A DNA stretch of 64,000 nucleotides from contig NZ_QPJY01000003.1 in the NCBI RefSeq assembly GCF_003337735.1, forward strand, positions 214,712 to 278,711, read 5' to 3'. The position numbers were made by a program, and so were the translations under genes. The notes beneath the pieces were generated by a model. It was not told where the DNA came from, searched no databases, and saw only the letters and a program-made list of their open reading frames with translations. This stretch comes from Thioalbus denitrificans (GTDB lineage: Bacteria > Pseudomonadota > Gammaproteobacteria > DSM-26407). Positions 1 through 64,000 of the stretch are shown here, one piece after another (position 1 is the stretch's first letter; each line of letters opens with the position of its first letter).

Positions 1-5
1 ATTTC

Positions 6-1604
6 ATGCTGAACACCACCCGCGCCCTCGGCGGCATGGCCGTCGCCCCCCACGCCCTCGCGGCCCAGGCCGGCCGCGACGTGCTGCGCGAGGGCGGCAA
101 TGCCCTGGAGGCCGCCATCGCCATGGCCGCCTCGCTGGCCGTCCACTACCCCCACATGACCGGCCTCGGCGGCGACAGCTTCTGGCTGCTGGCCGCCCCG
201 GGCGGGGAGGTGCAGGCCATCGACGCCTGCGGCCGCACCCCGCAGACCCTCACCCCCGACTTCTACCGCCAGCGCGGACACCAGGCCATCCCCGTGCGCG
301 GGCCGCTGGCCGCCAACACCGTGGCCGGCACCGTCTCCGGCTGGGACGCCGCCTACACCCTCAGCCGCGAGCAGTGGGGCGGAAGCCTGCCGCTGGAGCG
401 GCTGCTCGCCGACGCCATCCACCATGCCCGCACCGGCATCCCCGTCACCGCCAGCCAGGCCCGCAACACGGCCCGCTTCCGCGCCGGGCTCGAGCCCCAG
501 CCCGGTTTTGCCGAGACCTATCTGCCCGGCGGGGTGGTGCCCGCCGCCGGCGACCTGCTGCGCCAGCCGCGCCTGGCCGCCACCCTGGAGCGGCTCGCCG
601 CGGCGGGTCTGGACGACTTCTACCGCGGCGAGCTGGCCGCGGCCATCGCCGCGGACCTCGAGGCCGTGGGCAGCCCGGTGGGCGCCGCCGATCTGGCCGC
701 CCACCACGCCGAGCTGACCGCCCCGCTGGAGCTCCCGGGCCGGCTCGGCACCCTCTACAACATGCCGCCCCCCACCCAGGGCGTGGCCTCGCTCGCCATC
801 CTCGGCCTCTACGAGCGCAAGCACACCGATTCCCTTGCCCCGGAGAGCGCCGACTACGTGCACCTGCTGGTGGAGGCCACCAAGCAGGCCTTCCGGCTGC
901 GCGACCGCCACGTGCGGGACCCCCGGGACATGGCCACCCCGGCCGAGGAGCTGATCGACCCGATCCACCTCGACCGGGTGGCCAACCTGGTGGACATGCA
1001 CCGGGCCCTGCCCTGGGAGGGCGCCGGCGACACCGGCGACACCACCTGGTTCGGCGCCATCGACGCCGAGGGCCGGGCGGTGAGCGTCATCCAGAGCGTC
1101 TACCACGAGTTCGGCAGCGGCGTGGTGCTGCCCGCCACCGGCCTGTGCTGGCAGAACCGCGGCGCCAGCTTCCACCTCGAGCGCCACCACCCCCGCGAGC
1201 TGCGCCCCGGGCGCAAGCCCTTCCACACCCTCAACCCGGCGCTGGCCCGCTTCGACGACGGCCGGGTGATGGTCTACGGGACCATGGGCGGCGACGGCCA
1301 GCCCCAGACCCAGGCGGCCGTCTACACCCGCTACGCCCACTTCGGCCAGGAGCTGCAGGCGGCGATCACCGCCCCCCGCTGGCTGCTCGGCCGCACCTGG
1401 GGCTCCAACTCCAACACCCTCAAGCTGGAGGGGCGCTTCCCGGCGGCGGTGGTGGAGGAGCTGGCCCGCCGCGGCCACCCGGTGGAGGTGGTGGCCGGCT
1501 TCGACGAGATGATGGGCCACGCCGGCGCCCTGGTGCGCCACCCCGGCGGCCTCATCGAGGGTGCCGCCGACCCCCGCAGCGACGGCTGCGTCGCCGCCTT
1601 CTAG
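6..1604 (+). CDS. ggt: Gamma-glutamyltransferase family protein (Ntn hydrolase)
   Basis: A 532-residue protein of the gamma-glutamyltranspeptidase family, whose members cleave gamma-glutamyl amides such as glutathione after autoproteolysis. The N-terminal half carries the usual GGNA.EAAIA and GLGGDSF blocks (residues about 30-60). The autoprocessing/nucleophile Thr appears to be Thr346 in GDTTWFGAID; the residue two positions on is Trp instead of the His of classical enzymes, so substrate preference may differ. The Gly-Gly oxyanion region and a late GTMGGDGQPQ block are present. No obvious signal peptide is visible at the chosen start, but only five bases precede the ATG, so an upstream start outside the window cannot be excluded. 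Family assignment is firm; periplasmic versus cytoplasmic location is open. Confidence 0.88.
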   Translation: MLNTTRALGGMAVAPHALAAQAGRDVLREGGNALEAAIAMAASLAVHYPHMTGLGGDSFWLLAAPGGEVQAIDACGRTPQTLTPDFYRQRGHQAIPVRGPLAANTVAGTVSGWDAAYTLSREQWGGSLPLERLLADAIHHARTGIPVTASQARNTARFRAGLEPQPGFAETYLPGGVVPAAGDLLRQPRLAATLERLAAAGLDDFYRGELAAAIAADLEAVGSPVGAADLAAHHAELTAPLELPGRLGTLYNMPPPTQGVASLAILGLYERKHTDSLAPESADYVHLLVEATKQAFRLRDRHVRDPRDMATPAEELIDPIHLDRVANLVDMHRALPWEGAGDTGDTTWFGAIDAEGRAVSVIQSVYHEFGSGVVLPATGLCWQNRGASFHLERHHPRELRPGRKPFHTLNPALARFDDGRVMVYGTMGGDGQPQTQAAVYTRYAHFGQELQAAITAPRWLLGRTWGSNSNTLKLEGRFPAAVVEELARRGHPVEVVAGFDEMMGHAGALVRHPGGLIEGAADPRSDGCVAAF

Positions 1605-1694
1605 GTCCATCCGGGAGCACACGGAAATCGCTTCCCGGCAGCGCCGGGGCGTGGTAAACAGGCACCACCTTACCTGCGCCGCCGGGCGTGACCC

Positions 1695-2348
1695 ATGCCT
1701 GATCCCCAGCTGCCGTCCCAACCCGCCGCCGGCGACGGGACCGCCGATCCTGTCGGACCCATCGCCGCCGCCCTCGCCGGTCCGGGCTGGTGCGTGGCCG
1801 AGGCGTTCCTCTCCCCCGCCGAGACCGGGGCGCTGGCCGCCGAGTGCCAGGCCCTGTGGGAGGAGGGCGGCTTCCGCCACGCCCGCATCGGCGTCGGCGC
1901 GAACCTCCGGCTGCGCCCGGAGATCCGCAGCGACCGGGTGCACTGGATCGACCCGGCCGCCCCCGCCCCGGCCCTGCGGCCCTACCTGGAGCGCATCGAG
2001 CGGCTGCGCCTGGCGCTCAACGAGAGCCTGTGGCTGGGGCTGTTCGAGTTCGAGGGCTTTTTCGCCGTCTACCCCCCGGGCAGCTTCTACGCCCGCCACA
2101 TGGACAATTTCGAGGGCGCCCGCCACCGGCTGGTCACCTGCGTGCTCTACCTGAATGGCGACTGGGCGCCGGGCGACGGCGGCGAGCTGCGCCTCTATAC
2201 CGACGGGGAAGACCCGACCCGCCGGGTGGACATCGAACCCCGGGGCGGCACGCTGGCCGCCTTCCTGAGCGAGCGTTTCCCCCACGAGGTGCTGCCCGCC
2301 CGCCGCGATCGGCTCAGCCTCACCGGCTGGCTGCGCCTGCGGGACTGA
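1695..2348 (+). CDS. 2OG-Fe(II) oxygenase, prolyl 4-hydroxylase-like
   Basis: A 217-residue oxygenase of the SM-20/prolyl-4-hydroxylase type. The metal triad is visible as HMD (RHMDNFEG), a distal His in RFPHEVLPA, and the 2-oxoglutarate-binding Arg a few residues later (PARRDRLSLTGWLR). The core YLNGDW..GDGGELRLY strand is typical of the double-stranded beta helix. Bacterial relatives hydroxylate proteins (for example EF-Tu), but the substrate here is unknown. It starts 90 bp after the gamma-glutamyltransferase and precedes the methyltransferase fusion on the same strand. Confidence 0.87.
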   Translation: MPDPQLPSQPAAGDGTADPVGPIAAALAGPGWCVAEAFLSPAETGALAAECQALWEEGGFRHARIGVGANLRLRPEIRSDRVHWIDPAAPAPALRPYLERIERLRLALNESLWLGLFEFEGFFAVYPPGSFYARHMDNFEGARHRLVTCVLYLNGDWAPGDGGELRLYTDGEDPTRRVDIEPRGGTLAAFLSERFPHEVLPARRDRLSLTGWLRLRD

Positions 2349-2434
2349 GGCCTTGCCCCCACGATTGCCGTCTTTTTTCACGTCCGGCAGGCGGTTACCT
2401 TGAGGCTGAGCGGTTGTCCGAACGAGGAAGACCC

Positions 2435-3646
2435 ATGCGCCGACAGACCGCCAGCGCCGTGTTCGAGCTGTGCTGGGAGAGCGGGCTGGCCCGCCACACC
2501 GACATCACCTGCACCGACAGCCTGAACCTCTGGCGCGACTACCTGCCGCCGGGACTCGAGGCACTGGCGGAATCCGGGCCGGGCACACGCCTGGAAACGC
2601 GCCTGCCGAAGGAGGAGCCGGTGCCGCCCCGCAGCCGCGACCGGGTGGTGAGCGTGGCGCCGGAGCAGTTCGATCGCCACTTCCGCCGCGGCATGACCAT
2701 CGAGCCGCGCCTGGGGCGCTTCTATCCCGTGGGCATCCTGCAGCGACTCCCCGGCTACTCCCGCGGGGACCGCATGCCCTGCCGCTGCGTGGCGCTGGAG
2801 GAGAAGCGGCTGCGCTTCGATCTCAACCACCCCCTGGCAGGGCGCGACCTGCGCCTGGCCGGGGAGCTGGTGGCCCGGCACGATGGGGGCGGACCGGAAC
2901 GCGGCGGACTGGCGCGGGACTGGGCGCTGGAAGCCGCCAGCGGCGGACCGGGGATGCAGGCGCTGGAGCCGGACCTGGAAGTGGACTTCCGGTCCGACGA
3001 TCCCTTCGCGCGCCTGGACGAGGAGCCCGACGAGCGCTTCTACGCCATCCCGCGCCTGGCGCACCACCTGGACGACACCGCGCTGGCCCGCCTCAGCGCC
3101 TTCCACGGGCGCATGCTCCGGCCCGGCGGGCGGGTGCTGGACCTCATGAGCAGCTGGACCTCGCACCTGCCCGGAACCCTCGCGCTCGAGCGCCTGACCG
3201 GGCTGGGCATGAACCGGGAGGAGCTGGAGGCCAACCCGCGCCTCGACGAGCGCCTCGTGCACGATCTCAACGCCGACCCGCGGCTGCCCTTCGCCGACGA
3301 GAGTTTCGACGCGGTCCTCTGCGCCCTCTCGGTGGAGTACCTGGTGCGGCCGCGGGAGCTGTTCCGGGAGGTGCGCCGGGTGCTGCGCCCGGGCGGCGCC
3401 TTCCTGGTCACCTTCTCCAACCGCTGGTTCCCGGGCAAGGCGATCCAGCTCTGGCCGCAGCTGCACGAGTTCGAGCGCATGGGCCTGGTGCTGGCCTGGT
3501 TCCGCGACGCCGGCGGTTTCGGGGAGTTGGAGACCTGGTCCCTGCGCGGCCTCCCGCGGCCCGGGGATGACAAGTACAGCGCCCGGCTGGGCGCCTCCGA
3601 TCCCCTGTTCGCCGTCTGGGGCCGCCGGACCGGGGAGGCCGTATAA
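2435..3646 (+). CDS. FKBP/SlyD-like domain fused to SAM-dependent methyltransferase
   Basis: A 403-residue protein; the ATG at 2435 is preceded by GAGGAAG at suitable spacing. Roughly residues 60-150 look like the C-terminal half of a SlyD-type FKBP: a short insert region followed by the diagnostic DLNHPLAGRDL motif. Residues about 215-370 form a class I methyltransferase fold with GGRVLDLMSSWTSH as the SAM loop, then LPFADESFDAVLCALSVEYL and the VLRPGGAFLVTFSNR strand. The first domain lacks a recognisable complete prolyl isomerase active site. An FKBP gene follows 45 bp downstream on the same strand, so folding and methylation may be linked. Substrate unknown. Confidence 0.8.
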   Translation: MRRQTASAVFELCWESGLARHTDITCTDSLNLWRDYLPPGLEALAESGPGTRLETRLPKEEPVPPRSRDRVVSVAPEQFDRHFRRGMTIEPRLGRFYPVGILQRLPGYSRGDRMPCRCVALEEKRLRFDLNHPLAGRDLRLAGELVARHDGGGPERGGLARDWALEAASGGPGMQALEPDLEVDFRSDDPFARLDEEPDERFYAIPRLAHHLDDTALARLSAFHGRMLRPGGRVLDLMSSWTSHLPGTLALERLTGLGMNREELEANPRLDERLVHDLNADPRLPFADESFDAVLCALSVEYLVRPRELFREVRRVLRPGGAFLVTFSNRWFPGKAIQLWPQLHEFERMGLVLAWFRDAGGFGELETWSLRGLPRPGDDKYSARLGASDPLFAVWGRRTGEAV

Positions 3647-3697
3647 TCCGGCACCCGGAGGGGCGATATCCGCCCCGGGCACGACTGGAGGATGACC

Positions 3698-4048
3698 ATG
3701 ACCCATCAGACCACCCCCGCGGGACTGGTGATCGAGGATCTCGAGACCGGCACCGGCGCCCTGGCCACCGGCCGCGGCCAGACGGTGCGCGTCCACTACA
3801 CCGGCTGGCTGGCCGACGGCACCCGCTTCGACTCCAGCCGCGAGCGCGGCGAGCCCTTCAGCTTCCCGCTGGGGGTGGAGTTCGTCATCCGCGGCTGGGA
3901 CGAGGGGGTGCCGGGCATGCGGGTGGGCGGCACCCGCCGCCTGACCGTGCCGCCGGAGTTGGGCTACGGCTCCCGCGGCGCCGGCAACGTGATTCCGCCC
4001 GACGCCACGCTGGTGTTCGAGGTGGAGCTGCTCGACATCTCCGAGTGA
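3698..4048 (+). CDS. FKBP-type peptidyl-prolyl cis-trans isomerase
   Basis: A small one-domain FKBP of 116 residues that catalyses cis-trans isomerisation of prolyl bonds. Hallmarks are VRVHYTGWLADGTRFDSS, FPLGVEFVIRGWDEGVPGM and GYGSRGAGNVIPPDATLVFEVELL, which supply the aromatic FK506-pocket residues Tyr, Phe, Asp, Val-Ile, Trp and Tyr. Two in-frame ATGs exist (3692 and 3698); TGGAGG at 3686-3691 leaves six bases only to the second one, so 3698 is chosen. No signal peptide: cytoplasmic. It lies between the FKBP-methyltransferase fusion and a radical SAM gene on the same strand. Confidence 0.92.
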   Translation: MTHQTTPAGLVIEDLETGTGALATGRGQTVRVHYTGWLADGTRFDSSRERGEPFSFPLGVEFVIRGWDEGVPGMRVGGTRRLTVPPELGYGSRGAGNVIPPDATLVFEVELLDISE

Positions 4049-4070
4049 GCCCGCCGCGCCGCCCGCCGCC

Positions 4071-5141
4071 ATGAGCGCCCCTCCCCACCGTCCGGTCCGC
4101 GGCCGCGGCGCCCTGACCAACCCGGACAACCGCTTCTCCGCCGAGGCGCGCGCGGCGGTGGACGACGGCTGGGGCAGCCTGGAGGCGCCGCCGGGGCCGA
4201 TCGCCACCACCCTGGAGCGGGACACCAGCCGCACCGTCATCAGCCGGAACGACTCGCCCGACGTGCCCTTCGACCGCTCGGTGAACCCCTACCGTGGCTG
4301 CGAGCACGGCTGCGTCTACTGCTACGCCCGCCCCACCCACGCCTGGCTCGGCTACTCCCCCGGGCTCGAATTCGAGACCCGGCTGCTGTACAAGCCCGAC
4401 GCTCCCGAACAGCTGGCCGCCGAGCTGGCCGCGCCCGGTTACCGCCCCGCGCCCCTGATGCTGGGCGCCAACACCGACGCCTACCAGCCGGTGGAGCGGG
4501 AGCTGCGCCTCACCCGGCGGGTGCTGGAGGTGCTGGCGGAGGCCCGCCACCCCCTGTTCGTGGTGACCAAGTCGGCGCTGGTGGAGCGCGACCTCGACCT
4601 GCTGGCCGGACTGGCGGAGCGGAACCTGGCCCGGGTGGTGGTCTCCCTCACCACCCTGGACCCGGAGCTGGCCCGGCGCCTCGAGCCCCGCGCGGCCACG
4701 CCGGCGCGGCGGCTGGAGACCATCCGCCGGGTCACCGCCGCCGGGGTGCCGGTGAGCGTGCTGGCGGCGCCGGTGATCCCGGTGCTGACCGACCCGGAGC
4801 TGGAGCGGCTGCTGGCCGCGGCCCGGGCGGCCGGCGCCCGCCATGCCGGCTACGTGCTGCTGCGCCTGCCCCACGAGACCCGGGAGCTGTTCGACGACTG
4901 GCTGCGGACCCACGCGCCGCTGCAGGCGGAGCACGTGCTGAGCCGTATCCGCGACAGCCGCGGCGGCAAGGCCTACGACGCCGATTTCGGCACCCGCATG
5001 CGCGGCAGCGGCCCCTTCGCCGACCTCATCCGCCAGCGCTTCCGCCTCGCCGCCCGGCGCCTCGGCTACACCGACCCTGAGCCGCTCGCCTGCGATCTTT
5101 TCCGTCGGCCCTCCCCGGGCGGCCAGCTGGGGCTGTTCTGA
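4071..5141 (+). CDS. PA0069-family radical SAM protein
   Basis: A 356-residue radical SAM protein. The cluster motif is CEHGCVYC (CxxxCxxC) preceded by SVNPYRG, followed by YARPTHAWLGYSPGLEFE, which is the signature of the PA0069/SplB-like family. The N-terminal RGRGALTNPDNRF segment is also typical. It starts 22 bp after the FKBP stop. Relatives resemble the spore photoproduct lyase core but their reaction is unknown in bacteria that do not form spores, so only the enzyme class is assigned. Confidence 0.88.
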   Translation: MSAPPHRPVRGRGALTNPDNRFSAEARAAVDDGWGSLEAPPGPIATTLERDTSRTVISRNDSPDVPFDRSVNPYRGCEHGCVYCYARPTHAWLGYSPGLEFETRLLYKPDAPEQLAAELAAPGYRPAPLMLGANTDAYQPVERELRLTRRVLEVLAEARHPLFVVTKSALVERDLDLLAGLAERNLARVVVSLTTLDPELARRLEPRAATPARRLETIRRVTAAGVPVSVLAAPVIPVLTDPELERLLAAARAAGARHAGYVLLRLPHETRELFDDWLRTHAPLQAEHVLSRIRDSRGGKAYDADFGTRMRGSGPFADLIRQRFRLAARRLGYTDPEPLACDLFRRPSPGGQLGLF

Positions 5142-5146
5142 GCCGC

Positions 5147-5205
5147 TGAACGGACAGGATTTACAGGCTTGGTGAAAAGATGGTTTTGTCCGCGGACTAC
5201 GCCGA
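5147..5205 (+). repeat. Dispersed ACAGGAT-type intergenic repeat, copy 1
   Basis: Just after the radical SAM stop the sequence carries GACAGGATTTACAGG, then a second module GGTTTTGTCCGCGGACTACG. The same two modules in the same order occur at 6152-6217 after the next plus-strand gene. The rest of the gap to 5440 holds a related AATCTGCGCAATCC stretch near 5343 and no supported gene. Confidence 0.6.
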
Positions 5206-5440
5206 TTGGCCCTGGTTCCGGAAACGCCGTGCTGTTCGCGTACGCAACGAGGCTCTTGAGCATGCACTTGGAGCCGGACCAGGATCAGCCTGTCCAAGGT
5301 ACCCGGCACGCCATTCGACTCAGGCGTCTCGAACCTGAATCCATAATCTGCGCAATCCGTGTAATCTGAGGAGCCCGGGTCATCTTTGCTGTTGCCGCCG
5401 GGATATCCCGCAACCCGCCCGGAGAAGAGAGGAGGCCATG

Positions 5441-6139
5441 ATGCCGAGCGTGCTCATCACCGGCGCCAGCCGCGGACTGGGACTGGAGTGGGCCCGGCAG
5501 TACGCCGGGGCCGGCTGGCGCGTGTTCGCCAGCGCGCGCCACCCGCTGGAGTCCCGGGAACTGCAGGCGCTCGCCGCCGCCCACGACAACCTCACCACCC
5601 ACCGCCTGGACGTGACCCGCGACGACGAGATCCGGGCCCTGGCCTGGGATCTGGCGGAAGAACCGCTGGATCTCCTGGTCAACAACGCCGGCGCCTACTT
5701 CGAGAAGTACGTACCCGACGGCCTCGGCCGCATCCGCTACGACCACTGGGAGGAGACCTTCCGCGTCAACACCCTGGGCCCGGTGCGGGTCACCGAGGCC
5801 TTCGTGGAACACCTGGCCCGCGGCGATGGGCGGCTGGTGGCGGCCGTCACCAGCCACATGGGCAGCATCCACGACATCACAGCGCCGGGAGACTACGCCT
5901 ACCGCTCCAGCAAGGCGGCGCTCAACGCTGCCATGAAGGGCCTCGCCCACGAGCTCGAGCCGCGCGGCATCGGCGTGCTCCTGCTCCATCCCGGCTGGGT
6001 CCGCACCCGCATGGGCGGCCCCGACGGCCGCCTCGACTGCGAGACCAGCGTCCGCGCCATGCGCGAACGGGTGGCCAGTTACACCCCCGCCTGGAACGCC
6101 CGCTTCCTCCGCTACGACGGCACCGAAATCCCCTGGTAG
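5441..6139 (+). CDS. Short-chain dehydrogenase/reductase (SDR)
   Basis: A classical SDR of about 232 residues. The cofactor loop is TGASRGLGLEWA, the NNAG strand is LLVNNAGAY, and the catalytic Ser and Tyr-x3-Lys are in AVTSHMGS and YAYRSSKAALNAA. These enzymes reduce or oxidise carbonyls and alcohols with NAD(P)H in the cytoplasm; the substrate cannot be told. ATGs lie at 5438 and 5441; GGAGG at 5431-5435 favours the second. It is a single gene flanked on both sides by copies of the dispersed intergenic repeat. Confidence 0.87.
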   Translation: MPSVLITGASRGLGLEWARQYAGAGWRVFASARHPLESRELQALAAAHDNLTTHRLDVTRDDEIRALAWDLAEEPLDLLVNNAGAYFEKYVPDGLGRIRYDHWEETFRVNTLGPVRVTEAFVEHLARGDGRLVAAVTSHMGSIHDITAPGDYAYRSSKAALNAAMKGLAHELEPRGIGVLLLHPGWVRTRMGGPDGRLDCETSVRAMRERVASYTPAWNARFLRYDGTEIPW

Positions 6140-6151
6140 GGGTTGATTGAT

Positions 6152-6217
6152 CAATAGACAGGATTGACAGGATGAACAGGATTTTTGAAGACGGTTTTTC
6201 TCCCCGGACTACGTCCG
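6152..6217 (+). repeat. Dispersed ACAGGAT-type intergenic repeat, copy 2
   Basis: Three spaced ACAGGAT units (AGACAGGATTGACAGGATG, then AACAGG) followed by GGTTTTTCTCCCCGGACTACG, the same two-module arrangement as at 5147-5205. It starts 12 bp after the SDR stop. Confidence 0.6.
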
Positions 6218-6316
6218 TCGAGGGTGCCTGAAGTCTCGTCGTGACCGCAGGGCCGTGGCATGTGGCGGCACAACAAGACGTCACCGCTGCCCAAAGACTG
6301 CAGGTGTTTTCATTTT

Positions 6317-6392
6317 CCTTCAAATCAACGCAATCTGCGGTTAAACGGCTTTTTTCTTGAATCCTGTCTATCCTGTAAATCCTGTCTACTAA
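6317..6392 (-). repeat. Dispersed ACAGGAT-type intergenic repeat, copy 3 (inverted)
   Basis: ATCCTGTCTATCCTGTAAAT and CCTGTCTA are the reverse complement of the units in copy 2, preceded by CGCAATCTGCGG. It lies immediately past the stop of the minus-strand SUMF1-like gene, so copies 2 and 3 form a loose inverted pair between two convergent genes. Confidence 0.6.
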
Positions 6393-6394
6393 AC

Positions 6395-7852
6395 CTAGAA
6401 ATCCAGCTCGCGCAGGACGCGGAAGCCGGTGTCGTCGCTCTGGCGGCTGGGGAAGTCGCGCCAGCGGTTGGCGGAGCGCATCTCCTGGGGCGGGAAGCTC
6501 CAGGCGCCGCCGCGGATGACCCGCTTGCCGCAGCCCGGCTTGTCCAGGGCGCCGCCGTCGGCGGGCGCGTTGGCGAAGGTGTCGTGGTAACAGTCGGCCA
6601 CCCACTCCCAGACGTTGCCGGCGGTGTCGTAGAGCCCGAAGGGGTTGGGGGGAAACTCGCCCACCGGCGCGCTGCGCTCGCCGTCCCAGAGCCCGTCGCA
6701 GCCGGCGCAGTTGGCCCGGGCGGTGCCGGCCTCGCTGCCCCACCAGTAGCGGGTGGTGGTCCCGCCCCGGGCGGCGTACTCCCATTCGGCGTCGGTGGGC
6801 AGCCGGTAGCGCTTGCCGGTCTGTTCGCTGAGCCAGGCGGTGTAGGCCCGGGCATCCTCCCAGGTGACGTTCACCACCGGCCGGTCGCCCCGGCCCCAGC
6901 CGCTGTCCCCGGGACAGGGACGGGCGGCGGCGGTGCAGAAACGGTCGTAGTCGGCGAAGGTGACCTCGTGCAGGCCGATGGCGAAGGGATGCTCGAGGCT
7001 GATGTCGCTGACCGGCTGCTCGTCGAGGTCGCCATCACCCATCAGGTCACCGCGCAGGAAGCGCCCACCCCGCAGCACCACCAGCTCGGGGCCGCTGTCG
7101 CCCCCCGGCAGACGGTCGTGGAAGGTCCGGCCGGCCAGCCGCCACGGCGCCTCCAGCAGCGCGCGCGACTCCGCCGGGGTGAGATCGGCGGGCAAGGCAT
7201 CGAACATCACGCGGTTCACCGCATGGACCGGCAGCGACAGCGACTGGCCGTAGGCCGAGCGGGCGGCGATGCGGCCGTTGATGAGCTCGCCCCGGGCCAT
7301 GGCGCCCGGGGTGTTGAACCGGGCCATCACCTGCGCCCGCTCCTCCGCCGTCTCGCTGCCGCCGGCCAGGCCCAGGGTCCGCAACTGGTCCCGGTGCAGC
7401 ATCTGCATGCCCTGGGCGGTCTTGATCAGGTAGTCCCCGTCGACGATCCGCACCCGCAGGCGATCCCCGTTGCGGAACTCCAGCAGGTCCGGGCCGGCGA
7501 GCGCCGCTCCCCCGGCGTCATGCCGCGGCCGCCCGTTCGGGTCGACGGGAACCTCGCGCGCCTCCCCGCCCGCCCGGGGCCGGGTCTGGACGGCGGGGTC
7601 CAGGACCCCCGTCAGGCGCTCGCCCCAAATCGTCGTCAGGACGACTTCCGCCCCGGCCGTCTCCACCCGCTCCACCTGCGCCACGGGCACCTCGAAGCCC
7701 CCCATGCCATTGCGGACGTGGAAGATCTCGGTCGCCGGCCCGGCGTCGCCGCCCTCCCCGCCCGCGGGCTGCGTTCCGGTGGCCCAGGCCGGGGCCGGCG
7801 GGTGCAGGAACAGAAGCAGTGCAAACAGCGGACAACGATACCCTTGATCCAT
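6395..7852 (-). CDS. Secreted SUMF1/formylglycine-generating-enzyme-like protein
   Basis: A 485-residue protein with an N-terminal signal peptide (hydrophobic LFALLLFL core, AWA cleavage area near residue 24). Residues about 25-290 are a variable region without a recognised domain. The last ~190 residues are an FGE-sulfatase fold: EVTFADYDRFC, PVVNVTWEDARAYTAWLS, YRLPTDAEWEYAARGG, NPFGLYDTAGNVWEWVADCY and RVIRGGAWSFPP. Most bacterial members are not true sulfatase activators and lack the paired catalytic cysteines; here Cys residues occur but not in the canonical C-terminal active-site context. No sulfatase gene is nearby. GAGGAG lies ahead of the ATG at 7852. Likely periplasmic, function unknown. 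Confidence 0.83.
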   Translation of the reverse strand: MDQGYRCPLFALLLFLHPPAPAWATGTQPAGGEGGDAGPATEIFHVRNGMGGFEVPVAQVERVETAGAEVVLTTIWGERLTGVLDPAVQTRPRAGGEAREVPVDPNGRPRHDAGGAALAGPDLLEFRNGDRLRVRIVDGDYLIKTAQGMQMLHRDQLRTLGLAGGSETAEERAQVMARFNTPGAMARGELINGRIAARSAYGQSLSLPVHAVNRVMFDALPADLTPAESRALLEAPWRLAGRTFHDRLPGGDSGPELVVLRGGRFLRGDLMGDGDLDEQPVSDISLEHPFAIGLHEVTFADYDRFCTAAARPCPGDSGWGRGDRPVVNVTWEDARAYTAWLSEQTGKRYRLPTDAEWEYAARGGTTTRYWWGSEAGTARANCAGCDGLWDGERSAPVGEFPPNPFGLYDTAGNVWEWVADCYHDTFANAPADGGALDKPGCGKRVIRGGAWSFPPQEMRSANRWRDFPSRQSDDTGFRVLRELDF

Positions 7853-7864
7853 GCAGGCCTCTCC

Positions 7865-8326
7865 TCAGGAATCAGGTTCATGGACGGGCGTGGATTCGGT
7901 CCCGCCCTCACGCCGCAGGGTGGCCCGCGCCCACTCCAGGGCGGGCTGCAGCCGCGCCGGCAGCAACTGCCCGGCGGCATCCCCGGCAACCCAGCGGTAT
8001 TCGTGGTGCTCCGCGCGGCCCAGCCCGGGATTGAGCGGCAGGGTCACCTCGCCCTGGCGCGCTTCCGCCAGGTAGTAGCGTGCCACCTTTCCCCGGCCAT
8101 AGGGGGCCGTCTCGAACCACCCTTCTCCCCAGCGGAACCCGAGCTCCGTCAGCCCGGTCTCCTCCGCCACCTCCCGGCGGGCGGCGGCCAGCGGGACTTC
8201 GCCCGCCTCCACCTCGCCCTTGGGGAAGTCCCAGTTGCCCCAGGCGCGCAGCAGCAGGAAGCGCCAGCCGTCCGGCCACCTCCGCACCACCACCACGCCC
8301 GCGGAAAGGATGTGAACAGGCCCCAT
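7865..8326 (-). CDS. NUDIX hydrolase, diadenosine-polyphosphatase-like
   Basis: A 153-residue NUDIX enzyme. The Nudix box is complete as GEVEAG-E-VPLAAARREVAEETGL, with the metal-binding REVAEE core. The early LLRAWGNWDFPKG segment and the later YLAEARQGEV resemble bis(5'-nucleosyl)-tetraphosphatases. The reading frame opens with a TTG at 8338 that overlaps the upstream gene's stop, but GAGG at six bases before the ATG at 8326 makes 8326 the better start. It is probably co-transcribed with the small upstream gene. Confidence 0.87.
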   Translation of the reverse strand: MGPVHILSAGVVVVRRWPDGWRFLLLRAWGNWDFPKGEVEAGEVPLAAARREVAEETGLTELGFRWGEGWFETAPYGRGKVARYYLAEARQGEVTLPLNPGLGRAEHHEYRWVAGDAAGQLLPARLQPALEWARATLRREGGTESTPVHEPDS

Positions 8327-8334
8327 TCCCCGCC

Positions 8335-8640
8335 TCAACTGGAAGAGAGACGCTCCGCCGGACGGCTGTCGCTGTCGTAGAGGGTCAGCTCCCAGCGCTG
8401 CTCATCCATGGCGTGCCGCAGGATGTAGACCCCGCCGCCCCGCGCCCGCAACTTGAAGTAGCGGTGGGTCGGCGCCAGCCAGCGATCGATGATCTCCTCC
8501 ACCTCCAGCCAGCGCCCACCCAGGCGGAAACGCACCGGACTCTCCTCGCCCCGGTAGCCGGCATAGCACTCCACTTCCAGCGCCAGGACCTCGCGCGGCT
8601 CCACGCCCTGGTCCGGCCCGGTCCCGGTGTCATCCGCCAT
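8335..8640 (-). CDS. Conserved hypothetical protein, about 101 residues
   Basis: A small soluble protein beginning MADDTGTGP, with GGAGGG a few bases ahead of the ATG at 8640. The core (PVRFRLGGRWLEVEEIIDRWL, HRYFKLRARGGGVYILRH and RWELTLYD) reads as a small beta-rich fold with alternating hydrophobic strands. No signal peptide and no recognised catalytic motif. It overlaps the start region of the NUDIX gene by a few bases, suggesting one transcript. The function is not recognised. Confidence 0.68.
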   Translation of the reverse strand: MADDTGTGPDQGVEPREVLALEVECYAGYRGEESPVRFRLGGRWLEVEEIIDRWLAPTHRYFKLRARGGGVYILRHAMDEQRWELTLYDSDSRPAERLSSS

Positions 8641-8806
8641 GGTCCGCCCTCCGTCGCCGGTTGCAGCTCTCGCCCGCCCCGGCGCCGTTGCCTCCGTGGC
8701 CCGCGCCCGGGATGGCGATCCACCCATACATCCCCGTGAAGTATGGTCCATGGCACCGCCCGGTGTGGACCCGCGCTTCCTATACTGAGGCTCAGGAGGG
8801 CGACAA

Positions 8807-9352
8807 ATGCAGGTTCACGACTGGAATGCGGTGATCACCGTGCGGGAAGGCGGTTTCCGCGCCGCGCTGACGCTGCTCGCCGCCCTGGGCACGGTGGCGC
8901 GCACACCCTTCTACAACGTCCTGGTGATGCGCTGCGACGCCCCGCTGGAGCTGCTGCCCGCCGTGGAGGCGGCCGCCCTCGCGGCGCCGGCCCTGGCCGC
9001 AGCGCTCGCCCGCGTGGTGCCGGTGGAGCGGACCTTCGGCTTCCAGAGCCCGGCGAGCTTCGAGGCACAGGCCCGGGAGGTCGCCGGGGCGTGGCTCGAA
9101 CGCCTGGGCAACAGCCGCTTCCACGTGCGCATGCACCGGCGCGGCTTCCACGGCCGTCTCTCCAGCCAGGCCGAGGAGCAGTTCCTCGATCACTTCCTGC
9201 TCGAGGCCCTGGAGGCCCGGGGCGCGCCGGCCCGCATCGACTTCAGCGATCCCGACGCCATCCTGGCGGTGGAGACAGTGGGACAGCGGGCGGGGCTGTC
9301 GCTGTGGTCCCGGGCGGCGATCGCACGCCATCCGCTGCTGGGGCTCGACTGA
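8807..9352 (+). CDS. THUMP-domain protein
   Basis: A 181-residue protein starting MQVHDWNAVITVREGGF with AGGAGG upstream. Its length and the pattern of a mixed alpha/beta N-terminal part followed by FHVRMHRRGFHG and a SDPDAILAVETVGQRAGLSLW strand match stand-alone THUMP domains, which bind tRNA-like RNA. No methyltransferase, deaminase or thiouridylase domain is attached. The gene ends 25 bp before RNA 3'-terminal phosphate cyclase on the same strand, which supports an RNA-processing role. Confidence 0.77.
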   Translation: MQVHDWNAVITVREGGFRAALTLLAALGTVARTPFYNVLVMRCDAPLELLPAVEAAALAAPALAAALARVVPVERTFGFQSPASFEAQAREVAGAWLERLGNSRFHVRMHRRGFHGRLSSQAEEQFLDHFLLEALEARGAPARIDFSDPDAILAVETVGQRAGLSLWSRAAIARHPLLGLD

Positions 9353-9377
9353 GGCCCGCGTGCGCGAGACCCGCCCC

Positions 9378-10409
9378 ATGCAGGAGTTCCTCACCATCGA
9401 CGGTTCCCAGGGCGAGGGGGGCGGCCAGATCCTGCGCACCGCGCTCGCCCTCGCCCTGTGCCGCGGCCGGGCCATCCGGCTGATCCGCATCCGCGCCGCC
9501 CGCGCCCGCCCGGGGCTGCGCCCCCAGCACCTGGCAGCGGTGAAGGCCGCGGCGCTGCTCAGCGACGCCCGGGTGGAGGGGGCGGAGCCCGGGTCGATGG
9601 AGCTGCGCTTCACGCCGGGTCCGGTGCGGCCCGGCGAGTACCGGTTCGACATCGGCACCGCCGGCAGCACCACCCTGGTGCTGCAGACCCTGCTCCCGGC
9701 CCTGGCCACCGCGCCGCGCTCCAGCCGCCTGGTGCTGGAGGGCGGCACCCACAACCCCCTCGCCCCGAGCTTCGCCTTCCTCGAGCGGGCCTACCTGCCG
9801 CTGCTGCGCCGGATGGGCGCCCGGGTCGCGGCGCGCCTGGTGCGACCGGGCTTCTACCCCGCCGGGGGTGGCTGCCTGGAGGTGGAAATCGAACCCGCCG
9901 CCGCCCTCTCCCCCCTGGTGCTGGAGGAGCGCGGGCCGCTGCTGGGCATCCGCGCCCATGTGCTGATCGCCCGCCTGCCCCACCATATCGCCGAGCGCGA
10001 GCTGGCGGTCCTGGCCCGGAGCCTCGATCCGCCGCCGGAGGCCGGCTGGGTGGAGGCCGTGACCGCCGGCCGCGGACCCGGCAATGCCGTGGTGGTGGAG
10101 GTGGAGAGCCGGGAGATCACCGAGATCTTCACCGGCTTCGGGGAACGGGGAGTGCCGGCGGAGACGGTGGCGGCCGGAGTGGCCGGGGCGGTGCGCCGGT
10201 ACCTGGCGGCCGGCGTGCCGGTGGGCGAGCACCTGGCGGACCAGCTGCTCCTGCCCCTGGCGCTGGCCGGCGGCGGGGCCCTGCGCACCCTGCGCCCGAC
10301 CCGGCACACGCTCACCAACATGGCGGTGATCGAACGCTTCCTGCCGCTGCGCTTCCGTAGCGAGGAGATTGCCGCGGACGACTGGCGCATCACCCTTGCG
10401 GGCGACTGA
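9378..10409 (+). CDS. rtcA: RNA 3'-terminal phosphate cyclase
   Basis: A 343-residue RtcA, which converts an RNA 3'-phosphate end to a 2',3'-cyclic phosphate using ATP. The N-terminus IDGSQGEGGGQILRTALALA is the family signature; RPGLRPQHLAAVKAA, GTAGSTTLVLQTLLPAL and the HLADQLLLPLALAGGG block with the late RHTLTNMAVIERFL (adenylated His region) follow in the usual order. A GTG at 9360 is an alternative start, but the ATG at 9378 gives the normal N-terminus. The usual companions RtcB and RtcR are absent; the partner here is a THUMP protein. Confidence 0.93.
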   Translation: MQEFLTIDGSQGEGGGQILRTALALALCRGRAIRLIRIRAARARPGLRPQHLAAVKAAALLSDARVEGAEPGSMELRFTPGPVRPGEYRFDIGTAGSTTLVLQTLLPALATAPRSSRLVLEGGTHNPLAPSFAFLERAYLPLLRRMGARVAARLVRPGFYPAGGGCLEVEIEPAAALSPLVLEERGPLLGIRAHVLIARLPHHIAERELAVLARSLDPPPEAGWVEAVTAGRGPGNAVVVEVESREITEIFTGFGERGVPAETVAAGVAGAVRRYLAAGVPVGEHLADQLLLPLALAGGGALRTLRPTRHTLTNMAVIERFLPLRFRSEEIAADDWRITLAGD

Positions 10410-10439
10410 TCCCCGGGGTCCTGCCGGCAGGCCGGGCGG

Positions 10440-10889
10440 TCAGGGCCGCTCGTGCCGCTCGCGGCGCTGCTCCCGGGTCACCAGCCGCACCAACTCCACC
10501 ATCCCCTCCGCCAGCAGGTCCAGCAGGTCGTCCACGGTGAGGATGCCGAGCAGCAGACCGCCGGCGTCCACCACCGGCACCCGCCTGACTCCCGCCGCGC
10601 GCATCTCCGCGAGGGTGTCCAGCAGATCGTCGTCCTCGCGGGCGGTCACCAGCTCCCGGCTCATGATGTCCGCGACGGTGAGGCCGGCGGGCGCCACCTC
10701 CTGCGCCAGCACCTCCACCACCAGGTCCCGGTCGGTGACGATGCCGACCGGCCGGCGCCCCCCTTCATGCTCTTCCACCACCACCAGGTCGCCCACGTGA
10801 TGCTGGCGCATCAGCCGGGCGGCCTCGCCGATGCCGGCGGCGCCGGTCACCACGATCACCTCGCGGCTGCAGATCTCTCCCACGGACAT
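10440..10889 (-). CDS. CBS-domain-pair protein
   Basis: A 149-residue cytosolic protein made of two CBS motifs: residues 1-65 (CSREVIVVTGAAGIGEAARLM then PVGIVTDRDLV) and 70-130 (IMSRELVTAREDDDLLDTLAEM then LLGILTVDDLLDLL). Such Bateman modules bind adenosyl ligands and usually regulate a partner. Nothing is fused to it. The ATG at 10889 sits two bases after the stop of a 69-residue gene on the same strand, so the two are likely translationally coupled. Confidence 0.87.
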   Translation of the reverse strand: MSVGEICSREVIVVTGAAGIGEAARLMRQHHVGDLVVVEEHEGGRRPVGIVTDRDLVVEVLAQEVAPAGLTVADIMSRELVTAREDDDLLDTLAEMRAAGVRRVPVVDAGGLLLGILTVDDLLDLLAEGMVELVRLVTREQRRERHERP

Positions 10890-10890
10890 G

Positions 10891-11100
10891 TCAGCGCCCC
10901 TCCGCTTTCCCGGGCCGCAGCGCCGGAGGTGTCCAGGCGACACCCCGGGCCGCGAGCCAGGCGGCAAAACGTGCGTTCTTCTCCTCCAGGGAACAGGTGG
11001 GAGGCAGTGCGTCGAGCCAGTGGCCGTACTCCTCCAGCAGCCGCAGCCGGGCATCCTCCGCCAGGTCGTCCCAGGGTTCGCCTTTCCCGGCAGCGTTCAT
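10891..11100 (-). CDS. Small hypothetical protein upstream of CBS gene
   Basis: A 69-residue soluble protein with charged helices (WDDLAEDARLRLLEEYGHWL and CSLEEKNARFAAWLAARGV). No signal peptide or known motif. It is tightly packed against the CBS-pair gene (one base between stop and next ATG), which is the best support that it is real. Confidence 0.55.
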   Translation of the reverse strand: MNAAGKGEPWDDLAEDARLRLLEEYGHWLDALPPTCSLEEKNARFAAWLAARGVAWTPPALRPGKAEGR

Positions 11101-11399
11101 CGGCCAGCCTCCACGCGCGCCCCTTCACTCGATAGTATCGTCCCTGCAACCCCGGTCGGCCACCGTGACCGAATGGTAAAAATCTGTAAACAAGACATCA
11201 GTCCGCTTGTGGTATTACCAACCACGGTGTTTATTTTTGAATGTCTGCAGTTCCAGTACCGGTTGTCTCGGAAGTTCATTCAGCAACCTCCTTGAAATCC
11301 CAGTACTTGCAGCACAGCCCGTGTTACGCGCGGCGCGACTGCCCGGCGCGGAATGCAGGCACAAATTCCGTTTCGTGAATTTCGAGTGAGGTGAATCAC

Positions 11400-11603
11400 A
11401 TGGCGACTGGCAAGATCAAATGGTTCAACGACTCCAAGGGCTTCGGTTTCATCGCCCCTGACGATGGCAGCGAGGACGTGTTCGTGCACTACTCGGCCAT
11501 CCAGGGCTCCGGCTTCCGCACCCTCAAGGAAGGTCAGTCGGTGACCTACGAGATCCAGCGCGGCCCCAAGGGCCTGCAGGCGGCCAACGTCGTCCCTTCC
11601 TGA
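11400..11603 (+). CDS. cspA: Cold shock protein, CspA family (copy 1)
   Basis: A 67-residue single cold-shock domain that binds single-stranded RNA/DNA. RNP1 ([10 protein letters not shown]) and RNP2 (VFVHYSAI) are intact. The ATG at 11400 follows GAGTGAGGTGAATCAC. A GTG nine bases earlier is in frame but less likely. The protein is nearly identical to the product at 19966-20169. The 300 bp in front has no gene and would form a long leader, as is usual for cspA mRNAs; a local GGAAT/ATTCC hairpin sits near 11350. A strong terminator follows. Confidence 0.95.
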
Positions 11604-11627
11604 AAACAGACTCCCCCGTTCTCCCCG

Positions 11628-11656
11628 AAACCCCGCCACCGGCGGGGTTTCCTTTT
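11628..11656 (+). terminator. Rho-independent terminator of cspA copy 1
   Basis: AAACCCCGCC, a three-base loop, and GGCGGGGTTT form a perfect 10-bp stem followed by CCTTTTT. It begins 24 bp after the cspA stop and also lies just past the 3' end of the convergent permease gene. Confidence 0.9.
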
Positions 11657-11670
11657 TCCGTTCCCGGCCC

Positions 11671-12915
11671 TCAGGCGACGCCGCGGCCCAGGAACCAGCC
11701 GAAGATACCCAGTTGCAGCAGGGTCAGGGGAATGCCGGCCCGGGCGAACTCCAGGAATCCGAGGCTCGTGCCGTCACGCCGTTCCGCGGCCTGGATGATG
11801 ATCACGTTGCTCGCCGCCCCCGGAACCAGGAGATTTCCCGCCAGCGTGCTGGCGGCGGCCAGCGCCAGCAGCAGCTGGGGGCCGCTGTCGGCAAGGACCG
11901 GCAGGTAGAGGGCCACCAGCGGAACATTCGAGACCAGCTGGCTCAGCCCCACCCCGACGCCCATGACCACGGGCAGGGTATCGAGCCCCCCGCCCGCCGC
12001 CGCCACCAGCGACTGGAACAGGGGTGCCCGCCACACGCTCTCCATGAGCACGAACAGGGCTGCGAAGAAGACCAGGGTGTGCCAGTCCAGGCGCCGCAGC
12101 AGCACGCCCCGGCGCGGACTGAACAGCAGCAGTGGCAGGGCGCCGGCCAGGGCAATCCAGGTCAGGCGGAAGGTCAGCCCCGGCCACCACAGCGCCGCTG
12201 CGATGCGTGCGGCCACCCCCGCCAGGACCAGCCCCAGGGCCAGCCGCGCCAGTCGGGCCAGGGCCGGATCGGAGATCCCGACGGCGGCATGGCACAGGGG
12301 GGCGGGATGGAAATGGCGCCGATAGACGACACGCAGCACGCACCAGGCCAGCACCAGGCTGATGAGGGTCGGCAGCAGCAACCCGCCGAGAAATTCCAGG
12401 AACGGACTGGACAGCCCGCCGCTGAGCGCAATGAGCAGGTTCTGCGGGTTCCCGATGGGACTGGCGACGCTGCCGGTGGTGACCCCGAAGGCCAGCGCCA
12501 GCAGCAGCAGCTGGGGCGGGAGGCCGTGCTGGCGCGCCAGCAGCAGCATCAGCGGCGTGCCGATGATGGCCAGGGTGTCGTTCATCAGCAGCGCCGAGGT
12601 GAAACCCGAGCCGGCCAGGACCGCCAGCACCAGGCCTCCGCTGCTGCGGATCCGGCGCAGCAGGCGGTAGCTGACGAAGAACAGGTAGCCGCTCTCCACC
12701 AACGCCTCCCCCACGACGAACATCCCGAACAGGAACAGCATCACGTCCCGGTCGATGGCGTCCCAGGCGCGGGCCGGCGTGGTGGCGCCGGTCAGCAACA
12801 CGATCGCCGCGCCCGCCAGCATGGCCTGCCAGATGGCGACCCGCAGCGCACCGGCCCGGCGGACCACGATGAGCGCGAGCACCCCCAGGAGGACAAGGAC
12901 GGGCAGGTCGGACAC
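11671..12915 (-). CDS. SLC13/ArsB-type ion permease
   Basis: A 414-residue integral membrane protein with about 11-12 hydrophobic segments. The family pattern of the citrate/ArsB/NhaD (ion transporter superfamily) group is clear: DVMLFLFGMFVVGEALVESG, SGFTSALLMNDTLAIIGTPL, GVTTGSVASPIGNPQNLLIA and, in the second half, GLSQLVSNVPLVALYLPVL and AGNLLVPGAASNVIIIQAAE, giving the two Asn-Pro/hairpin repeats. The substrate is not predictable. The start is a GTG at 12915, six bases past the stop of the ATP-grasp gene, with no strong ribosome site, so translational coupling is likely. Confidence 0.85.
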   Translation of the reverse strand: MSDLPVLVLLGVLALIVVRRAGALRVAIWQAMLAGAAIVLLTGATTPARAWDAIDRDVMLFLFGMFVVGEALVESGYLFFVSYRLLRRIRSSGGLVLAVLAGSGFTSALLMNDTLAIIGTPLMLLLARQHGLPPQLLLLALAFGVTTGSVASPIGNPQNLLIALSGGLSSPFLEFLGGLLLPTLISLVLAWCVLRVVYRRHFHPAPLCHAAVGISDPALARLARLALGLVLAGVAARIAAALWWPGLTFRLTWIALAGALPLLLFSPRRGVLLRRLDWHTLVFFAALFVLMESVWRAPLFQSLVAAAGGGLDTLPVVMGVGVGLSQLVSNVPLVALYLPVLADSGPQLLLALAAASTLAGNLLVPGAASNVIIIQAAERRDGTSLGFLEFARAGIPLTLLQLGIFGWFLGRGVA

Positions 12916-12920
12916 GGGTG

Positions 12921-13727
12921 TCAGATGGCGACGGGGAGGTGCCGGTCGGGCTCTAGCGGCGGGATGCCGGCGCCTTCCAGATAATCGAGGATGTGCCGCC
13001 CCAGGGAGATGCCGCGTCCATTCAGCGCCTGGTTGCCGAACAGGACATTGAACTCCAGGAAGTAGAGCTGGCCGTCCACCAGCGCCAGGTCGAAGCCGGC
13101 GTGGTCGATGCCGAGATCCGCGGCCACCCGCTCGGCCAGCGCCAGGGCCTCGGGCGGCACCCCGTCGAAACTCACCCCGCCGCCCCGGGCCACGTTGTTG
13201 TGGAAAGCGCCCTCGGCCCCGATGCGCCAGTAGGCGGCCACCGCCCGCTCGCCCACCACCACCACCCGCAGGTCCCGCTCCAGGGGCAGGTACTCCTGCA
13301 CGTACAGCACCTCGTTCCGGGCGGCGTAGTCGAGGAAGCCGCGCCGATCCTCGATCAGGTGCACGCCGCGGCCCATGGAGTTGCGCGGCTCCTTGGCCAC
13401 GAAGGGAAAGGAGAACTCCTCCAGCACCTGTTCCACGTTCGCCTCGGTGGCGGCCCGGATCACGGTATGGGGGAGATGGTCGGGACAGACCGACCACAGG
13501 GCCCGGGTCATCTCCACCTTGTCATGGCCGAGGTGGTAGCTGGCCAGGCTGGGGAAGATGCGCCGCTTCAGGCCGTAGACCAGGGCGTTGACCTGCCAGT
13601 ACTCCGGAAACAGCACCCAGTCGGCCTCCCGCAGGATGTCCCGGTGGCGGAACACCTCCTCGGGCTTGATGTAGGTGATCCCCGGGATATCGAGGCTGCG
13701 ATAGGGATTGAACGAGACCAGCCGCAT
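12921..13727 (-). CDS. ATP-grasp protein, RimK/glutathione-synthase-like
   Basis: A 268-residue ATP-grasp enzyme. Visible elements are FPFVAKEPRNSMGRGVHLIED (ATP-binding Lys and glycine loop), YVQEYLPLERDLRVVVVGERAVAAYWR, and the Mg-binding DLALVDGQLYFLEFNVLFGN with its Glu-Phe-Asn. Such proteins ligate an amino group to a carboxylate; peptide or protein C-terminus substrates are both known. It is translationally coupled to the permease that follows. A strong tandem-repeat tract lies directly upstream. Confidence 0.83.
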   Translation of the reverse strand: MRLVSFNPYRSLDIPGITYIKPEEVFRHRDILREADWVLFPEYWQVNALVYGLKRRIFPSLASYHLGHDKVEMTRALWSVCPDHLPHTVIRAATEANVEQVLEEFSFPFVAKEPRNSMGRGVHLIEDRRGFLDYAARNEVLYVQEYLPLERDLRVVVVGERAVAAYWRIGAEGAFHNNVARGGGVSFDGVPPEALALAERVAADLGIDHAGFDLALVDGQLYFLEFNVLFGNQALNGRGISLGRHILDYLEGAGIPPLEPDRHLPVAI

Positions 13728-13813
13728 ACGACGATACGACCATGGGTGGTTGAGGGCGCGGCTATTCTATTCGCGCCGGGGTGATTGGCAAGGGAAATTT
13801 ATGGCGGGGAAGG

Positions 13814-13883
13814 GTGTTCCGTGTTCCGTGTTCCGTGTTCCGTGTTCCGTGTTCCGTGTTCCGTGTTCCGTGTTCCGTGTTCC
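13814..13883. repeat. Tandem heptamer repeat, ten copies of GTGTTCC
   Basis: Ten perfect, uninterrupted copies of the 7-base unit GTGTTCC (70 bp), starting 87 bp upstream of the ATP-grasp start codon. Because the unit is not a multiple of three and lies outside genes, copy-number change would alter spacing but not a reading frame. Confidence 0.97.
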
Positions 13884-13920
13884 GCCAAGAGCGTCCCCGG
13901 AAACAGCGGGCCCGCGCAAC

Positions 13921-14024
13921 CGCACTCACGCACTAACGCACTAACGCACTAACGCACTCACGCACTCACGCACTCACGCACTCACGCATTCACGCATTCA
14001 CGCATTCACGCATTCACGCACTCA
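13921..14024. repeat. Tandem octamer repeat, thirteen copies of CGCAYTMA
   Basis: Thirteen contiguous 8-base units: six CGCACTCA, three CGCACTAA and four CGCATTCA, with like variants grouped together. It starts 37 bp after the heptamer array. Grouping of variants suggests stepwise unit duplication. The two arrays fill most of the 344-bp gap between the ATP-grasp gene and the lipoprotein gene; no gene is seen there. Confidence 0.97.
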
Positions 14025-14071
14025 GGGTGACGGGCAACCGGCTTCCGGCAACCGGTGCCAGGCGGTCGGCC

Positions 14072-14413
14072 TCAGTCCTTGTAGTTCTCGTAGAAGACGT
14101 AGCTGGTGGAGTAGTCGCTCACCTCGAAGTAGATCTTCTTCTCGCCCGGGTCCGCCTGGAGGTTGAAGTTCTCGTCCACCACCCCGTAGCCGTAGCGGTA
14201 GGGGCGGGGCTGGCTGTCTTCGGTCCCGTAGGCGGTGCTGAGCTTGTCCACCTTGACCAGGCGCAGCACCAGCTTGTCGGCGGCGTAGACGTCGAGCACG
14301 CCATTGTCGCCGGTCCAGTTGCGGATGCCGCGACCGATCTTGTTCTGCGCCTCCTGGGTACAGCCGGCCAGGAACGCGGCGCAGAGAAGCAGCAGGAGCA
14401 GGGGATTGCGCAT
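14072..14413 (-). CDS. Small lipoprotein of unknown function
   Basis: A 113-residue protein with a type II signal peptide: MRNPLLLLLLCAAFLAGC ends in a clear lipobox with Cys18. The mature part (IRNWTGDNGVLDVYAADKLV, RPYRYGYGVVDENFNLQ, KKIYFEVSDYSTSYVFYENY) is beta-rich and ends near the C-terminus in aromatic residues. The ATG at 14413 is preceded by a GGAGG-like purine run. Likely anchored to the inner leaflet of the outer membrane. Role unknown. Confidence 0.8.
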   Translation of the reverse strand: MRNPLLLLLLCAAFLAGCTQEAQNKIGRGIRNWTGDNGVLDVYAADKLVLRLVKVDKLSTAYGTEDSQPRPYRYGYGVVDENFNLQADPGEKKIYFEVSDYSTSYVFYENYKD

Positions 14414-14517
14414 GGGGGTCCTCCCTCGGTTGGGCCGATTCTCACCGCAGTATACAGGGCCGGCCCCGTGGCACTCATCTCCCCGGGGGGATGGGCGATG
14501 ATGCCCGGCGGGCGCTG

Positions 14518-15591
14518 TCAAGGCCGGTGCAGCGCCCCGAGCAGCGCGGCGACCAGGTCCCCGGGCGCCACGCCGGGCAGGTCGAGGCCGATCTCCGCCA
14601 CCGCCCCCGTGATGGCGGGGAGCAGCGCCGCCCCGGTCAGCTCGACGCCCCGCAGGCGCTGGGCCAGCGCCGCCACGCCATCATCGGGCAGGGCGGTGAA
14701 ATCCCCCTCGATGAGCAGGTCGTCGATGCGCCCGTCGCGCTCCCGCAGGATCACCCGCACCAGTCCGCCCGGCGCCTTGTGGAGCCCCTCGGTCAGGTGG
14801 GTTCCGGCGGCGATCTTCACCCCCATGGCGGCCCGCCGGCGGCCCAGCCGGTGGGTCCACTCCGGGTCGGCCAGCTCCGTCTCGGCGGCGCGGATGGCGG
14901 CCTCCTCGGCCGCCGTGGGACGGTCCTCCACCGCCGTGACGCCGAGGCACGTCTCCACCTGCTCCAGGAACAGGGTCTTGAGGTGCGCACGGCTCGGCGG
15001 TTGGTCCAGCTCGCGGCGCAGGGTGGTCATGTAGTCCCGCAGGGTGAGGCGCAGCTTGTCGCGGAACTTCTCCGAGGGAACGCGCACGCAGCGGGCCATG
15101 GTCTCGATGTCGAAATCGAACATGAAGCTGCCCACCATCACCGCCGCCGCCCCGATGCGCGCCGCGCCCGTGCCGCCGATCTTGCGGCCGTGGACATGGA
15201 TGTCGTTCACCGGGCGGAAGGCGGCCTCCACGCCCAGCGCCCGGTAGGTGCGCACCACCGGTTCGATGAAGCGGGGGTAGATCTCCACCGCCCGGGCGGG
15301 GACCTGCGCCGGTGGATAGATGAAGTGGAAAAACATCTGCCCGGCATCGAGGTAGACCGCCCCGCCGCCCACGTGGCGGCGGATGACCGGCAGCCCGGCG
15401 CCGCGGCAATAGTCCTCGTCCACATCCAGGGCCACCTCCTGGTGCAGGCCGATGCAGACGTAGGGGTCGCTGGGGTTGACCAGGCTGAGGACCGGGCCGT
15501 CGCCGGGCCGGAAAGCTTCCGCGAGCCCGTGGTAGACCGCCTGGGAGCGGAGGGCCGGAACACTGCCGAAGTCAATGACGCGCAACCGCAT
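14518..15591 (-). CDS. lplA: Lipoate-protein ligase A family protein
   Basis: A 357-residue biotin/lipoate ligase-fold protein. The lipoate-binding loop RRHVGGGAVYLD and the catalytic Lys in NDIHVHGRKIGGTG are present, so attachment or transfer of lipoyl groups to carrier proteins is likely. Residues about 240-357 form a C-terminal accessory domain as in LplA-type enzymes, with an additional alpha/beta extension. No lipoylated carrier gene is near. A predicted small RNA on the same strand ends about 105 bp upstream of its start. Confidence 0.86.
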   Translation of the reverse strand: MRLRVIDFGSVPALRSQAVYHGLAEAFRPGDGPVLSLVNPSDPYVCIGLHQEVALDVDEDYCRGAGLPVIRRHVGGGAVYLDAGQMFFHFIYPPAQVPARAVEIYPRFIEPVVRTYRALGVEAAFRPVNDIHVHGRKIGGTGAARIGAAAVMVGSFMFDFDIETMARCVRVPSEKFRDKLRLTLRDYMTTLRRELDQPPSRAHLKTLFLEQVETCLGVTAVEDRPTAAEEAAIRAAETELADPEWTHRLGRRRAAMGVKIAAGTHLTEGLHKAPGGLVRVILRERDGRIDDLLIEGDFTALPDDGVAALAQRLRGVELTGAALLPAITGAVAEIGLDLPGVAPGDLVAALLGALHRP

Positions 15592-15696
15592 GGGCGATCT
15601 CCACGGAAAGGTCGGGAATCGGGATTATGGCGGAGCCGGGCGGCGGGGTGAACCGAGGCGGCCAGCGGGCGTGGCGCGGGAGGGACCGCTACGGGC

Positions 15697-15733
15697 AAAA
15701 AAATGGTCCGCCTCCCGGGGAGAGGGGCGGACC
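15697..15733 (-). terminator. Rho-independent terminator of the predicted small RNA
   Basis: On the minus strand GGTCCGCC and GGCGGACC form a perfect 8-bp GC-rich stem with a 13-base loop, followed after one A by seven consecutive T residues. No minus-strand gene lies just upstream, so it must end a non-coding transcript. Confidence 0.85.
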
Positions 15734-15877
15734 GGCATTCTGAACGAGGCTACTTTTACCGTGGCCTGTGTCGCCACCACGACGCCAAGGGGGTCGGGGG
15801 GAGGCGTCATGACGCGCCACAGGTCGGCCAACCGGTGAAACCCGCGGACCGTCCGCCCGCCTTCACTGTTGGTTGCC
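15697..15877 (-). ncRNA. Predicted sigma-54-dependent structured small RNA
   Basis: About 180 nt on the minus strand, bounded by a sigma-54 type promoter and a strong U-tailed terminator, with no convincing reading frame. The expected start lies at GGGCAACC (15878-15871), right at the base of stem-loop 1 (CCAAC..GTGAA paired with TTCAC..GTTGG, 15828-15872). Stem-loop 2 pairs CCTGTG (15818-15823) with CACAGG (15765-15770) and GACGCC with GGCGTC, presenting a 16-nt loop UCCCCCCGACCCCCUU (15787-15802). That loop could base-pair with Shine-Dalgarno sequences. Stem-loop 3 is the terminator. Sigma-54-driven sRNAs are known (GlmY/GlmZ, CrcZ, NrsZ), but I cannot match this to any of them. Confidence 0.6.
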
Positions 15878-15884
15878 CTATAGA

Positions 15885-15902
15885 TAGCATTCTTTGTGCC
15901 AA
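15885..15902 (-). promoter_or_regulatory. Sigma-54 (-24/-12) promoter candidate
   Basis: On the minus strand TTGGCACAAAGAATGCTA shows the -24 GG and -12 GC separated by exactly ten bases; TTGGCAC is a full -24 match and ATGCT differs from TTGCT at one position. Palindromic GGCCATGATGGGCC lies about 45 bp upstream (15946-15959) and might be an activator site. Confidence 0.6.
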
Positions 15903-16303
15903 CAGGACATTCGTTGACAATCAATCGGTTACATAACGGCCTGTCGGCCATGATGGGCCATTTCACGCACTCTGGCGCGGCAATTCACCAGCCATGCCCG
16001 CAGTCACCCGCTGCGGAGGCCGTATCGGTACGCCAGTAGCCGGCCCGGGCAGGGGGGAAAACGCGCCGGGGGGGAAGCGTCCGGCGCAAGGAACCCCCGG
16101 GGCTTCATGGCCACCCGTTCACCGCTTGCACCTTCGCGTTGGATCAACCAATCCGCCAGGCATGACGGGGTCGCTTGCAGCGTTCCGGCGAAAACGGCAT
16201 TCTCGTGACCAGTTCACCGGCCGACGGCACCATCACCGCCTGCCGGACACGTCGACACCGGCTCCGCCCCGGCAGCGCATTGCCCACGCAGGAACCCGAG
16301 ACC
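15903..16303. other. Intergenic region without recognised gene
   Basis: Between the sigma-54 promoter candidate and the lipoprotein start at 16304 no reading frame has a good ribosome site or recognisable product. The palindrome GGCCATGATGGGCC at 15946-15959 is the only clear structure. Confidence 0.6.
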
Positions 16304-16726
16304 ATGAAACCGACGCCCCGCCCCAGCCATGCCCTGATCACCCTGGGCCTGCTCATGCTGCTCCTGGCCGGCTGCGCCGGCATGCAGCAGAGAGAGAGCC
16401 AGGATCGCTTCGAGGCCCGCCTGCGGGCCTTCGAGAACGCCGTGCGCTGGGGCGAGTTCCAGCTTGCCAACGCCCTGCACCGGCCGGGGGGAACCGTGTC
16501 GCCGGAACCGGACTACGATCGCCTGCGGGAGATACGGGTGACCGCGGTGGACCTGCTCGGGGTGCAATTCTCCCCCGCCGGGGACCGGGCCCACGTCCAG
16601 AGCCGCATCGACTACACCCACGAATACACCCAGCGGGTGCGCAGCATCGTCTACGAGCACGACTGGGAGCTGGATGTGGACGCCAAGGAGTGGTACCTCC
16701 TCTCCCCCCTGCCCGAGCTCGACTGA
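16304..16726 (+). CDS. Lipoprotein of unknown function
   Basis: A 140-residue protein with a lipoprotein signal (LITLGLLMLLLAGC, Cys about residue 23). The mature part contains a helix (RFEARLRAFENAVRWGEFQLANAL) followed by strands LREIRVTAVDLLGVQF, AHVQSRIDYTHEYTQRVRSI and WELDVDAKEWYLLSPLP, reminiscent of small NTF2-like or envelope-stress lipoproteins. The ATG at 16304 is chosen because it opens the signal peptide. It converges on the hydrolase gene downstream. Confidence 0.75.
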   Translation: MKPTPRPSHALITLGLLMLLLAGCAGMQQRESQDRFEARLRAFENAVRWGEFQLANALHRPGGTVSPEPDYDRLREIRVTAVDLLGVQFSPAGDRAHVQSRIDYTHEYTQRVRSIVYEHDWELDVDAKEWYLLSPLPELD

Positions 16727-16742
16727 GCACCCCCGAAGGCCG

Positions 16743-17774
16743 TCACTCTGGCGGCGGGGCGGGACACCAGGCCGCCGGCGAACGCTCCTCCCCCGAGGGC
16801 AGCGGCGCGGCGCCGTCGCGAATCCAGGCCGCCAGGTCGCGCCGCACCCGCTCACCCTCGAGATCCCGGGTGAGCATGTGGTAGCCGCGGGCATAGAAGG
16901 CCACCCGCCGGGACTGCGCGGGCAGGCGCGCGAGCAGGCGGCACAGGGCCGGGCGCGGAATCACCTGGTCGTGGGCGCCATACTGCACCAGCAGGGGCGC
17001 CCGGACCCTGTCCGCCGCCCCCAGCGCCCCGTCCATGAGCTCCACCAGGCCGCGCAGGGTGTCGAGCCGGGTGGCTTTCACCACCAGCGGATCCCGGCCC
17101 AGGGCGCGCAGCATTTCCAGGTTGTCGCTGGCATGGATGTCGAGCCCCTCGCCCGTCGCCGTGCAGCCGGGGCAGACCCGCGCCGACAGCTCCAGGACCA
17201 GGCGCAGCAACGGGGTGGTGGCACCCCGTCCCCACACCGCCGGCGCCACCAGGATCGCCCCTTCCACCCGCGGCGGCTCCGGCCCGCCGAGCAGTTCCAG
17301 GGCCACGGCCGCGCCCATGCTCTCCCCGAGCAGGTACAGGGGAGTGCCGGGATGGCGCGCCCGCAGCAGCCGCAGCAGCCGGGCCGCATCCGCCACCATC
17401 CGCCCGCCGCCGGCCCATCGGCCATGGTCCGGGGCGGCCCCGAAACCGCGCTGGTCCACGGCGACGGTGAGAATACCCTGGGCCGCGAGGTAGGCGCCCA
17501 CGCCGGCGAAGGCGTTCCCGTAATCGTTGAAGCCGTGCAGGGCGAGGACCACGGCCAGCGGTCGGCCTGCCGGAGCCCAGCGACGCAGGGGCAGCCGGAA
17601 GCCGTCATCCATCCTTGCCGTGCCGCTCTCCAGGCGCACCGGCAGCGGTCCCGGTCCGGCATCCGCCACCGGCCGCCCGGCGCATCCGGCCGCCAGCAGC
17701 AGGAGCGCCGCCACGAGGCCCGTGCGGCATACTTCCCACACTTGGCTGTTGACAATGCCCCGCAGCCGGTTCAA
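16743..17774 (-). CDS. Alpha/beta hydrolase, monoacylglycerol-lipase-like, lipid anchored
   Basis: A 343-residue serine hydrolase. The N-terminus has a hydrophobic stretch ending LLAAGC, a lipobox. The fold follows with VVLALHGFNDYGNAF (oxyanion loop), DQRGFG, the nucleophile elbow LLGESMGAAVA, the acid in QYGAHDQVIP and the catalytic His in ARGYHMLTRD. This matches the Hydrolase_4/monoglyceride lipase group, so lipid or ester hydrolysis in the envelope is likely. It is divergent from the orphan parA gene. Confidence 0.86.
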   Translation of the reverse strand: MNRLRGIVNSQVWEVCRTGLVAALLLLAAGCAGRPVADAGPGPLPVRLESGTARMDDGFRLPLRRWAPAGRPLAVVLALHGFNDYGNAFAGVGAYLAAQGILTVAVDQRGFGAAPDHGRWAGGGRMVADAARLLRLLRARHPGTPLYLLGESMGAAVALELLGGPEPPRVEGAILVAPAVWGRGATTPLLRLVLELSARVCPGCTATGEGLDIHASDNLEMLRALGRDPLVVKATRLDTLRGLVELMDGALGAADRVRAPLLVQYGAHDQVIPRPALCRLLARLPAQSRRVAFYARGYHMLTRDLEGERVRRDLAAWIRDGAAPLPSGEERSPAAWCPAPPPE

Positions 17775-17912
17775 CGTTTATCTCCTTGAAGAACCGCTAA
17801 TTGCGGTCTCGCAACGCCCCGCCCGAAGGGCGTTACAATACGCCTGTGGCCCCGTGGACAGCGGAGCATGGGTCTTGACGCAACCAGAGAATGCTATCCG
17901 GATCGTTACCGA

Positions 17913-18617
17913 ATGTCCGAACTCCGACGCTACGTCGTCCTCAACAGCAAGGGAGGCTGCGGTAAGACCACCCTTGCCTCGAATCTCGCCGGTTATTTCG
18001 CCTGCAACGGCATCGGCACGGCACTGTTCGACTACGATCCCCAGTGTTCGGCCAGCCACTGGCTGAGCCTGCGGGCCGCCTCCCTGCCGCGCATCCACGG
18101 CGTGGCCGTGGGCCAAAAGAACTCCGCCCCGGTGACGCGCTCGTTCCTCATGCGATTGCCCCAGGAGACGCGGCGCGTCATCCTCGACACTCCCGCCTCC
18201 ATGAAGCGCATGGAGCTCACCGAGCTGCTGCGCTCCGCCAGCGCCGTGCTGGTGCCGGTGCTGCCCTCGGCCATCGACGCCCACGCCACCGCCAACTTCA
18301 TCGAGGAGCTCTCCACCGTGATGCGCACCTGTGCGCCCCACCTGCCCATCGGCCTGGTGGCCAACCGCGTGCGCAGCAACACCCCCGGCATCCTGGCCCC
18401 CCTGGAGCGGCTGTCGGAGAAGCTGGACATCCCCCTGGTGGCCTGCCTGCGCGAAACCCCGAACTATCTCCGGGCCGCCGACGCCGGCATCAGCGTCCAC
18501 GAGATGGACTCCCGCACCGTGCGCATCGACCGCGCCCAGTGGCGGCCCCTGGTGGAGTGGCTGGAAGGCCCGGCGCAGTCCCAGCTCGACCTGGAGCCCC
18601 GCGCCCAGCGCGGCTGA
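17913..18617 (+). CDS. Orphan ParA/MinD-family ATPase
   Basis: A 234-residue P-loop ATPase with the deviant Walker A KGGCGKTTLASNLA, switch I region DYDPQCSASHWL and Walker B RRVILDTPAS. Proteins of this type form dynamic ATP-bound dimers that position DNA, carboxysomes, chemoreceptors or other cargo. No parB, parS-like repeats or cargo gene is next to it, so it is an orphan. An in-frame ATG at 17868 would add 15 residues; neither start has a strong ribosome site. CCGCTAATTGCGG and a GC hairpin just before TTACAAT lie upstream. Confidence 0.84.
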   Translation: MSELRRYVVLNSKGGCGKTTLASNLAGYFACNGIGTALFDYDPQCSASHWLSLRAASLPRIHGVAVGQKNSAPVTRSFLMRLPQETRRVILDTPASMKRMELTELLRSASAVLVPVLPSAIDAHATANFIEELSTVMRTCAPHLPIGLVANRVRSNTPGILAPLERLSEKLDIPLVACLRETPNYLRAADAGISVHEMDSRTVRIDRAQWRPLVEWLEGPAQSQLDLEPRAQRG

Positions 18618-18629
18618 GCCGTCAGGATT

Positions 18630-18870
18630 CGTTTATCCACAGATTGCGCAGATGACGCCGATGGGTCGTGATTCCGGTAAAGGCGCGGCGGTTGGTTACG
18701 CCGCCGGACCCGTGAGGATGCCCCCGCAGCAGAAAAGTCGACCCGGAGTTCCGGCGTATCCGGAATCACCGCCCGCTCACGCCCATCACACCTGAACATA
18801 ATAATCCGCGTAATCAGCGTAATCTGCGGATAACAGGCCTGCCTCCGTGTTCCCGTCAATCCTGTCTATT
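18630..18870. repeat. Dispersed intergenic repeat units between parA and thiD
   Basis: This 248-bp gap carries several short units shared with the 5.1-6.4 kb gaps: TATCCACAGATTGCGCAGAT at the left, CGTAATCAGCGTAATCTGCG near 18806 and GTCAATCCTGTCTATTC near 18856. No gene is seen. Confidence 0.5.
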
Positions 18871-19675
18871 CAAAACTTCCATCCGGCCCCTCGCGCAGGG
18901 CGTGGTTGAGGGGGCCGTGGCCGGCGCCGAGGCCCGGCGCGGTGCGGATGGCGGCCTGGACGAAGGCCCGCGCCCGCGCCACCGCCGCCTCCAGCGCCAG
19001 CCCCCGGGCCAGGCCGGCGGCCACGGCCGAGGCCAGGGTGCAGCCGGTGCCGTGCACGTTGCGGGTCGCGATCCGCGGGCTGTCGTAGCGGCTGACGCCC
19101 GCAGTGGTGGCGAGCACGTCGGTGACCACGGCGCCCGCCAGCCGCCCCCCCTTCAGCAGCACCCCGCGGGGACCCAGGGCCAGCAACGCCCGCGCCGCCG
19201 GCTCGAGCGCCTCCGGGGTGTCGATGGTCCGCCCCAGCAGCACCTCCGCCTCGGGGACGTTGGGCGTGATCACCGTGGCCCGGGGCAGCAGCCGCTCCCG
19301 CAGGGTCTGCTCCGCTGCGGGGTCCAGCAGCCGCGCCCCGCCCTTGGCGAACATCACCGGGTCCACCACCAGCGGCGTGTCCGGAGCGGATTTCTCCAGC
19401 ACCCCGGCCACGCTCCCGATCACCGCCGCCGTGTGCAGCATTCCGGTCTTGATGGCGTCGGCCCCGATATCGGCCAGCACCACCTCCATCTGGCGGGCGA
19501 TGAAGGCGGGCGGCACCCCGAACACGTCGTGGACAGCGGTCGTGTCCTGGGCGGTGAGCGCCGTCACCGCCGTGGCGGCGAACCCGCCCAGCGCCGTGAC
19601 CGTCTTGATGTCGGCCTGGATTCCGGCGCCCCCGCCCGAATCGGAACCCGCCACGATAAGCACACGTCCCCGCAT
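18866..19675 (-). CDS. thiD: Hydroxymethylpyrimidine/phosphomethylpyrimidine kinase
   Basis: A 269-residue ribokinase-family enzyme that phosphorylates HMP and HMP-P in thiamin synthesis. The N-terminus VLIVAGSDSGGGAGIQADIKT is diagnostic; AVTALTAQDT, VVDPVMFAKGG, ITPNVPEAEVLLG and the anion-hole/catalytic Asp region ATRNVHGTGCTLASAVAAGLARG complete the fold. The length is normal. No TPP riboswitch was found in the 95 bp upstream and no other thi gene is near. Confidence 0.94.
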   Translation of the reverse strand: MRGRVLIVAGSDSGGGAGIQADIKTVTALGGFAATAVTALTAQDTTAVHDVFGVPPAFIARQMEVVLADIGADAIKTGMLHTAAVIGSVAGVLEKSAPDTPLVVDPVMFAKGGARLLDPAAEQTLRERLLPRATVITPNVPEAEVLLGRTIDTPEALEPAARALLALGPRGVLLKGGRLAGAVVTDVLATTAGVSRYDSPRIATRNVHGTGCTLASAVAAGLARGLALEAAVARARAFVQAAIRTAPGLGAGHGPLNHALREGPDGSFE

Positions 19676-19823
19676 AACCCGGTCTCCCGCACAGGGTCCG
19701 GCGCCGGCCGGCCGGCCCCCTCTCCCGTGATGATGACACAGGACGGCGATTCGCGGCTGCCCGCCGGATGCGGGCGCCGTGCCTGTGGAAGCCTCGAAAA
19801 GCTGTGTCTATACTGCACGGGAA

Positions 19824-19841
19824 CCACTGATTAATCAGTGG
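19824..19841. promoter_or_regulatory. Perfect 18-bp palindrome upstream of second csp gene
   Basis: CCACTGATTAATCAGTGG is fully self-complementary. It lies 125 bp upstream of the csp start and shortly after TCTATACT, which could be a -10 element, so it may be an operator or the first hairpin of the leader. Confidence 0.5.
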
Positions 19842-19865
19842 CTCAGTGACTGCGGTCGAGAGAAA

Positions 19866-19905
19866 GTGATTCCTGCCGGCGCCTTCGGGGGCGGACCGGA
19901 ATCAC
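19866..19905 (+). promoter_or_regulatory. Structured 5' leader hairpin of csp copy 2
   Basis: GTGATTCC (19866-19873) pairs perfectly with GGAATCAC (19898-19905); inside, GCC-TTCG-GGG suggests a UUCG-type loop. Long structured leaders are a normal feature of cold-shock mRNAs and can act in temperature sensing. Confidence 0.5.
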
Positions 19906-19965
19906 GGCGCCGAGGCCGTGGATGGCAATTCCGCTTCAACCCGGTATGCAGCAGAGGTAAGTATC

Positions 19966-20169
19966 GTGGCAACAGGCAAGGTAAAGTGGTTCAACGACTC
20001 CAAGGGCTTCGGGTTCATCGCTCCGGATGACGGCAGCGCCGATGTGTTCGTGCATTACAGCGCCATCAAGGGCAATGGCTTCAAGTCGCTGGCCGAAGGC
20101 CAGGCCGTCACCTTCGAAACCCAGCAGGGTCCGAAGGGGCTCGCCGCGGCGAACGTTGTCCCACAATAA
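19966..20169 (+). CDS. Cold shock protein, CspA family (copy 2)
   Basis: A 67-residue cold-shock domain nearly identical to the product at 11400-11603, with intact RNP1 ([10 protein letters not shown]) and RNP2 (VFVHYSAI). The start is a GTG at 19966 preceded by AGAGGTAAG at good spacing. A terminator follows 22 bp after the stop. The two paralogs share the coding design but not the leader sequences, so their control probably differs. Confidence 0.94.
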
Positions 20170-20190
20170 AATGTAGTATGGCTGCCAGCC

Positions 20191-20226
20191 CGCGAACCCC
20201 GCCTTGACGGCGGGGTTCGCGTTTGC
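20191..20226 (+). terminator. Rho-independent terminator of csp copy 2
   Basis: CGCGAACCCCGCC, loop TTGAC, GGCGGGGTTCGCG: a perfect 13-bp stem followed by TTTG. It also faces the convergent mtfA gene. Confidence 0.85.
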
Positions 20227-20259
20227 GGGGCACTGCAACGGAACCGCGACCCGGGCGGT

Positions 20260-21036
20260 TCAGCCCGGGAGCCGGGCGCCCGGGTCCTGGCGGTAGAACT
20301 CGGCCAGCAACCGGTAGACCTCGGGATACTCGCCGCGCAGCACCCGCGGCCGTTCGAAGAACAGCTCGCTCAGCACGGCGAAGAACTCGCCGGGCGACTC
20401 GGCCGCGTAGGGATCGATGCCGCTCGCCAGCCCCCGCTCCATGCGCCCGGTGAAATCCCCGTAGGCCGCGCTGAACACGCGCTTCCATGCCGCGCCGTTC
20501 ATGCCCCGGTGCAGCGGCGGATGGCCGTTGGCGCTGCCGTTGACCATGTCGAGCTTGTGGGCGAACTCGTGCAGCACCACGTTGTAGCCGTCCAGGATCG
20601 TACCCGCCTCCACGTCGGACCAGGAGAGAACGACCGGCCCGCGTTGCCAGGCCTCGCCGGACAGCGGCTGGCGCGAGACCCAGACCACGCCGTCGGCGTC
20701 CACCCACTCGCGCTCGGGCATGAACTCGTCGGGATAGACGATGACCGAAACCCAGCCGTGATACCACTCGAGCCCCAGGTTGAGGATGGGCAGGCAGGCC
20801 TGCAGGGCGATGACGAGCGCCCGCTCACGGTCGATCACCGTTCCCGCGGCCCCCTCCAGGCTCTTCTCGTGCAGGAACAGCAGCGCCAGGTCCCGCAGGC
20901 GCTTCTCCGCCTCCTGCGGCAGCCCCTTCAGCAGCGGCAGACGCGCCCATACAGTGCGCCACTGCGCCTCCGGCACCTCCGGTCGCAACCGCGCCAGGAG
21001 CCGGCGCCGGCGCCAGTTACGGAAACTCGAGAACAC
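20260..21036 (-). CDS. mtfA: MtfA-family zinc peptidase
   Basis: A 258-residue protein of the MtfA (Mlc titration factor) peptidase family. The metal site HEFAHKLDMVNG (HExxH) is present, followed by the third-ligand region EFFAVLSELFFERP. Upstream segments LIVY-like VSVIVYPDEFMP and WQRGPVVLSWSDV match the family. In E. coli MtfA binds the glucose repressor Mlc; whether Mlc exists here is not known. No signal peptide: cytoplasmic. It is the last gene on the strand of the phosphate block but is separated from usp by about 125 bp. Confidence 0.9.
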   Translation of the reverse strand: MFSSFRNWRRRRLLARLRPEVPEAQWRTVWARLPLLKGLPQEAEKRLRDLALLFLHEKSLEGAAGTVIDRERALVIALQACLPILNLGLEWYHGWVSVIVYPDEFMPEREWVDADGVVWVSRQPLSGEAWQRGPVVLSWSDVEAGTILDGYNVVLHEFAHKLDMVNGSANGHPPLHRGMNGAAWKRVFSAAYGDFTGRMERGLASGIDPYAAESPGEFFAVLSELFFERPRVLRGEYPEVYRLLAEFYRQDPGARLPG

Positions 21037-21160
21037 GCATCCTCCCCGTGGACAGGTGGCGACAGGGCGCGGGGACGGCCGCGGCCCCGGGCATCGGGTT
21101 GTCCTTCACGGGGATGTTAACGCGGTGGAAACGGCGCTGCGAGAACCGCCGCCGGGGTGT

Positions 21161-21715
21161 TCAGGCAGCGGATGCGCCGGAGCCGGCGGAGACGGGCGCC
21201 GCCGCGGGTGCTTCCGCCCCCGCGCAGGGGATCGCCGGGGGCACCAGGGTGACCGGACAGCGCGCCCGGCGCAGGACCTGGTCGCCGACCGAACCGTTGA
21301 GCCAGCGGGAAAGACCGTTCCGCCGGCGCCGCCCGAGGATGATGGCGGCCACCGCGCGCTGTCCGGCAACCGCGACGATGCACTCCGCCGGCAGGCCCCT
21401 CACCAGCAGCGTCTGCGCGCGCTCCAGGGCGGTGAGATCGGGCCGTTCCTGCCGCAGCGCAGCGAGGAACGCCTGCAGCAGCGACCCGGCGCCGGCCTGC
21501 AGGGGAGTCAGGCCCCGGCGCCGGCCGCTGGCGCGCTGATAGAGACCCGGGCGGTTCACGGGCTCGTGCAGCACGTGGAGGATCAGCAGCCGGCCCCGCC
21601 CCTCCGCGGCGAGCTCGGCGGCATGCACGAGCGCGGCCCGGGCGGGCGCCCCGAAATCCACCGGGACCAGGTAGGCGGGTACGGCAATGTCGTTGTCGGT
21701 GCCTTGGGCGGACAT
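21161..21715 (-). CDS. Universal stress protein, UspA family
   Basis: A 184-residue Usp fold protein. YLVPVDFGAPARAALVHAAELA opens the fold and IILGRRRRNGLSRWLNGSVGDQVLRRARCPVTLVPP is the nucleotide-binding glycine/serine stretch (G-x2-G-x9-G(S/T)-like). A low-complexity Ala-rich tail follows. It is downstream of ppx on the same strand with 72 bp between, so may be part of the phosphate-responsive transcript. Confidence 0.85.
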   Translation of the reverse strand: MSAQGTDNDIAVPAYLVPVDFGAPARAALVHAAELAAEGRGRLLILHVLHEPVNRPGLYQRASGRRRGLTPLQAGAGSLLQAFLAALRQERPDLTALERAQTLLVRGLPAECIVAVAGQRAVAAIILGRRRRNGLSRWLNGSVGDQVLRRARCPVTLVPPAIPCAGAEAPAAAPVSAGSGASAA

Positions 21716-21787
21716 GACGGGAACGGCCGGCGCATGGGGTTGGATCCGAGTCTGCCGGGAGAAGATGACGGCGGGATGACCGTTTCC

Positions 21788-22696
21788 TTACACCGGCGCG
21801 CCGGCGGTCGCGGGCTCCCGGCCCCGGTGCTGCTCGTAGAGCTGGCGCACGATCCCGTCGGCGAGCCCGATCTGGGGGACATACATGCGCCGGATGCCGG
21901 CCCAGCGCAGCACCGACAGGTAGATCCGGGCGGCGGGCACGATGACGTCGGCCCGGTCCGGGCGCAGGCCGAGATCGCGGATGCGCTCCTCGAAGCTGAG
22001 CGCGCTGAGCCGGGCGTGGGTGGCGCGGATGTGCTTCGGCGTGATGGGCTGGCCCTCCTTGCGCCCGGAGAGGCGGAAGATCTTGTTGATGTTCCCCCCG
22101 CTGCCGATCCCCTGGATCTCGGGACAGCCACGGATGGCCGCAGTGATCCAGGCCTTCATCTCCCGCCAGCGGGATTCGGGCACCATCCCGTCCAGGAGCC
22201 GGACGGTGCCGATGTCGAAGGAGGCCGAGGCGGTGCTGCAGCCGCTGCCGAACAGGGTGAGTTCGGTGCTGCCGCCGCCCACGTCCAGGTAGAGGTAGGC
22301 GCCACCCGCCTCCAGGCGCTCCTCGAAGTGGTTGGCGAAGATGATGGAGCCCTCCTCCTCGCCGCTGATGATCTCCAGGCGCAGTCCGCACTGGTCGTGG
22401 ATCTGCCCGGCCAGGATCGGACCGTTCCGCGCCTCGCGCATGGCGGAGGTGGCCACGGCCCGGTAGGCGAGCGGCTGGTAGGCGTCCATCAGGCAGCGGA
22501 AGCCGGACAGGGTCTTGACGAGCTGCCAGGCCTTGTCGGGGGAGATCTCACGGCGCAGGAAGGCGTCGTCGCCGAGGCGCAGGGGCATGCGCACCAGCGC
22601 CTCCTTCTTGAACACCGGCCCCGACGGCCCCTCGAACACCTGCGCCAGCAGCAGGCGCACGGCGTTGGAGCCCATGTCGACGGCGGCGAACTTCAC
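21788..22696 (-). CDS. ppx: Exopolyphosphatase, Ppx/GppA family (short form)
   Basis: A 302-residue ASKHA-fold phosphatase. The phosphate-1 loop AAVDMGSNAVRLLLAQV, the AVATSAMREARNG block, the catalytic IISGEEEGSIIFAN and the phosphate-2 loop YLDVGGGSTELTLF are all present. It lacks the C-terminal HD-like region of E. coli Ppx, matching the short class. It hydrolyses polyphosphate or pppGpp. Its place after phoU-phoR-phoU fits a role in phosphate storage. Confidence 0.9.
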   Translation of the reverse strand: MKFAAVDMGSNAVRLLLAQVFEGPSGPVFKKEALVRMPLRLGDDAFLRREISPDKAWQLVKTLSGFRCLMDAYQPLAYRAVATSAMREARNGPILAGQIHDQCGLRLEIISGEEEGSIIFANHFEERLEAGGAYLYLDVGGGSTELTLFGSGCSTASASFDIGTVRLLDGMVPESRWREMKAWITAAIRGCPEIQGIGSGGNINKIFRLSGRKEGQPITPKHIRATHARLSALSFEERIRDLGLRPDRADVIVPAARIYLSVLRWAGIRRMYVPQIGLADGIVRQLYEQHRGREPATAGAPV

Positions 22697-22769
22697 CGGC
22701 TGCGCGCCCCGGCCGGCCCCGGCGGACAGCCGCGGAACAGACGCGAATCCCTGCCCCGGGCAACAGCCA

Positions 22770-23486
22770 CTACCGGCGCTCCATCTCCTCGGCCATGTGC
22801 TCGACGCTGGTGTGGCGCACGTCCTTGCCCTTCACCAGGTAGATGACGTACTCGCAGATGTTGCGCGAGCGATCGCCGATGCGCTCGATGGCGCGGGCCG
22901 CCCAGAGGACGTTCAGCACCGCGGGAATGGTGCGGGGATCCTCCATCATGTAGGTGATCATGAGGCGCATGATCCCCTCGTAGTCGCGATCCACGTCCGC
23001 GTCCTCGCGCGCCACCTTGAGCGCCAGTTCCACGTCCATGCGGGCGAAGGCGTCCAGCGCGTCATGGAGCATGCGCGAGACCCGCTGGGAGATGTGGCCG
23101 AGCCTGTTCTCGTGCCCGCGCCCCTCGCCCGCCTCGGCGAGCCGGTCGGCCATGCGCGCCACCCGCTCGGCCTCGTCGCCGATCCGCTCCAGGTCGTTGG
23201 TGACCCGCAGCACGGTCAGGATCAGCCGCAGGTCGATGGCCGTGGGCTGACGCCGGGCGATGATGCGGGTGGCCTCCTCGTCGATGTCCACATCGAAGCC
23301 GTTCACCTCGAGATCGCCGGCCACCACGCGCGCGGCCAGGTCGTGATCCTGTTCGCTCAGGGCGCGCAGGGCGTCGGCGAGCTGCTGCTCGACCATGCCG
23401 CCCATGGTGAGGACCTTGCTGCGCAGGTCGGCCAGCTCGGCATCGAAGCGCTGATAGATGTGTCCCTTGTGGATTTCGCCCGCCAT
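22770..23486 (-). CDS. phoU: Phosphate signalling protein PhoU (second copy)
   Basis: A 238-residue PhoU with two three-helix repeats. The metal-binding motif ExxxD repeats are visible (LERIGDEAERVARMA in the first half, IERIGDRSRNICEYVIYLVKG in the second). PhoU restrains PhoR and the Pst transporter when phosphate is ample. An upstream ATG at 23498 adds four residues, but GGCGGAG favours 23486. This is one of two phoU genes, on the far side of phoR. Confidence 0.93.
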   Translation of the reverse strand: MAGEIHKGHIYQRFDAELADLRSKVLTMGGMVEQQLADALRALSEQDHDLAARVVAGDLEVNGFDVDIDEEATRIIARRQPTAIDLRLILTVLRVTNDLERIGDEAERVARMADRLAEAGEGRGHENRLGHISQRVSRMLHDALDAFARMDVELALKVAREDADVDRDYEGIMRLMITYMMEDPRTIPAVLNVLWAARAIERIGDRSRNICEYVIYLVKGKDVRHTSVEHMAEEMERR

Positions 23487-23644
23487 GTCTCCGCCCATCG
23501 TGGCCCATGCACCCGGACCGGCGCCCGTTTACGTGAGGCTACCGTTCCGCAATGACACTTTGGTTACCAGGTGTCCGCCATCCGTCCAAGTTTACCGCCA
23601 CGCCCCGCTTCGGCGCAGCCTGTCCGAGGACGGAGCCGGTGTTG

Positions 23645-25147
23645 TCACGCCGCGCCGCCGTCATCCTCCGGCCCTGCCGCGCCATCCGCCTCCTCATCCC
23701 CGCCGCCGAGCCGGACCGCCCGCCCGGCCGGGAAGCGGCAGGTGAAGGTGCTGCCGCGCCCCGGTTCGCTCTCCACCGTCAGGCGGCCGTCGTGGTGGGT
23801 GAGCACGTGCTTGACGATGGCCAGGCCCAGCCCGGTCCCGCCGGTCTCCCGGGACCGCCCCACGTCGACGCGGTAGAAGCGCTCGGTGAGCCGGGGCAGG
23901 TGCACCGGGTCGATGCCGGTCCCGCTGTCGGTCACCGCGAAACAGGCTTCGCCATTCCCGTCCCGGTACCAGCGGATGCGGATGCTGCCCCCCTCGGGAG
24001 TGTAGCGGACCGCGTTGGAGACCAGGTTGGAGAAGGCGCTGCGCAGCTCGTCGGGCTGGCAGAGCAGCCCCAGCCCGCGGTCCTGCTCCAGCTCCACCCG
24101 GTGACGGCCGCCGCTCAGCCCCAGCGCCTCTTCGTAGACCCCGTCGACGACGCCGGCCACCGGGCAGGGCTCCAGCTGCCGCCCCTTCTGATCCAGCTCC
24201 AGGCGGGAGAGGTGCAGCAGGTCGGCCACCAGCGTCTGCATGCGCCGGGTCTGCTCCTGCATCCGCTTCAACGCCCGCTCCCGGGCCGGGTTGCCGCCGG
24301 CCTCGGTCTCCAGCAGCGCCTCCACGTAGCCGCTCATCACCGTCAGCGGCGTGCGCAGCTCGTGGGAGACATTGGCGACAAAATCCCGGCGCATCTCCTC
24401 CAGCCGGCGCAGGCGGGTGATATCCCGTGCCAGCAGCAGGCGCCGTTTCTTCGACAGGGTCACCACCCGCACGCTGAGCCAGACACGCTCATCGGCGCGC
24501 GAGGGCAGCTCCAGCGCCGTCGCCCAGTCGCCGCTGCGCATCCGCGCCCCGAACTCGGGATGGCGCATCAGGTCGGTGATGCGCTGCCCGTGGTCGATCC
24601 CCCGCTGCAGGCCGAGCAGCCGCTCCGCGGTGGGGTTCCACCACTCGATCTCGCCCCGGGGCCCGAGGGCGACCGCCGCGTCGGGCAGGGCATCGGTCGC
24701 CTCGTTGAACCGCCGCAGCGCCCGGGTCAGCTTGCGCTTGCGCTTGCGCCCGGTGCGCTGCAGGCGGGCGATGCCGCCCAGCACCTCGCCCCAGCCCCCG
24801 CGCACGGCCGGCAGGGTGCCGGAACCGTTGAGCCAGCGCCCCAGCCGCAGCAGCAGCAGGAACTGGCGCAGCGCGTATGCGGCCAGCCCCGCGAGCGCCA
24901 GGCGCGACCAGCCCGGCGAGCCACTGACGAATGCCGTGCCCGCGAGCAGCAGCAGCCCGGCCACCCAGACCAGCTCCCGGCGCCAGGCCGCCCGGGAACG
25001 CAGGGCCCAGAGCAGCAGGGTGGCGCCCAGGGCCAGCCGGGCCAGCGGGCGGGGCAGCTCCTTCACGGCCCCTGCCGGCGGGCTCTGCTCATCAACGGGG
25101 GGCGTTTCAGGCGCCATGGGCGAGGAGGCGGAAGGGGGATGCATCAA
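23645..25147 (-). CDS. phoR: Phosphate regulon sensor histidine kinase PhoR
   Basis: A 500-residue membrane sensor kinase. Two or more N-terminal hydrophobic segments (about residues 40-110) are followed by a basic linker, a PAS domain (ATDALPDAAVALGPRGEIEWWNPTAERLLG), the H-box RRDFVANVSHELRTPL with His262, the N-box SNLVSNAVRYTPEGG and the G boxes DSGTGI and GGTGLGLAIVKHV. It phosphorylates PhoB in low phosphate. Its start overlaps the upstream phoU stop by four bases, so the two are coupled. phoR is placed after pst-phoU instead of next to phoB, and is followed by a second phoU. Confidence 0.94.
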   Translation of the reverse strand: MMHPPSASSPMAPETPPVDEQSPPAGAVKELPRPLARLALGATLLLWALRSRAAWRRELVWVAGLLLLAGTAFVSGSPGWSRLALAGLAAYALRQFLLLLRLGRWLNGSGTLPAVRGGWGEVLGGIARLQRTGRKRKRKLTRALRRFNEATDALPDAAVALGPRGEIEWWNPTAERLLGLQRGIDHGQRITDLMRHPEFGARMRSGDWATALELPSRADERVWLSVRVVTLSKKRRLLLARDITRLRRLEEMRRDFVANVSHELRTPLTVMSGYVEALLETEAGGNPARERALKRMQEQTRRMQTLVADLLHLSRLELDQKGRQLEPCPVAGVVDGVYEEALGLSGGRHRVELEQDRGLGLLCQPDELRSAFSNLVSNAVRYTPEGGSIRIRWYRDGNGEACFAVTDSGTGIDPVHLPRLTERFYRVDVGRSRETGGTGLGLAIVKHVLTHHDGRLTVESEPGRGSTFTCRFPAGRAVRLGGGDEEADGAAGPEDDGGAA

Positions 25148-25869
25148 CCGCCGGCCCTGAGCTCCTCGAGCAGGCGCTCGGTGGGCACATGGCGCACGTC
25201 GCGGCCGTTGGCCAGGTAGATGATGTAGCCGGCGATGTTCTTGGCATGGGCGCCGATGCGATCCAGGGCCCGCAGCCCCAGCACCACCTCCACCACGTGG
25301 CCCACGTTGCGGTGGTCCTCCATGATGTAGGTGGACAGGCGCCGCAGGGCGGACTGGAACTCGCCGTCCAGCGTCTCGTCGTGCTGCAGCACCTCCAGGG
25401 CCAGGTCCAGGTCCAGGGACTCGAAGGCGCGCAGGGTGGTCTCCAGGGCGGCGGTCACCCCCCGCCCCAGTTCGAAGAGATCCCGCAGCAGGCTGGGGTT
25501 CGGGCTCGCGCCGTTGCCGCCGTAGAGCCGCTGGGTCAGCTGCGCCACCCGGCGCGCCTCGTCGCCCACCCGCTCGAGATCGGTCACCGACTTGGCCACC
25601 GCCATCACCTCGCGCAGGTCCTTACCCACCGGCGCGCGCATGGCCAGCACCCGGACCAGTTCGTCGTCCACCCGGATGTCCAGCCGGTTCACCTCCTGGT
25701 CCCGTTCGGCCACCTCCCTGGCGGTCTCCACATCCTCCTCCTCCAGGGTCCGCAGGGAACGCTGCAGCTGCTCGATGACCATCTGGCCCATCTGCAGCAC
25801 CAGTCCGTGCAGGTGGGTCAGCTGGTCATCGAAGCGCTTGACGATGTGACCTTCTGTGGGCTTGGTCAT
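25144..25869 (-). CDS. phoU: Phosphate signalling protein PhoU (first copy)
   Basis: A 241-residue PhoU, clearly related to but different from the copy at 22770-23486. Paired motifs LERVGDEARRVAQL and LDRIGAHAKNIAGYIIYLANG mark the two repeats. It follows pstB by 37 bp as in the standard pst operon and overlaps phoR by four bases. The copy between pstB and phoR is probably the canonical PhoU; how the labour is divided is not known. Confidence 0.94.
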   Translation of the reverse strand: MTKPTEGHIVKRFDDQLTHLHGLVLQMGQMVIEQLQRSLRTLEEEDVETAREVAERDQEVNRLDIRVDDELVRVLAMRAPVGKDLREVMAVAKSVTDLERVGDEARRVAQLTQRLYGGNGASPNPSLLRDLFELGRGVTAALETTLRAFESLDLDLALEVLQHDETLDGEFQSALRRLSTYIMEDHRNVGHVVEVVLGLRALDRIGAHAKNIAGYIIYLANGRDVRHVPTERLLEELRAGG

Positions 25870-25906
25870 GGGTCGAGTTCTCTCCTTGCGCCCGGTGTCG
25901 ATTGGC

Positions 25907-26812
<906 letters not shown>

Positions 26813-26846
26813 GATGCTTGACCTCGGTCGGATTCTAAACCGTAAC

Positions 26847-28130
26847 TCACCAGCGCCGCTCGAACTTCTTGCGCAGCAGCACCGCGATGGCGTTCATGAT
26901 GACCAGGAAGCCGAGCAGCACCAGGATGGCCGCGGAGGTGCGCTCAACGAAGGCCCGCTCCGGGCTGTCCGCCCAGAGGAAGATCTGCACCGGCAGCACG
27001 GTGGCCGGGTCGAAGAAGCCGCCCGGGATGTCCACGATGAAGGCGACCATGCCGATCATCAGCAGCGGCGCCGTCTCGCCCAGGGCCTGGGCCATGCCGA
27101 TGATGGTGCCGGTGAGCATGCCGGGCAGGGCCAGCGGCAGCACGTGGTGGGTCACCGTCTGCAGCCTGGAGGCGCCGATGCCCAGGGCCGCCTCGCGGAT
27201 GGAGGGCGGCACCGACTTCAGCGCCGCGCGCCCGGCGATGATGATGGTGGGCAGGGTCATCAGGGTGAGCACCAGGCCGCCGACGAGCGGCGCCGAGCGG
27301 GGCAGAGCCATGAAGTTGAGGAACACCGCCAGGCCCAGCAGGCCGAAGACGATGGAGGGCACCGCCGCCAGGTTGTTGATGTTCACCTCGATGAGGTCGG
27401 TCCAGCGGTTTCTCGGCGCGAACTCCTCCAGGTAGATCGCGGTCGCCACGCCGATGGGGAAGGAGAGCGCCAGGGTCACGATGACCGTGTACAGCGAGCC
27501 CATCAGGGCGCCGCGGATGCCGGCCAGCTCCGGCTCGCGGGAGTCGCCGGCGGTGAAGAAGGTGGTGTTGAAGCGCTTCTCGATGCGCCCCTCGGACTCC
27601 AGTTTCCGCAGCCACGACAGGGGCAGATCCTTGATGCGCCGCTGCGCCTCCGGCACGTCCACGGGGATGTGGCCCTTGGCGTACATGTCCACGTCGTCGT
27701 CGGCGGGCACCCACACGGAGCGGGTGGTGCCGATGAGCGCCGGGTCCGCCATCACCATGTCCCGCAGCTGGTAGCTGGCGCCGCTGCTCACCAGCCCGTT
27801 GAGGGTCCGGCGATCCTGCCGCCCGGTGACCTCCGGGAACAGCTCCTGCATCGAGCGGCGCACCAGGGCGGCGTAGTTGGCCCCGGAGAGCGCCTGCGGC
27901 GCCCGGCTGCCCTCGGGATCGATCACCGCCGGGTCGAAGTTGATGTCGAGCCGGACGTGGGTCTGCAGGAAGGCGCTGTAGCCGTTGGCCGCGATGCTGG
28001 TGAACAGCAGGGCCAGGAACAGCAGCCCGGCGGCGATGGCGGCGATGCCGTAGAGCCGGAACCGCCGCTCGGCGGCATAGCGCCGCTTCAGGCTGGCGTT
28101 GACGATATCGATGGCGCGCTGATTCTTCAT
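26847..28130 (-). CDS. pstA: Phosphate ABC transporter permease PstA
   Basis: A 427-residue inner-membrane permease. One N-terminal transmembrane segment ([18 protein letters not shown]) is followed by a long periplasmic region (about residues 60-200), then the five-helix MetI-type core with the EAA-like loop [27 protein letters not shown]. The large periplasmic insert is common in proteobacterial long-form PstA (DUF3333). It works with PstC, PstB and PstS. Confidence 0.94.
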
Positions 28131-28148
28131 GGATGGTTCGCTCCGCGG

Positions 28149-29537
28149 TCACTCATACTGTTCGCGGTACTTGCGCACCACGTGCAGGGCGATGACGTTC
28201 AGGATCAGGGTGACCACGAACAGCATCAGGCCCAGGGCGAAGGCCGCCAGGGTCTTGGGGCTGTCGAACTCCTGGTCGCCCACCAGCAGGGTCACGATCT
28301 GGACGGTGATGGTGGTCACCGCCTGCAGGGGGTTGGCGGTCAGGTTGGCCGCCAGGCCGGCGGCCATCACCACGATCATGGTCTCGCCGATGGCCCGCGA
28401 GACCGCCAGCAGCACCCCGCCCACGATGCCCGGCAGGGCCGCCGGAATGATCACCTTGCGCACCGTCTCCGAGCGGGTGGCGCCCATGGCGTAGGAGCCG
28501 TCGCGCAGGGACTGGGGCACGGCGTTGATGACGTCGTCGGAGAGGGAGGAGACGAAGGGGATGATCATGATGCCCATCACCAGGCCCGCCGCCAGCGCGC
28601 TCTCGGAGGAGACGTCCAGGCCGAGGGCCGCGCCCCCGTCGCGCAGGGCGGGCGCCACCACCAGGGCGGCGAAGAAGCCGTAGACCACGGTGGGGATGCC
28701 GGCGAGGATCTCCAGCAGCGGCTTGGCCACCGCGCGGAAGCGGCGGTTGGCGTACTCGGAGAGGTAGATGGCGGACATCAGCCCGATGGGCACCGCCACG
28801 AACATGGCGATGAACGAGATCATCAGGGTGCCGGTGAACAGCGGCACGGCGCCGAAGCTGCCGGAGGAGCCCACCTGGTCGGCGCGGATGGCCATCTGCG
28901 GGCTCCACTTCAGCCCCAGCAGGAACTCCGATACCGGCACCGAGTGGAAGAAGCGCAGCGCCTCGAACAGCACCGAGAGCACGATGCCGATGGTGGTGAA
29001 GATGGCGATGGTGGAGCAGAGAACCAGGAAGGCCTTCACCACTCCTTCCACCTGGTTGCGGGCCCGCAGCCCGGGGTGGATGCGCTTCCAGGCGAGTCCG
29101 ATGCCGCCCGCGGCCAGGGCCAGCACCACCACCGCCAGGGCGGCGGAGCCGGTCTGCACCAGGCTGCGGTAGTGGTCCGCCGCGGCCTGCATGGCCGGGT
29201 CCACCTGGGCGGAGACGATGTTGCCGCTGACCAGGTTCCTGATGTCGTTCACCACCAGGCCCAGGCGCGCGTCGGGCAGGGCGCGGATCTCATCGGGCAG
29301 CCCGGCCACCACGAGCTTGGTGACGATGTAGGGCTCGAAGGCCACCCAGCCCGCCAGCACCAGCAGCGCCGGCAGGCCGCACCACAGCGCGGTGAGCATC
29401 CCGTAGTAGCCGGGCAGGGAGTGCAGGGCGCGCACCCCGCCGGACCCGCGGGACACGGCGAAGGAGCGCTGCCGGCCCACGTAGTAGGCGGCGGCGGAAA
29501 GCGCCAGGAGGACGATTGCGAGCGTGGTCACGGACAT
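28149..29537 (-). CDS. pstC: Phosphate ABC transporter permease PstC
   Basis: A 462-residue permease. Three hydrophobic segments lie before residue 170, followed by a six-helix MetI core with the cytoplasmic loop SLRDGSYAMGATRSETVRKVIIPAALPGI. The ~85-residue periplasmic insert between the first segments is typical of the long form. It is 18 bp upstream of pstA. Two hairpins separate it from pstS. Confidence 0.94.
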   Translation of the reverse strand: MSVTTLAIVLLALSAAAYYVGRQRSFAVSRGSGGVRALHSLPGYYGMLTALWCGLPALLVLAGWVAFEPYIVTKLVVAGLPDEIRALPDARLGLVVNDIRNLVSGNIVSAQVDPAMQAAADHYRSLVQTGSAALAVVVLALAAGGIGLAWKRIHPGLRARNQVEGVVKAFLVLCSTIAIFTTIGIVLSVLFEALRFFHSVPVSEFLLGLKWSPQMAIRADQVGSSGSFGAVPLFTGTLMISFIAMFVAVPIGLMSAIYLSEYANRRFRAVAKPLLEILAGIPTVVYGFFAALVVAPALRDGGAALGLDVSSESALAAGLVMGIMIIPFVSSLSDDVINAVPQSLRDGSYAMGATRSETVRKVIIPAALPGIVGGVLLAVSRAIGETMIVVMAAGLAANLTANPLQAVTTITVQIVTLLVGDQEFDSPKTLAAFALGLMLFVVTLILNVIALHVVRKYREQYE

Positions 29538-29584
29538 GGCGGTCGGCGGCGGCTGGTCGGTGGTTAGTGTAGAAACTTAGTTGC

Positions 29585-29638
29585 GCCGTTCTGAAACGGC
29601 AACGACCGGGAGGGTTTTCAGGCCCGCCCGGCCGTCGT
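29585..29638 (-). promoter_or_regulatory. Paired hairpins between pstS and pstC
   Basis: Read on the minus strand, ACGACGGCCGGG pairs with CCCGGTCGT (29602-29638), followed by GCCGTT-TCAG-AACGGC (29585-29600). There is no long U run, so partial termination or protection of the pstS end is more likely than full termination. This would allow PstS to be made in excess over PstCAB. Confidence 0.6.
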
Positions 29639-29660
29639 CATGCTGTCGCACCCAGTGCGC

Positions 29661-30707
29661 TTACATCTCCATCGGCGTCATGTTGCGGGCGTCGTTGGCG
29701 AACTTGGCGCGCTCCTCCTCGGGCATCGGGATGAGGCCCTTGTCGGCGAGATAGCCCTCGGGGCCCCAGGCCTTGTCGCTGGTGAACTCGTTGACGTACT
29801 CCTGGATGCCCGGGATGACGCCCACGTGAGCCTTCTTCACGTAGAAGAACAGCGGGCGGGAGACGGGGTAGTCACCGCTGGCGATGGCCTCGAAGGTGGG
29901 CGCCACGCCGTCGATGAGCGAGCCCTGCACCATGTCGGTGTTCTGGTCCAGGAAGCTGAAGCCGAAGATGCCCAGCGCGTCCGGGTTGGCCTCGAGCTTC
30001 TGCACGATCAGGTTGTCGTTCTCACCGGCCTCGATGTAGGCGCCGTCCTCGCGGATGGTGAAGCAGGCGGCCTTGAAGGCGTTCTTGTCGCTCTTCTCCA
30101 TGGCGGCGACCCAGGGGGTGTCCTTGCAGCCGTGCTCCATCACCAGCTCCACGAAGGCGTCGCGGGTGCCGGAGGTGGGAGGCGGACCCAGCACCTCGAT
30201 GGCGGTGGCGGGCAGGGCCGGGTTGACGTCCTTCCAGGTCTTGTAGGGGTTGGCCACCAGCTTCTCGCTGCCGTCGGCGGCGGGAACGTCCTTGGCGAGC
30301 GCCAGGTAGAGGTCGCGGCGGGTCAGGCTGAACTGCCCGGCCTGCTTGGAGTTGGCCACGGCGATGCCGTCGTAGCCGATCTTGATCTCGACGATCTCCT
30401 TCACGCCGTTGGCGGCGCAGGTCTCGACCTCGCTGCTCTTGATGCGGCGCGAGGCGTTGGTGATGTCGGGATTCTCCACCCCGACGCCGGCGCAGAACAG
30501 CTTCAGGCCGCCGCCGGAGCCGGTGGACTCGATCTTCGGGGTCTTGAAGCTGGAGGTCTTGCCGAACTGCTCGGCCACCACGGTGGCGAAGGGATAGACC
30601 GTGGAGGAGCCCACGATGCTGATGTAGTCGCGGGCGGCGGCGTTGGCGCTGCCGACGGCGAAAGCGGCGGTTACGGCCAGGGCACTGGCGAGAGCCTTCT
30701 TGATCAC
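29661..30707 (-). CDS. pstS: Periplasmic phosphate-binding protein PstS
   Basis: A 348-residue solute-binding protein with a Sec signal peptide (IKKALASALAVTAAFAVGSANAA). The phosphate-contacting loops are visible: SIVGSSTVYPFATVVAEQF, ESTGSGGGLKLF and PPPTSGTRDAFVE. It delivers phosphate to PstCA. AGAGG at 30717-30721 places the true start at the GTG at 30707 instead of the in-frame GTG at 30716. A Pho box with a spaced -10 element lies about 135 bp upstream. Confidence 0.94.
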   Translation of the reverse strand: MIKKALASALAVTAAFAVGSANAAARDYISIVGSSTVYPFATVVAEQFGKTSSFKTPKIESTGSGGGLKLFCAGVGVENPDITNASRRIKSSEVETCAANGVKEIVEIKIGYDGIAVANSKQAGQFSLTRRDLYLALAKDVPAADGSEKLVANPYKTWKDVNPALPATAIEVLGPPPTSGTRDAFVELVMEHGCKDTPWVAAMEKSDKNAFKAACFTIREDGAYIEAGENDNLIVQKLEANPDALGIFGFSFLDQNTDMVQGSLIDGVAPTFEAIASGDYPVSRPLFFYVKKAHVGVIPGIQEYVNEFTSDKAWGPEGYLADKGLIPMPEEERAKFANDARNMTPMEM

Positions 30708-30842
30708 GGATGTCACCTCTGAAGAGTTGTTGTGAGTCTGTTGGCTTGTCGGCGCACGGTCTGCGTGTGCCGAACCGGGTGGCGGCCTTTCACTCTCGAC
30801 CGCCCAGTCGTCGTGTTACGTGGGCGCAGTATAGGAACCGTT

Positions 30843-30861
30843 TGTTACAGATTTACTGCAC
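30843..30861 (-). promoter_or_regulatory. Pho box of the pstS operon
   Basis: On the minus strand GTGCAGTAAATCTGTAACA resembles two CTGTCAT direct repeats spaced 11 bases apart with an AT-rich centre. TATACT (30829-30834) lies eight to nine bases downstream as a -10 element, the normal layout of PhoB-dependent promoters that lack a -35. Confidence 0.75.
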
Positions 30862-30886
30862 GCTGAAATAAAACCGGAGGGGGTGT

Positions 30887-31579
30887 TCAGGGCCGGGCCG
30901 AGAGGCGGTAGCCGGCACCGCGCACGGTCTGCAGCAGGGCATCGCAGCCGGTGGGCTCCAGCGCCTTGCGCAGTCGCCGGATGTGGACATCCACGGTGCG
31001 CTCCTCGATGTAGACATTGGTGCCCCAGACCCGGTCCAGCAGCTGGCTGCGGCTGTAGACGCGCTCGGGGTGGGTCATGAAGAAGTGCAGCAGGCGGAAT
31101 TCGGTGGGCCCCAGCTCCACCGCCGCGTCGCCGGCGCTCACCCGGTGGCTGCCGGGATCCAGGGTCAGGATGTCCACCTGCACCGCCTCCTCCCCGGCAT
31201 GGGGCGCCGCGCGGCGCAGCACCGTGCGGATGCGGGCGAGCAGCTCGCGGGTGGAGAAGGGCTTGGTGACGTAGTCGTCGGCCCCGCTCTCCAGCCCCCG
31301 CACCTTGTCGTCCTCCTCGCCGCGGGCCGTGAGCATGATGATGGGTATCTCGCGGGTCAGGGGATCGCGCTTCAGGCCGCGGGCCAGCTCCACGCCGCTG
31401 GCGCCGGGCAGCATCCAGTCCAGCAGCAGCAGGTCGGGCGCCTGGGCGTTGATGCGCTCGCGCGCGGTCTCGGCATCCTCCACCTCGTGGACGGAAAAGC
31501 CATCCTGTTCCAGGACGAAACGCAGCATCTCGCGGACGGCGGGCTCGTCTTCAACTACCAGGATATTCGCAGAAGCCAT
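30887..31579 (-). CDS. phoB: Phosphate response regulator PhoB
   Basis: A 230-residue OmpR-class regulator. The receiver domain has [14 protein letters not shown], the phospho-acceptor Asp in [13 protein letters not shown] and the Lys in [12 protein letters not shown]. The winged-helix output domain has [31 protein letters not shown] and [12 protein letters not shown]. It binds Pho boxes and recruits sigma-70 RNA polymerase. A good Pho box ahead of it predicts autoregulation. Confidence 0.96.
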
Positions 31580-31647
31580 GGGAATCCGATCACTCCGGTT
31601 TGTACATCATGCATAATTCAAGGTTGAAATTATTACAACCGCTGAAT

Positions 31648-31665
31648 ATGACAGCGGCATGACAC
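31648..31665 (-). promoter_or_regulatory. Pho box upstream of phoB
   Basis: On the minus strand GTGTCATGCCGCTGTCAT contains two near-perfect TGTCAT half-sites 11 bases apart. It is 69 bp from the phoB start and also only 23 bp from the start of the divergent LysR gene, so it might affect both. Confidence 0.8.
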
Positions 31666-31687
31666 CCCGACGGTACCGGAGTCCCGC

Positions 31688-32530
31688 TTGGACATCGAAC
31701 TGCTGCGCACCTTTCTCGAGCTGCAACGGACCCGCCATTTCGCCCGTGCGGCCGAGCGCCTGCACCTCACCCAATCGGCGGTGAGCGCCCGCATCCGGCT
31801 GCTCGAGGAGACCCTCGGCCAACAGCTGTTCACCCGCAAGCGCAACGATATCCGCCTCACCGCCGCAGGCACCCGGCTGCTCAAGCATGCCGAGACCATC
31901 GTCGGCGCCTGGTCGCGGGCCCGGCAGGAGTCGGGACTGGGCCCGGAGTACCGCACCTCGCTGGCGCTGGGCGGGGCCTACGACCTGTGGGAGAGCCTGC
32001 TGCGGGGCTGGCTGTGCCGGCTGCGGGAACAGCTGCCGGACATCGCGCTGCAGGCGGAGACCCTGCCGGGCGAACTGCTGCTGCGGCGGCTGCTGGACGG
32101 GGTTCTGGACATCGCGGTGCTGTTCGAGCCGCCGCGGCTGCCGGGCGAGACGGTGCGCGAGGTGGGAACGGTGAACCTGGTCCTGGTGAGCAGCGTGGAG
32201 GGCGCCGGCGCCATGGAGGCGCTGGGCGAGGGATTCGTACGGGTGGACTGGGGCGCCAGCACGGCCCTGGAGCTGGCCCGGCGCTACCCGGACCTGCCCA
32301 CGCCGTCTCTGCGCATGAGCCACGGCACCCTGGCGCTCGGCTTCATCCTGGAGCGGGGCGGGGCCGCCTACCTGCCCGAGCGGCTGGCTGAACCCCACCT
32401 GGCCGCGGGAAGGCTGCACCGGGTCGCGGACGCGGCGCCCATCGAACGGCCCGCCTACGCGGTCTACCGGCCGGGCAGCGAGCGGGAAGAGGTCATCCGC
32501 CAGGCGCTGGCGCTCCTGGACGGGGCCTGA
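31688..32530 (+). CDS. LysR-family regulator, HdfR-like
   Basis: A 280-residue LysR regulator. The N-terminus DIELLRTFLELQRTRHFARAAERLHLTQSAVSARIRLLEE is the winged helix and is close to HdfR, the regulator named for flagellar repression in E. coli. The effector domain follows. The start is a TTG at 31688 with GGAG six bases before; HdfR-type proteins also begin exactly at this Asp-Glu-Leu-Leu position, which supports it. Target genes here are unknown. Confidence 0.85.
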   Translation: MDIELLRTFLELQRTRHFARAAERLHLTQSAVSARIRLLEETLGQQLFTRKRNDIRLTAAGTRLLKHAETIVGAWSRARQESGLGPEYRTSLALGGAYDLWESLLRGWLCRLREQLPDIALQAETLPGELLLRRLLDGVLDIAVLFEPPRLPGETVREVGTVNLVLVSSVEGAGAMEALGEGFVRVDWGASTALELARRYPDLPTPSLRMSHGTLALGFILERGGAAYLPERLAEPHLAAGRLHRVADAAPIERPAYAVYRPGSEREEVIRQALALLDGA

Positions 32531-32574
32531 CCGGGCGCAATCGCGCCGCCCGGGTCGCCCCGGGCGGCGATTCC

Positions 32575-32763
32575 TCAGTAGTCGAGGTCGTAGTCCTCGT
32601 AACCGAGATCCTGCACCTGCTCGCGCAGGCGCTTCAGCTCGAAATAGCGCTCGATGCGCCGCCGGTGGTCGGCATCGCCGTGGCGCTCCGCCCCATGGCC
32701 CGCCTCGAACACCGGATCCGCCCCGTCATCGTCAATCGCAAAGACGTCGTCCACATCATTCAT
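32575..32763 (-). CDS. Small acidic protein, PA3496-like
   Basis: A 62-residue protein, Asp-rich in its first half, with the conserved-looking basic helix HRRRIERYFELKRLREQVQDLG and an Asp/Tyr-rich end (YEDYDLDY). This resembles the PA3496 family of putative envelope integrity proteins. The ATG at 32763 follows CGAGG; a TTG at 32796 is in frame. Function unknown. Confidence 0.6.
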   Translation of the reverse strand: MNDVDDVFAIDDDGADPVFEAGHGAERHGDADHRRRIERYFELKRLREQVQDLGYEDYDLDY

Positions 32764-32958
32764 ACCCGCCGAACCTCGAAAAAAATCCTCGTCCAAACCT
32801 TCACCGCTGCGCGGCTCGTGGCGGCCGCTTCAACTGCGCCTTATCTAGCCGGAATCCACACGGATGGAAAGTGAATTGTTTCGATTGCGACGACAAAAGA
32901 TATTTATCGACCGCCGGTCCGACGCCATTCAGCCAAGTACCCCTCATTTGGTATGGAT

Positions 32959-32986
32959 ATCGTTATTCCCTGCGGTATATTACGTT
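32959..32986. promoter_or_regulatory. ModE-box-like inverted sequence
   Basis: ATCGTTATTCCCTGCGG followed by TATATTACGTT loosely matches the ModE operator, in which CGTTATAT and ATATAACG face each other. It is just upstream of the modE-like gene, as expected for autoregulation, but the right half is imperfect. Confidence 0.35.
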
Positions 32987-33008
32987 CAGCTTCCAGGGAC
33001 CCGGGGTC

Positions 33009-33410
33009 ATGAACGAGAAGACCAAAGTCACCAGCTACCGCGTCCGCGGCCGCTGCTGGATCGAGTCCGCGGACGGCACCTTCCTCGGCGGCGGCCGCGT
33101 CCGGCTGCTGGAGGCGATTGCCGCCCACGGCTCCATCAGCGCCGCCGCGCGCGCCCTGCACATGTCCTACCGCCGGGCCTGGGAACTGGTGGAGGCCATC
33201 AACCGCTGCGCGCCCGCGCCCCTGGTGGAGAAGCAGCCCGGCGGCCGCGGCGGCGGCGGCGCGGTGCTCACCGGGACCGGTAGCCGCGCCATCCACGACT
33301 ACCGCGCGCTCGAGCGGCGCCACCAGGCCTTCCTGGAAACGGAAACCGGGCGTCTCGCCCCCGCGGCCGATCCCGCCCCCCCATCCACGCCTTCCGACAA
33401 GGAGCCCTGA
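33009..33410 (+). CDS. modE: ModE-type winged-helix regulator (DNA-binding domain only)
   Basis: A 133-residue regulator with the ModE N-terminal domain: GGGRVRLLEAIAAHGSISAAARALHMSYRRAWELVEAINR and the glycine-rich wing GGRGGGGAVLTGTG. Full-length ModE carries two molybdate-binding Mop domains after this; they are missing here, and the C-terminus is a short Pro-rich tail. It sits directly ahead of modABC (three bases between stop and the modA GTG). Metal sensing may therefore need another component. Confidence 0.85.
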   Translation: MNEKTKVTSYRVRGRCWIESADGTFLGGGRVRLLEAIAAHGSISAAARALHMSYRRAWELVEAINRCAPAPLVEKQPGGRGGGGAVLTGTGSRAIHDYRALERRHQAFLETETGRLAPAADPAPPSTPSDKEP

Positions 33411-33413
33411 ACC

Positions 33414-34178
33414 GTGCGCAGACACCCCCTTCAGTTGCTGCTGATCGCCGCCCTGCTCGCCGCGACGGGCGCCCGGGCCGGGGAGGTCAGCGTCGCCGTG
33501 GCCGCCAATTTCAAGGCCACGCTGGAGGAGGTGGCCGCCGCCTTCACCCGGGCCACCGGGCACAAGGTGCTGGCCAGCAGCGGCTCCACCGGCAAGCTCT
33601 ATACCCAGATCACCCAGGGCGCCCCCTTCGCCGTGCTGCTGGCCGCTGACAGCGCCCGTCCCGAGCGGCTGGAGCGGGAGGGCTACGCGGTGGCCGGCAG
33701 CCGCTTCACCTACGCCGTGGGCCGGCTGGTGCTGTGGAGCCCGGACCCGGAGCGGGTGGACGCCGAGGGCGCCGTCCTGCGCGACCCGGGCCTGGAGCGG
33801 CTGGCCATCGCCAATCCCCGCAGCGCCCCCTACGGGGCCGCGGCGCAGGAGGTGCTGGAGGGGCTGGGGCTGTGGGACGGGATCCAGCCACGGCTGGTGC
33901 GGGGCGAGAACATCGGCCAGGCCTTCCAGTTCGTGGCCTCCGGCAATGCCCCGCTGGGGTTCGTGGCCCTGGCCCAGGTACGGGCCGGCGGGCAGCCCGG
34001 CTCCCAGTGGCTGGTGCCCCAGGCGCTCCATGCCCCCATCGAGCAGCAGGCGGTCCTGCTCGGCAGCGCCGCCCGCAACCCGGCGGCGCAGGCATTCCTG
34101 GACTACCTCCGCGGCCCCGAGGCCGTCGCCATCATCGAGCGCTACGGCTACGACGTGCCGGCGCCCCCGGAGCGGTAG
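33414..34178 (+). CDS. modA: Molybdate-binding periplasmic protein
   Basis: A 254-residue solute-binding protein with a signal peptide (LQLLLIAALLAATGARA). VAVAANFKATLEEVAAAF, LASSGSTGKLYTQITQGAPFAVLLAADSARPERLE and the later NPRSAPYGAAAQEVL are the oxyanion-binding segments of ModA. The start is a GTG with AAGGAG 10 bases upstream. First transporter gene of modABC. Confidence 0.93.
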   Translation: MRRHPLQLLLIAALLAATGARAGEVSVAVAANFKATLEEVAAAFTRATGHKVLASSGSTGKLYTQITQGAPFAVLLAADSARPERLEREGYAVAGSRFTYAVGRLVLWSPDPERVDAEGAVLRDPGLERLAIANPRSAPYGAAAQEVLEGLGLWDGIQPRLVRGENIGQAFQFVASGNAPLGFVALAQVRAGGQPGSQWLVPQALHAPIEQQAVLLGSAARNPAAQAFLDYLRGPEAVAIIERYGYDVPAPPER

Positions 34179-34187
34179 CACCGGCCC

Positions 34188-34868
34188 ATGTTCAGCCCCG
34201 GCGACCTCCAGGCCCTGCTCATCACCCTGCGGCTGGCGCTCATCACCACCCTCCTGCTGCTGGTGCTGGGCACCCCGCTGGCCTGGTGGCTCGCCCGCAC
34301 CCGCAGCGTGCTGAAGCTGCCCCTGGAGGCGCTGGTGGCGCTGCCCCTGGTGCTGCCGCCGACGGTGCTGGGCTTCTACCTGTTGCTCGCCCTGGCGCCC
34401 GACGGGCTGCTCGGCGGCCCCTGGCGCGCCCTGGGCGGCGGCGCGCTGGCCTTCACCTTCACCGGGCTGGTCATCGGCTCGCTGATCTACTCCCTGCCCT
34501 TCGTGGTGCAGCCCCTGCAGACGGCCTTCGAGGGCCTGGAGGAGCGGACCCTGGAGGCGGCGGCCACCCTGGGCGCCGCGCCGCTGGACCGCTTCCTCAC
34601 CGTGGTGCTGCCCCAGGCGCGCCAGGGCCTGCTCTCGGCGGCCACCCTGGGCTTCGCCCACACGGTGGGCGAGTTCGGGGTGGTGCTGATGATCGGCGGC
34701 AACATCCCCGGCCGCACCCAGGTGCTCTCCATCGCCATCTACGACCACGTGGAGGCCCTCGACTACGGCAGCGCCCACCTGCTCTCCGCCTCCCTGCTGG
34801 GCCTCTCCTTCGTGATGCTGCTGGGCGTCTATGTCACCAACCGCCGCTTCCGGGTGCGCATGCGATGA
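34188..34868 (+). CDS. modB: Molybdate ABC transporter permease
   Basis: A 226-residue permease with five to six transmembrane segments. It opens FSPGDLQALLITLRLALITTLLLLVLGTP as ModB usually does and has the EAA loop LEAAATLGAAPLDRFLTVVLPQARQGLLSAATLGFAHTVGEFG. It starts nine bases after modA and overlaps modC by four bases. Confidence 0.94.
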   Translation: MFSPGDLQALLITLRLALITTLLLLVLGTPLAWWLARTRSVLKLPLEALVALPLVLPPTVLGFYLLLALAPDGLLGGPWRALGGGALAFTFTGLVIGSLIYSLPFVVQPLQTAFEGLEERTLEAAATLGAAPLDRFLTVVLPQARQGLLSAATLGFAHTVGEFGVVLMIGGNIPGRTQVLSIAIYDHVEALDYGSAHLLSASLLGLSFVMLLGVYVTNRRFRVRMR

Positions 34869-35938
34869 GCCTCCAGGTCCGCTACCGCCTGCAGCGGGGC
34901 GCCTTCCGCCTCGACGCGGCCTTCGAGGCGCCCGGGCGGGGCGTCACCGCCCTGTTCGGGCGCTCCGGCAGCGGCAAGACCCTGCTGCTGCGCTGCATCG
35001 CCGGGCTGGAGCAGGCGGAGGCGGGCTTCCTGCGGCTCGGGGAGACGCCGTGGGAGGACAGCGGCACCGGCCTACGGCTGCCGCCCAACCACCGCCGGGT
35101 GGGCTACGTGTTCCAGGAGGCGGCCCTGTTCCCCCACCTGAGCGTGCGCGGAAACCTGCACTACGGCCTGCGCCGCACCCCGGCGGAGGAGCGTCGCATA
35201 GACGAGGCGCAGGCGGTGGAGTGGCTCGGCATCGGCCACCTGCTCGGGCGCCGGCCCGCCACCCTGAGCGGCGGCGAGCGCCAGCGGGTGGCCATCGCCC
35301 GGGCGCTGCTGGCCGGGCCCCGCCTGCTGCTCATGGACGAGCCCCTGGCCGCGCTGGACCGGGAGGCCAAGGCGGCGATCCTGCCCTACCTGGAGCGGCT
35401 GCACGAGGTGCTGCCGGTCCCGGTGCTCTACGTGAGCCACTCCCTGGACGAGGTGGTGCGCCTCGCCGACCACCTCGTCCTCATCGGCGCGGGCCGGGTC
35501 CAGGGCAGCGGCCCGGTGGCCGAGCTGCTCACCCGCCTCGACCTGCCCCTGGCCCACGGCGAGGGGGCGGCCGCGGTGGTGGAGGCGCGGGTGGCCGCCC
35601 ACGACCCGGAGTTCCACCTGAGCTACCTCGACTTCCCCGGCGGGCGCTTCAGCGTGCGCGCGGTGGAGGCCCCGGTGGGCGCGCGGCACCGGCTGCGGAT
35701 CCTGGCCAAGGATGTCAGCCTGGCCCTGGAGGCGCCCCGCGCCAGCAGCATCCTCAACGTCTTCCCCGCCCGCGTCGGCGCCATCGTCGAGGAGGGGCCG
35801 GCCCAGCGCATCGTGCAGCTGGAGGCCGGGGGCATCCGCCTGCTCAGCCGCATCACCGCCAAGTCCGCGAGCCTGCTGGGGCTGCGCCCCGGCCTGGAAC
35901 TCTTCGCCCAGATCAAGAGCGTCGCGATCATCGACTGA
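34865..35938 (+). CDS. modC: Molybdate ABC transporter ATP-binding protein
   Basis: A 357-residue ABC ATPase. Walker A FGRSGSGKT, signature TLSGGERQRVAIARAL, Walker B LLLMDEPLAALD and switch His YVSHSLDEV are intact. Residues about 290-357 form a C-terminal Mop (molybdate/tungstate-binding) domain with ASSILNVFPARVGAIVEEG and SRITAKSASLLGLRPGLELFAQIKSVAI. ATG overlaps the modB stop (ATGA). The Mop domain here may supply the sensing absent from the short ModE. Confidence 0.94.
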   Translation: MSLQVRYRLQRGAFRLDAAFEAPGRGVTALFGRSGSGKTLLLRCIAGLEQAEAGFLRLGETPWEDSGTGLRLPPNHRRVGYVFQEAALFPHLSVRGNLHYGLRRTPAEERRIDEAQAVEWLGIGHLLGRRPATLSGGERQRVAIARALLAGPRLLLMDEPLAALDREAKAAILPYLERLHEVLPVPVLYVSHSLDEVVRLADHLVLIGAGRVQGSGPVAELLTRLDLPLAHGEGAAAVVEARVAAHDPEFHLSYLDFPGGRFSVRAVEAPVGARHRLRILAKDVSLALEAPRASSILNVFPARVGAIVEEGPAQRIVQLEAGGIRLLSRITAKSASLLGLRPGLELFAQIKSVAIID

Positions 35939-36004
35939 ATCCCCCGCGCGGACCGCCGCGGCCACACCCCGGCTGCCCCACGGCCTTCCCGCCACCCCCA
36001 AAGA

Positions 36005-36030
36005 CCCCGCTCCCGCGGGGTTAATTATTT
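36005..36030 (+). terminator. Rho-independent terminator after modC
   Basis: CCCCGC, loop TCCC, GCGGGG followed by TTAATTATTT, 66 bp past the modC stop. Confidence 0.75.
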
Positions 36031-36142
36031 CCTACTAAATTACTAATATACCGCCCCTCGCCGGTTCGGCCCCCCGCCGCGCCGCCGTGAAACCGATCCG
36101 CACACGACAATCAGACAGGCATCGACCCTTGAGGAAGAGACC

Positions 36143-36778
36143 ATGAACAGAACGCGACTCGCGGCCGCGCTCGCTGCGCTGTTGCTCGCGCCCCTGGCCC
36201 ACGGCGCCGACACCGGGGCGGGCAAGACCATCGTCATGCAGGGCAACGGCGCCGGCGCCCTGCCCTGCATGACCTGCCACGGCGTGGACGGCGCCGGCAA
36301 CGCCGGCGGCGGCTTCCCGCGCCTGGCGGGCATGGACGCCGACTACCTCGCGCGCCAGATCCGCGACTACCGCGAGGGCCGGCGCCGGAACGCCGTCATG
36401 CAGCCCATCGCCCAGGCCCTGACCGATGAACAGGCGGCCGACGCGGCGGCCTTCTATGCCGCCCAGGTCGCCGGCACTGCCGCCGGGGCGCCCGCCACGG
36501 AGCAGGCGGCCGCCGGTGAACGCCTGGCCACCCTCGGCGCCTGGGATCGCCAGGTGCCCGCCTGCGAGAGCTGCCACGGCCCCGGCGGCCGCGGCCTGGG
36601 CGCCGCCTTCCCCGGGCTCGCCGGCCAGCACGCCAGCTACCTGGCCGCGCAGCTCCACGCCTGGAAGAACGGCACCCGCGCCAATGATCCCATGAACCTG
36701 ATGAAGGGCGTGGCCGAGCGTCTGGACGACGCCGAGATCCAGGCGGTGGCCGCCTGGTTCGCCACCCGGCCCCGCTGA
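36143..36778 (+). CDS. tsdB: Diheme cytochrome c4-type electron carrier (TsdB-like)
   Basis: A 211-residue periplasmic protein with a Sec signal peptide (LAAALAALLLAPLAHGA) and two heme sites, CMTCH and CESCH, each in a c4-like half: GGGFPRLAGMDADYLARQI and AAFPGLAGQHASYLAAQL with a distal Met later in each (NAVMQP, DPMNLM). The next gene is thiosulfate dehydrogenase TsdA, and TsdB of this type is its electron acceptor. The stop overlaps the region just before tsdA. Confidence 0.88.
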   Translation: MNRTRLAAALAALLLAPLAHGADTGAGKTIVMQGNGAGALPCMTCHGVDGAGNAGGGFPRLAGMDADYLARQIRDYREGRRRNAVMQPIAQALTDEQAADAAAFYAAQVAGTAAGAPATEQAAAGERLATLGAWDRQVPACESCHGPGGRGLGAAFPGLAGQHASYLAAQLHAWKNGTRANDPMNLMKGVAERLDDAEIQAVAAWFATRPR

Positions 36779-36801
36779 TGCGCGCCCGCAGGAGCAATGC
36801 C

Positions 36802-37710
36802 ATGAAGACCATGAACCGAATCCTCGCCGCGACCCTGGCCGCGGCCCTCCCCCTCCTGGCCGGCGCCGCCCCCGAGAAGGACTTCCAGGTGGAGCTGCCC
36901 GCCGCCCCCGCCGGCGAGGCCGCCTTCAGCCCGCCCGCCGAGGAGACGATCCCCGACAACGCCTTCGGCGAGATGGTGCGCCTCGGCCGCGATCTCTTCC
37001 TCAACACCGACCAGCTGCGCGGCACCTACACCGGCAACGGCATGAAGTGCGTGAACTGCCACCTGGACCGCGGCCGCCGGGCCGGCTCCGCGCCCCTGTG
37101 GGCCGCCTTCGGCATGTACCCGGCCTACCGCAAGAAGAACGACAAGGTGAACACCATGGAGGAGCGCATCCAGGGCTGCTTCACCTACAGCATGAACGGC
37201 ACCCCGCCGCCGGCCGGCAGCCGCGAGCTCACCGCGCTGGTCACCTACCACTACTGGCTCGCCACCGGCGCCCCCATCGGCAAGGCCCTGCCCGGGCGCG
37301 GCTTCCCCAAGCTGGCCAGGCCGGAGCAGGCGCCCGACTTCGCCCGCGGCGAGGCGGTCTACCGGGACAACTGCGCGCTGTGCCACGGCGACGACGGCGC
37401 GGGCCGGCAGGTGGACGGCCGCTACGTCTTCCCGCCCCTGTGGGGCCCCGACTCCTACAACTGGGGCGCCGGCATGCACCGGGTCAACACCGCGGCGGGC
37501 TTCATCAAGGCCAACATGCCGCTCAGCCAGGGCGGCAGCCTGACCGACCAGCAGGCCTGGGACGTGGCGCTCTACATCAACAGCCACGACCGGCCCCAGG
37601 ACCCGCGCTTCGAGGGTGACCTGGCGGAGACGAAGAAGACCTTCCACGGCCACCAGTGCGAGTACGGCGAGGAGGTGGGCGGACACGCGCTCGCGGGCGG
37701 CGCGGAGTGA
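36802..37710 (+). CDS. tsdA: Thiosulfate dehydrogenase (diheme cytochrome c)
   Basis: A 302-residue diheme enzyme that oxidises two thiosulfate to tetrathionate in the periplasm. After a signal peptide (ATLAAALPLLAGAA) come heme site 1 CVNCHLDRGRRAGSAPLWAAF and the conserved GCFTYSMNG whose Cys is the unusual axial ligand of the active-site heme, then heme site 2 CALCHGDDGAGRQ with FPPLWGPDSYNWGAGMHRV. An ATG at 36778 overlaps the tsdB stop, but AGGAG at 36790-36794 points to 36802. With TsdB it indicates sulfur-compound oxidation or tetrathionate cycling. Confidence 0.92.
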   Translation: MKTMNRILAATLAAALPLLAGAAPEKDFQVELPAAPAGEAAFSPPAEETIPDNAFGEMVRLGRDLFLNTDQLRGTYTGNGMKCVNCHLDRGRRAGSAPLWAAFGMYPAYRKKNDKVNTMEERIQGCFTYSMNGTPPPAGSRELTALVTYHYWLATGAPIGKALPGRGFPKLARPEQAPDFARGEAVYRDNCALCHGDDGAGRQVDGRYVFPPLWGPDSYNWGAGMHRVNTAAGFIKANMPLSQGGSLTDQQAWDVALYINSHDRPQDPRFEGDLAETKKTFHGHQCEYGEEVGGHALAGGAE

Positions 37711-37747
37711 GCAGGCGGGCCGGGGCGCCGCGCCCCGGCCCGCCTGC
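37711..37747 (+). terminator. 17-bp perfect hairpin directly after tsdA
   Basis: A 17-base arm beginning GCAGGCGGGCC pairs perfectly with its complement across a three-base loop, starting at the first base after the tsdA stop codon. No U run follows, so it may be a Rho-dependent end, an mRNA-stability element or a weak terminator. Confidence 0.65.
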
Positions 37748-37882
37748 CGGCAACGGGTAACCATTCCTTAACGCCACCGCCGCCCCGCCGTAACAGCCGG
37801 CATCTAGAGTCGTGGCTCCGAGCCGCTCCCGCGAGCGGCGTCCACACGCCCGATAACCCTGTTGGGGACGGAGAACACGACC

Positions 37883-39199
37883 ATGACCCACCGGAAGACC
37901 CCCCTCGCACTCCTCGTCGGCGCCACGCTGCTGTCCGGCCTCGGCACCGCCGCCGCCGGCCCGGCCGTGAACGGCCCCATGGCCTTCACGCCCCTCGTGA
38001 AGTCGGCCGAGGTGCTCACCAACGACTGGGACCAGCCCCACCTGATCCCCGACGGCTACGTGATGTACAAGGTCGCCGACGAGACCGATCTCAACATCTA
38101 CGTCACCGACACCGACGGCACGGACATCGGCCGCGACTTCCCGGACCTCAGCGACATGAACACCGTCAACGAGACCGGCCCCCAGGCGGGCCGCTTCCTC
38201 TACCGCACCCACGAGGTGGACGAGTGCGGCGCGGTGTCCGTGGTGGATCTCGACACCGGCGCGGCCAAGGTCATCGCCCAGGCGAGCGACTGCGCCGCGA
38301 CCGCCCCGGCCATCGGCCCGCAGTTCCCCGACTTCACCCAGGGCCGCGACCTCGACGGCATCCGCTGGACCCCGTGGGGGACCGTGCTGTTCGCCGAGGA
38401 GGATCCCCAGGGTCGCGTCTACGAGCTGTTCCTCGACCCGAAGGACCGCACCGTCGCCGCCGATGTCGTGGATCGCCCCGCCGTGGGCCGCATCCGCCAC
38501 GAGGGCGTCGAGGTGGGCGCCGACGGCGCCGTCTATGTCATCGACGAGCTGAACGGCGGCTCCATCTTCCGCTTCGTGCCGGACACCTACGGCGATCTCT
38601 CCACGGGCCAGCTCTACGCGCTCAAGCTCACCGGGCTCAGCGACGCCGAGCAGTCCTACGGCAGCGGCCACCCGCACCTCGGCGCCTTCGAGTGGGTCGC
38701 CCTGGATCGCGACCAGGTGCGGATCGACGCCAAGGTGGCGGCCGACTGGGTCGAGGCCACCGAGTTCGGCCGTCCGGAGGACGTGGAGGCCATCGGCCAG
38801 GTGCTCTACGTGTCCGAGACCAGCGAGGACCGCGTGCTGGCCATCGACCTGAAGCGGCAGGTGGTCACCGCCTACGTGAGCGCGGGGGACAACGCGCCCG
38901 CCGGCGGCAACCCCAACTTCAACAACCCTGACAACCTGGCCGAGGGCCCCGACGGACGGCTGTGGATCGTCGAGGACACCGGCGGCTCCGACATCTGGGT
39001 CGCCGACCGGGACCTCGACGGCGACGGCTCGGCCGATGCGGTGCACCTGTTCGCCGCCATGGTGGACAGCGGCGCCGAGGGCACCGGCATCTACTTCGGC
39101 AAGGACCCGCACACCCTGTACGTGAACGTGCAGCACGCCGCCAAGGAGTACGCCGACGGCACCTGGGCCATCACCAACCGCAACCTGAAACGCCGCTGA
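37883..39199 (+). CDS. Secreted PhoX/DUF839-like beta-propeller protein
   Basis: A 438-residue exported protein with a Sec signal peptide (PLALLVGATLLSGLGTAAA). Repeated propeller strands are seen: GRDLDGIRWTPWGTVLFAEED, RHEGVEVGADGAVYVIDELNGGSIFRFVPD, FGRPEDVEAIGQVLYVSET, NPDNLAEGPDGRLWIVEDTGGSDIWV. These resemble the DUF839/PhoX alkaline-phosphatase family, which uses Ca and Fe sites, but it is shorter than canonical PhoX and has no twin-arginine motif. Enzyme activity is therefore uncertain. No Pho box was recognised upstream. Confidence 0.75.
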   Translation: MTHRKTPLALLVGATLLSGLGTAAAGPAVNGPMAFTPLVKSAEVLTNDWDQPHLIPDGYVMYKVADETDLNIYVTDTDGTDIGRDFPDLSDMNTVNETGPQAGRFLYRTHEVDECGAVSVVDLDTGAAKVIAQASDCAATAPAIGPQFPDFTQGRDLDGIRWTPWGTVLFAEEDPQGRVYELFLDPKDRTVAADVVDRPAVGRIRHEGVEVGADGAVYVIDELNGGSIFRFVPDTYGDLSTGQLYALKLTGLSDAEQSYGSGHPHLGAFEWVALDRDQVRIDAKVAADWVEATEFGRPEDVEAIGQVLYVSETSEDRVLAIDLKRQVVTAYVSAGDNAPAGGNPNFNNPDNLAEGPDGRLWIVEDTGGSDIWVADRDLDGDGSADAVHLFAAMVDSGAEGTGIYFGKDPHTLYVNVQHAAKEYADGTWAITNRNLKRR

Positions 39200-39218
39200 G
39201 GTCGCATGCGGCACCTCA

Positions 39219-39290
39219 CCCGCTCGCCGGCGCACCGGCGAGCGGGACCTCCCGAAGGCGGCGCCGCCAGGCGCCGCCTTCTTCTTCATT
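39219..39290 (+). terminator. Tandem hairpins ending the PhoX-like gene
   Basis: Hairpin 1: CCCGCTCGCCGG, loop CGCA, CCGGCGAGCGGG (39219-39246). Hairpin 2: AAGGCGGCGCC, loop GCCA, GGCGCCGCCTT (39255-39280) followed by CTTCTTCATT. The second is a convincing Rho-independent terminator. Confidence 0.8.
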
Positions 39291-39580
39291 GCCCGCCCGC
39301 CCCGGGGTGCAAAGGGCGGGGCGGTATGGTACCGTGCGCGCCCTTTATCAGGGTTGTCCGATATGGACAGCCGCAGCCGCCCGGGCCCGCCCGTTTCCGC
39401 CCGGATGACCGCCACACCCTGCCACGGCAATCCGAAGCGACGCCCGGTTCCTGCCGCACCGGGACCTTATCCCGCCCCCCGTAGAGGCCGCCGGCCCGCG
39501 CGGCCGGCCCGGTATTGCCCGTACCCGCCCGCACCCGCCGCCCATCGGGGCGGGGGCATCGACAACCGACTGACTGGAAA

Positions 39581-41059
39581 ATGCTGGATACCCTGCGCAA
39601 GAACTGGTTCATCAGCATCCGCGCCGACCTGCTCGCCGGGCTCGTCGTGGCGCTGGCGCTCATCCCGGAGGCCATCGCCTTCTCCGCCATCGCCGGCGTG
39701 GATCCCCGGGTGGGCCTCTACGCCTCCTTCTGCATCGCCGTGGTCATCGCCTTCGTGGGCGGCCGCCCGGGCATGATCTCCGCCGCCACCGGGGCCATGG
39801 CGCTGCTGATGGTCACGCTGGTCAGGGAGCACGGCCTGCAGTACCTGCTCGCGGCCACCCTGCTCACGGGTGTCCTGCAGATCGCCGCGGGCTACCTCCG
39901 GCTCGGGTCGCTGATGCGCTTCGTCTCGCGCTCGGTGGTGACCGGCTTCGTCAACGCGCTGGCGATCCTCATCTTCCTCGCCCAGCTGCCCGAGCTGACC
40001 GGCGTCACCTGGCACGTCTACGCCATGACCGCCGGGGGGCTGGCCATCATCTACCTGTTCCCCTACCTCACCCGCTCGGTGCCCTCGCCGCTGGTCACCA
40101 TCATCGTGCTCACGGCCATCGCCATGGCGCTGGACCTGGACCTGCGCACCGTCGGCGACATGGGCGAGCTGCCGGACACCCTGCCGGTCTTCCTCTGGCC
40201 CCAGGTGCCCCTCGATCTCGAAACCCTGGCCATCATCCTGCCCTACTCGGCCTCGCTGGCGGTGGTGGGGCTGCTGGAATCGCTGATGACCGCCGCCATC
40301 GTCGACGACCTGACCGACACCCCCAGCGACAAGAACCGCGAGTGCACGGGCCAGGGGGTGGCCAACATCGCCGCAGGCCTGCTCGGGGGCATGGCGGGCT
40401 GCGCGATGATTGGCCAGTCGGTCATCAACATCAAGTCGGGCGGCCGCAGCCGCCTCTCCACCTTCGCCGCGGGGCTCTTCCTGCTCCTGATGGTGGTGTT
40501 CCTGGGCGAGAGGGTGGCGCGGATTCCCATGGCGGCGCTGGTGGCGGTGATGATCATGGTCTCCATCGGCACCTTCAGCTGGGAGTCGCTGGTGAACCTC
40601 CGGCGCAACCCGCTCAGCACCAACATCGTCATGGTCGCCACCGTGGCGGTGGTGGTGGCCACCCACAACCTCGCCTACGGGGTGTTCGTGGGCGTGCTGC
40701 TGGCGGCGATGTTCTTCGCCAACAAGGTGGCCCACTACAAGTACGTCACCTCCGCGCTGGACGCCGGGGGCAGGGTCCGCACCTACCGGGTGGTGGGCCA
40801 GGTCTTCTTCGCCTCGGCGGACAAGTTCGTCGAGTTCTTCGACCTGAAGGAGGTGCTCGACAAGGTGGTGATCGACCTCACCCAGGCCCATTTCTGGGAC
40901 ATCACCGCCGTCAGCGCGCTCGACAAGGTGGTCATCAAGTTCCGCCGCGAGGGCACGGCGGTGGAGATCGTCGGGCTGAACGAGGCCAGCGCCACCATCG
41001 TCGACCGGTTCGCTGTGCACGACAAGCCGGATGCGGTAGACAAGCTGCTGGCCCACTGA
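39581..41059 (+). CDS. SulP/SLC26-family anion permease with STAS domain
   Basis: A 492-residue membrane protein. The transmembrane core starts [37 protein letters not shown], the SulP signature, and has [19 protein letters not shown] and [27 protein letters not shown] short STAS domain ends the protein ([23 protein letters not shown]). Substrates in the family are sulfate, bicarbonate or other anions. A tandem Usp gene follows by 14 bp, a frequent pairing for this subgroup. An imperfect inverted repeat AAAGGGCG/CGCCCTTT surrounds 39311-39344 upstream. Confidence 0.9.
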
Positions 41060-41073
41060 CGGAGACCGACCCG

Positions 41074-41916
41074 ATGACCCACGTAATCAGCTGCATCGAC
41101 GGCACCAGCGTCTCGGCCGCCGTCAGCGACTGCGCCGCCTGGGCCAGCCTGCGCCTGGGCGAACCCCTGCTGCTGCTGCACGTGTTGGAGAAGTCCGAGT
41201 ACCCCGGCGGCAGCAACCTCGCCGGCAACATCGGCCTGGGCAGCCGGGAGTCGCTGCTGGAGGAGCTCGCGGCGCTGGACGAGAAGCGCGGCCGGCTGGC
41301 CCTGGAGCAGGGCCGGCTCATGCTGGAGGCGGCCCGCGCGCGGGCGGTGGCCGACGGGGTGGCCGAGCCCCTCTGCCGCCAGTACCACGGCAGCCTGGTG
41401 GACACCCTGGTCGAGCTGGAGGAGGAACTGTCCCTGCTGGTCATGGGCAAGCACGACGAGAACCTCGGCATCCACGTGGGCAGCCGCATCGAGACGGTGG
41501 TGCGGGTCATGCGCCGCCCCATCCTGGTCTGCCCCCCGGCGTTCAGCGCGCCGGCGCGGGTGATGATCGCCTTCGACGGCAGCGCCACCACCCGCAAGGG
41601 CGTCGCGATGGTCGCCGCCAGCCCCCTGTTCCGCGGCCTGCCCTGCCACGTGGTCATGGCCGGGGCGGACGACGCCCGGAACCGGGCGCAGCTCGACTGG
41701 GCCCGCGCCACCCTGGAGGCGGCCGGCTTCGAGGCGCCCGGCGCCATTGTCCCGGGCGAGGTGGAGCGCGTGCTCTGCGACTACCGCCGGGAACAGGCTG
41801 TCGACATGGTGATCATGGGCGCCTATGGGCACTCCGTCATCCGCCGCTTCCTGGTGGGCAGCACCACCACCGGCATGATCCGCAACGCCGCGGTGCCGGT
41901 CCTGCTCCTGCGCTAG
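41074..41916 (+). CDS. Tandem-domain universal stress protein
   Basis: A 280-residue protein with two Usp domains, about residues 1-150 and 158-280. The second has the complete ATP-type motif [24 protein letters not shown]; the first has [23 protein letters not shown]. It is likely co-transcribed with the SulP permease. Its TAG stop shares a CTAG with the stop of the convergent LysR gene. Confidence 0.89.
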
Positions 41917-42812
41917 GCCAGCACCGCCCGGTAGGGATCGCTCCCGAACCACTCGCCGGCGAAGCGCATCAGGGCGCGCACCCGCGGGTTGAGCCGCAGG
42001 TCGCGGTGGCAGACGCACCAGAACTCCAGGGCGGGCAGGGGCACCCCCGGCAGCACGCGATCCAGTTCCGGGTAGCGGGCCGCCAGCCCGACATGGGTGG
42101 CGCCGATACCCGCCCCGGCCCGCATCAGCGCGACGTGCAGCGGCATGTGGTCGGTGCGCAGCGGGAAATCCCCGCGGCCCAGGCGGGCGCCCATGGGGGC
42201 CGCCGCCTCGATGAACGCCGGGTCCTCGTCGAAACCGATGAGCGCATGCCCACTCAGCTCCGACGGCGTCGCCGGCGTCCCGTGCCGGTCCAGGTAATCC
42301 CGCCGGGCGAACAGGCCCAGCGCCAGGTCGGCCAGCCGCGCGGCCACGAGATCGGGCTGCTCCGGCCGGAACATGCGCAGCGCCACATCCGCCTCGCGCT
42401 TGTTCAGGCTGCTGGTACGGTTGGAAATCACCACCTCGATGGCCACCCCCGGGTAGCGTTCCCGGAAGGCGGCGATCAGCGGCGGCAGGAGATGGTAGCC
42501 GACAATCTCGTTGGCGCTGATGCGCAGATCCCCGTCCAGCTCCACCGACAGCCCGCCGGCCAGACGTGCGAAGCGCTCCGCCGATTCGCCCATCCCCCGG
42601 GCGGCCTCCACCAGCGCCTCCCCCTGCCCGGTCAGCGCCAGGCCCCGGGGCGAGCGCTCGAAGAGGCTGAGCTGCGTGCGCCGCTCCAGCTCGCGGATGT
42701 GGCGGCTGAGGGTTGGCTGGGAGGCCCCGAGCACCCGCGCGGCCCCCGAGACGCTGCCCTGCTCGGCCACGGCGAGGAAGGTGCGGATCAATTCCCAATC
42801 GATGTTATTCAT
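41913..42812 (-). CDS. LysR-family transcriptional regulator
   Basis: A 299-residue LysR protein: winged helix [38 protein letters not shown], linker helix, then a type 2 periplasmic-binding fold effector domain with [28 protein letters not shown]. It is divergent from an NAD-dependent epimerase gene with 95 bp between, so that gene is the likely target. The shared region includes several ATTCAT/TGACC-like short inverted pieces and T-N11-A candidates. Confidence 0.9.
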
Positions 42813-42907
42813 TCATGCATGACCACCTGTCTGTTTTAGACATTCATTATCCCCATATGGATTGCCATACTCCATCCCATCACAACCGGGACACAAGGAG
42901 CGACGCA

Positions 42908-43843
42908 ATGAAACAGGCATTGGTCATCGGCATCACCGGCGGTTTCGGCGGCCACGTGGCCGCCGCCCTGCTGGAGGACGGCTGGAAGGTGAGGGCCCTG
43001 ATGCGGGATCCCGCCCGGCTGCCCCCCTGGCACCGTGGCGTGGAGGCCGTGCGCGGTGACGCCCGGGAGATCGGGGATGTGCGGCGGGCGGCCGCCGGCG
43101 CGGAGGTCATCGTCTACGGGGTCAACATCCCCTACCCGCGCTGGCGGCGCGAGGCCCTGCCCCTGCTGGAGCCGACCGCGCGGGTCGCCGAGGAGCAGGG
43201 ACTCACCGTGGTCTTTCCGGGCAACGTCTACAACTTCGATCCCCGGGAGGGCCCCGACTTCACCGAGGCGGCGCCGTTCCGCCCGGTGAGCCGCAAGGGG
43301 GCGATCCGCCTGGCGCTGGAGGAGCGGCTCCGGCGGGCGACCGCCAACGGGGCGCGGGTCGTGCTGATCCGTGCCGGGGACTTCATCGGCGCCCACGCCG
43401 GCAGCACCTGGATGAACGTCCTCGCCAAACGGACGGACAGCGGCTACCGGCTGCTGCGCCCGGGACCGGCCGGACTCGTCCACACCTGGGCCAACCTGCC
43501 GGACGTGGGCCGAACGGTCGTCCGCCTGCTGCGGCGGCGCGACCGCCTTCCGGTCTTCGCCCCGTTCCACTTCGCGGGCTACCGCGTCACCTTCGACGAG
43601 ATGGTGGACGCCATGGGCACGGCGGGCGGCCGGCCGGTCAGGGTGTGGCCCTTCCCCTGGTGGGCGGTGACCCTGCTCGCCCCCTTCATACCCTTCCTCC
43701 GCGAGCTGCGGGAGATGCGCTACCTGTGGCGACAGGAGGTCAACCTGGACGAAAGCCGCCTGCGCGAAACGCTGGCGGGCGAGGTGCCCCACACGCCGCT
43801 GCCCGAGGCGCTGGTGGCGGCCGGGGTGGTGGCGCGGGATTGA
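42908..43843 (+). CDS. NAD-dependent epimerase/dehydratase-family protein
   Basis: A 311-residue Rossmann protein of the extended/atypical SDR type: MKQALVIGITGGFGGHVAAALLEDGW is the cofactor loop (TGGFGGH), then VVFPGNVYNF and an atypical catalytic site without the usual YxxxK (SRKGAIRLALEE is at that place). The GDFIGAHAGSTWM segment is common in NmrA/epimerase-like proteins. AAGGAG precedes the ATG. Likely controlled by the divergent LysR gene. Confidence 0.83.
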   Translation: MKQALVIGITGGFGGHVAAALLEDGWKVRALMRDPARLPPWHRGVEAVRGDAREIGDVRRAAAGAEVIVYGVNIPYPRWRREALPLLEPTARVAEEQGLTVVFPGNVYNFDPREGPDFTEAAPFRPVSRKGAIRLALEERLRRATANGARVVLIRAGDFIGAHAGSTWMNVLAKRTDSGYRLLRPGPAGLVHTWANLPDVGRTVVRLLRRRDRLPVFAPFHFAGYRVTFDEMVDAMGTAGGRPVRVWPFPWWAVTLLAPFIPFLRELREMRYLWRQEVNLDESRLRETLAGEVPHTPLPEALVAAGVVARD

Positions 43844-44120
43844 TTCCTCCGGCCGGTGGCGGGGGCGCGGTCTGGCCGCCCCCGTTCCGCTGGCATCGTT
43901 CAGAAGCCGCGGGGAAGGCCATTGCCCGACTGCCTGGCGGGGGGGTGTCTGCGTGGCTATTCTCAGAGTGTGGGACGCCCGGCCAACAATAGCCGTGTCA
44001 ACGGCAGAGCGGGCATTCCGGCCATTTGATTCACGACCGCCCATCCACGCCGGAACATCCTGAACATCCATTTCGATGGGTGGCGCGGCCGTTACGAACG
44101 CTCGAATGCCAGGGAGGCGA

Positions 44121-45218
44121 ATGATGAACGCAGGACATCATGATGGACTTTGGCGCCTGGCGCTCCTGGCATTGCTCAAGCCATGCCTCTTCCTCGCCAT
44201 CGCTTCCGGCGCGCTGTACGGCCTCCCCGCCTTATCGGAAGGTCCCCGCGTACACCCCGTCGATATCGCTGTCGGGTGGGGGCAGAGCTGCATTCTCGGA
44301 GACAACGGCCACGTCTGGTGCTGGGGCAATAAGCTGCTCAACGGCCAGGCTGAAGACACGGCCACCCCGACCCGGGTCCAGGGCGTCGCGGATATCCGGA
44401 AAATTGCCGCGGGCCGGCTCGGCACCTGCGCCATCGATGCGTCCCGCAAGGTCATCTGCTGGGGAATGCAGATCTACAGGAAGGAATTCTCCGCCGAGCC
44501 GTACCTGATCGAGGGGCTGCCTCCCGCGCAACAGGTGGCCATCGGCTTCCAGCACTTCTGCGCCCTGACGACCGGCAGGGAGGTGTACTGCTGGGGAGCA
44601 AACGCCGCGGGCGAGATCGGCGACGGCACGGTTGAGGATCGACTGCAACCGGTCAAGGTGGAGGGGGTGAGCGATGTCATCGCCCTCGATGCCGGCGTCA
44701 ACAACACCTGCGCGATTGAAGCCGGGGGCACGATCAAGTGCTGGGGTACCGACGACCCGGGCAACCCGGAACAGGGCTTTGCCATTAGTTCATTCACCCC
44801 GAAAGTCGTTCAAGGGCCCGGGCAACTGCTGACCATTCGCAATGCCCGCAATTACGTGTGCGGGATTCGTGTCGACGGCATCCTGTTCTGCTGGGGCTCT
44901 CCCTACGCACTTCCGGTCACGGATGGAAAGCTCTACACCGTACCGGAAGCCCCGCGTGCATTCGCAGTAATCCTCAGCGGTGAGAAGAGAGTCATCGACG
45001 TAGGGCTGGGCGCATTCAGCGGCTGCGCCGTCTTCGAGAACGGACAAATGCATTGTTGGGATTATAACGACGAGCCGAAACCGGCCCCGGACTTCGAGGG
45101 CGTCGAGAGGATCTCCATGGATTCCCAGACCAGGGGCTGCGCACTCCTCAGGGGCGGGCTGGTCCGCTGCTGGGATATTGATATAAGCGACAATGAGGAG
45201 ATATCCATTCCCGACTGA
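44121..45218 (+). CDS. Secreted RCC1-repeat (seven-bladed propeller-like) protein
   Basis: A protein of about 365 residues with a single N-terminal hydrophobic segment (LALLALLKPCLFLAIASGALYG), likely a signal peptide or anchor. The body repeats an RCC1-type unit with the kernel VxCWG: HVWCWGNKLLNGQ, KVICWGMQIY, EVYCWGANAAGEIGDGT, TIKCWGTDDP, ILFCWGSPY, QMHCWDYND and LVRCWDID, each preceded by an SCxI/TCAID-type strand. Paired cysteines in each blade suggest disulfides and export. GGAGG at 44113 allows ATG 44121 or 44124. Base composition is lower in GC than neighbours. Function unknown. Confidence 0.78.
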   Translation: MMNAGHHDGLWRLALLALLKPCLFLAIASGALYGLPALSEGPRVHPVDIAVGWGQSCILGDNGHVWCWGNKLLNGQAEDTATPTRVQGVADIRKIAAGRLGTCAIDASRKVICWGMQIYRKEFSAEPYLIEGLPPAQQVAIGFQHFCALTTGREVYCWGANAAGEIGDGTVEDRLQPVKVEGVSDVIALDAGVNNTCAIEAGGTIKCWGTDDPGNPEQGFAISSFTPKVVQGPGQLLTIRNARNYVCGIRVDGILFCWGSPYALPVTDGKLYTVPEAPRAFAVILSGEKRVIDVGLGAFSGCAVFENGQMHCWDYNDEPKPAPDFEGVERISMDSQTRGCALLRGGLVRCWDIDISDNEEISIPD

Positions 45219-45327
45219 CGTGGAGTCGGGATTGGCAACGAATGGCCATGTCGGGCATTCGTCACCAACCCCGATTGCACCCCGGTCCGGCCTGTCATTT
45301 ATCCCGGACGACCCGCCACACCCGCAG

Positions 45328-45355
45328 TTGTCTTTCCGGCTTCCACTGCTATATT
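45328..45355 (+). promoter_or_regulatory. Sigma-70 promoter candidate for the RiPP-like operon
   Basis: TTGTCT (45328-45333), a 16-base spacer and TATATT (45350-45355), about 90 bp upstream of the precursor start. Confidence 0.5.
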
Positions 45356-45446
45356 TCCCTTTAATCCGAGCGGTTTTCATCCGGCCGGGACGGGCGGGAA
45401 CCACCGGAAGACATGCGGTTTCCAGGGGGCAACAGGGAGTATGGCC

Positions 45447-45695
45447 ATGGAGAAGAAACCGGCATCACGCAGGGCCAACCGGAAGCTGGTCGTGCAGGCG
45501 CTCACCGATCCGAAGTTCCGCAAGCTGCTGCAGACCGATCCGGCGGCGGCGCTGGGGGTGAAGAAGCTCACGGCCGTCCAGACCAAGGAGGTGCAGCTGG
45601 TCCTGGCGATGGTCCGCGGCATCGACCGCCAGATCAGCAACCTGGCCGACGAGTTGCTGTGCGCCAATGGCGGTGGAGGCTGCGGCATTGCCTGA
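45447..45695 (+). CDS. RiPP-like precursor peptide, Os1348/NHLP-type leader
   Basis: An 82-residue peptide. Residues about 12-60 look like the Os1348-type NHLP leader: VVQALTDPKFRKLLQTDP then AAALGVKKLT, matching the ALTDPxFRxLLxxDPxxAL...LT pattern. The tail is ELLCANGGGGCGIA with Cys72 and Cys79 separated by Ala, Asn and four Gly, the probable modified core. GGGAG at 45434-45438 favours ATG 45447 over ATG 45441. Three radical SAM genes follow without gaps, the first overlapping its 3' end. I cannot assign it to a named RiPP class; nitrile-hydratase-like leader kinship is an inference from the pattern. Confidence 0.8.
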   Translation: MEKKPASRRANRKLVVQALTDPKFRKLLQTDPAAALGVKKLTAVQTKEVQLVLAMVRGIDRQISNLADELLCANGGGGCGIA

Positions 45696-46785
45696 CCTCG
45701 GCCTCCCGAACGGGGAGGTCCTGGTCGCCACCACCTGGGAATGCAACCTGCGCTGCGCCTACTGCTTCGTGAAGGAGCAGACGCAGGCCGCGGGTGCCCG
45801 GCACATGTCCGCGCAGACCGCCCGGCGCGTCATCGACGCGCTGGACGAGGGCCTCCCCCACGTGGAGAGCATCTGCGTTCACCTCTACGGCGGCGAGCCG
45901 CTCACCAACATTCCGGCCATGGGCGCCCTGGTGGAGCAGGCCCGGCGGAAGGCGGCCGGGCGCTTCAACTTCGCCATCACCACCAACGGCTCCATATGCT
46001 CCGACGAGCTGCTGGAGCTGCTGGACCGGGGGCGGTTCCAGGTCATCCTCAGCATCGACGGGCCGGCGGAGGTCCACGACGCCTGCCGGCGCACCGCCGG
46101 CGGCCGGCCGACCCATGCCCGGGTGCTGGAATTCCTGCGGGCGGTCCGCGCCCGCACCCGCTGCCGGGTGCGCGGATCGGCCGTGGTCCGCTCCGGCTGG
46201 AGCCTGGCGGAGGCCGAGCGTTACCTGCGCAGCCTCCCGGTCCACAGCATCAAGGCCCAGGCGGTGCGGGTGCCCCGGGACGATCCCTTCGCCCTCTCGG
46301 CGCCGGAGCGGGAACGCTACTTCGCCGATCTCGAGGGAGTGGCCGACCAGGTCATCGGCGAGCTGGAGGCGGGGCGCGCCCCCCGCGACGACCGCTTCTC
46401 CAACCGGGTGCTCCAGCTGCTGGCGGGGCGCTCGCGGGAGCGCTTCTGCGGCGCCGGCGAGACCACCTTCGGCTTCACGCCCGAAGGCACGGTGCTGCCC
46501 TGCGTGCTCCTCGACGACCCCGCCCACCGGCTCGGCCACGTGGCGGAACCCCCGGCGCGCTGGGTGGCCGCCGGCGCCCGCTGGCGGGCCGCGGGCGGAC
46601 GCCGAGCCGAGTGCGCCAGCTGCGCGGATGCGCCGCTGTGCGGCGGCGGCTGTCCCGCCATCGTACCGGTCTGCGGGGCGGACGAGTGCGAAATGGTGCA
46701 CCACAACTGCGCCATGGCGCGGAAGATCCTCGCCCACTTCAGTGACCGCCCCGAGGACCTGCTGCCGCTGGCGGGCATCGAATGA
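45667..46785 (+). CDS. Radical SAM/SPASM peptide maturase 1
   Basis: A 372-residue radical SAM enzyme. The SAM cluster motif is CNLRCAYC at about residue 27, followed by YGGEPLTN. The C-terminal SPASM domain shows FCGAGETTFGFTPEGTVLPCVLL and then CASCADAPLCGGGC...CGADEC...C, enough cysteines for two auxiliary clusters. Such enzymes form thioether, C-C or C-O bonds in peptides. The ATG overlaps the precursor gene by 29 bases; a TTG at 45688 with GGAGG upstream is an alternative start. Its stop overlaps the next gene by four bases. Confidence 0.88.
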   Translation: MAVEAAALPDLGLPNGEVLVATTWECNLRCAYCFVKEQTQAAGARHMSAQTARRVIDALDEGLPHVESICVHLYGGEPLTNIPAMGALVEQARRKAAGRFNFAITTNGSICSDELLELLDRGRFQVILSIDGPAEVHDACRRTAGGRPTHARVLEFLRAVRARTRCRVRGSAVVRSGWSLAEAERYLRSLPVHSIKAQAVRVPRDDPFALSAPERERYFADLEGVADQVIGELEAGRAPRDDRFSNRVLQLLAGRSRERFCGAGETTFGFTPEGTVLPCVLLDDPAHRLGHVAEPPARWVAAGARWRAAGGRRAECASCADAPLCGGGCPAIVPVCGADECEMVHHNCAMARKILAHFSDRPEDLLPLAGIE

Positions 46786-47984
46786 GCCGGCCCCCGCCCC
46801 AGTGCCGGGCCGCCCCGCCCGGCTTCGACCCGGCGGCAGTCGAGCCGCCGCCCCTGCGCGAGCGCCGCTGGCCCGTGGAGGCCCTCGCGCTCGACGTCTC
46901 CGGACGCTGCAACCTGGCCTGCCGCTACTGCGCCGAGGCGGCCACCCAGCCCCGGCGGCGTCCCGCCATGGAGCGGGAGATCCTGGACCGCGCCGTCGCC
47001 TGGCTGGGGGAAGACGCGCGGAGCGGCGGGAGCCTCCGCCTGGGCAGCGGCGAGCCGCTGCTCGCCGGCGGCCTCCTGCGCGGGCTCGCCGGGCGGCTGG
47101 CCGCGGCCCGCCGGGCGGGCGCGCCGGCGCCCGAGGTCTTCCTCACCACCAACGGCACGCGGCTGGATGCCGCCACCCGGGAGTGGCTGGTGGAGAGCGG
47201 CTGGCACGTGAAGGTCAGCCTCGACGGGCCGCCCGCCATCCACGACCGCTGGCGCGTCACGGCCCGGGGGCGGCCCACCTGGCGGCAGGCGGCCGCGGCG
47301 GTCCGCGACCTGGCCGCGCGCATCCCCGCGCGCTTCAGCGTCACGGCGGTGCTCTGCCGCGGCGCGGCGCCGGCCGAGGTGTTCGACGCCATCGCCGCCC
47401 TGGGGGTGCGCCGCATCGAGCTGGTGCCGGTGGGCCACCCCGACCCGGCCGTCCTCCCCGACGCCGCCGACGTGGCCCGCTACCGCGATTTCGTCGGCGA
47501 GTACGTGGACCGCTACGTCGCCGACCCGGCCGAAGTTCCCGAGCTGGTGAAGGTGATCAACGCCGCCCGGCGGGTGATGGGCTACGACGTCAAGCGGGTC
47601 ACCTGCGGGGCGGGCCGCAATTTCCTCGGCGTCGGGCCGGACGGCGGACTCTACCCCTGCTTCCGCTTCATCGGGGTGGACGCCTACCGCATCGGCCACA
47701 TCGCCGCGGGTGTCGACCCGGTGGCCGCGGCGCGTTTCCGGCAGGCCGGCGGACGGCCCTACGACCAGCGGGAGCCGTGCCGCGCCTGCTGGGCCGCGCC
47801 CCTGTGCGGCGGCCCCTGCTTCGCCGAGGCCGAACTGCTCGGACCGGGCGGCGGGGCGCCCTTCGCCCTCCACTGCGACTACGTGCGCGCCGACGCCGCC
47901 GGGGCGGTCGCGCTGGTGGAGCGGCTGCGCGGGCGGGATCCGGAGCGTCTGCTGGACCTGCTGTCCGGATTCATCGACTTCTGA
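46782..47984 (+). CDS. Radical SAM/SPASM peptide maturase 2
   Basis: A 400-residue enzyme with CNLACRYC after LDVSGR, a LRLGSGEPLLAGG segment, and a SPASM domain: VTCGAGRNFLGVGPDGGLYPCFRF then CRACWAAPLCGGPC and a last Cys in HCDYVRA. About 40 residues precede the radical SAM domain and may be a partial peptide-recognition region. It is only distantly similar to maturase 1, so the two probably make different linkages or act in sequence. ATGA overlap with maturase 1. Confidence 0.88.
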   Translation: MSRPPPQCRAAPPGFDPAAVEPPPLRERRWPVEALALDVSGRCNLACRYCAEAATQPRRRPAMEREILDRAVAWLGEDARSGGSLRLGSGEPLLAGGLLRGLAGRLAAARRAGAPAPEVFLTTNGTRLDAATREWLVESGWHVKVSLDGPPAIHDRWRVTARGRPTWRQAAAAVRDLAARIPARFSVTAVLCRGAAPAEVFDAIAALGVRRIELVPVGHPDPAVLPDAADVARYRDFVGEYVDRYVADPAEVPELVKVINAARRVMGYDVKRVTCGAGRNFLGVGPDGGLYPCFRFIGVDAYRIGHIAAGVDPVAAARFRQAGGRPYDQREPCRACWAAPLCGGPCFAEAELLGPGGGAPFALHCDYVRADAAGAVALVERLRGRDPERLLDLLSGFIDF

Positions 47985-47986
47985 CC

Positions 47987-49264
47987 ATGGCGCCCCGCGT
48001 CCTCCTGGTGAAGCCGCCGGAAGCCTCGCGCTTCAATTTCGGCACCTTCAGCCTGGCGGTGCTGGCCGCGGCCGTGCGCGACATCGCCGAGGTGGAGATC
48101 CTCGACGCCACCCGCCTCGGCCTCGCCGAGGCCGCCCAGCGCATCGCCGAACGCACGCCCCGCTGGGTGGGCATCACCACCATGGCCCTGAGCTCGCTGC
48201 CCCCCGCCGCGGAGCTGGTGCGCCGGCTGCGCGGCGCCGTGCCGGATGCGCACCTCGTGGTCGGGGGCCACGGCGCCACCATGCTGCCGCGCATCCCGCT
48301 GGAGGCAGGCGCCCACACGGTGGTGCTGGGCGAGGGGGAGATCACCTTCCGGCGGCTGCTGCAGGACGAGCGCTCCACGGACCTGGCCGGGCTGGCCCGG
48401 CTGTCGGGCGGCGAGCTGCTGCAGGGCCCCGCGGCGCCGCAGGTGGCGCCCCTCGACGCGCTCAACACCCCGGCCCACGACCTCGTGCCGGAGCCCGAGG
48501 ACGGCGTGCACCTGCTCGAGACCAGCCGTGGCTGCCCCCACGACTGCAGCTTCTGCGAGACCACCCGCTTCCACGGCCGCCGCTGGCGCTACCACACGCC
48601 GGCGCGGGTCGCGGCCGAGGTCCGGCACCTGGTGCGCGACCTCGGCGCCTGGATCATCGAGATCACCGACGACAACTTCGCCGCCAGCCGCCGGCGGGTG
48701 CTGGAGATCACCCGGCTGCTCCGCCGGGAGGATCTGCCCGTGTTCTTCATGCTGTCGGCCCGGGCGGACGACCTGCTGGCCCATCCCGGGCTGCTGCCGG
48801 CCATGGCCGGGGCGCGCATGCTGCGCATCTCCGTGGGGGTGGAGAGCCTGGACCCGGGCCTCGCGGTGCGGGCCGGAAAGTCCCTCGCCGTCGGGGACTA
48901 CGCCCGCCTGTTCGGGCGCATGCGCGAGCTGGGGATGTTCTCGGTGGCCTCCTACATCGTCGGGCTGCCCGGCGAGACCGCCCGGGCCCGGCGCAAGGCC
49001 GTGGAGCTGGCCGTGGCGGCCGGCTCCGATGCCGCGCAGTTCCTACCCCTCTATCCGTTTCCGGGCCTGCCCCTGCCGGCCGGCAACGACAGCTACGACC
49101 CCGATCCCGCGGCGGCCGCCGACGCCGAGCGCTTCACCCGCGAGTTCTACGCCCACCCCGCCGTCATCGCGCGCCTCACCCGCGCCGCCTCCGGCGGGGG
49201 TGTCCGCGCCCTGCTCGCCGGCGGGACGCTCGCGAAGCATCCGCCGCCGACCTGTTCCGCGTAA
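47987..49264 (+). CDS. B12-binding-type radical SAM enzyme
   Basis: A 425-residue protein starting three bases after maturase 2. The N-terminal half is a cobalamin-binding-like Rossmann domain (VLLVKPPEASRFNFGTFSLAVLAAAV, WVGITTMALSSLPPAAELVRRLR, HLVVGGHGATMLPR, TVVLGEGEITFRRLL). The radical SAM cluster is in LETSRGCPHDCSFCETTRFHG, followed by FMLSARADDLL and ASYIVGLPGET. Class B members methylate unactivated carbons; in this operon the likely target is the precursor core. Last gene before a drop in GC content. Confidence 0.87.
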   Translation: MAPRVLLVKPPEASRFNFGTFSLAVLAAAVRDIAEVEILDATRLGLAEAAQRIAERTPRWVGITTMALSSLPPAAELVRRLRGAVPDAHLVVGGHGATMLPRIPLEAGAHTVVLGEGEITFRRLLQDERSTDLAGLARLSGGELLQGPAAPQVAPLDALNTPAHDLVPEPEDGVHLLETSRGCPHDCSFCETTRFHGRRWRYHTPARVAAEVRHLVRDLGAWIIEITDDNFAASRRRVLEITRLLRREDLPVFFMLSARADDLLAHPGLLPAMAGARMLRISVGVESLDPGLAVRAGKSLAVGDYARLFGRMRELGMFSVASYIVGLPGETARARRKAVELAVAAGSDAAQFLPLYPFPGLPLPAGNDSYDPDPAAAADAERFTREFYAHPAVIARLTRAASGGGVRALLAGGTLAKHPPPTCSA

Positions 49265-49352
49265 TAGAGGCGGCTTTCAGCCCGGGTTGTCCACTCGGAA
49301 GTTTTCAATATCTCGTTTACACAAAAAACCGTGGTCTGTCCCTGATTATTCT

Positions 49353-49437
49353 TCACAGGTGCGTTTGAGGCGATGCGTGCCTTTGCAACAGCAATGGTGC
49401 GCGGCGGGTCAAACGTCACCTGCAACGTGTTGTTATA
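49353..49437 (-). other. Degenerate attC-like inverted repeat at cassette end
   Basis: Read on the minus strand, ATAACAACACGTTGCAGGTG, then A, CGTTTGA, about 40 bases, TCAAACG and CACCTG. Arms CAGGTG/CACCTG and CGTTTGA/TCAAACG pair with one unpaired A, as in attC sites, directly after the stop of the HEPN-like gene. The right-hand GTTRRRY core is not found, so it may be truncated or decayed. Confidence 0.4.
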
Positions 49438-50386
49438 TTTCGCCCAAATCGAAAGGTAATTCAAATTTTGCATATTCTTCCAAATCCGTGACAAACTCCG
49501 CCCAATCATTTCTGACAACGCGCTTTGCAGCATAGTGCGCCGCCATTAGTGAGAAAGCACCGGCTACGGCGGCCAGATCAGAGACAAATTGACGCAACCT
49601 CTCCGTATCATCTCGCCCATAAGACAAATATATTGCGTCACGGTAGTTGGCCTTTCCTCGGTAGCGGAATGCTTGGACTAGGTAATTTACGTGAGCAGGG
49701 TTGAGCTTCACATCACGTAAAGCCTTCGCGGCGTCGGACCGGAAACTATTGAAGCCGCCTTGCTTGTATTCGCGACTATCCTTGACCATTTCCTCAATGC
49801 GCCATTGCTCGTACTCCGCAGTACCTTTCAAATAGGAGTAGAGAGCGCCGCGAGCCATATCTTCATTTGTTGGCTCTGTATTCAGATAATGCGCATTACC
49901 AGCACGTAGCGTGCTCATGACTTGGCGTACATTGTTAGGCGTAATGCCGGTGATGCAGAGATCGAAGGGCGCCATAACTAGACCAGCACCTACAATTTCG
50001 GCTTGCCACACCTTGCCGGCTGAGGCGTGCGTTTGAGGATCAGTGCCAGAAGACGCGGCCAGCATGGCCTTTGCTGCGTAGTAGGTTGCATAGTACCACG
50101 CAACAATTGCTGACCTGACAATGGGGTATGGATTTTCAATTACCTTCATTGAATCGATGGCACTGACGTTGTGTATCGACATCGTGAGACATTCGTACGC
50201 CAACGCATCTGCCTGCTCGTTGGCTTGGCGCCGCTGGGTACGCTGATAGAACTGCTGTAGCTGCTGATAGGAAAACTGACCATCTACAAGGATGGCCAAG
50301 CCCCTCATCCAATTGACGGTGCCCTGGAAAGCAAACCGCGGCGTCGGTTGATCAGCGTGGGTGAAAAGTTTGTTCAGAAGCCACAT
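49433..50386 (-). CDS. HEPN-like protein in a probable integron gene cassette
   Basis: A 317-residue soluble protein. The segment SAIVAWYYATYYAAKAML followed by THASAGKVW resembles the HEPN helix pair, though a full RxxxxH RNase motif is not evident. The rest is helical and polar. Lower GC and different codon use set it apart from the window. Its ATG at 50386 lies about 20 bases after the core of an attC site, the arrangement expected of an integron cassette. Role not recognised; defence- or toxin-type functions are common among HEPN proteins. Confidence 0.6.
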   Translation of the reverse strand: MWLLNKLFTHADQPTPRFAFQGTVNWMRGLAILVDGQFSYQQLQQFYQRTQRRQANEQADALAYECLTMSIHNVSAIDSMKVIENPYPIVRSAIVAWYYATYYAAKAMLAASSGTDPQTHASAGKVWQAEIVGAGLVMAPFDLCITGITPNNVRQVMSTLRAGNAHYLNTEPTNEDMARGALYSYLKGTAEYEQWRIEEMVKDSREYKQGGFNSFRSDAAKALRDVKLNPAHVNYLVQAFRYRGKANYRDAIYLSYGRDDTERLRQFVSDLAAVAGAFSLMAAHYAAKRVVRNDWAEFVTDLEEYAKFELPFDLGEI

Positions 50387-50401
50387 AGTTGGCACCAAGA
50401 A

Positions 50402-50470
50402 ATATAACGCCAAGCTCAGCCGAGGAAGGCCGCAACGCGGCCTGACGTCGGCTGGAGCGACGTGTTAGAT
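50402..50470 (-). other. Integron attC recombination site
   Basis: Outer cores TAAC (50405-50408) and GTTAGAT (50464-50470, a full GTTRRRY match) enclose paired AGCCGA (50418-50423) and TCGGCT (50448-50453) boxes and a central perfect 7-bp hairpin AGGCCGC-AAC-GCGGCCT (50427-50443). Length 69 bp, within the normal attC range. The HEPN-like gene starts just inside it. Confidence 0.75.
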
Positions 50471-50667
50471 TTTTGCCTCAGCAAGTACTTTCTCCGTGTT
50501 ACCGATCAGCACCTCAGAGATCCCCTCATTTTCGATGCAATTAAGCGGTATTTTGCGGAAAAACTGGCAGCAAATAAGGAATTGATCGAGGCATAAGGAG
50601 ATTCGATCCCGGCGACGCGTTTTCTCTGGCAGGCTATCCCTTGAAACTGGACCACCGGGAGCCTGCG

Positions 50668-50912
50668 ATGAAGCCGACGAAGTGCGAGGGACTGGACCGT
50701 ACGGATGTGCAGAAATTTGTCGCTGACATTTTCGAGGGGGACATCCACGCCAAGCGCGTGCTGTCGCTGGCGAATGCGACAACGGGCGTTCTGGCAGCCG
50801 GTTCGCTGGCGGTTTCGGCCATTGGCCAGGGTCTTGCGCATGTCTGCGGCCTGGACCCGAAGCATACGGTGAAACAGGTGGACCGGTTGCTTGGCAACGC
50901 CAAGATCGAAGA
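50668..50912 (+). pseudogene. IS4-family transposase, N-terminal remnant
   Basis: MKPTKCEGLDRTDV..., then HAKRVLSLANATTGVLAAGSLAVSAIGQGLA and PKHTVKQVDRLLGNAKI match the N-terminal domain of IS4-type transposases (the usual KHAIKQVDRLLSN stretch). Only about 80 residues remain; the DDE catalytic domain is gone and the frame runs into the REP-like palindrome at 50933. The stretch 50471-50667 before it holds no supported gene. Confidence 0.75.
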
Positions 50913-50932
50913 TCGAACGGAAAAGAACGGAA

Positions 50933-50987
50933 AAGGGGTCGGTGACAACTGGTAATTATAAAGATTCTCATTTGTCACCGACCCCTT
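50933..50987. repeat. REP-like palindromic element, copy A
   Basis: AAGGGGTCGGTGACAA (50933-50948) and its exact complement TTGTCACCGACCCCTT (50972-50987) flank a 23-base AT-rich spacer with GTAATTATAAAG. The same arms and a similar spacer recur at 51374-51423. Confidence 0.85.
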
Positions 50988-51028
50988 ATCGACCCCTTAT
51001 CGGTGTCGCCGTGTCGCCCCCTATGGTG

Positions 51029-51244
51029 CTATCTTTTTTTTGTGAATCCTTTGAACATTATATAAAAATGCACCACCATCCCTATGAACGTCACTGAAAA
51101 ACCTGCATAAATGATAATCCGACCCGACAGATCAAGACCAAGCATAAACAACAGAAAACCTGCACAGACAACCAGAAAGCCAATAATACTTACGTTAAGC
51201 CCTTTTGCTTTCTGTGGCTCAATACTTTTTACAAGTCGACTCAC
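51029..51244 (-). CDS. Small two-helix membrane protein
   Basis: A 71-residue protein with a GTG start. A polar, basic N-terminus (SRLVKSIEPQKAKG) is followed by two hydrophobic helices (VSIIGFLVVCAGFLLFMLGL and IIIYAGFSVTFIGMVVHFYIMF) and a KGFTKKR tail. It is AT-richer than most of the window and lies between the two REP-like elements. Not recognised; could be part of mobile cargo. Confidence 0.5.
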   Translation of the reverse strand: MSRLVKSIEPQKAKGLNVSIIGFLVVCAGFLLFMLGLDLSGRIIIYAGFSVTFIGMVVHFYIMFKGFTKKR

Positions 51245-51373
51245 GTCAGCCCCTGATCAACACCGAATGATTAATTAAAAACAGATCGTCCTTAATTGGC
51301 AGTTTATAATTCCACCTGCACCGCCACCACCAATACCAACAATACCTTTTCCGATAGTTTCACGATGAGGGAA

Positions 51374-51423
51374 AAGGGGTCGGTGACAAATGATAATTAT
51401 TCAAGTTTGCCACCGACTCGTTT
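51374..51423. repeat. REP-like palindromic element, copy B (degenerate)
   Basis: Left arm AAGGGGTCGGTGACAAA is identical to copy A; the right arm TTTGCCACCGACTCGTTT has three changes. The spacer TGATAATTATTCAAG resembles that of copy A. Confidence 0.8.
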
Positions 51424-51443
51424 CTCCTCATGTAAACCACAAT

Positions 51444-52229
51444 TCACTGCGCCACCACATCCGGAACCGGCTCCTGCGCATCCTGAACCATACCCCGACA
51501 CCTCGGGTACGTACTGCAACCCCAGAATATCCGTCCCGCGTTGCTTCCCGACCTCGCCTGCCGCCGCACCATGGGCGCACCACACTTCGGGCAGGGCGGG
51601 GCCTGTTCCTCCGCGTCGCCATCGCTCTCCGCAACACCGCCGGCGGACTCATCCGGCACAGGCATTCCCACAGGCGCCACCAGTGGCGGCGCAACCACTT
51701 CCGCCGTTTTCGCACCGGTCGAACCCTGCTGCCCAAGCGCCCCGAGCACCCTGTCCCGTAGCTCGGACACGGTGTAGGCCCGTTGCGCCTGGACCTGGAC
51801 CAGCGGCAGCCCCGCCGCATGGCATACCCCGGTGAGGAAGTCATCCCTCGCCTTTCTGTCTGCCCGCTGGTGGGACCTGTCATCGAGCTCGATGGCGCAG
51901 GCGACCGAGAGATCGTCCCAGGCGCAAAGCAGGAAATCGAAGTGCTTGGATCTAATCCGGTTCCACGCTGAGCTACTATCGCTCCTGCCCAACCGCCGCC
52001 ACACATCCACTACGTCCGCCACGCGCACCTTGCCGAAGATGCGGTACCTCTCCCCCACTGCCTGGTCGAGGACGCCGAGGAAGGAGCGCTCCGCGGGCGT
52101 GAACAGCGCATCCCTTTTCTCATACGGAAACTCTTCGTCCGGCTTGTCCGCCCGCTTCGGTTTCGCGGCGAGCAGCACCAGCACCAGAACCAGAACCACC
52201 ACCACGACCGCCAGAATCGCCCAGATCAT
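51444..52229 (-). CDS. DUF2726-type membrane-anchored protein with topoisomerase zinc finger
   Basis: A 261-residue protein. One N-terminal transmembrane helix (IWAILAVVVVVLVLVLVLLAA) is followed by a DUF2726-like nuclease-fold region (ALFTPAERSFLGVLDQAVGERYRIFGKVRVADV, then SKHFDFLLCAWDDLSVACAIELDDRSHQRADRKARDDFL) and a C-terminal C4 zinc finger of the topoisomerase I type (CPKCGAPMVRRQARSGSNAGRIFWGCSTYPRC). The combination suggests nucleic acid binding at the membrane. GAGGGAACGAA precedes the ATG at 52229. Confidence 0.8.
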   Translation of the reverse strand: MIWAILAVVVVVLVLVLVLLAAKPKRADKPDEEFPYEKRDALFTPAERSFLGVLDQAVGERYRIFGKVRVADVVDVWRRLGRSDSSSAWNRIRSKHFDFLLCAWDDLSVACAIELDDRSHQRADRKARDDFLTGVCHAAGLPLVQVQAQRAYTVSELRDRVLGALGQQGSTGAKTAEVVAPPLVAPVGMPVPDESAGGVAESDGDAEEQAPPCPKCGAPMVRRQARSGSNAGRIFWGCSTYPRCRGMVQDAQEPVPDVVAQ

Positions 52230-52449
52230 TTCGTTCCCTCGCCTCCATCCACACGGCCACCCTGTCCCGCCGGCGCCCTTGCGCCAGAGCGTTGGCTCAA
52301 ACTGAAATCTATGAGACCTGTACCCGGTCGTATGTAGGCTAACGCCGTCCTTCGTGTCAGCCATTACCTACATGCCATCCACATGCGGCGTATCGGGCCG
52401 ACTCCCGCGGGAGTCGTGTTTACAGGGCCGGCTGATCCGGGCGGCCCCC

Positions 52450-52478
52450 TTGACTCCGCCCCCGAACACTCCTACAGT
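52450..52478 (+). promoter_or_regulatory. Promoter of arsR, likely giving a leaderless mRNA
   Basis: TTGACT, a 17-base spacer and TACAGT (52473-52478). The ATG starts at 52486, seven to eight bases past the -10, which is where transcription should begin. Confidence 0.65.
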
Positions 52479-52493
52479 TCGAAACATGTCGAA
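52478..52493. promoter_or_regulatory. Candidate ArsR operator over the start codon
   Basis: TTCGAAACATGTCGAA is an inverted repeat (TTCGA and TCGAA around six bases) lying across the predicted transcription start and the ATG, so bound repressor would block initiation. Confidence 0.5.
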
Positions 52494-52815
52494 TATTCGT
52501 AATCCAATCGAGGCCCATGCCGAGCAGTTCAAGGCGCTGAGCAATCCCCACCGCCTGGCCCTGTTCCGGCGCCTCACCACCTGCTGCCCGCCCGGCACCG
52601 CCTGCAGCGCCGAGGAGGCGGTGCGCTTGAGCGTCGGCCAGCTGGGCGTGGGGCTCGACATCGCCCCCTCCACCCTCTCCCACCACCTCAAGGAGCTCCA
52701 TCGCGCCGGGCTGGTGCAGATGGCGCGCCGGGGCAGGCAGGTGGAGTGCTGGGTCGAGCCAGACACCCTGGAGCAGCTCGCCGCCTTCTTCGGCGGGCCG
52801 TCCCCGCAACCCTGA
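52486..52815 (+). CDS. arsR: ArsR-family transcriptional repressor
   Basis: A 109-residue winged-helix repressor: EQFKALSNPHRLALFRRL, the recognition helix IAPSTLSHHLKELHRAGLVQMARRGRQVECWVEP. Cysteines sit in RLTTCCPPGTACSAEE, between the first helices; this differs from the ELCVCDL site of the E. coli protein but would suit As(III) binding. It precedes the arsenite methyltransferase gene by 17 bp and is its likely regulator. Confidence 0.9.
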   Translation: MSNIRNPIEAHAEQFKALSNPHRLALFRRLTTCCPPGTACSAEEAVRLSVGQLGVGLDIAPSTLSHHLKELHRAGLVQMARRGRQVECWVEPDTLEQLAAFFGGPSPQP

Positions 52816-52832
52816 TTTCACGGAGCCTACCC

Positions 52833-53723
52833 ATGGGCAAAGAGAACACCTGCTGCGGTCCTTCCACCGCCGCCACCGAGAACCGCACCGACTCCTCCCG
52901 CCAGGACACGCACCGGCAGGGCGTGCGCGAGGCCTACGCCCAGGTGGCCCGGGCCGACAGCGCCGGCGAGGGCTGCGGCGTCGGCGCGAGCTGCTGCGGC
53001 ACCAGCGACGACGGGGCCATCAACACCCTCATCTCCACCCGCCTGGGCTACAGCCAGGCGGATCTCGACCGGGTTCCCTCCGGCGCCGACATGGGCCTCG
53101 GCTGCGGCAACCCCAAGGCCATCGCCGCCCTCAAGCCGGGCGAGGTGGTGGTGGACCTGGGCGCCGGCGGCGGCTTCGACTGCTTCCTCGCCGCCCACGA
53201 AGTGGGCGCCTCGGGCCTCGTCATCGGCGTAGACATGACCCCGGACATGCTCTCCAAGGCGCGCGCCAACGCGGAGAAGGGGCGGTTCGGGAACGTGGAG
53301 TTCCGCCTCGGCGAGATCGAGCACCTGCCCATCGCCGACGGGACCGCCGATGTCATCATCTCCAACTGCGTCATCAACCTCTCGCCCGACAAGCCGCAGG
53401 TCTTCCGCGACGCCTTCCGGGTGCTCAGGCCGGGCGGACGGCTGGCCATCTCGGACGTGGTGGCCACCGTGGAGCTGCCCGCGGAGATGCGCGGAGACGC
53501 CGCCCTCATCGCCGGCTGCATGGGCAACGCCTCGCTGATCGGGGAGCTGGAGCGGATGCTGCGGGAGGCCGGCTTCGAGGGGATCCGCATAGAGCCAAAG
53601 GACGAGTCGAAGGAGTTCATCAAGGACTGGGCGCCGGGGCACAACGTCACCGACTACGTGGTCTCCGCCACCATCGAGGCGGTCAAGCCGGGCGGCGGGT
53701 GCTGTTGCGGCGGCAGCTGCTAG
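52833..53723 (+). CDS. arsM: Arsenite methyltransferase
   Basis: A 296-residue SAM-dependent methyltransferase. Cys pairs (ENTCCGPS, GCGVGASCCGTSDD) lie before the SAM loop VVDLGAGGGFDCFLAAHEVG; NCVINLSPDKPQVFRDAFRVLRPGGRLAISD is the family hallmark. A Cys-rich end (GGGCCCGGSC) could help bind As(III). The enzyme methylates arsenite to less toxic or volatile forms. GGAG precedes the ATG at 52833. Operon arsR-arsM. Confidence 0.93.
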   Translation: MGKENTCCGPSTAATENRTDSSRQDTHRQGVREAYAQVARADSAGEGCGVGASCCGTSDDGAINTLISTRLGYSQADLDRVPSGADMGLGCGNPKAIAALKPGEVVVDLGAGGGFDCFLAAHEVGASGLVIGVDMTPDMLSKARANAEKGRFGNVEFRLGEIEHLPIADGTADVIISNCVINLSPDKPQVFRDAFRVLRPGGRLAISDVVATVELPAEMRGDAALIAGCMGNASLIGELERMLREAGFEGIRIEPKDESKEFIKDWAPGHNVTDYVVSATIEAVKPGGGCCCGGSC

Positions 53724-53905
53724 ACCCCATCCGGGAACCTGGGTTCGTCGCCTGCCGGCGCGGGGCCTGCCGCCGCGGAAAACCGCCGGCGGGCATCCCG
53801 TCCGGCAGGCGCCCCGGCGGCAGACGGGCCTGATTCGCCATGGCCGCCGGGCCCCTTGATCCTCCGGCCCCGAACCCCCGTGGAAACGCTGCTTCCGCGC
53901 CCGGC

Positions 53906-54385
53906 TCAGGAGGCGATCGCGCCCATCGCGCTCTGCAGGTAGTTCTGCAGCCCCATCTGCTCGATGAGGTCGAGCTGGGTCTCCAGGTAGTCGATGTGGT
54001 CCTCTGTGTCCTTCAGGTTCGCCTCGAGGATCTCCCGGGAGACGTAATCCTTCACCTTCTCGCAGTGGGCGATGGCTTCGAGATAGAGCCCGCGGCCTTC
54101 CAGCTCGAGCTTGAGATCGCCGGCCAGGCAGTCGGGCACCCTCTGGCCGATGGCGAGCTTGCCGATGGACTGCATCTGCGGCAGCCCCTCGAGCAGGAGG
54201 ATGCGCTCGATCAGCCGGTCGGCGTGGTGCATCTCCTCGATGGACTCCTCGTACTCGTGCCGGCCCAGCGCCTCGTAGCCCCAGTTCCGGTACATGCGGG
54301 CATGGAGGAAGTACTGGTTGATGGCAGCGAGTTCCAGCGCCAGCACCTTGTTCAGCAACTGCAGGACCTTTTTGTCACCTTTCAC
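53906..54385 (-). CDS. bfr: Bacterioferritin
   Basis: A 159-residue ferritin-like subunit. Ferroxidase ligands Glu18, Glu51, His54 and the later KDTEDHIDYLE pair are present, as is the heme ligand Met52 (EEMHHADRLIERI), so it is a heme-binding Bfr. The start is a GTG (MKGDKKVLQLLNKVLALEL) with GAGGAG upstream. It stores iron as a 24-mer. It stands alone, with no bfd gene. Confidence 0.95.
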   Translation of the reverse strand: MKGDKKVLQLLNKVLALELAAINQYFLHARMYRNWGYEALGRHEYEESIEEMHHADRLIERILLLEGLPQMQSIGKLAIGQRVPDCLAGDLKLELEGRGLYLEAIAHCEKVKDYVSREILEANLKDTEDHIDYLETQLDLIEQMGLQNYLQSAMGAIAS

Positions 54386-54628
54386 GGCGGGTCTCCTCTC
54401 GTTCGCGGCGGGTTCCCGGCGGTATCCCGCCGCACCTGACGGATGCGGCCGTCGCCTCCGACACCGGGCCTGGAGGCGTCCGCGCGGGCCAGTGCCTGCT
54501 TATAGTTCATCGGGGCGGGTCTCGCGACCCGGGACGGCCCCACTCCGCGGCGAACCGGGCCGCAGGCCCCCGTCAGCGCTCACTTTTCCACCCGGGATGA
54601 CGGGAGGCCTGTCGGGGCACCGGCCCCG

Positions 54629-54886
54629 TCACAGAGGCGGGAGCCGGGCGAGCAGGGACTCCAGCCCCGGCACCTCCGCGAGGAGCTCGTCGACGGGCCG
54701 TCCGCGCCCCTCCACATCCACCGCGCGCGGGCCTTCCGGTCCGCAGAGGACCACGGCCACCGCCTCTTTCGCGGCGCTCAGCCACCAGGCCCGCGGCAGC
54801 ACCCCGGAATCGATTCGCACCCGCTCGATGGGGATCAGGGTGATCCCGGCCACGGTGATCGGGGCGGCGGCGCGTAGCACGTTCAT
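54629..54886 (-). CDS. Short GerW/YtfJ-like protein
   Basis: An 85-residue protein whose PITVAGITLIPIERVRI and later EAVAVVLCGPEGPRAVDV parallel the GerW protein two genes upstream (PMTIEGNTLIPLVSVGF and VALIIINGEGVRMEPI), so it seems to be a stripped-down paralog without the glycine-rich middle. Its ATG overlaps the stop of the DUF2953 gene (ATGA). Confidence 0.65.
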   Translation of the reverse strand: MNVLRAAAPITVAGITLIPIERVRIDSGVLPRAWWLSAAKEAVAVVLCGPEGPRAVDVEGRGRPVDELLAEVPGLESLLARLPPL

Positions 54887-55467
54887 CGCGCCGCCGCCCG
54901 CGTGGCGTAGACCGCGCGCAGGGTCACGGGCGACAGCGCGAAGCGGAGCAGCACGGACAGCAGCCGGAGGGGGACGATGCGGATGCGGCCGCGGCCGTCC
55001 AGCTCGAAGGTCTCGGCGGCGAACTCCGGCTCGATGGCGACCCGGCGCAGGCCCGGCAGCGCGGCCAGCGGGCCCACGACCGCCCACAGCCGGCCGGTGT
55101 CCGCCGGGTCGTCCAGGCCCAGGCGGACCCGCAGGCTGAGCTCCTGGATGCGGATGCGCCGGAACAGGTCCCGGGCCAGCCGGAGCAGGCGCGAGCCGAA
55201 ACCCTCGACCTGGACCAGGGCCAGCATCCGGCGCGCGCCGCCGCCCCCGCGGCGGGGTCGGCGGGACGCGGGACGCCCGGGCCCGGCGCGGACCCGCTCC
55301 CCGGGCCCGCCCAGGCGCACGCGCACCAGGCCGAACAGCCAGCGGAGACTGCCGCGGCCCTCCCGGCGGACCCCGTCACGCCGCACGGAGAAGGCCAACT
55401 CCAGCGGGACGGCGAGCAGCGCCAGCAGGCCCGCCAGCAGGGCCAGGAGAATCCACACGCCGAGCAC
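54883..55467 (-). CDS. DUF2953-family membrane protein (YtfI-like)
   Basis: A 194-residue protein with an N-terminal transmembrane helix (VWILLALLAGLLALLAVPLEL) followed by a basic, Gly/Arg-rich loop and the strands LSLRVRLGLDDPADTGRLWAVVGPL and AIEPEFAAETFELDGRGRIRIVPLRLL, the DUF2953 pattern. In Bacillus the related ytfI is next to ytfJ (gerW); the same neighbours are present here. Confidence 0.72.
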   Translation of the reverse strand: MLGVWILLALLAGLLALLAVPLELAFSVRRDGVRREGRGSLRWLFGLVRVRLGGPGERVRAGPGRPASRRPRRGGGGARRMLALVQVEGFGSRLLRLARDLFRRIRIQELSLRVRLGLDDPADTGRLWAVVGPLAALPGLRRVAIEPEFAAETFELDGRGRIRIVPLRLLSVLLRFALSPVTLRAVYATRAAAR

Positions 55468-55479
55468 CCGGCCGTTCCC

Positions 55480-55848
55480 TCAGTCGCCGCTCTTGCCGCC
55501 GCCCCCCGGGGCCGACTTGCCGATGACGTCGGCCACCTTCTCCAGCACCGAGGTGGCGGCGCCCTTGATGGGCTCCATGCGCACGCCCTCGCCGTTGATG
55601 ATGATGAGCGCGACGGGCTTCACGCCACCGCCGCCCGCGGTGCCCCCGCCGGCGCCCTCGCCCGCATCGCCGGATTTCATCTTCCCGCTGCCGCTGCCGC
55701 CGCCCGCGCCGAAGCCGAAGCCGACGCTGACCAGGGGGATGAGGGTGTTGCCCTCGATGGTCATCGGCTCGCCCACCACCGTCTTGGTGTTCAGCATGCG
55801 CTCAATCTCGCCCATGGCGGTCTTGAGGAGTTTTTCCACGTCTTCCAT
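55480..55848 (-). CDS. GerW-family (YtfJ-like) protein
   Basis: A 122-residue protein: VEKLLKTAMGEIERMLNTKTVVGEPMTIEGNTLIPLVSVGFGFGAGG, a glycine-rich linker, then VKPVALIIINGEGVRMEPI and a helical end. This is the GerW sporulation protein family by pattern. The host does not look like a spore former, so a membrane- or envelope-related role with the DUF2953 partner is more likely. First gene of a three-gene minus-strand operon. Confidence 0.82.
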   Translation of the reverse strand: MEDVEKLLKTAMGEIERMLNTKTVVGEPMTIEGNTLIPLVSVGFGFGAGGGSGSGKMKSGDAGEGAGGGTAGGGGVKPVALIIINGEGVRMEPIKGAATSVLEKVADVIGKSAPGGGGKSGD

Positions 55849-55948
55849 CGGATGCTCCCTGCCTGAGTCTGCGATACTGGTTACCTAAAGATAGACAACC
55901 CGCGCGGGACGGCGCGCGGCGGCGACGGACGAAACGGGAGATGGCGCC

Positions 55949-57010
55949 ATGACAAGCGAACAACCCGGACGCATGCGCGGGGTATGGCTGACCGGCCACG
56001 GCGGTCTCGACAAGCTCGAGGTGCGGGACGACATCCCGGTGCCGCGGCCGGGTCGGGGCGAGGTGCTGATCCGGGTGGCCGCCGCGGGCGTCAACAACAC
56101 CGACATCAACACCCGCCTCGCCTGGTACTCGAAGCACGAGGGCGCCAGCGAGGACGCGAGCTGGGCCGGGGAGCCCATCCGCTTTCCGCGCATCCAGGGC
56201 ATCGATGTCTGCGGCCGCATCGTCGAGGCCGGGGAAGGGGTCGGCGCGGAGCGCGTCGGCGAGCGGGTGCTGGTGGAGCCCTGCCTCCGGGAAGCCAACG
56301 GCCGGGCGCTGGAGCGGCCCTGGTACCTCGGCTCGGAGTGCGACGGGGGCTTCGCCGAGTATGTCGCGGTGGCCGCCCGCCACGCCTACCGGATCGACAG
56401 CGAGCTCGACGACGTCTCCCTGGCGTCGTTCCCCTGCTCCTACTCCACCGCCGAGAACCTGCTGCGCCGCGCCCATGTCAGCCCGGGACAGCGGGTCCTG
56501 GTCACGGGCGCCTCCGGCGGCGTCGGCTCGGCGGCGGTCCAGCTGGCGGCCATGCGCGGCGCGCACGTCATCGCCGCGACCCACCCCGACAAGGCGGACC
56601 GGCTGCGGGCGCTCGGCGCCGAGCGGACCATCGGGCGCAACGACAGCGTTGTCGACGCGCTGGGACGGGAGAGCATCGACGTGGTGGTGGACCTGGTGGC
56701 GGGGCCCCGCTTCCCGGAGCTGCTGGAGGCGCTGCGGCCGGGCGGGCGCTACGCGGTGTCGGGCGCCATCGGCGGGCCGCTGGTGGAGCTGGACGTGCGC
56801 ACCCTCTACCTCAAGGACCTGACCCTGCACGGCTGCACGGCGCTCGATCCCGAGGTGTTTCCCGCCCTGGTGGGCTACATCGAGCAGGGGCGCATCGTCC
56901 CGGTCGTCGCCGGAACCTTTCCGCTGGAGCGGATCGCCGAGGCCCAGACTGCCTTCCTCTCCAAGCATCACGTGGGCAAGCTGGTGCTGACGGTGGCCGG
57001 CCAGGACTGA
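55949..57010 (+). CDS. Zinc-type alcohol dehydrogenase / quinone oxidoreductase-like
   Basis: A 353-residue MDR-superfamily oxidoreductase: GroES-like start with RPGRGEVLIRVAAAGVNNTDINTRLAWY, DVCGRIVEAGEGV, and the NADPH loop VLVTGASGGVGSAAVQLAAMRGAHVIA. Structural zinc cysteines are not evident, pointing to the quinone oxidoreductase branch. Substrate unknown. It is divergent from the GerW operon. Confidence 0.87.
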   Translation: MTSEQPGRMRGVWLTGHGGLDKLEVRDDIPVPRPGRGEVLIRVAAAGVNNTDINTRLAWYSKHEGASEDASWAGEPIRFPRIQGIDVCGRIVEAGEGVGAERVGERVLVEPCLREANGRALERPWYLGSECDGGFAEYVAVAARHAYRIDSELDDVSLASFPCSYSTAENLLRRAHVSPGQRVLVTGASGGVGSAAVQLAAMRGAHVIAATHPDKADRLRALGAERTIGRNDSVVDALGRESIDVVVDLVAGPRFPELLEALRPGGRYAVSGAIGGPLVELDVRTLYLKDLTLHGCTALDPEVFPALVGYIEQGRIVPVVAGTFPLERIAEAQTAFLSKHHVGKLVLTVAGQD

Positions 57011-57113
57011 ACCGGGGCCCGGGCGAGGCGGCTGGCGGCGACGGGATTGATCCGCCCGCGCCGCCGGCCCATCATCTGTCACAGCGCCATTCAGCCTGGA
57101 ACGGGAGGTCGCC

Positions 57114-57521
57114 ATGCCCGGGGGCATCGGTCCCATCGACGCGCGGACATCCGCGGCCTGCCGCAGCGGCAGGCTGCTGAGGACGATCCGGGCCGGCGCC
57201 GACGAGGGCGAGATCTTCTACAACCTCGACAGCGGCCGGGCCCACTACGACGCCGGCCGCGGCCTGCTCTACTTCATGGCCTCGCCCTACGCGCCGGTGC
57301 AGGCGGTGCTGGAGGCGGTCTGCGCGACCGGGCGGCCGCCGCCCATCGAGCGGGTCGTCCTGGATCGCCACGGCATGTTCAACACCGGCCGCCGCGTCGC
57401 GCTGGCGGCGGAGTGGACGGATGCGGTGCTGGTGGCGCTGCGCCTGGCCGGCATGCGGGTGACGGTGGCTAGTTCAGCCGCGCCAGCAGCGCCTCCACCC
57501 CGGGGTACGCCGCCGGGGTGA
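57114..57521 (+). CDS. Hypothetical protein
   Basis: A 135-residue soluble protein with GGGAGG upstream of the ATG. The centre GEIFYNLDSGRAHYDAGRGLLYFMASPYAPVQAVLEAV has regular strand/helix patterning; the C-terminus is Pro/Ala-rich and overlaps the tail of the convergent DUF364-like gene by about 53 bases, so the true end may be a weak point. Not recognised. Confidence 0.5.
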   Translation: MPGGIGPIDARTSAACRSGRLLRTIRAGADEGEIFYNLDSGRAHYDAGRGLLYFMASPYAPVQAVLEAVCATGRPPPIERVVLDRHGMFNTGRRVALAAEWTDAVLVALRLAGMRVTVASSAAPAAPPPRGTPPG

Positions 57522-58305
57522 TCTCGTACTTCCGGCCCGCCTTCCCCCACGGCTCCCGCCGCGCCAGGCAGGCCAGCAGGTCATCGGCGTCGCCGAAGTC
57601 GATCCCTCCCACCGCCGCCACGCCCCGGGCGAACAGGGCGTCGGGCAGGCCGCTGCCGGTGGGGCCGATGAGCTGGAACGCAGCCGCGCCGGCGGCCGCC
57701 GCCAGCAGCTCGTCGAGGGTGTCGTTGATGAGCACCGAGGCGGTGCAGATGACCTGGCGGCAGGCGGCCAGGTCCCGCGGCTCGGTGGTGACCCGCACCG
57801 CCGCGCGCCCGGGCACCCGCTGGGGGGCATGCTCCAGCACCAGCACCGTCATGCCGGCCGCCACCAGCCGGTCCACCACCGGGCAGAAGTAGCCCACCAT
57901 GCCCACTGTATCCCCGGGCGCGAGGGCATCGCCCTCCCCCCCGGCGCCGCGCCCCGGCGGCCGGTAGCCGGCCCGGCGCATCAGCGACTGGCTGAGGGCG
58001 TTGAAGGCGCCCACGGCCAGCGCCCGGGTGGCCAGGTCGGTCCCGTCGAACCCCGCCAGGAGCGCGCTCCGCGGCGCCCGCGCCGCGGCCGGGTCGGGGT
58101 GGCGGCGCCACAGCTCCGCCAGCAGTCCGCCCATGCTGACGTAGAAGGGGCCGACGCTGCCGTCGGCCAGCAGGACGAACCCGAACTCGTCCCGGAAGGT
58201 TTCGTCCGGCACCGGGTCCGGCAGGTAGAGCCCGGCCACGTCGGCCCGGGGCAGGGCGGCGTCCAGCCGTTCGGACAGGGCGAGAAAGTCGGCGTTGATG
58301 CTCAT
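57469..58305 (-). CDS. DUF364/DUF4213-like Rossmann protein
   Basis: A 278-residue protein. The N-terminal part (PDETFRDEFGFVLLADGSVGPFYVSMGG) and the C-terminal Rossmann-like part (GDTVGMVGYFCPVVDRLVAAGMTVLVLEHAP, VICTASVLINDTLDELLA, FQLIGPTGSGLPDALFARG) match the DUF4213-DUF364 architecture of putative heavy-metal chelatases. No ligand residue is certain. It lies 17 bp downstream of glycogen phosphorylase. Confidence 0.75.
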   Translation of the reverse strand: MSINADFLALSERLDAALPRADVAGLYLPDPVPDETFRDEFGFVLLADGSVGPFYVSMGGLLAELWRRHPDPAAARAPRSALLAGFDGTDLATRALAVGAFNALSQSLMRRAGYRPPGRGAGGEGDALAPGDTVGMVGYFCPVVDRLVAAGMTVLVLEHAPQRVPGRAAVRVTTEPRDLAACRQVICTASVLINDTLDELLAAAAGAAAFQLIGPTGSGLPDALFARGVAAVGGIDFGDADDLLACLARREPWGKAGRKYEITPAAYPGVEALLARLN

Positions 58306-58322
58306 GTCGTCCCGGCCGCCCC

Positions 58323-60869
<2,547 letters not shown>

Positions 60870-60994
60870 AGGGCTCTCGCAGGGTCGTCTCGACGATCCG
60901 GCCCGGCGGGGCCGGAAAGGATCCCAACTATACACCTGCGGGCAGCCCCTGGAAGCAGGGGGGGGATTTGGTGGGGCGGGAGCGGGGCGGGAGC

Positions 60995-61126
60995 TCAGGC
61001 GCCCTTGACGATGAAGGCGCCGCTCTCTCCGGCATGCTTCTTCGCCTGCTTGGCCGCCTTCTTCTCCTTCGGCGTCAACAAGGGCTGCTTCTTCGCCTCC
61101 CGGTTGGATTTCTGGGGCCTGGACAT
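60995..61126 (-). CDS. Small basic protein, 43 residues
   Basis: A very short gene: MSRPQKSNREAKKQP, LLTPKEKKAAKQAKKHAGES, GAFIVKGA. Eleven lysines and several alanines, no hydrophobic segment. AGGAG lies nine bases before the ATG. Such Lys-rich peptides are often linked to nucleic acid or ribosome binding, but the function is not recognised. It is 125 bp upstream of glycogen phosphorylase on the same strand. Confidence 0.68.
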   Translation of the reverse strand: MSRPQKSNREAKKQPLLTPKEKKAAKQAKKHAGESGAFIVKGA

Positions 61127-61564
61127 GGGTGTCTACTCCTGTTCATGCTGCGGGGGACCCCGGAGGCGCGGGCCGGATCAGGCATGGGGAAATGCCGCGC
61201 CCTCCACGCCGGGAGGAATACCGGGGCGGGCACCGGCCGACGGGGCCGGCTTCAACCAACGTACGCTCTCTGCACCCGATAGCAAGGAGTATTTCTGGAG
61301 CGGAGCTTCCGGGCTGCGCAGGGGGCTCCTCCCTTCGTCATTGCGACCAGGCGGCGACGCCCCCGGGGACCCGCGCTCCTCCGCTCCACCGGGCGCCCAC
61401 CTGCCGCGAAGGGTGACGGCCCGGACCGCGCGGGATGCACCCCCGGCCGGACACGGCAACCGGGCCGGGCCTGCCGCGATCCGCAGAATATTCTATTCTT
61501 TTACAGACTTACCAGTGAGCGACAGCCTGGCATGCCGTTGCGGCCCGACTGCGGAGGGGGATCC
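61127..61564. other. Intergenic region, no gene recognised
   Basis: 438 bp between the small basic gene and the cyclopropane synthase gene. A CTTCGTCATTGCGACCAGG stretch at 61335-61353 resembles part of the GTCATTGCGA dispersed repeat found in many genomes. A TATTCT near 61491 could be a -10 element for the downstream gene. Confidence 0.45.
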
Positions 61565-62731
61565 ATGACTGAAGTGGCGGACACCACGTGGAAGACAAGC
61601 TACGAAAGAATGTTCGGGCTGATTCAGAAACGGGTGTCAGGCCGTACGACAACCCCGTTCGAGATCCGGCTGTGGGGGGATCACGTCTATCGCTTCGGCG
61701 ACGGCGCCCCCGCCGTCAGGATCCTGGCCAAGAACCGCCGGGGGCTGGCCGCGCTCGCGAGCCTGGACGAGTTGCGGATCTGCGAGGCCTACATGGGCGG
61801 CAGCCTCGACGTGGAAGGCGACATGCTGGCGTTCGCCGGCATGCGCGGGACGCTGACCGACCGGCACCCGCTCCACGCGCTGTGGCAGCGGCTCGCCCCG
61901 CTGCTCGTCGGCCGGGTGCGATCCGACCGCCAGGTCATCGCCACCCACTACGAGTTCGACAATGACTTCTATCTCACCTTCATGGACCCGACGCGCTGCT
62001 ATTCGCAGGCGGTGTTCGAGGGGGACGATGAACCGCTCGAGGCCGCGCAGCGGCGCAAGCTGGATTACGCCATCGACGCCTGCGGGCTGAAGCCGGGCGA
62101 CCGCGTCCTGGACGTGGGCGGCGGCTGGGGCGCGTTCACGGAACACGCCGGACGGCGCGGCATCCAGGTCACCTCGCTGACCATCTCGCGGCAGTCGGAG
62201 CGGTTCCTGTCGGACCTGATTGACCGGCTGCGGCTTCCCTGCCGGGTGCTGAACCAGAACTTCCTCGAGCACGCCGCGCCGGAGCCCTATGACGGGATCG
62301 TCATCCTGGGGGTGATGGAGCATATTCCCGACTATGCCGCCGCGCTGCGGCAGTACCAGCGGCTGCTGAAGCCGGGCGGCCGCGTCTATCTCGATGCCAG
62401 CGCCTTCCGGGAGAAGTACGAGAAGGCGACGTTCATCTCCCGCTACATCTACCCGGGGGACCATTCCTTCTTCTGCCTGCCCGAGTTCCTGGGCGCGGCG
62501 GCCGGGACACCCTTCGAGGTGCTGGCCGTGCACAACGATCGCCACAGCTACTACCTGACCTGCAAGGCCTGGGCCGAGAACCTGGAGGCCGCCCGGGACG
62601 AGATCATCCACCGCTGGGGAGAGTCGCTCTACCGGCGCTTCCGGCTCTACCTGTGGGGCTCCGCCCAGGCCTTTCTCAGCCGCGGACTGGAAGCCTATCG
62701 GGTGGTCCTGGAACTGCCGGCGGAGGCGTAG
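61565..62731 (+). CDS. cfa: Cyclopropane-fatty-acyl-phospholipid synthase-like methyltransferase
   Basis: A 388-residue enzyme with the CFA N-terminal region (ICEAYMGGSLDVEGDMLAFAG) and SAM domain: THYEFDNDFYLTFMDPTRCYSQAVFEG, VLDVGGGWGAFTEHAGRRGIQVTSLTIS, YDGIVILGVMEHIPDYAAALRQ and FISRYIYPGDHSFFCLPEF. The carbonate-ligand residues of CFA synthases (Cys in RCYSQA, Glu, His, Tyr) appear present. GGAGGGG precedes the ATG. Probably modifies membrane lipid double bonds; another methyl transfer on lipids is possible. Confidence 0.87.
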   Translation: MTEVADTTWKTSYERMFGLIQKRVSGRTTTPFEIRLWGDHVYRFGDGAPAVRILAKNRRGLAALASLDELRICEAYMGGSLDVEGDMLAFAGMRGTLTDRHPLHALWQRLAPLLVGRVRSDRQVIATHYEFDNDFYLTFMDPTRCYSQAVFEGDDEPLEAAQRRKLDYAIDACGLKPGDRVLDVGGGWGAFTEHAGRRGIQVTSLTISRQSERFLSDLIDRLRLPCRVLNQNFLEHAAPEPYDGIVILGVMEHIPDYAAALRQYQRLLKPGGRVYLDASAFREKYEKATFISRYIYPGDHSFFCLPEFLGAAAGTPFEVLAVHNDRHSYYLTCKAWAENLEAARDEIIHRWGESLYRRFRLYLWGSAQAFLSRGLEAYRVVLELPAEA

Positions 62732-62776
62732 GGGGGGTCGGCGCCCGGACCCGCTGGACCGGTCACCCTTGTTTGC

Positions 62777-63814
62777 TCAGTAGAAAATCGTCACCGTGAC
62801 GGTATCGCTGTAATTGCCGGCGGCGGGCGTGTTCTGGGGGCTCACCCGACTGTAGACGGTGACCGGCTGCACCGCACCGCTGCCGGTACCGGTCACGGTG
62901 TCCACGTTCTCGGTGTTGCCCCAGCGCTGGCTGCGTCCGGAATCGCGGTAGAGCTCGTAGGTCACGTACTGGCCACCGCTGCTCTGCATGCGCCGGGTGG
63001 TGCCGCTGGCGTGGAGGCCGTCGTCGAGGCCGATCTGGTAGGGAGTGGTGTTGGTGCACTGGGGCGATATGGTCGCCGTGGTGTCGATGTTGGCGGTGAG
63101 CAACCCCTGGGTGCCGAAGTCGATGTCCTCGACCGCGAAGCCGGGGGCGCACTGGGCCTCGACCGTGGCGGTGGCGTCGAAGGGGAAGGTGTCGGTGCCG
63201 CCACCGCCACCGCCGCTGGTGCAACTCGCGGGGTAGGTCCCCAGGCCCAACAGCGCCTCGTTGTAGCGATACGACAGCCCCGTATGGGAGCCGGAGAAGC
63301 TGTTGGAATAGAGCCCGGGCACCAGCGCGGTCTGACCGGAGGGGACCCGGCCGTAAACGGTCAGACTGCCGGTCTTGGTCGTTCCGTTGCCGGAGAGCAG
63401 TGCGAAGGATACAGTCTGCTGGACCTCGGTGCCGGCACAGCCGGTCAGCGAGCCCCAGGTGCTGGTACGGCTGCTGTCCCGATAGAGCTGGAACGACATG
63501 GTGTTGCCACCGCTGGTCATGCGCCGCGGCGTACAGTTGCCACCCCCCGCGACGCCATCCTCGACACTGAAACACATTCGCACGAAGGACGCGTAGAGGC
63601 TGCCCAGAAAGCCGGAGTAGGTGCAGCTCCAGTCGATGGTCGCCGTAACGTCGACGTTGCCGTCGAAGGGGTCCACGAAACCGAACTGCACGTCGGTCAT
63701 GTCGGCACTGCAGGTGGTGGTCGCCTGCACGGGCGCCGCCGGCAGCAGCAGGGCGGCGGCCAGGGTGGGGCCGCCCCATCTCCGCAGGCACTGCCAGCAG
63801 GTTGGATTCCTCAT
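62777..63814 (-). CDS. Two-domain spore-coat-U (SCPU) pilus protein, CsuE-like tip adhesin
   Basis: A 345-residue exported protein (signal AAALLLPAAPVQA) with two SCPU domains joined by a glycine run: domain 1 about residues 30-170 (CSADMTDVQFGFVDPFDG ... GSLTVYGRVPSGQTALVPGLYS), domain 2 about 205-345 (FAVEDIDFGTQGLLTANIDTTATISPQC, then YQIGLDDGLHASGTTRRMQ and ends with PAAGNYSDTVTVTIFY). A two-domain SCPU protein placed after the usher is the layout of the CsuE tip adhesin of archaic pili. GGAGGAG precedes ATG 63814. Confidence 0.82.
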   Translation of the reverse strand: MRNPTCWQCLRRWGGPTLAAALLLPAAPVQATTTCSADMTDVQFGFVDPFDGNVDVTATIDWSCTYSGFLGSLYASFVRMCFSVEDGVAGGGNCTPRRMTSGGNTMSFQLYRDSSRTSTWGSLTGCAGTEVQQTVSFALLSGNGTTKTGSLTVYGRVPSGQTALVPGLYSNSFSGSHTGLSYRYNEALLGLGTYPASCTSGGGGGGTDTFPFDATATVEAQCAPGFAVEDIDFGTQGLLTANIDTTATISPQCTNTTPYQIGLDDGLHASGTTRRMQSSGGQYVTYELYRDSGRSQRWGNTENVDTVTGTGSGAVQPVTVYSRVSPQNTPAAGNYSDTVTVTIFY

Positions 63815-64000
63815 CGCTTCTCCTCCACACATTCCAGCGGCCCGATCACCGGGATCCCCTGCGTCTCTTCCGGGTAGGGGAGCGCCACGGTGCAGCGGCC
63901 CCCGTCGCTGCGGATGACCGTGAGGGTGTTGTGGGGCGCCAGCCCCTCCAGGTAGGCCTGACCGTCGTAGCCGACCAGGGCCGGTTCGCCGCCGGCACCG
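63811..64000 (-). CDS. Outer membrane usher protein, C-terminal fragment
   Basis: The last 62 residues of a fimbrial usher run off the window: LVGYDGQAYLEGLAPHNTL, a DGGRCTVALPYP strand and PVIGPLECVEEKR, matching the C-terminal plug/CTD2 end of FimD/CsuD proteins with its paired cysteines. The stop overlaps the start of the SCPU gene (ATGA). Confidence 0.82.
   Translation of the reverse strand, partial: GAGGEPALVGYDGQAYLEGLAPHNTLTVIRSDGGRCTVALPYPEETQGIPVIGPLECVEEKR

Follow-up and report, generated by a model that had tools for sequence, protein, structure and literature searches.

A putative sigma-54-dependent small RNA gene with a C-rich loop in Thioalbus denitrificans, conserved in a second species of the genus

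The locus and its conservation

The window, i.e. the whole 64-kb stretch of DNA analyzed here (G+C 70%), is part of contig C3 of the Thioalbus denitrificans genome (G000; 4.14 Mb, 99.7% complete). On its minus strand, between lplA and a divergent lipoprotein gene, lie a -24/-12 promoter element and, behind it, about 180 nt with two stem-loops (SL1 and SL2) and a U7 terminator, as an earlier sequence-only reading had described. The C-rich loop which that reading placed in SL2 was recovered exactly. The features of the locus are listed in Table 1.

Table 1. Features of the small RNA locus, in window positions. G001 is the second species of the genus.
Feature	Position	Strand	Remarks
lplA, lipoate-protein ligase family (LplA)	14518..15591	-	downstream neighbour
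Sigma-70-like lplA promoter TTCACC-17-CATAAT	15624..15652	-	read from sequence
Intrinsic terminator	15697..15735	-	stem 15733-15705, U7 15703-15697
Putative sRNA gene, ~175-182 nt	15697..15878	-	predicted start ~15878-15875, 3' end within U7 run
SL2	15759..15827	-	22 bp with interruptions, C-rich loop of 16 nt
C-rich loop UCCCCCCGACCCCCUU	15787..15802	-	predicted fold; same in G001
SL1	15828..15872	-	loop GGACG in G000, GGAGA in G001
Sigma-54 -24/-12 element TTGGCACAAAGAATGCT	15886..15902	-	GG-N10-GC; TGGCAC-N5-TTGC; identical in G001
Perfect IHF consensus AATCAATCGGTTA	15919..15931	+	30 nt upstream of TGGCAC
Candidate enhancer TTGCCGNGCCNGAGTGNGTGAAATG	15959..15983	-	-82 to -58 from TGGCAC, spacing equal in both species
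Small lipoprotein gene	16304..16726	+	divergent upstream neighbour; no Pfam match

The transcription start had been placed exactly at the base of SL1. The start predicted from the -12 box is indeed close to this position, but precedes the first SL1 pair by 3-6 nt. The whole RNA folded at -79.5 kcal/mol, a modest advantage over shuffled sequences (z -1.47; 12 of 200 shuffles equally good). The advantage was clearer for the copy in the second species (z -2.62; 2/200). The terminator was the strongest structural element (z -3.47, none of 200 shuffles equally good), and the single hairpins reached z values of -2.03 (SL2) and -1.87 (SL1). Among the 50 base pairs compared, in two sequences only, there was no two-sided change; one pair changed between G-U and A-U and one was broken.

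The only relative found to keep the unit is the second species of the genus, whose assembly (87% complete) thus provided the sole comparison sequence. Between the -24 box and the final U the two copies agree at 198 of 206 positions, and promoter, SL2 and terminator show no change at all (132/132). The non-coding flanks are much more divergent, with identities of 19/37 (51%) just upstream, 118/220 (54%) further up and 26/45 (58%, with 11 gap positions) directly downstream of the terminator. The boundaries of the unit are therefore sharp, and its conservation against the flanks is overwhelming. The fourfold-degenerate sites of lplA, of which 203/219 are identical, served as a yardstick. The whole unit exceeds it modestly (8 changes in 206, P ~0.03) and the three change-free segments exceed it strongly (P 4.5e-5), these segments having been picked after seeing the data. 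On the far side of the upstream flank, the leader of the lipoprotein gene (16160-16303, plus strand) is conserved at 125 of 144 positions, against only 118 of the next 220 toward the sRNA.

Promoter and candidate activators

The -24/-12 element has the GG-N10-GC spacing claimed for it and differs from the strict -12 consensus in a single base (A instead of T). No second match to TGGCAC-N5-WTGCW with at most one mismatch occurs in the window. Shuffled windows contain on average 3.3 such near-matches; therefore the element alone is no proof. Genome-wide, the exact pattern occurred at 19 sites versus 3 for mirror-pattern controls in T. denitrificans, and at 7 versus 0 in the second species; many of the other matches precede classic sigma-54 genes, including nif genes and glnA. 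Sigma-54 and enhancer-binding proteins are both encoded: each genome gave one match for rpoN, and the sigma-54 activator domain matched 23 times (20 strong) in T. denitrificans and 17 times (14 strong) in the second species.

Upstream elements were scanned with the usual IHF, NifA and NtrC consensus sequences. Besides the IHF site of Table 1, the window contains no perfect match to the IHF consensus. In the second species a perfect consensus, AATCAACAGGTTA, stands at the same distance with different spacer bases. The spacing in both species equals that at nifU and nearly matches that of a gene for a small protein, presumably DsrE-like (L235, contig C1:399835, minus strand). The promoter of the latter, whose IHF site at -28 is also perfect, had the layout nearest to that of the sRNA among the promoters scanned. 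Further upstream, the candidate enhancer is a block of 25 bp at the usual enhancer distance. Even when 3 mismatches were tolerated, neither genome showed a second copy, and no perfect 5-base dyad was detected in this region.

An RNA of this kind might belong to the NtrC or NifA regulon and respond to nitrogen, working like NrsZ or NfiS. The sigma-54 promoter fits this idea, as does the IHF site placed as at nifU. Moreover, the starts of nifH, nifE, nifU and nifV sit behind sigma-54 promoters in T. denitrificans, so the host is probably a nitrogen fixer. However, neither TGT-N10-ACA (NifA) nor an NtrC palindrome was found within 260 nt upstream of the sRNA promoter in either species, the best NtrC candidate having 4 mismatches and occurring in T. 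denitrificans only. The same scan detected TGT-N10-ACA before all four of these nif promoters, and an NtrC palindrome upstream of glnA, in the two species alike, as well as before some other promoters. The nitrogen role considered in the sequence-only reading is thus not supported, and we regard a nitrogen-responsive RNA as unlikely. Since nitrogen-control sites are absent and the conserved block is private to this promoter, the activator is probably neither NtrC nor NifA.

NrsZ of Pseudomonas is likewise an intergenic sigma-54-dependent sRNA of similar length (~226 nt), but it is described as driven by NtrB/C and located between ntrC and PA5126 (PMC8395346). The present promoter lacks an NtrC site, and its gene is flanked by lplA and the lipoprotein gene; the two RNAs are set apart here by control and neighbourhood. 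The enterobacterial GlnZ is likewise described as dependent on RpoN and as part of the NtrC regulon (PMC9731577).

Two other sigma-54 elements of T. denitrificans were noted. The first (L253, contig C5:97138-97153, minus strand) has an NtrC palindrome with 2 mismatches 80 nt upstream and no gene called behind it on its strand; it may possibly drive a nitrogen-controlled transcript. The second (L233, contig C1:213804-213819, minus strand) is a perfect element, and an activator-domain gene (C1:214501) lies about 700 bp away. No clear long gene follows it; the frame present there, MCLDSLTIAGIVASLTITLLLFVFGRKGA, presumably resembles KdpF.

The C-rich loop and its candidate targets

C-rich loops have a precedent in sX13 of Xanthomonas, in which such loops (CCCC, CCCCC) are reported to base-pair with G-rich motifs close to start codons (PMC3771888). 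The present RNA resembles sX13 (RF02232) as a structured sRNA with a C-rich loop, but has one 16-nt loop instead of three short ones. It does not belong to that family: the model was not among the matches listed for the window, and the copy in the second species reached 14.1 of the required 50 bits. The same paper also describes HPnc5490 of Helicobacter and the UCCC-loop RNAs of Staphylococcus, whose C-rich loops act on G-rich leaders (PMC3771888). In contrast to the present RNA, these come from unrelated organisms, and their sequences were compared through Rfam only. By analogy with sX13, the loop would most likely act by pairing with G-rich ribosome sites. We take HPnc5490 to be the RNA also named RepG.

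Complements of the loop core with at most one mismatch were not enriched in T. denitrificans (86 sites versus 129 mirror controls). Extraction returned 92 entries there and 56 in the second species, overlap duplicates included (86 and 54 in the count). Counterparts at the same place in the second species were found for 19 of the 92 entries, one of which is a duplicate and one the sRNA gene itself. Another is the ribosome site of an mraZ homologue (contig C1:748826), where GGGGGGUCGGGG stands directly before a UUG start and is identical in both species. This site, with the UUG, complements the loop over 11 consecutive bases, and it is unusual among the mraZ leaders of the class that were compared. 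The comparison covered 24 loci, of which 21 gave a start; L213, L219 and L224 did not fit the motif used. Predicted pairing reached -33.0 kcal/mol in both species; mraZ leaders of 19 other loci in the class gave -4.9 to -27.6 kcal/mol.

In a first sample of gene starts, none of 81 paired as well as mraZ. In a wider sample 4 of 345 (~1%) did, and so did 25 of 7108 stretches of the window; starts in both samples came from a simple custom caller, and some are wrong. At such a rate dozens of genes would qualify genome-wide, and thus no target stands out. The case for mraZ as the single target is weakened accordingly, and mraZ is a possible but unproven target, a candidate rather than a finding. 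An sRNA link to the division cluster has been described elsewhere, namely UpsM in the dcw cluster leader of Rhodobacter sphaeroides (PMC5089854).

Other complements were set aside. Two exact ones in T. denitrificans (C2:296667 and C2:297379) are antisense to genes or just past them, and a third complement (C1:740494) is antisense, between genes that we take to be petC-like and sspA-like. The exact complement in the second species lies within the promoter of a presumably msbA-like gene. A G-rich repeat family (GGGGGTTGGGGG) is complementary to the loop apart from one wobble, but it has the look of a palindromic repeat of a common type; palindromic elements containing it recur at C2:646931-716157 and C1:775752.

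The lack of genome-wide enrichment would also suit an RNA that acts through a protein, for instance as a decoy that captures Hfq, CsrA or a cold-shock protein, its C-rich loop being no pairing site. The GGA in the SL1 loop of both species points in the same direction. However, by inspection only one GGA lies in a hairpin loop, versus the many that we take to be typical of CsrB/RsmZ-type RNAs, and there are no A-rich repeats of the sort CrcZ presumably has. In addition, no other invariant single-stranded segment of a hairpin is as long as the C-rich loop. A protein decoy therefore seems improbable.

Independence, distribution and proposed function

The RNA could instead be the long leader of lplA, ending in a transcription attenuator or riboswitch, as it lies directly upstream of this gene on the same strand in both species. 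Against this, a conserved sigma-70-like lplA promoter is predicted between terminator and gene, in a leader (15592-15651) that is identical at 57 of 60 positions in the two species. Furthermore, the poorly kept stretch described above separates terminator and promoter, no Rfam riboswitch matched and no antiterminator was found by eye. We consider an lplA leader very unlikely. Because lplA would carry its own promoter, the sRNA is, as far as sequence can tell, a separate unit.

A frame of 113 aa (15966-15625, minus strand) runs across the unit. The 8 changes relative to the second species fall 1, 3 and 4 times on codon positions 1, 2 and 3, and the 132 invariant positions include all third positions within them. 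This spread, together with the invariant third positions, suggests that the frame is non-coding, in line with the initial claim that the unit holds no gene. A conserved small protein behind the sigma-54 promoter can practically be dismissed: the frame stays open through the unit in the second species (by eye), but the residue differs in 5 of the 6 codons affected although third positions take 4 of the 8 changes, SL2 and the terminator are invariant at their third positions, no ribosome site was found, and the frame continues through the terminator. With its own promoter, a terminator, no coding pattern and conservation as a unit, the locus has the composition of a gene for a trans-acting sRNA with an intrinsic terminator. 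The evidence for an sRNA driven by sigma-54 and bearing a C-rich loop is good.

No Rfam family was reached at threshold, which agrees with the first impression that the RNA resembles none that could be named. Low-scoring matches, on the correct strand and extending to the terminator, were obtained for ar14 (RF02344; 15.9 bits, cut-off 58.8), ErsA/Pseudomon-1 (RF01719; 13.4, cut-off 50) and BcKCsr2 (RF02883; 19.5, cut-off 40); the ar14 and ErsA models share C-rich loops and terminators with it. A covariance-model search of 369 genomes of the class gave no other convincing hit, and among 398 genomes of the phylum only T. denitrificans was recovered. One match (L034 in G202, E 0.0028) was rejected, being antisense to an apparent cobalamin riboswitch, judged by its motif. 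Scanning about 85,000 species with a promoter-plus-loop pattern retrieved the sRNA from the one genus only: among 23 loci, just L049, on a contig of the second species, matched the covariance model, and the other 22 were taken as chance. Plasmids, phages and viral contigs gave no match. For an RNA that evolves fast, these searches have little power: the model was built from two near-identical sequences, and class and phylum were sampled only. The searched set covers the host's order by the two species of one genus. Judged by these comparisons, the locus is very probably a new, lineage-restricted sigma-54 sRNA gene of a general kind already known.

Altogether, we favor, with a probability of about 0.6, an independent sigma-54-dependent sRNA gene with an activator other than NtrC or NifA, whose C-rich loop represses G-rich ribosome sites in trans. 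An enhancer-binding protein other than these two would probably bind the conserved block, IHF would bend the DNA at its site, and sigma-54 polymerase would initiate a transcript some 180 nt long, which would stop at its own terminator. The SL2 loop (C6-GA-C5) would most likely pair in trans with G-rich ribosome-binding sites and lower the translation of several mRNAs, perhaps with Hfq. The hfq gene is encoded in T. denitrificans, and none was found in the 87% complete assembly of the second species. Quite unlikely, in our opinion, is the narrower proposal that a non-nitrogen, lineage-specific sigma-54 sRNA sets mraZ translation, its loop mimicking the ribosomal anti-Shine-Dalgarno sequence, and so links the cluster for division and cell wall to a sigma-54 signal.

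NrsZ and GlnZ, the sigma-54 sRNAs encountered in the open-access literature searched, are tied to nitrogen (PMC8395346, PMC9731577). The 11-base match between the loop and the mraZ ribosome site offers a simple test of pairing. CrcZ, GlmY and the Qrr RNAs are sigma-54 sRNAs that answer signals other than nitrogen. Since local nitrogen-control sites are absent, this sRNA of a probable nitrogen fixer points to another sigma-54 signal that may reach translation.

Follow-up and report, generated by a model that had tools for sequence, protein, structure and literature searches.

A four-gene operon in Thioalbus denitrificans that looks like an uncharacterised kind of radical SAM-modified peptide system

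The stretch of Thioalbus denitrificans DNA analysed here (the window, 64,000 nucleotides in full) carries, at positions 45447-49264, four genes on the same (+) strand that encode a small precursor peptide, two SPASM radical SAM enzymes and one B12-binding radical SAM enzyme, and Chlorobium ferrooxidans DSM 13031, a green sulfur bacterium of another phylum, has the same four genes in identical order. Together they look like a real, uncharacterised kind of modified peptide within the known radical SAM RiPP operons. The reading that we favour, as probable though well short of certain, is that of a self-contained RiPP-maturation operon, in which a nitrile hydratase (NHase)-like leader presents a Gly/Cys tail to the SPASM pair and to the B12 enzyme, resulting in a defined product. 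A leader of the NHLP clan and a possible role of the Gly run of the tail in leader cleavage are points that the original prediction for this DNA did not contain.

Operon layout and surroundings

The features of the operon in the window are the following, each with the evidence on which it was called.

45447..45695, + strand: precursor peptide, 82 aa (open reading frame, profile matches, comparison with C. ferrooxidans, predicted fold)
45667..46785, + strand: SPASM1, radical SAM/SPASM maturase, 372 aa (CxxxCxxC and the seven-Cys SPASM pattern)
46782..47984, + strand: SPASM2, radical SAM/SPASM maturase and paralogue of SPASM1, 400 aa (motifs, profile matches, tree)
47987..49264, + strand: B12-binding radical SAM enzyme, 425 aa (PF02310 and PF04055; CxxxCxxC at residues 183-190)
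45328..45355, + strand: sigma-70-like promoter match, TTGTCT-16-TATATT, about 90 bases 5′ of the precursor (consensus match only)
45489..45539, + strand: putative NHLP motif 1, VVQALTDPKFRKLLQTD (by-eye alignment to the NHase/NHLP consensus of PMC2887384)
45660..45692, + strand: C-terminal tail CANGGGGCGIA (conserved in C. ferrooxidans; Gly run in the position of the Gly-Gly motif of NHLP leaders)

It had been predicted that an 82-residue peptide ending in C-A-N-G-G-G-G-C-G-I-A would be followed by three radical SAM genes with overlapping or touching ends, and both the peptide, with its reading frame and tail, and the coordinates of the three genes agree with that description. The precursor overlaps SPASM1 by 29 nt, SPASM1 overlaps SPASM2 by 4 nt, and a gap of 2 nt separates SPASM2 from the gene of the B12 enzyme. 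For the precursor an alternative in-frame ATG is possible at 45441, six bases further 5′, and the spacing of a GGGAG at 45435-45439 suits the start at 45447. The start of SPASM1 is uncertain, being either the ATG at 45667 or a TTG at 45688 behind GGTGGAGG. The GC content of the precursor by codon position (0.67/0.43/0.89) follows the pattern typical of a real gene, and an Rfam search returned no match in the window or in the C. ferrooxidans locus.

The gene directly 5′ of the operon, on the same strand (44076-45218, +), encodes an RCC1-repeat protein that probably has a signal or anchor at its N-terminus; it is absent beside the C. ferrooxidans copy. The gene on the 3′ side is on the opposite strand and has no Pfam match. 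Just 3′ of the operon, positions 49433-52000 show a lower GC content (down to 55%), atypical codon use and genes without Pfam match, and look like acquired DNA. Further along (52354-53723, +) an ArsR-type regulator is followed by an arsenite-methyltransferase-like protein, named by inspection from its methyltransferase domain and Cys-rich ends. The earlier remark that no protease, transporter or immunity gene is present holds for both copies, as none adjoins the operon in the window or in C. ferrooxidans.

A second copy and the distribution of the operon

The C. ferrooxidans copy was found by scanning one genome per species, 84,980 species in all, with an alignment of SPASM2, and it was the one close SPASM2 relative among the matches listed (49% identity). 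Its locus (L014) holds the precursor at 2908-3165, SPASM1 at 3137-4258, SPASM2 at 4255-5517 and the B12 enzyme at 5483-6751, and the identities with the window are 60% for the precursor, 50% for SPASM1, 49% for SPASM2 and 48% for the B12 enzyme. A similar small peptide thus does stand next to the orthologous enzymes, as would be expected if the pairing proposed earlier were real. The flanking genes differ between the two genomes. The operon has a GC content of 48% in C. ferrooxidans (45-49% around it) versus 75% in the window, so neither copy contaminates the other, and contamination as the origin of the Chlorobium copy was excluded on these grounds. In a third lineage, a Magnetococcales bin (locus L013, identical to L015), a SPASM2-like gene stands in tandem with the terminal part of a SPASM1-like gene; the contig end cuts off the 5′ side of this pair, and no B12 gene follows on its 3′ side.

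The taxonomic order of T. denitrificans is represented by only two genomes, and neither SPASM1 nor SPASM2 had a close match in the sister genome (G001, 87% complete). The precursor was absent from 85 other genomes of the C. ferrooxidans family, and the B12 enzyme was found at high score in none of 97 other genomes of its class. No further full copy turned up in the genomes sampled from the class and phylum of the window, from the Chlorobiaceae, their class and the phylum of C. ferrooxidans, from the class of the Magnetococcales bin or from the phylum of Desulforhabdus. When all the SPASM loci collected were scanned for small reading frames with a C..GGG..C tail and with the precursor profile, only the two known precursors were returned. 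Neither the B12 enzyme nor the precursor had a relative on viral contigs, phages held distant SPASM homologues only, and plasmids gave no precursor match and only distant homologues of the enzymes. A literature search found no paper linking C. ferrooxidans to a RiPP. From this distribution we infer a rare, transferred trait. Conservation is read throughout from one comparison, because two complete copies are known among the matches listed.

The precursor leader

As judged from profile matches and a predicted structure, the precursor is composed of a helical, nitrile-hydratase-like (NHLP/Os1348-clan) leader of about residues 1-74 and a flexible tail, GGGGCGIA. Residues 13-69 match the Os1348 family NF038399 (E 2.6e-6, 27.4 bits, below the cutoff of 40), and the NHLP model TIGR03793 (15.6 bits, below its cutoff of 50.9) and the nitrile hydratase models are matched more weakly, all below cutoff. 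A profile made from the two precursors matched nitrile hydratase alpha (4ob1) in the PDB at E 7e-5. Motif tables for NHase/NHLP leaders, covering motif 1 and motif 2, have been published (PMC2887384), and the segment aligned with motif 1 is largely kept in the C. ferrooxidans precursor. AlphaFold predicted helices at residues 6-74, mostly with pLDDT above 90, and a loose tail of low confidence after them. Foldseek searches with this model returned Os1348 (6lk7) first, at E 3.1, and nothing significant, and a second structure aligner gave middling helical matches; these rows were not counted as proof of the leader relationship.

What the precursor has in common with the NHLP/Os1348-clan precursors and the proteusins (TIGR03793, NF038399, PF14407; PMC2887384, PMC7726476) is an NHase-alpha-like leader with motif 1, a Gly run where they have their Gly-Gly region, and a Gly/Cys tail. 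In contrast to them, it scores below every curated cutoff and has a very short, non-variable core, and its operon has no linked TOMM or LanM enzyme or exporter. The radical SAM partners here are of the SPASM type, whereas the proteusin epimerases are non-SPASM.

The conserved tail and the extent of the core

The precursor ends in LLCANGGGGCGIA in the window and in LLCVTGGGGGCGIA in C. ferrooxidans, with the final eight residues identical, C72 and C79 both kept, and an extra Gly in C. ferrooxidans that leaves the C-terminal register unchanged. Of the eight codons for the final residues, seven differ between the two copies, at the third base (35 codons differ synonymously over the whole precursor), so that selection acts on the peptide tail. 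The original prediction had made tail conservation among relatives a central point, and it is borne out in the one relative with a precursor. Tail and leader identities (9/11 versus 40/71) do not differ significantly (Fisher p 0.19), and on two sequences the tail appears no less conserved than the leader. The fixed tail could stem from enzyme recognition rather than from the function of the product.

The core may be shorter than this tail. In the NHLP precursors the Gly-Gly cleavage site closes motif 2, ELSDEQLDAVAGG (PMC2887384), and a run of four to five Gly occupies the place of this Gly-Gly motif in both precursors; the core may therefore be only (G)CGIA. The Gly run would then be a leader-cleavage motif, the mature product would contain a single Cys, and C72 would be leader-side or modified in passing, which makes this a sub-version of the RiPP reading, differing in what the core is. 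By a count made by eye, motif 2 agrees with NLADELLCANGGG of the window at 7 of 13 positions and with its C. ferrooxidans counterpart ALADQLLCVTGGG at 4-5, and the unchanged register behind the extra Gly also speaks for a short core; however, C72 is conserved as well, and a search for C39 peptidase domains detected none in the draft genome of C. ferrooxidans and a single match in the genome of the window, at 34 bits and unlinked to the operon. We consider so short a product possible but doubtful.

The SPASM enzyme pair

In SPASM1 and SPASM2 the CxxxCxxC motif is conserved, as is each of the seven SPASM Cys. Both enzymes score over the cutoff for PF04055 and just under it for PF13186, and SPASM2 is over the cutoff for the SPASM domain TIGR04085. 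Their nearest named families are the QhpD, PapB, Nif11-peptide and SCIFF maturases, each with a score well under its cutoff, and the nearest solved structure is the radical SAM protein 5wgg. Only about 25-40 residues precede the radical SAM motif, and by this length an N-terminal RRE would not fit in either enzyme. In a tree of 31 proteins the SPASM1 and SPASM2 rows formed separate, well supported clades that were joined in one clade (97/95), from which the two are probably an ancient duplicate pair, kept together in three lineages.

By sequence, SPASM2 is closest to the PapB-type ranthipeptide and SCIFF maturases (NF047865, TIGR03974, PDB 5wgg), which are likewise radical SAM enzymes with SPASM domains and act on Cys-containing peptides. 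The scores against PapB are 132-151 bits, however, for a cutoff of 340, and the operon differs from the PapB and SCIFF systems in its two tandem SPASM enzymes, their N-termini too short for an RRE, its NHLP-type substrate and its B12 partner.

For SPASM1 the best named family is QhpD (TIGR03906, 1e-40), the maturase of quinohemoprotein amine dehydrogenase (QHNDH), which installs Cys thioethers in a small protein. The precursor might by analogy remain uncleaved, as a small protein with a crosslinked tail that works in place, like the gamma subunit of that dehydrogenase after QhpD has acted. The predicted order of the helical leader and the lack of a linked protease or exporter would suit such a protein. 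Yet SPASM1 scores 139.8 bits where the family cutoff is 453, the dehydrogenase subunit genes stand beside neither copy, and a B12 enzyme is not known to belong to the QhpD system, so that we hold an uncleaved product to be unlikely.

Other loci with several maturases were seen during the searches. In the same genome, L009 (G000:C10, about 10439-14652, - strand) has three SPASM radical SAM genes behind a Cys-rich small reading frame ending in MTACACCGTQGGMKCGCGPRF, and adjoins a TonB-dependent-receptor-like gene (L009:14667-16979). Two of these SPASM genes also occur in the sister genome (G001:C486, L005); they are not close to the operon described here. A Candidatus Aminicenantes locus (L031, 5314-9897) likewise carries a tandem of three SPASM radical SAM genes.

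The B12 radical SAM enzyme

The B12 enzyme is over the cutoff for both of its domains (PF02310, 59.5 bits, cutoff 32.1; PF04055, 62.7 bits), and its Cys 183, 187 and 190 are conserved in C. ferrooxidans. It has in common with ApyD and other RiPP B12 radical SAM C-methyltransferases (NF050148, TIGR03975) the B12-binding domain, the CxxxCxxC core and the setting in a RiPP operon; its scores against them are nevertheless 106 bits for ApyD (cutoff 750) and 55 for TIGR03975 (cutoff 282), and BchE scores almost equally. ApyD, BchE and HpnR are its nearest named families, and its PDB neighbours include AprD4. B12 radical SAM enzymes in RiPP operons usually methylate; BchE and AprD4 are B12 radical SAM enzymes that are not methyltransferases. 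With BchE among its nearest relatives, the enzyme may do chemistry other than methylation. Its AlphaFold model was poor (mean pLDDT 55) and was left unused. None of the three enzymes was at the curated cutoff of any named NCBIfam maturase, which is consistent with the earlier statement that the combination matches no named class.

Proposed maturation and product

The three radical enzymes most likely modify the Gly/Cys tail of the precursor. In the mechanism that we propose, the folded helical leader would dock on the enzymes and offer them the short, flexible tail. The SPASM pair would most likely join a Cys sulfur to a neighbouring carbon, the candidates being a Gly alpha-carbon or the conserved Asp of LAD-x-LLC, and the B12 enzyme would most likely methylate one of the tail carbons. 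While the genes, their co-conservation, the relationship of the leader and the conservation of the tail are observations, it is from the enzyme families that we infer thioether formation, C-methylation and a function of the product, and the reactions, their order and the cleavage of the leader are to be read in the same conditional sense.

Since the tail is constant between the two phyla and genes for export or immunity are not linked to the operon, one defined compound is more likely than a diversifying bacteriocin. An antibacterial, bacteriocin-type RiPP exported by unlinked genes would find a precedent in the NHLP-clan precursors, which cluster with exporters (PMC2887384), and in Os1348, the loss of which lowers antibiotic activity in Pseudomonas Os17 (PMC7726476), and the sporadic distribution fits transfer. 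NHLP cores, however, are described as hypervariable (PMC2887384), whereas here, in the two members at hand, the final eight residues are the same in two phyla; moreover, an exporter, protease or immunity gene is absent near either copy, and no C39 domain was detected in the C. ferrooxidans draft, which together make a bacteriocin rather improbable. It is hardly credible that overlap with the SPASM1 start, or a ribosome-binding site for that gene, has produced the conserved Gly tail as a side effect. The Gly codons do lie within the overlap, which takes in part of the tail, and GGTGGAGG has a suitable position for the TTG at 45688. This reading was nevertheless rejected because the nucleotide changes in the tail are synonymous in the precursor frame and residue-altering in that of SPASM1, the N-terminus of which is not conserved, and because the Cys and IA flanking the Gly run are conserved too.

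Under the preferred reading of a RiPP-maturation operon, a defined product would have a set role, as a cofactor-like compound, a metal or redox ligand, or a signal. A more specific and tentative proposal, to which we give only limited credence, is a RiPP class of its own, in which an NHLP-type carrier with a fixed (G)CGIA or CxxG4-5CGIA tail would be crosslinked by the SPASM pair and C-methylated by the B12 enzyme into an invariant intracellular metal or redox ligand.

Significance

With four genes and a copy in the type strain DSM 13031, the operon is amenable to heterologous co-expression. Radical SAM-processed peptides have become cofactors in other cases, namely PQQ and mycofactocin. A fixed tail and three dedicated radical enzymes, found in two phyla and absent from nearly all sampled relatives, point to one defined compound.
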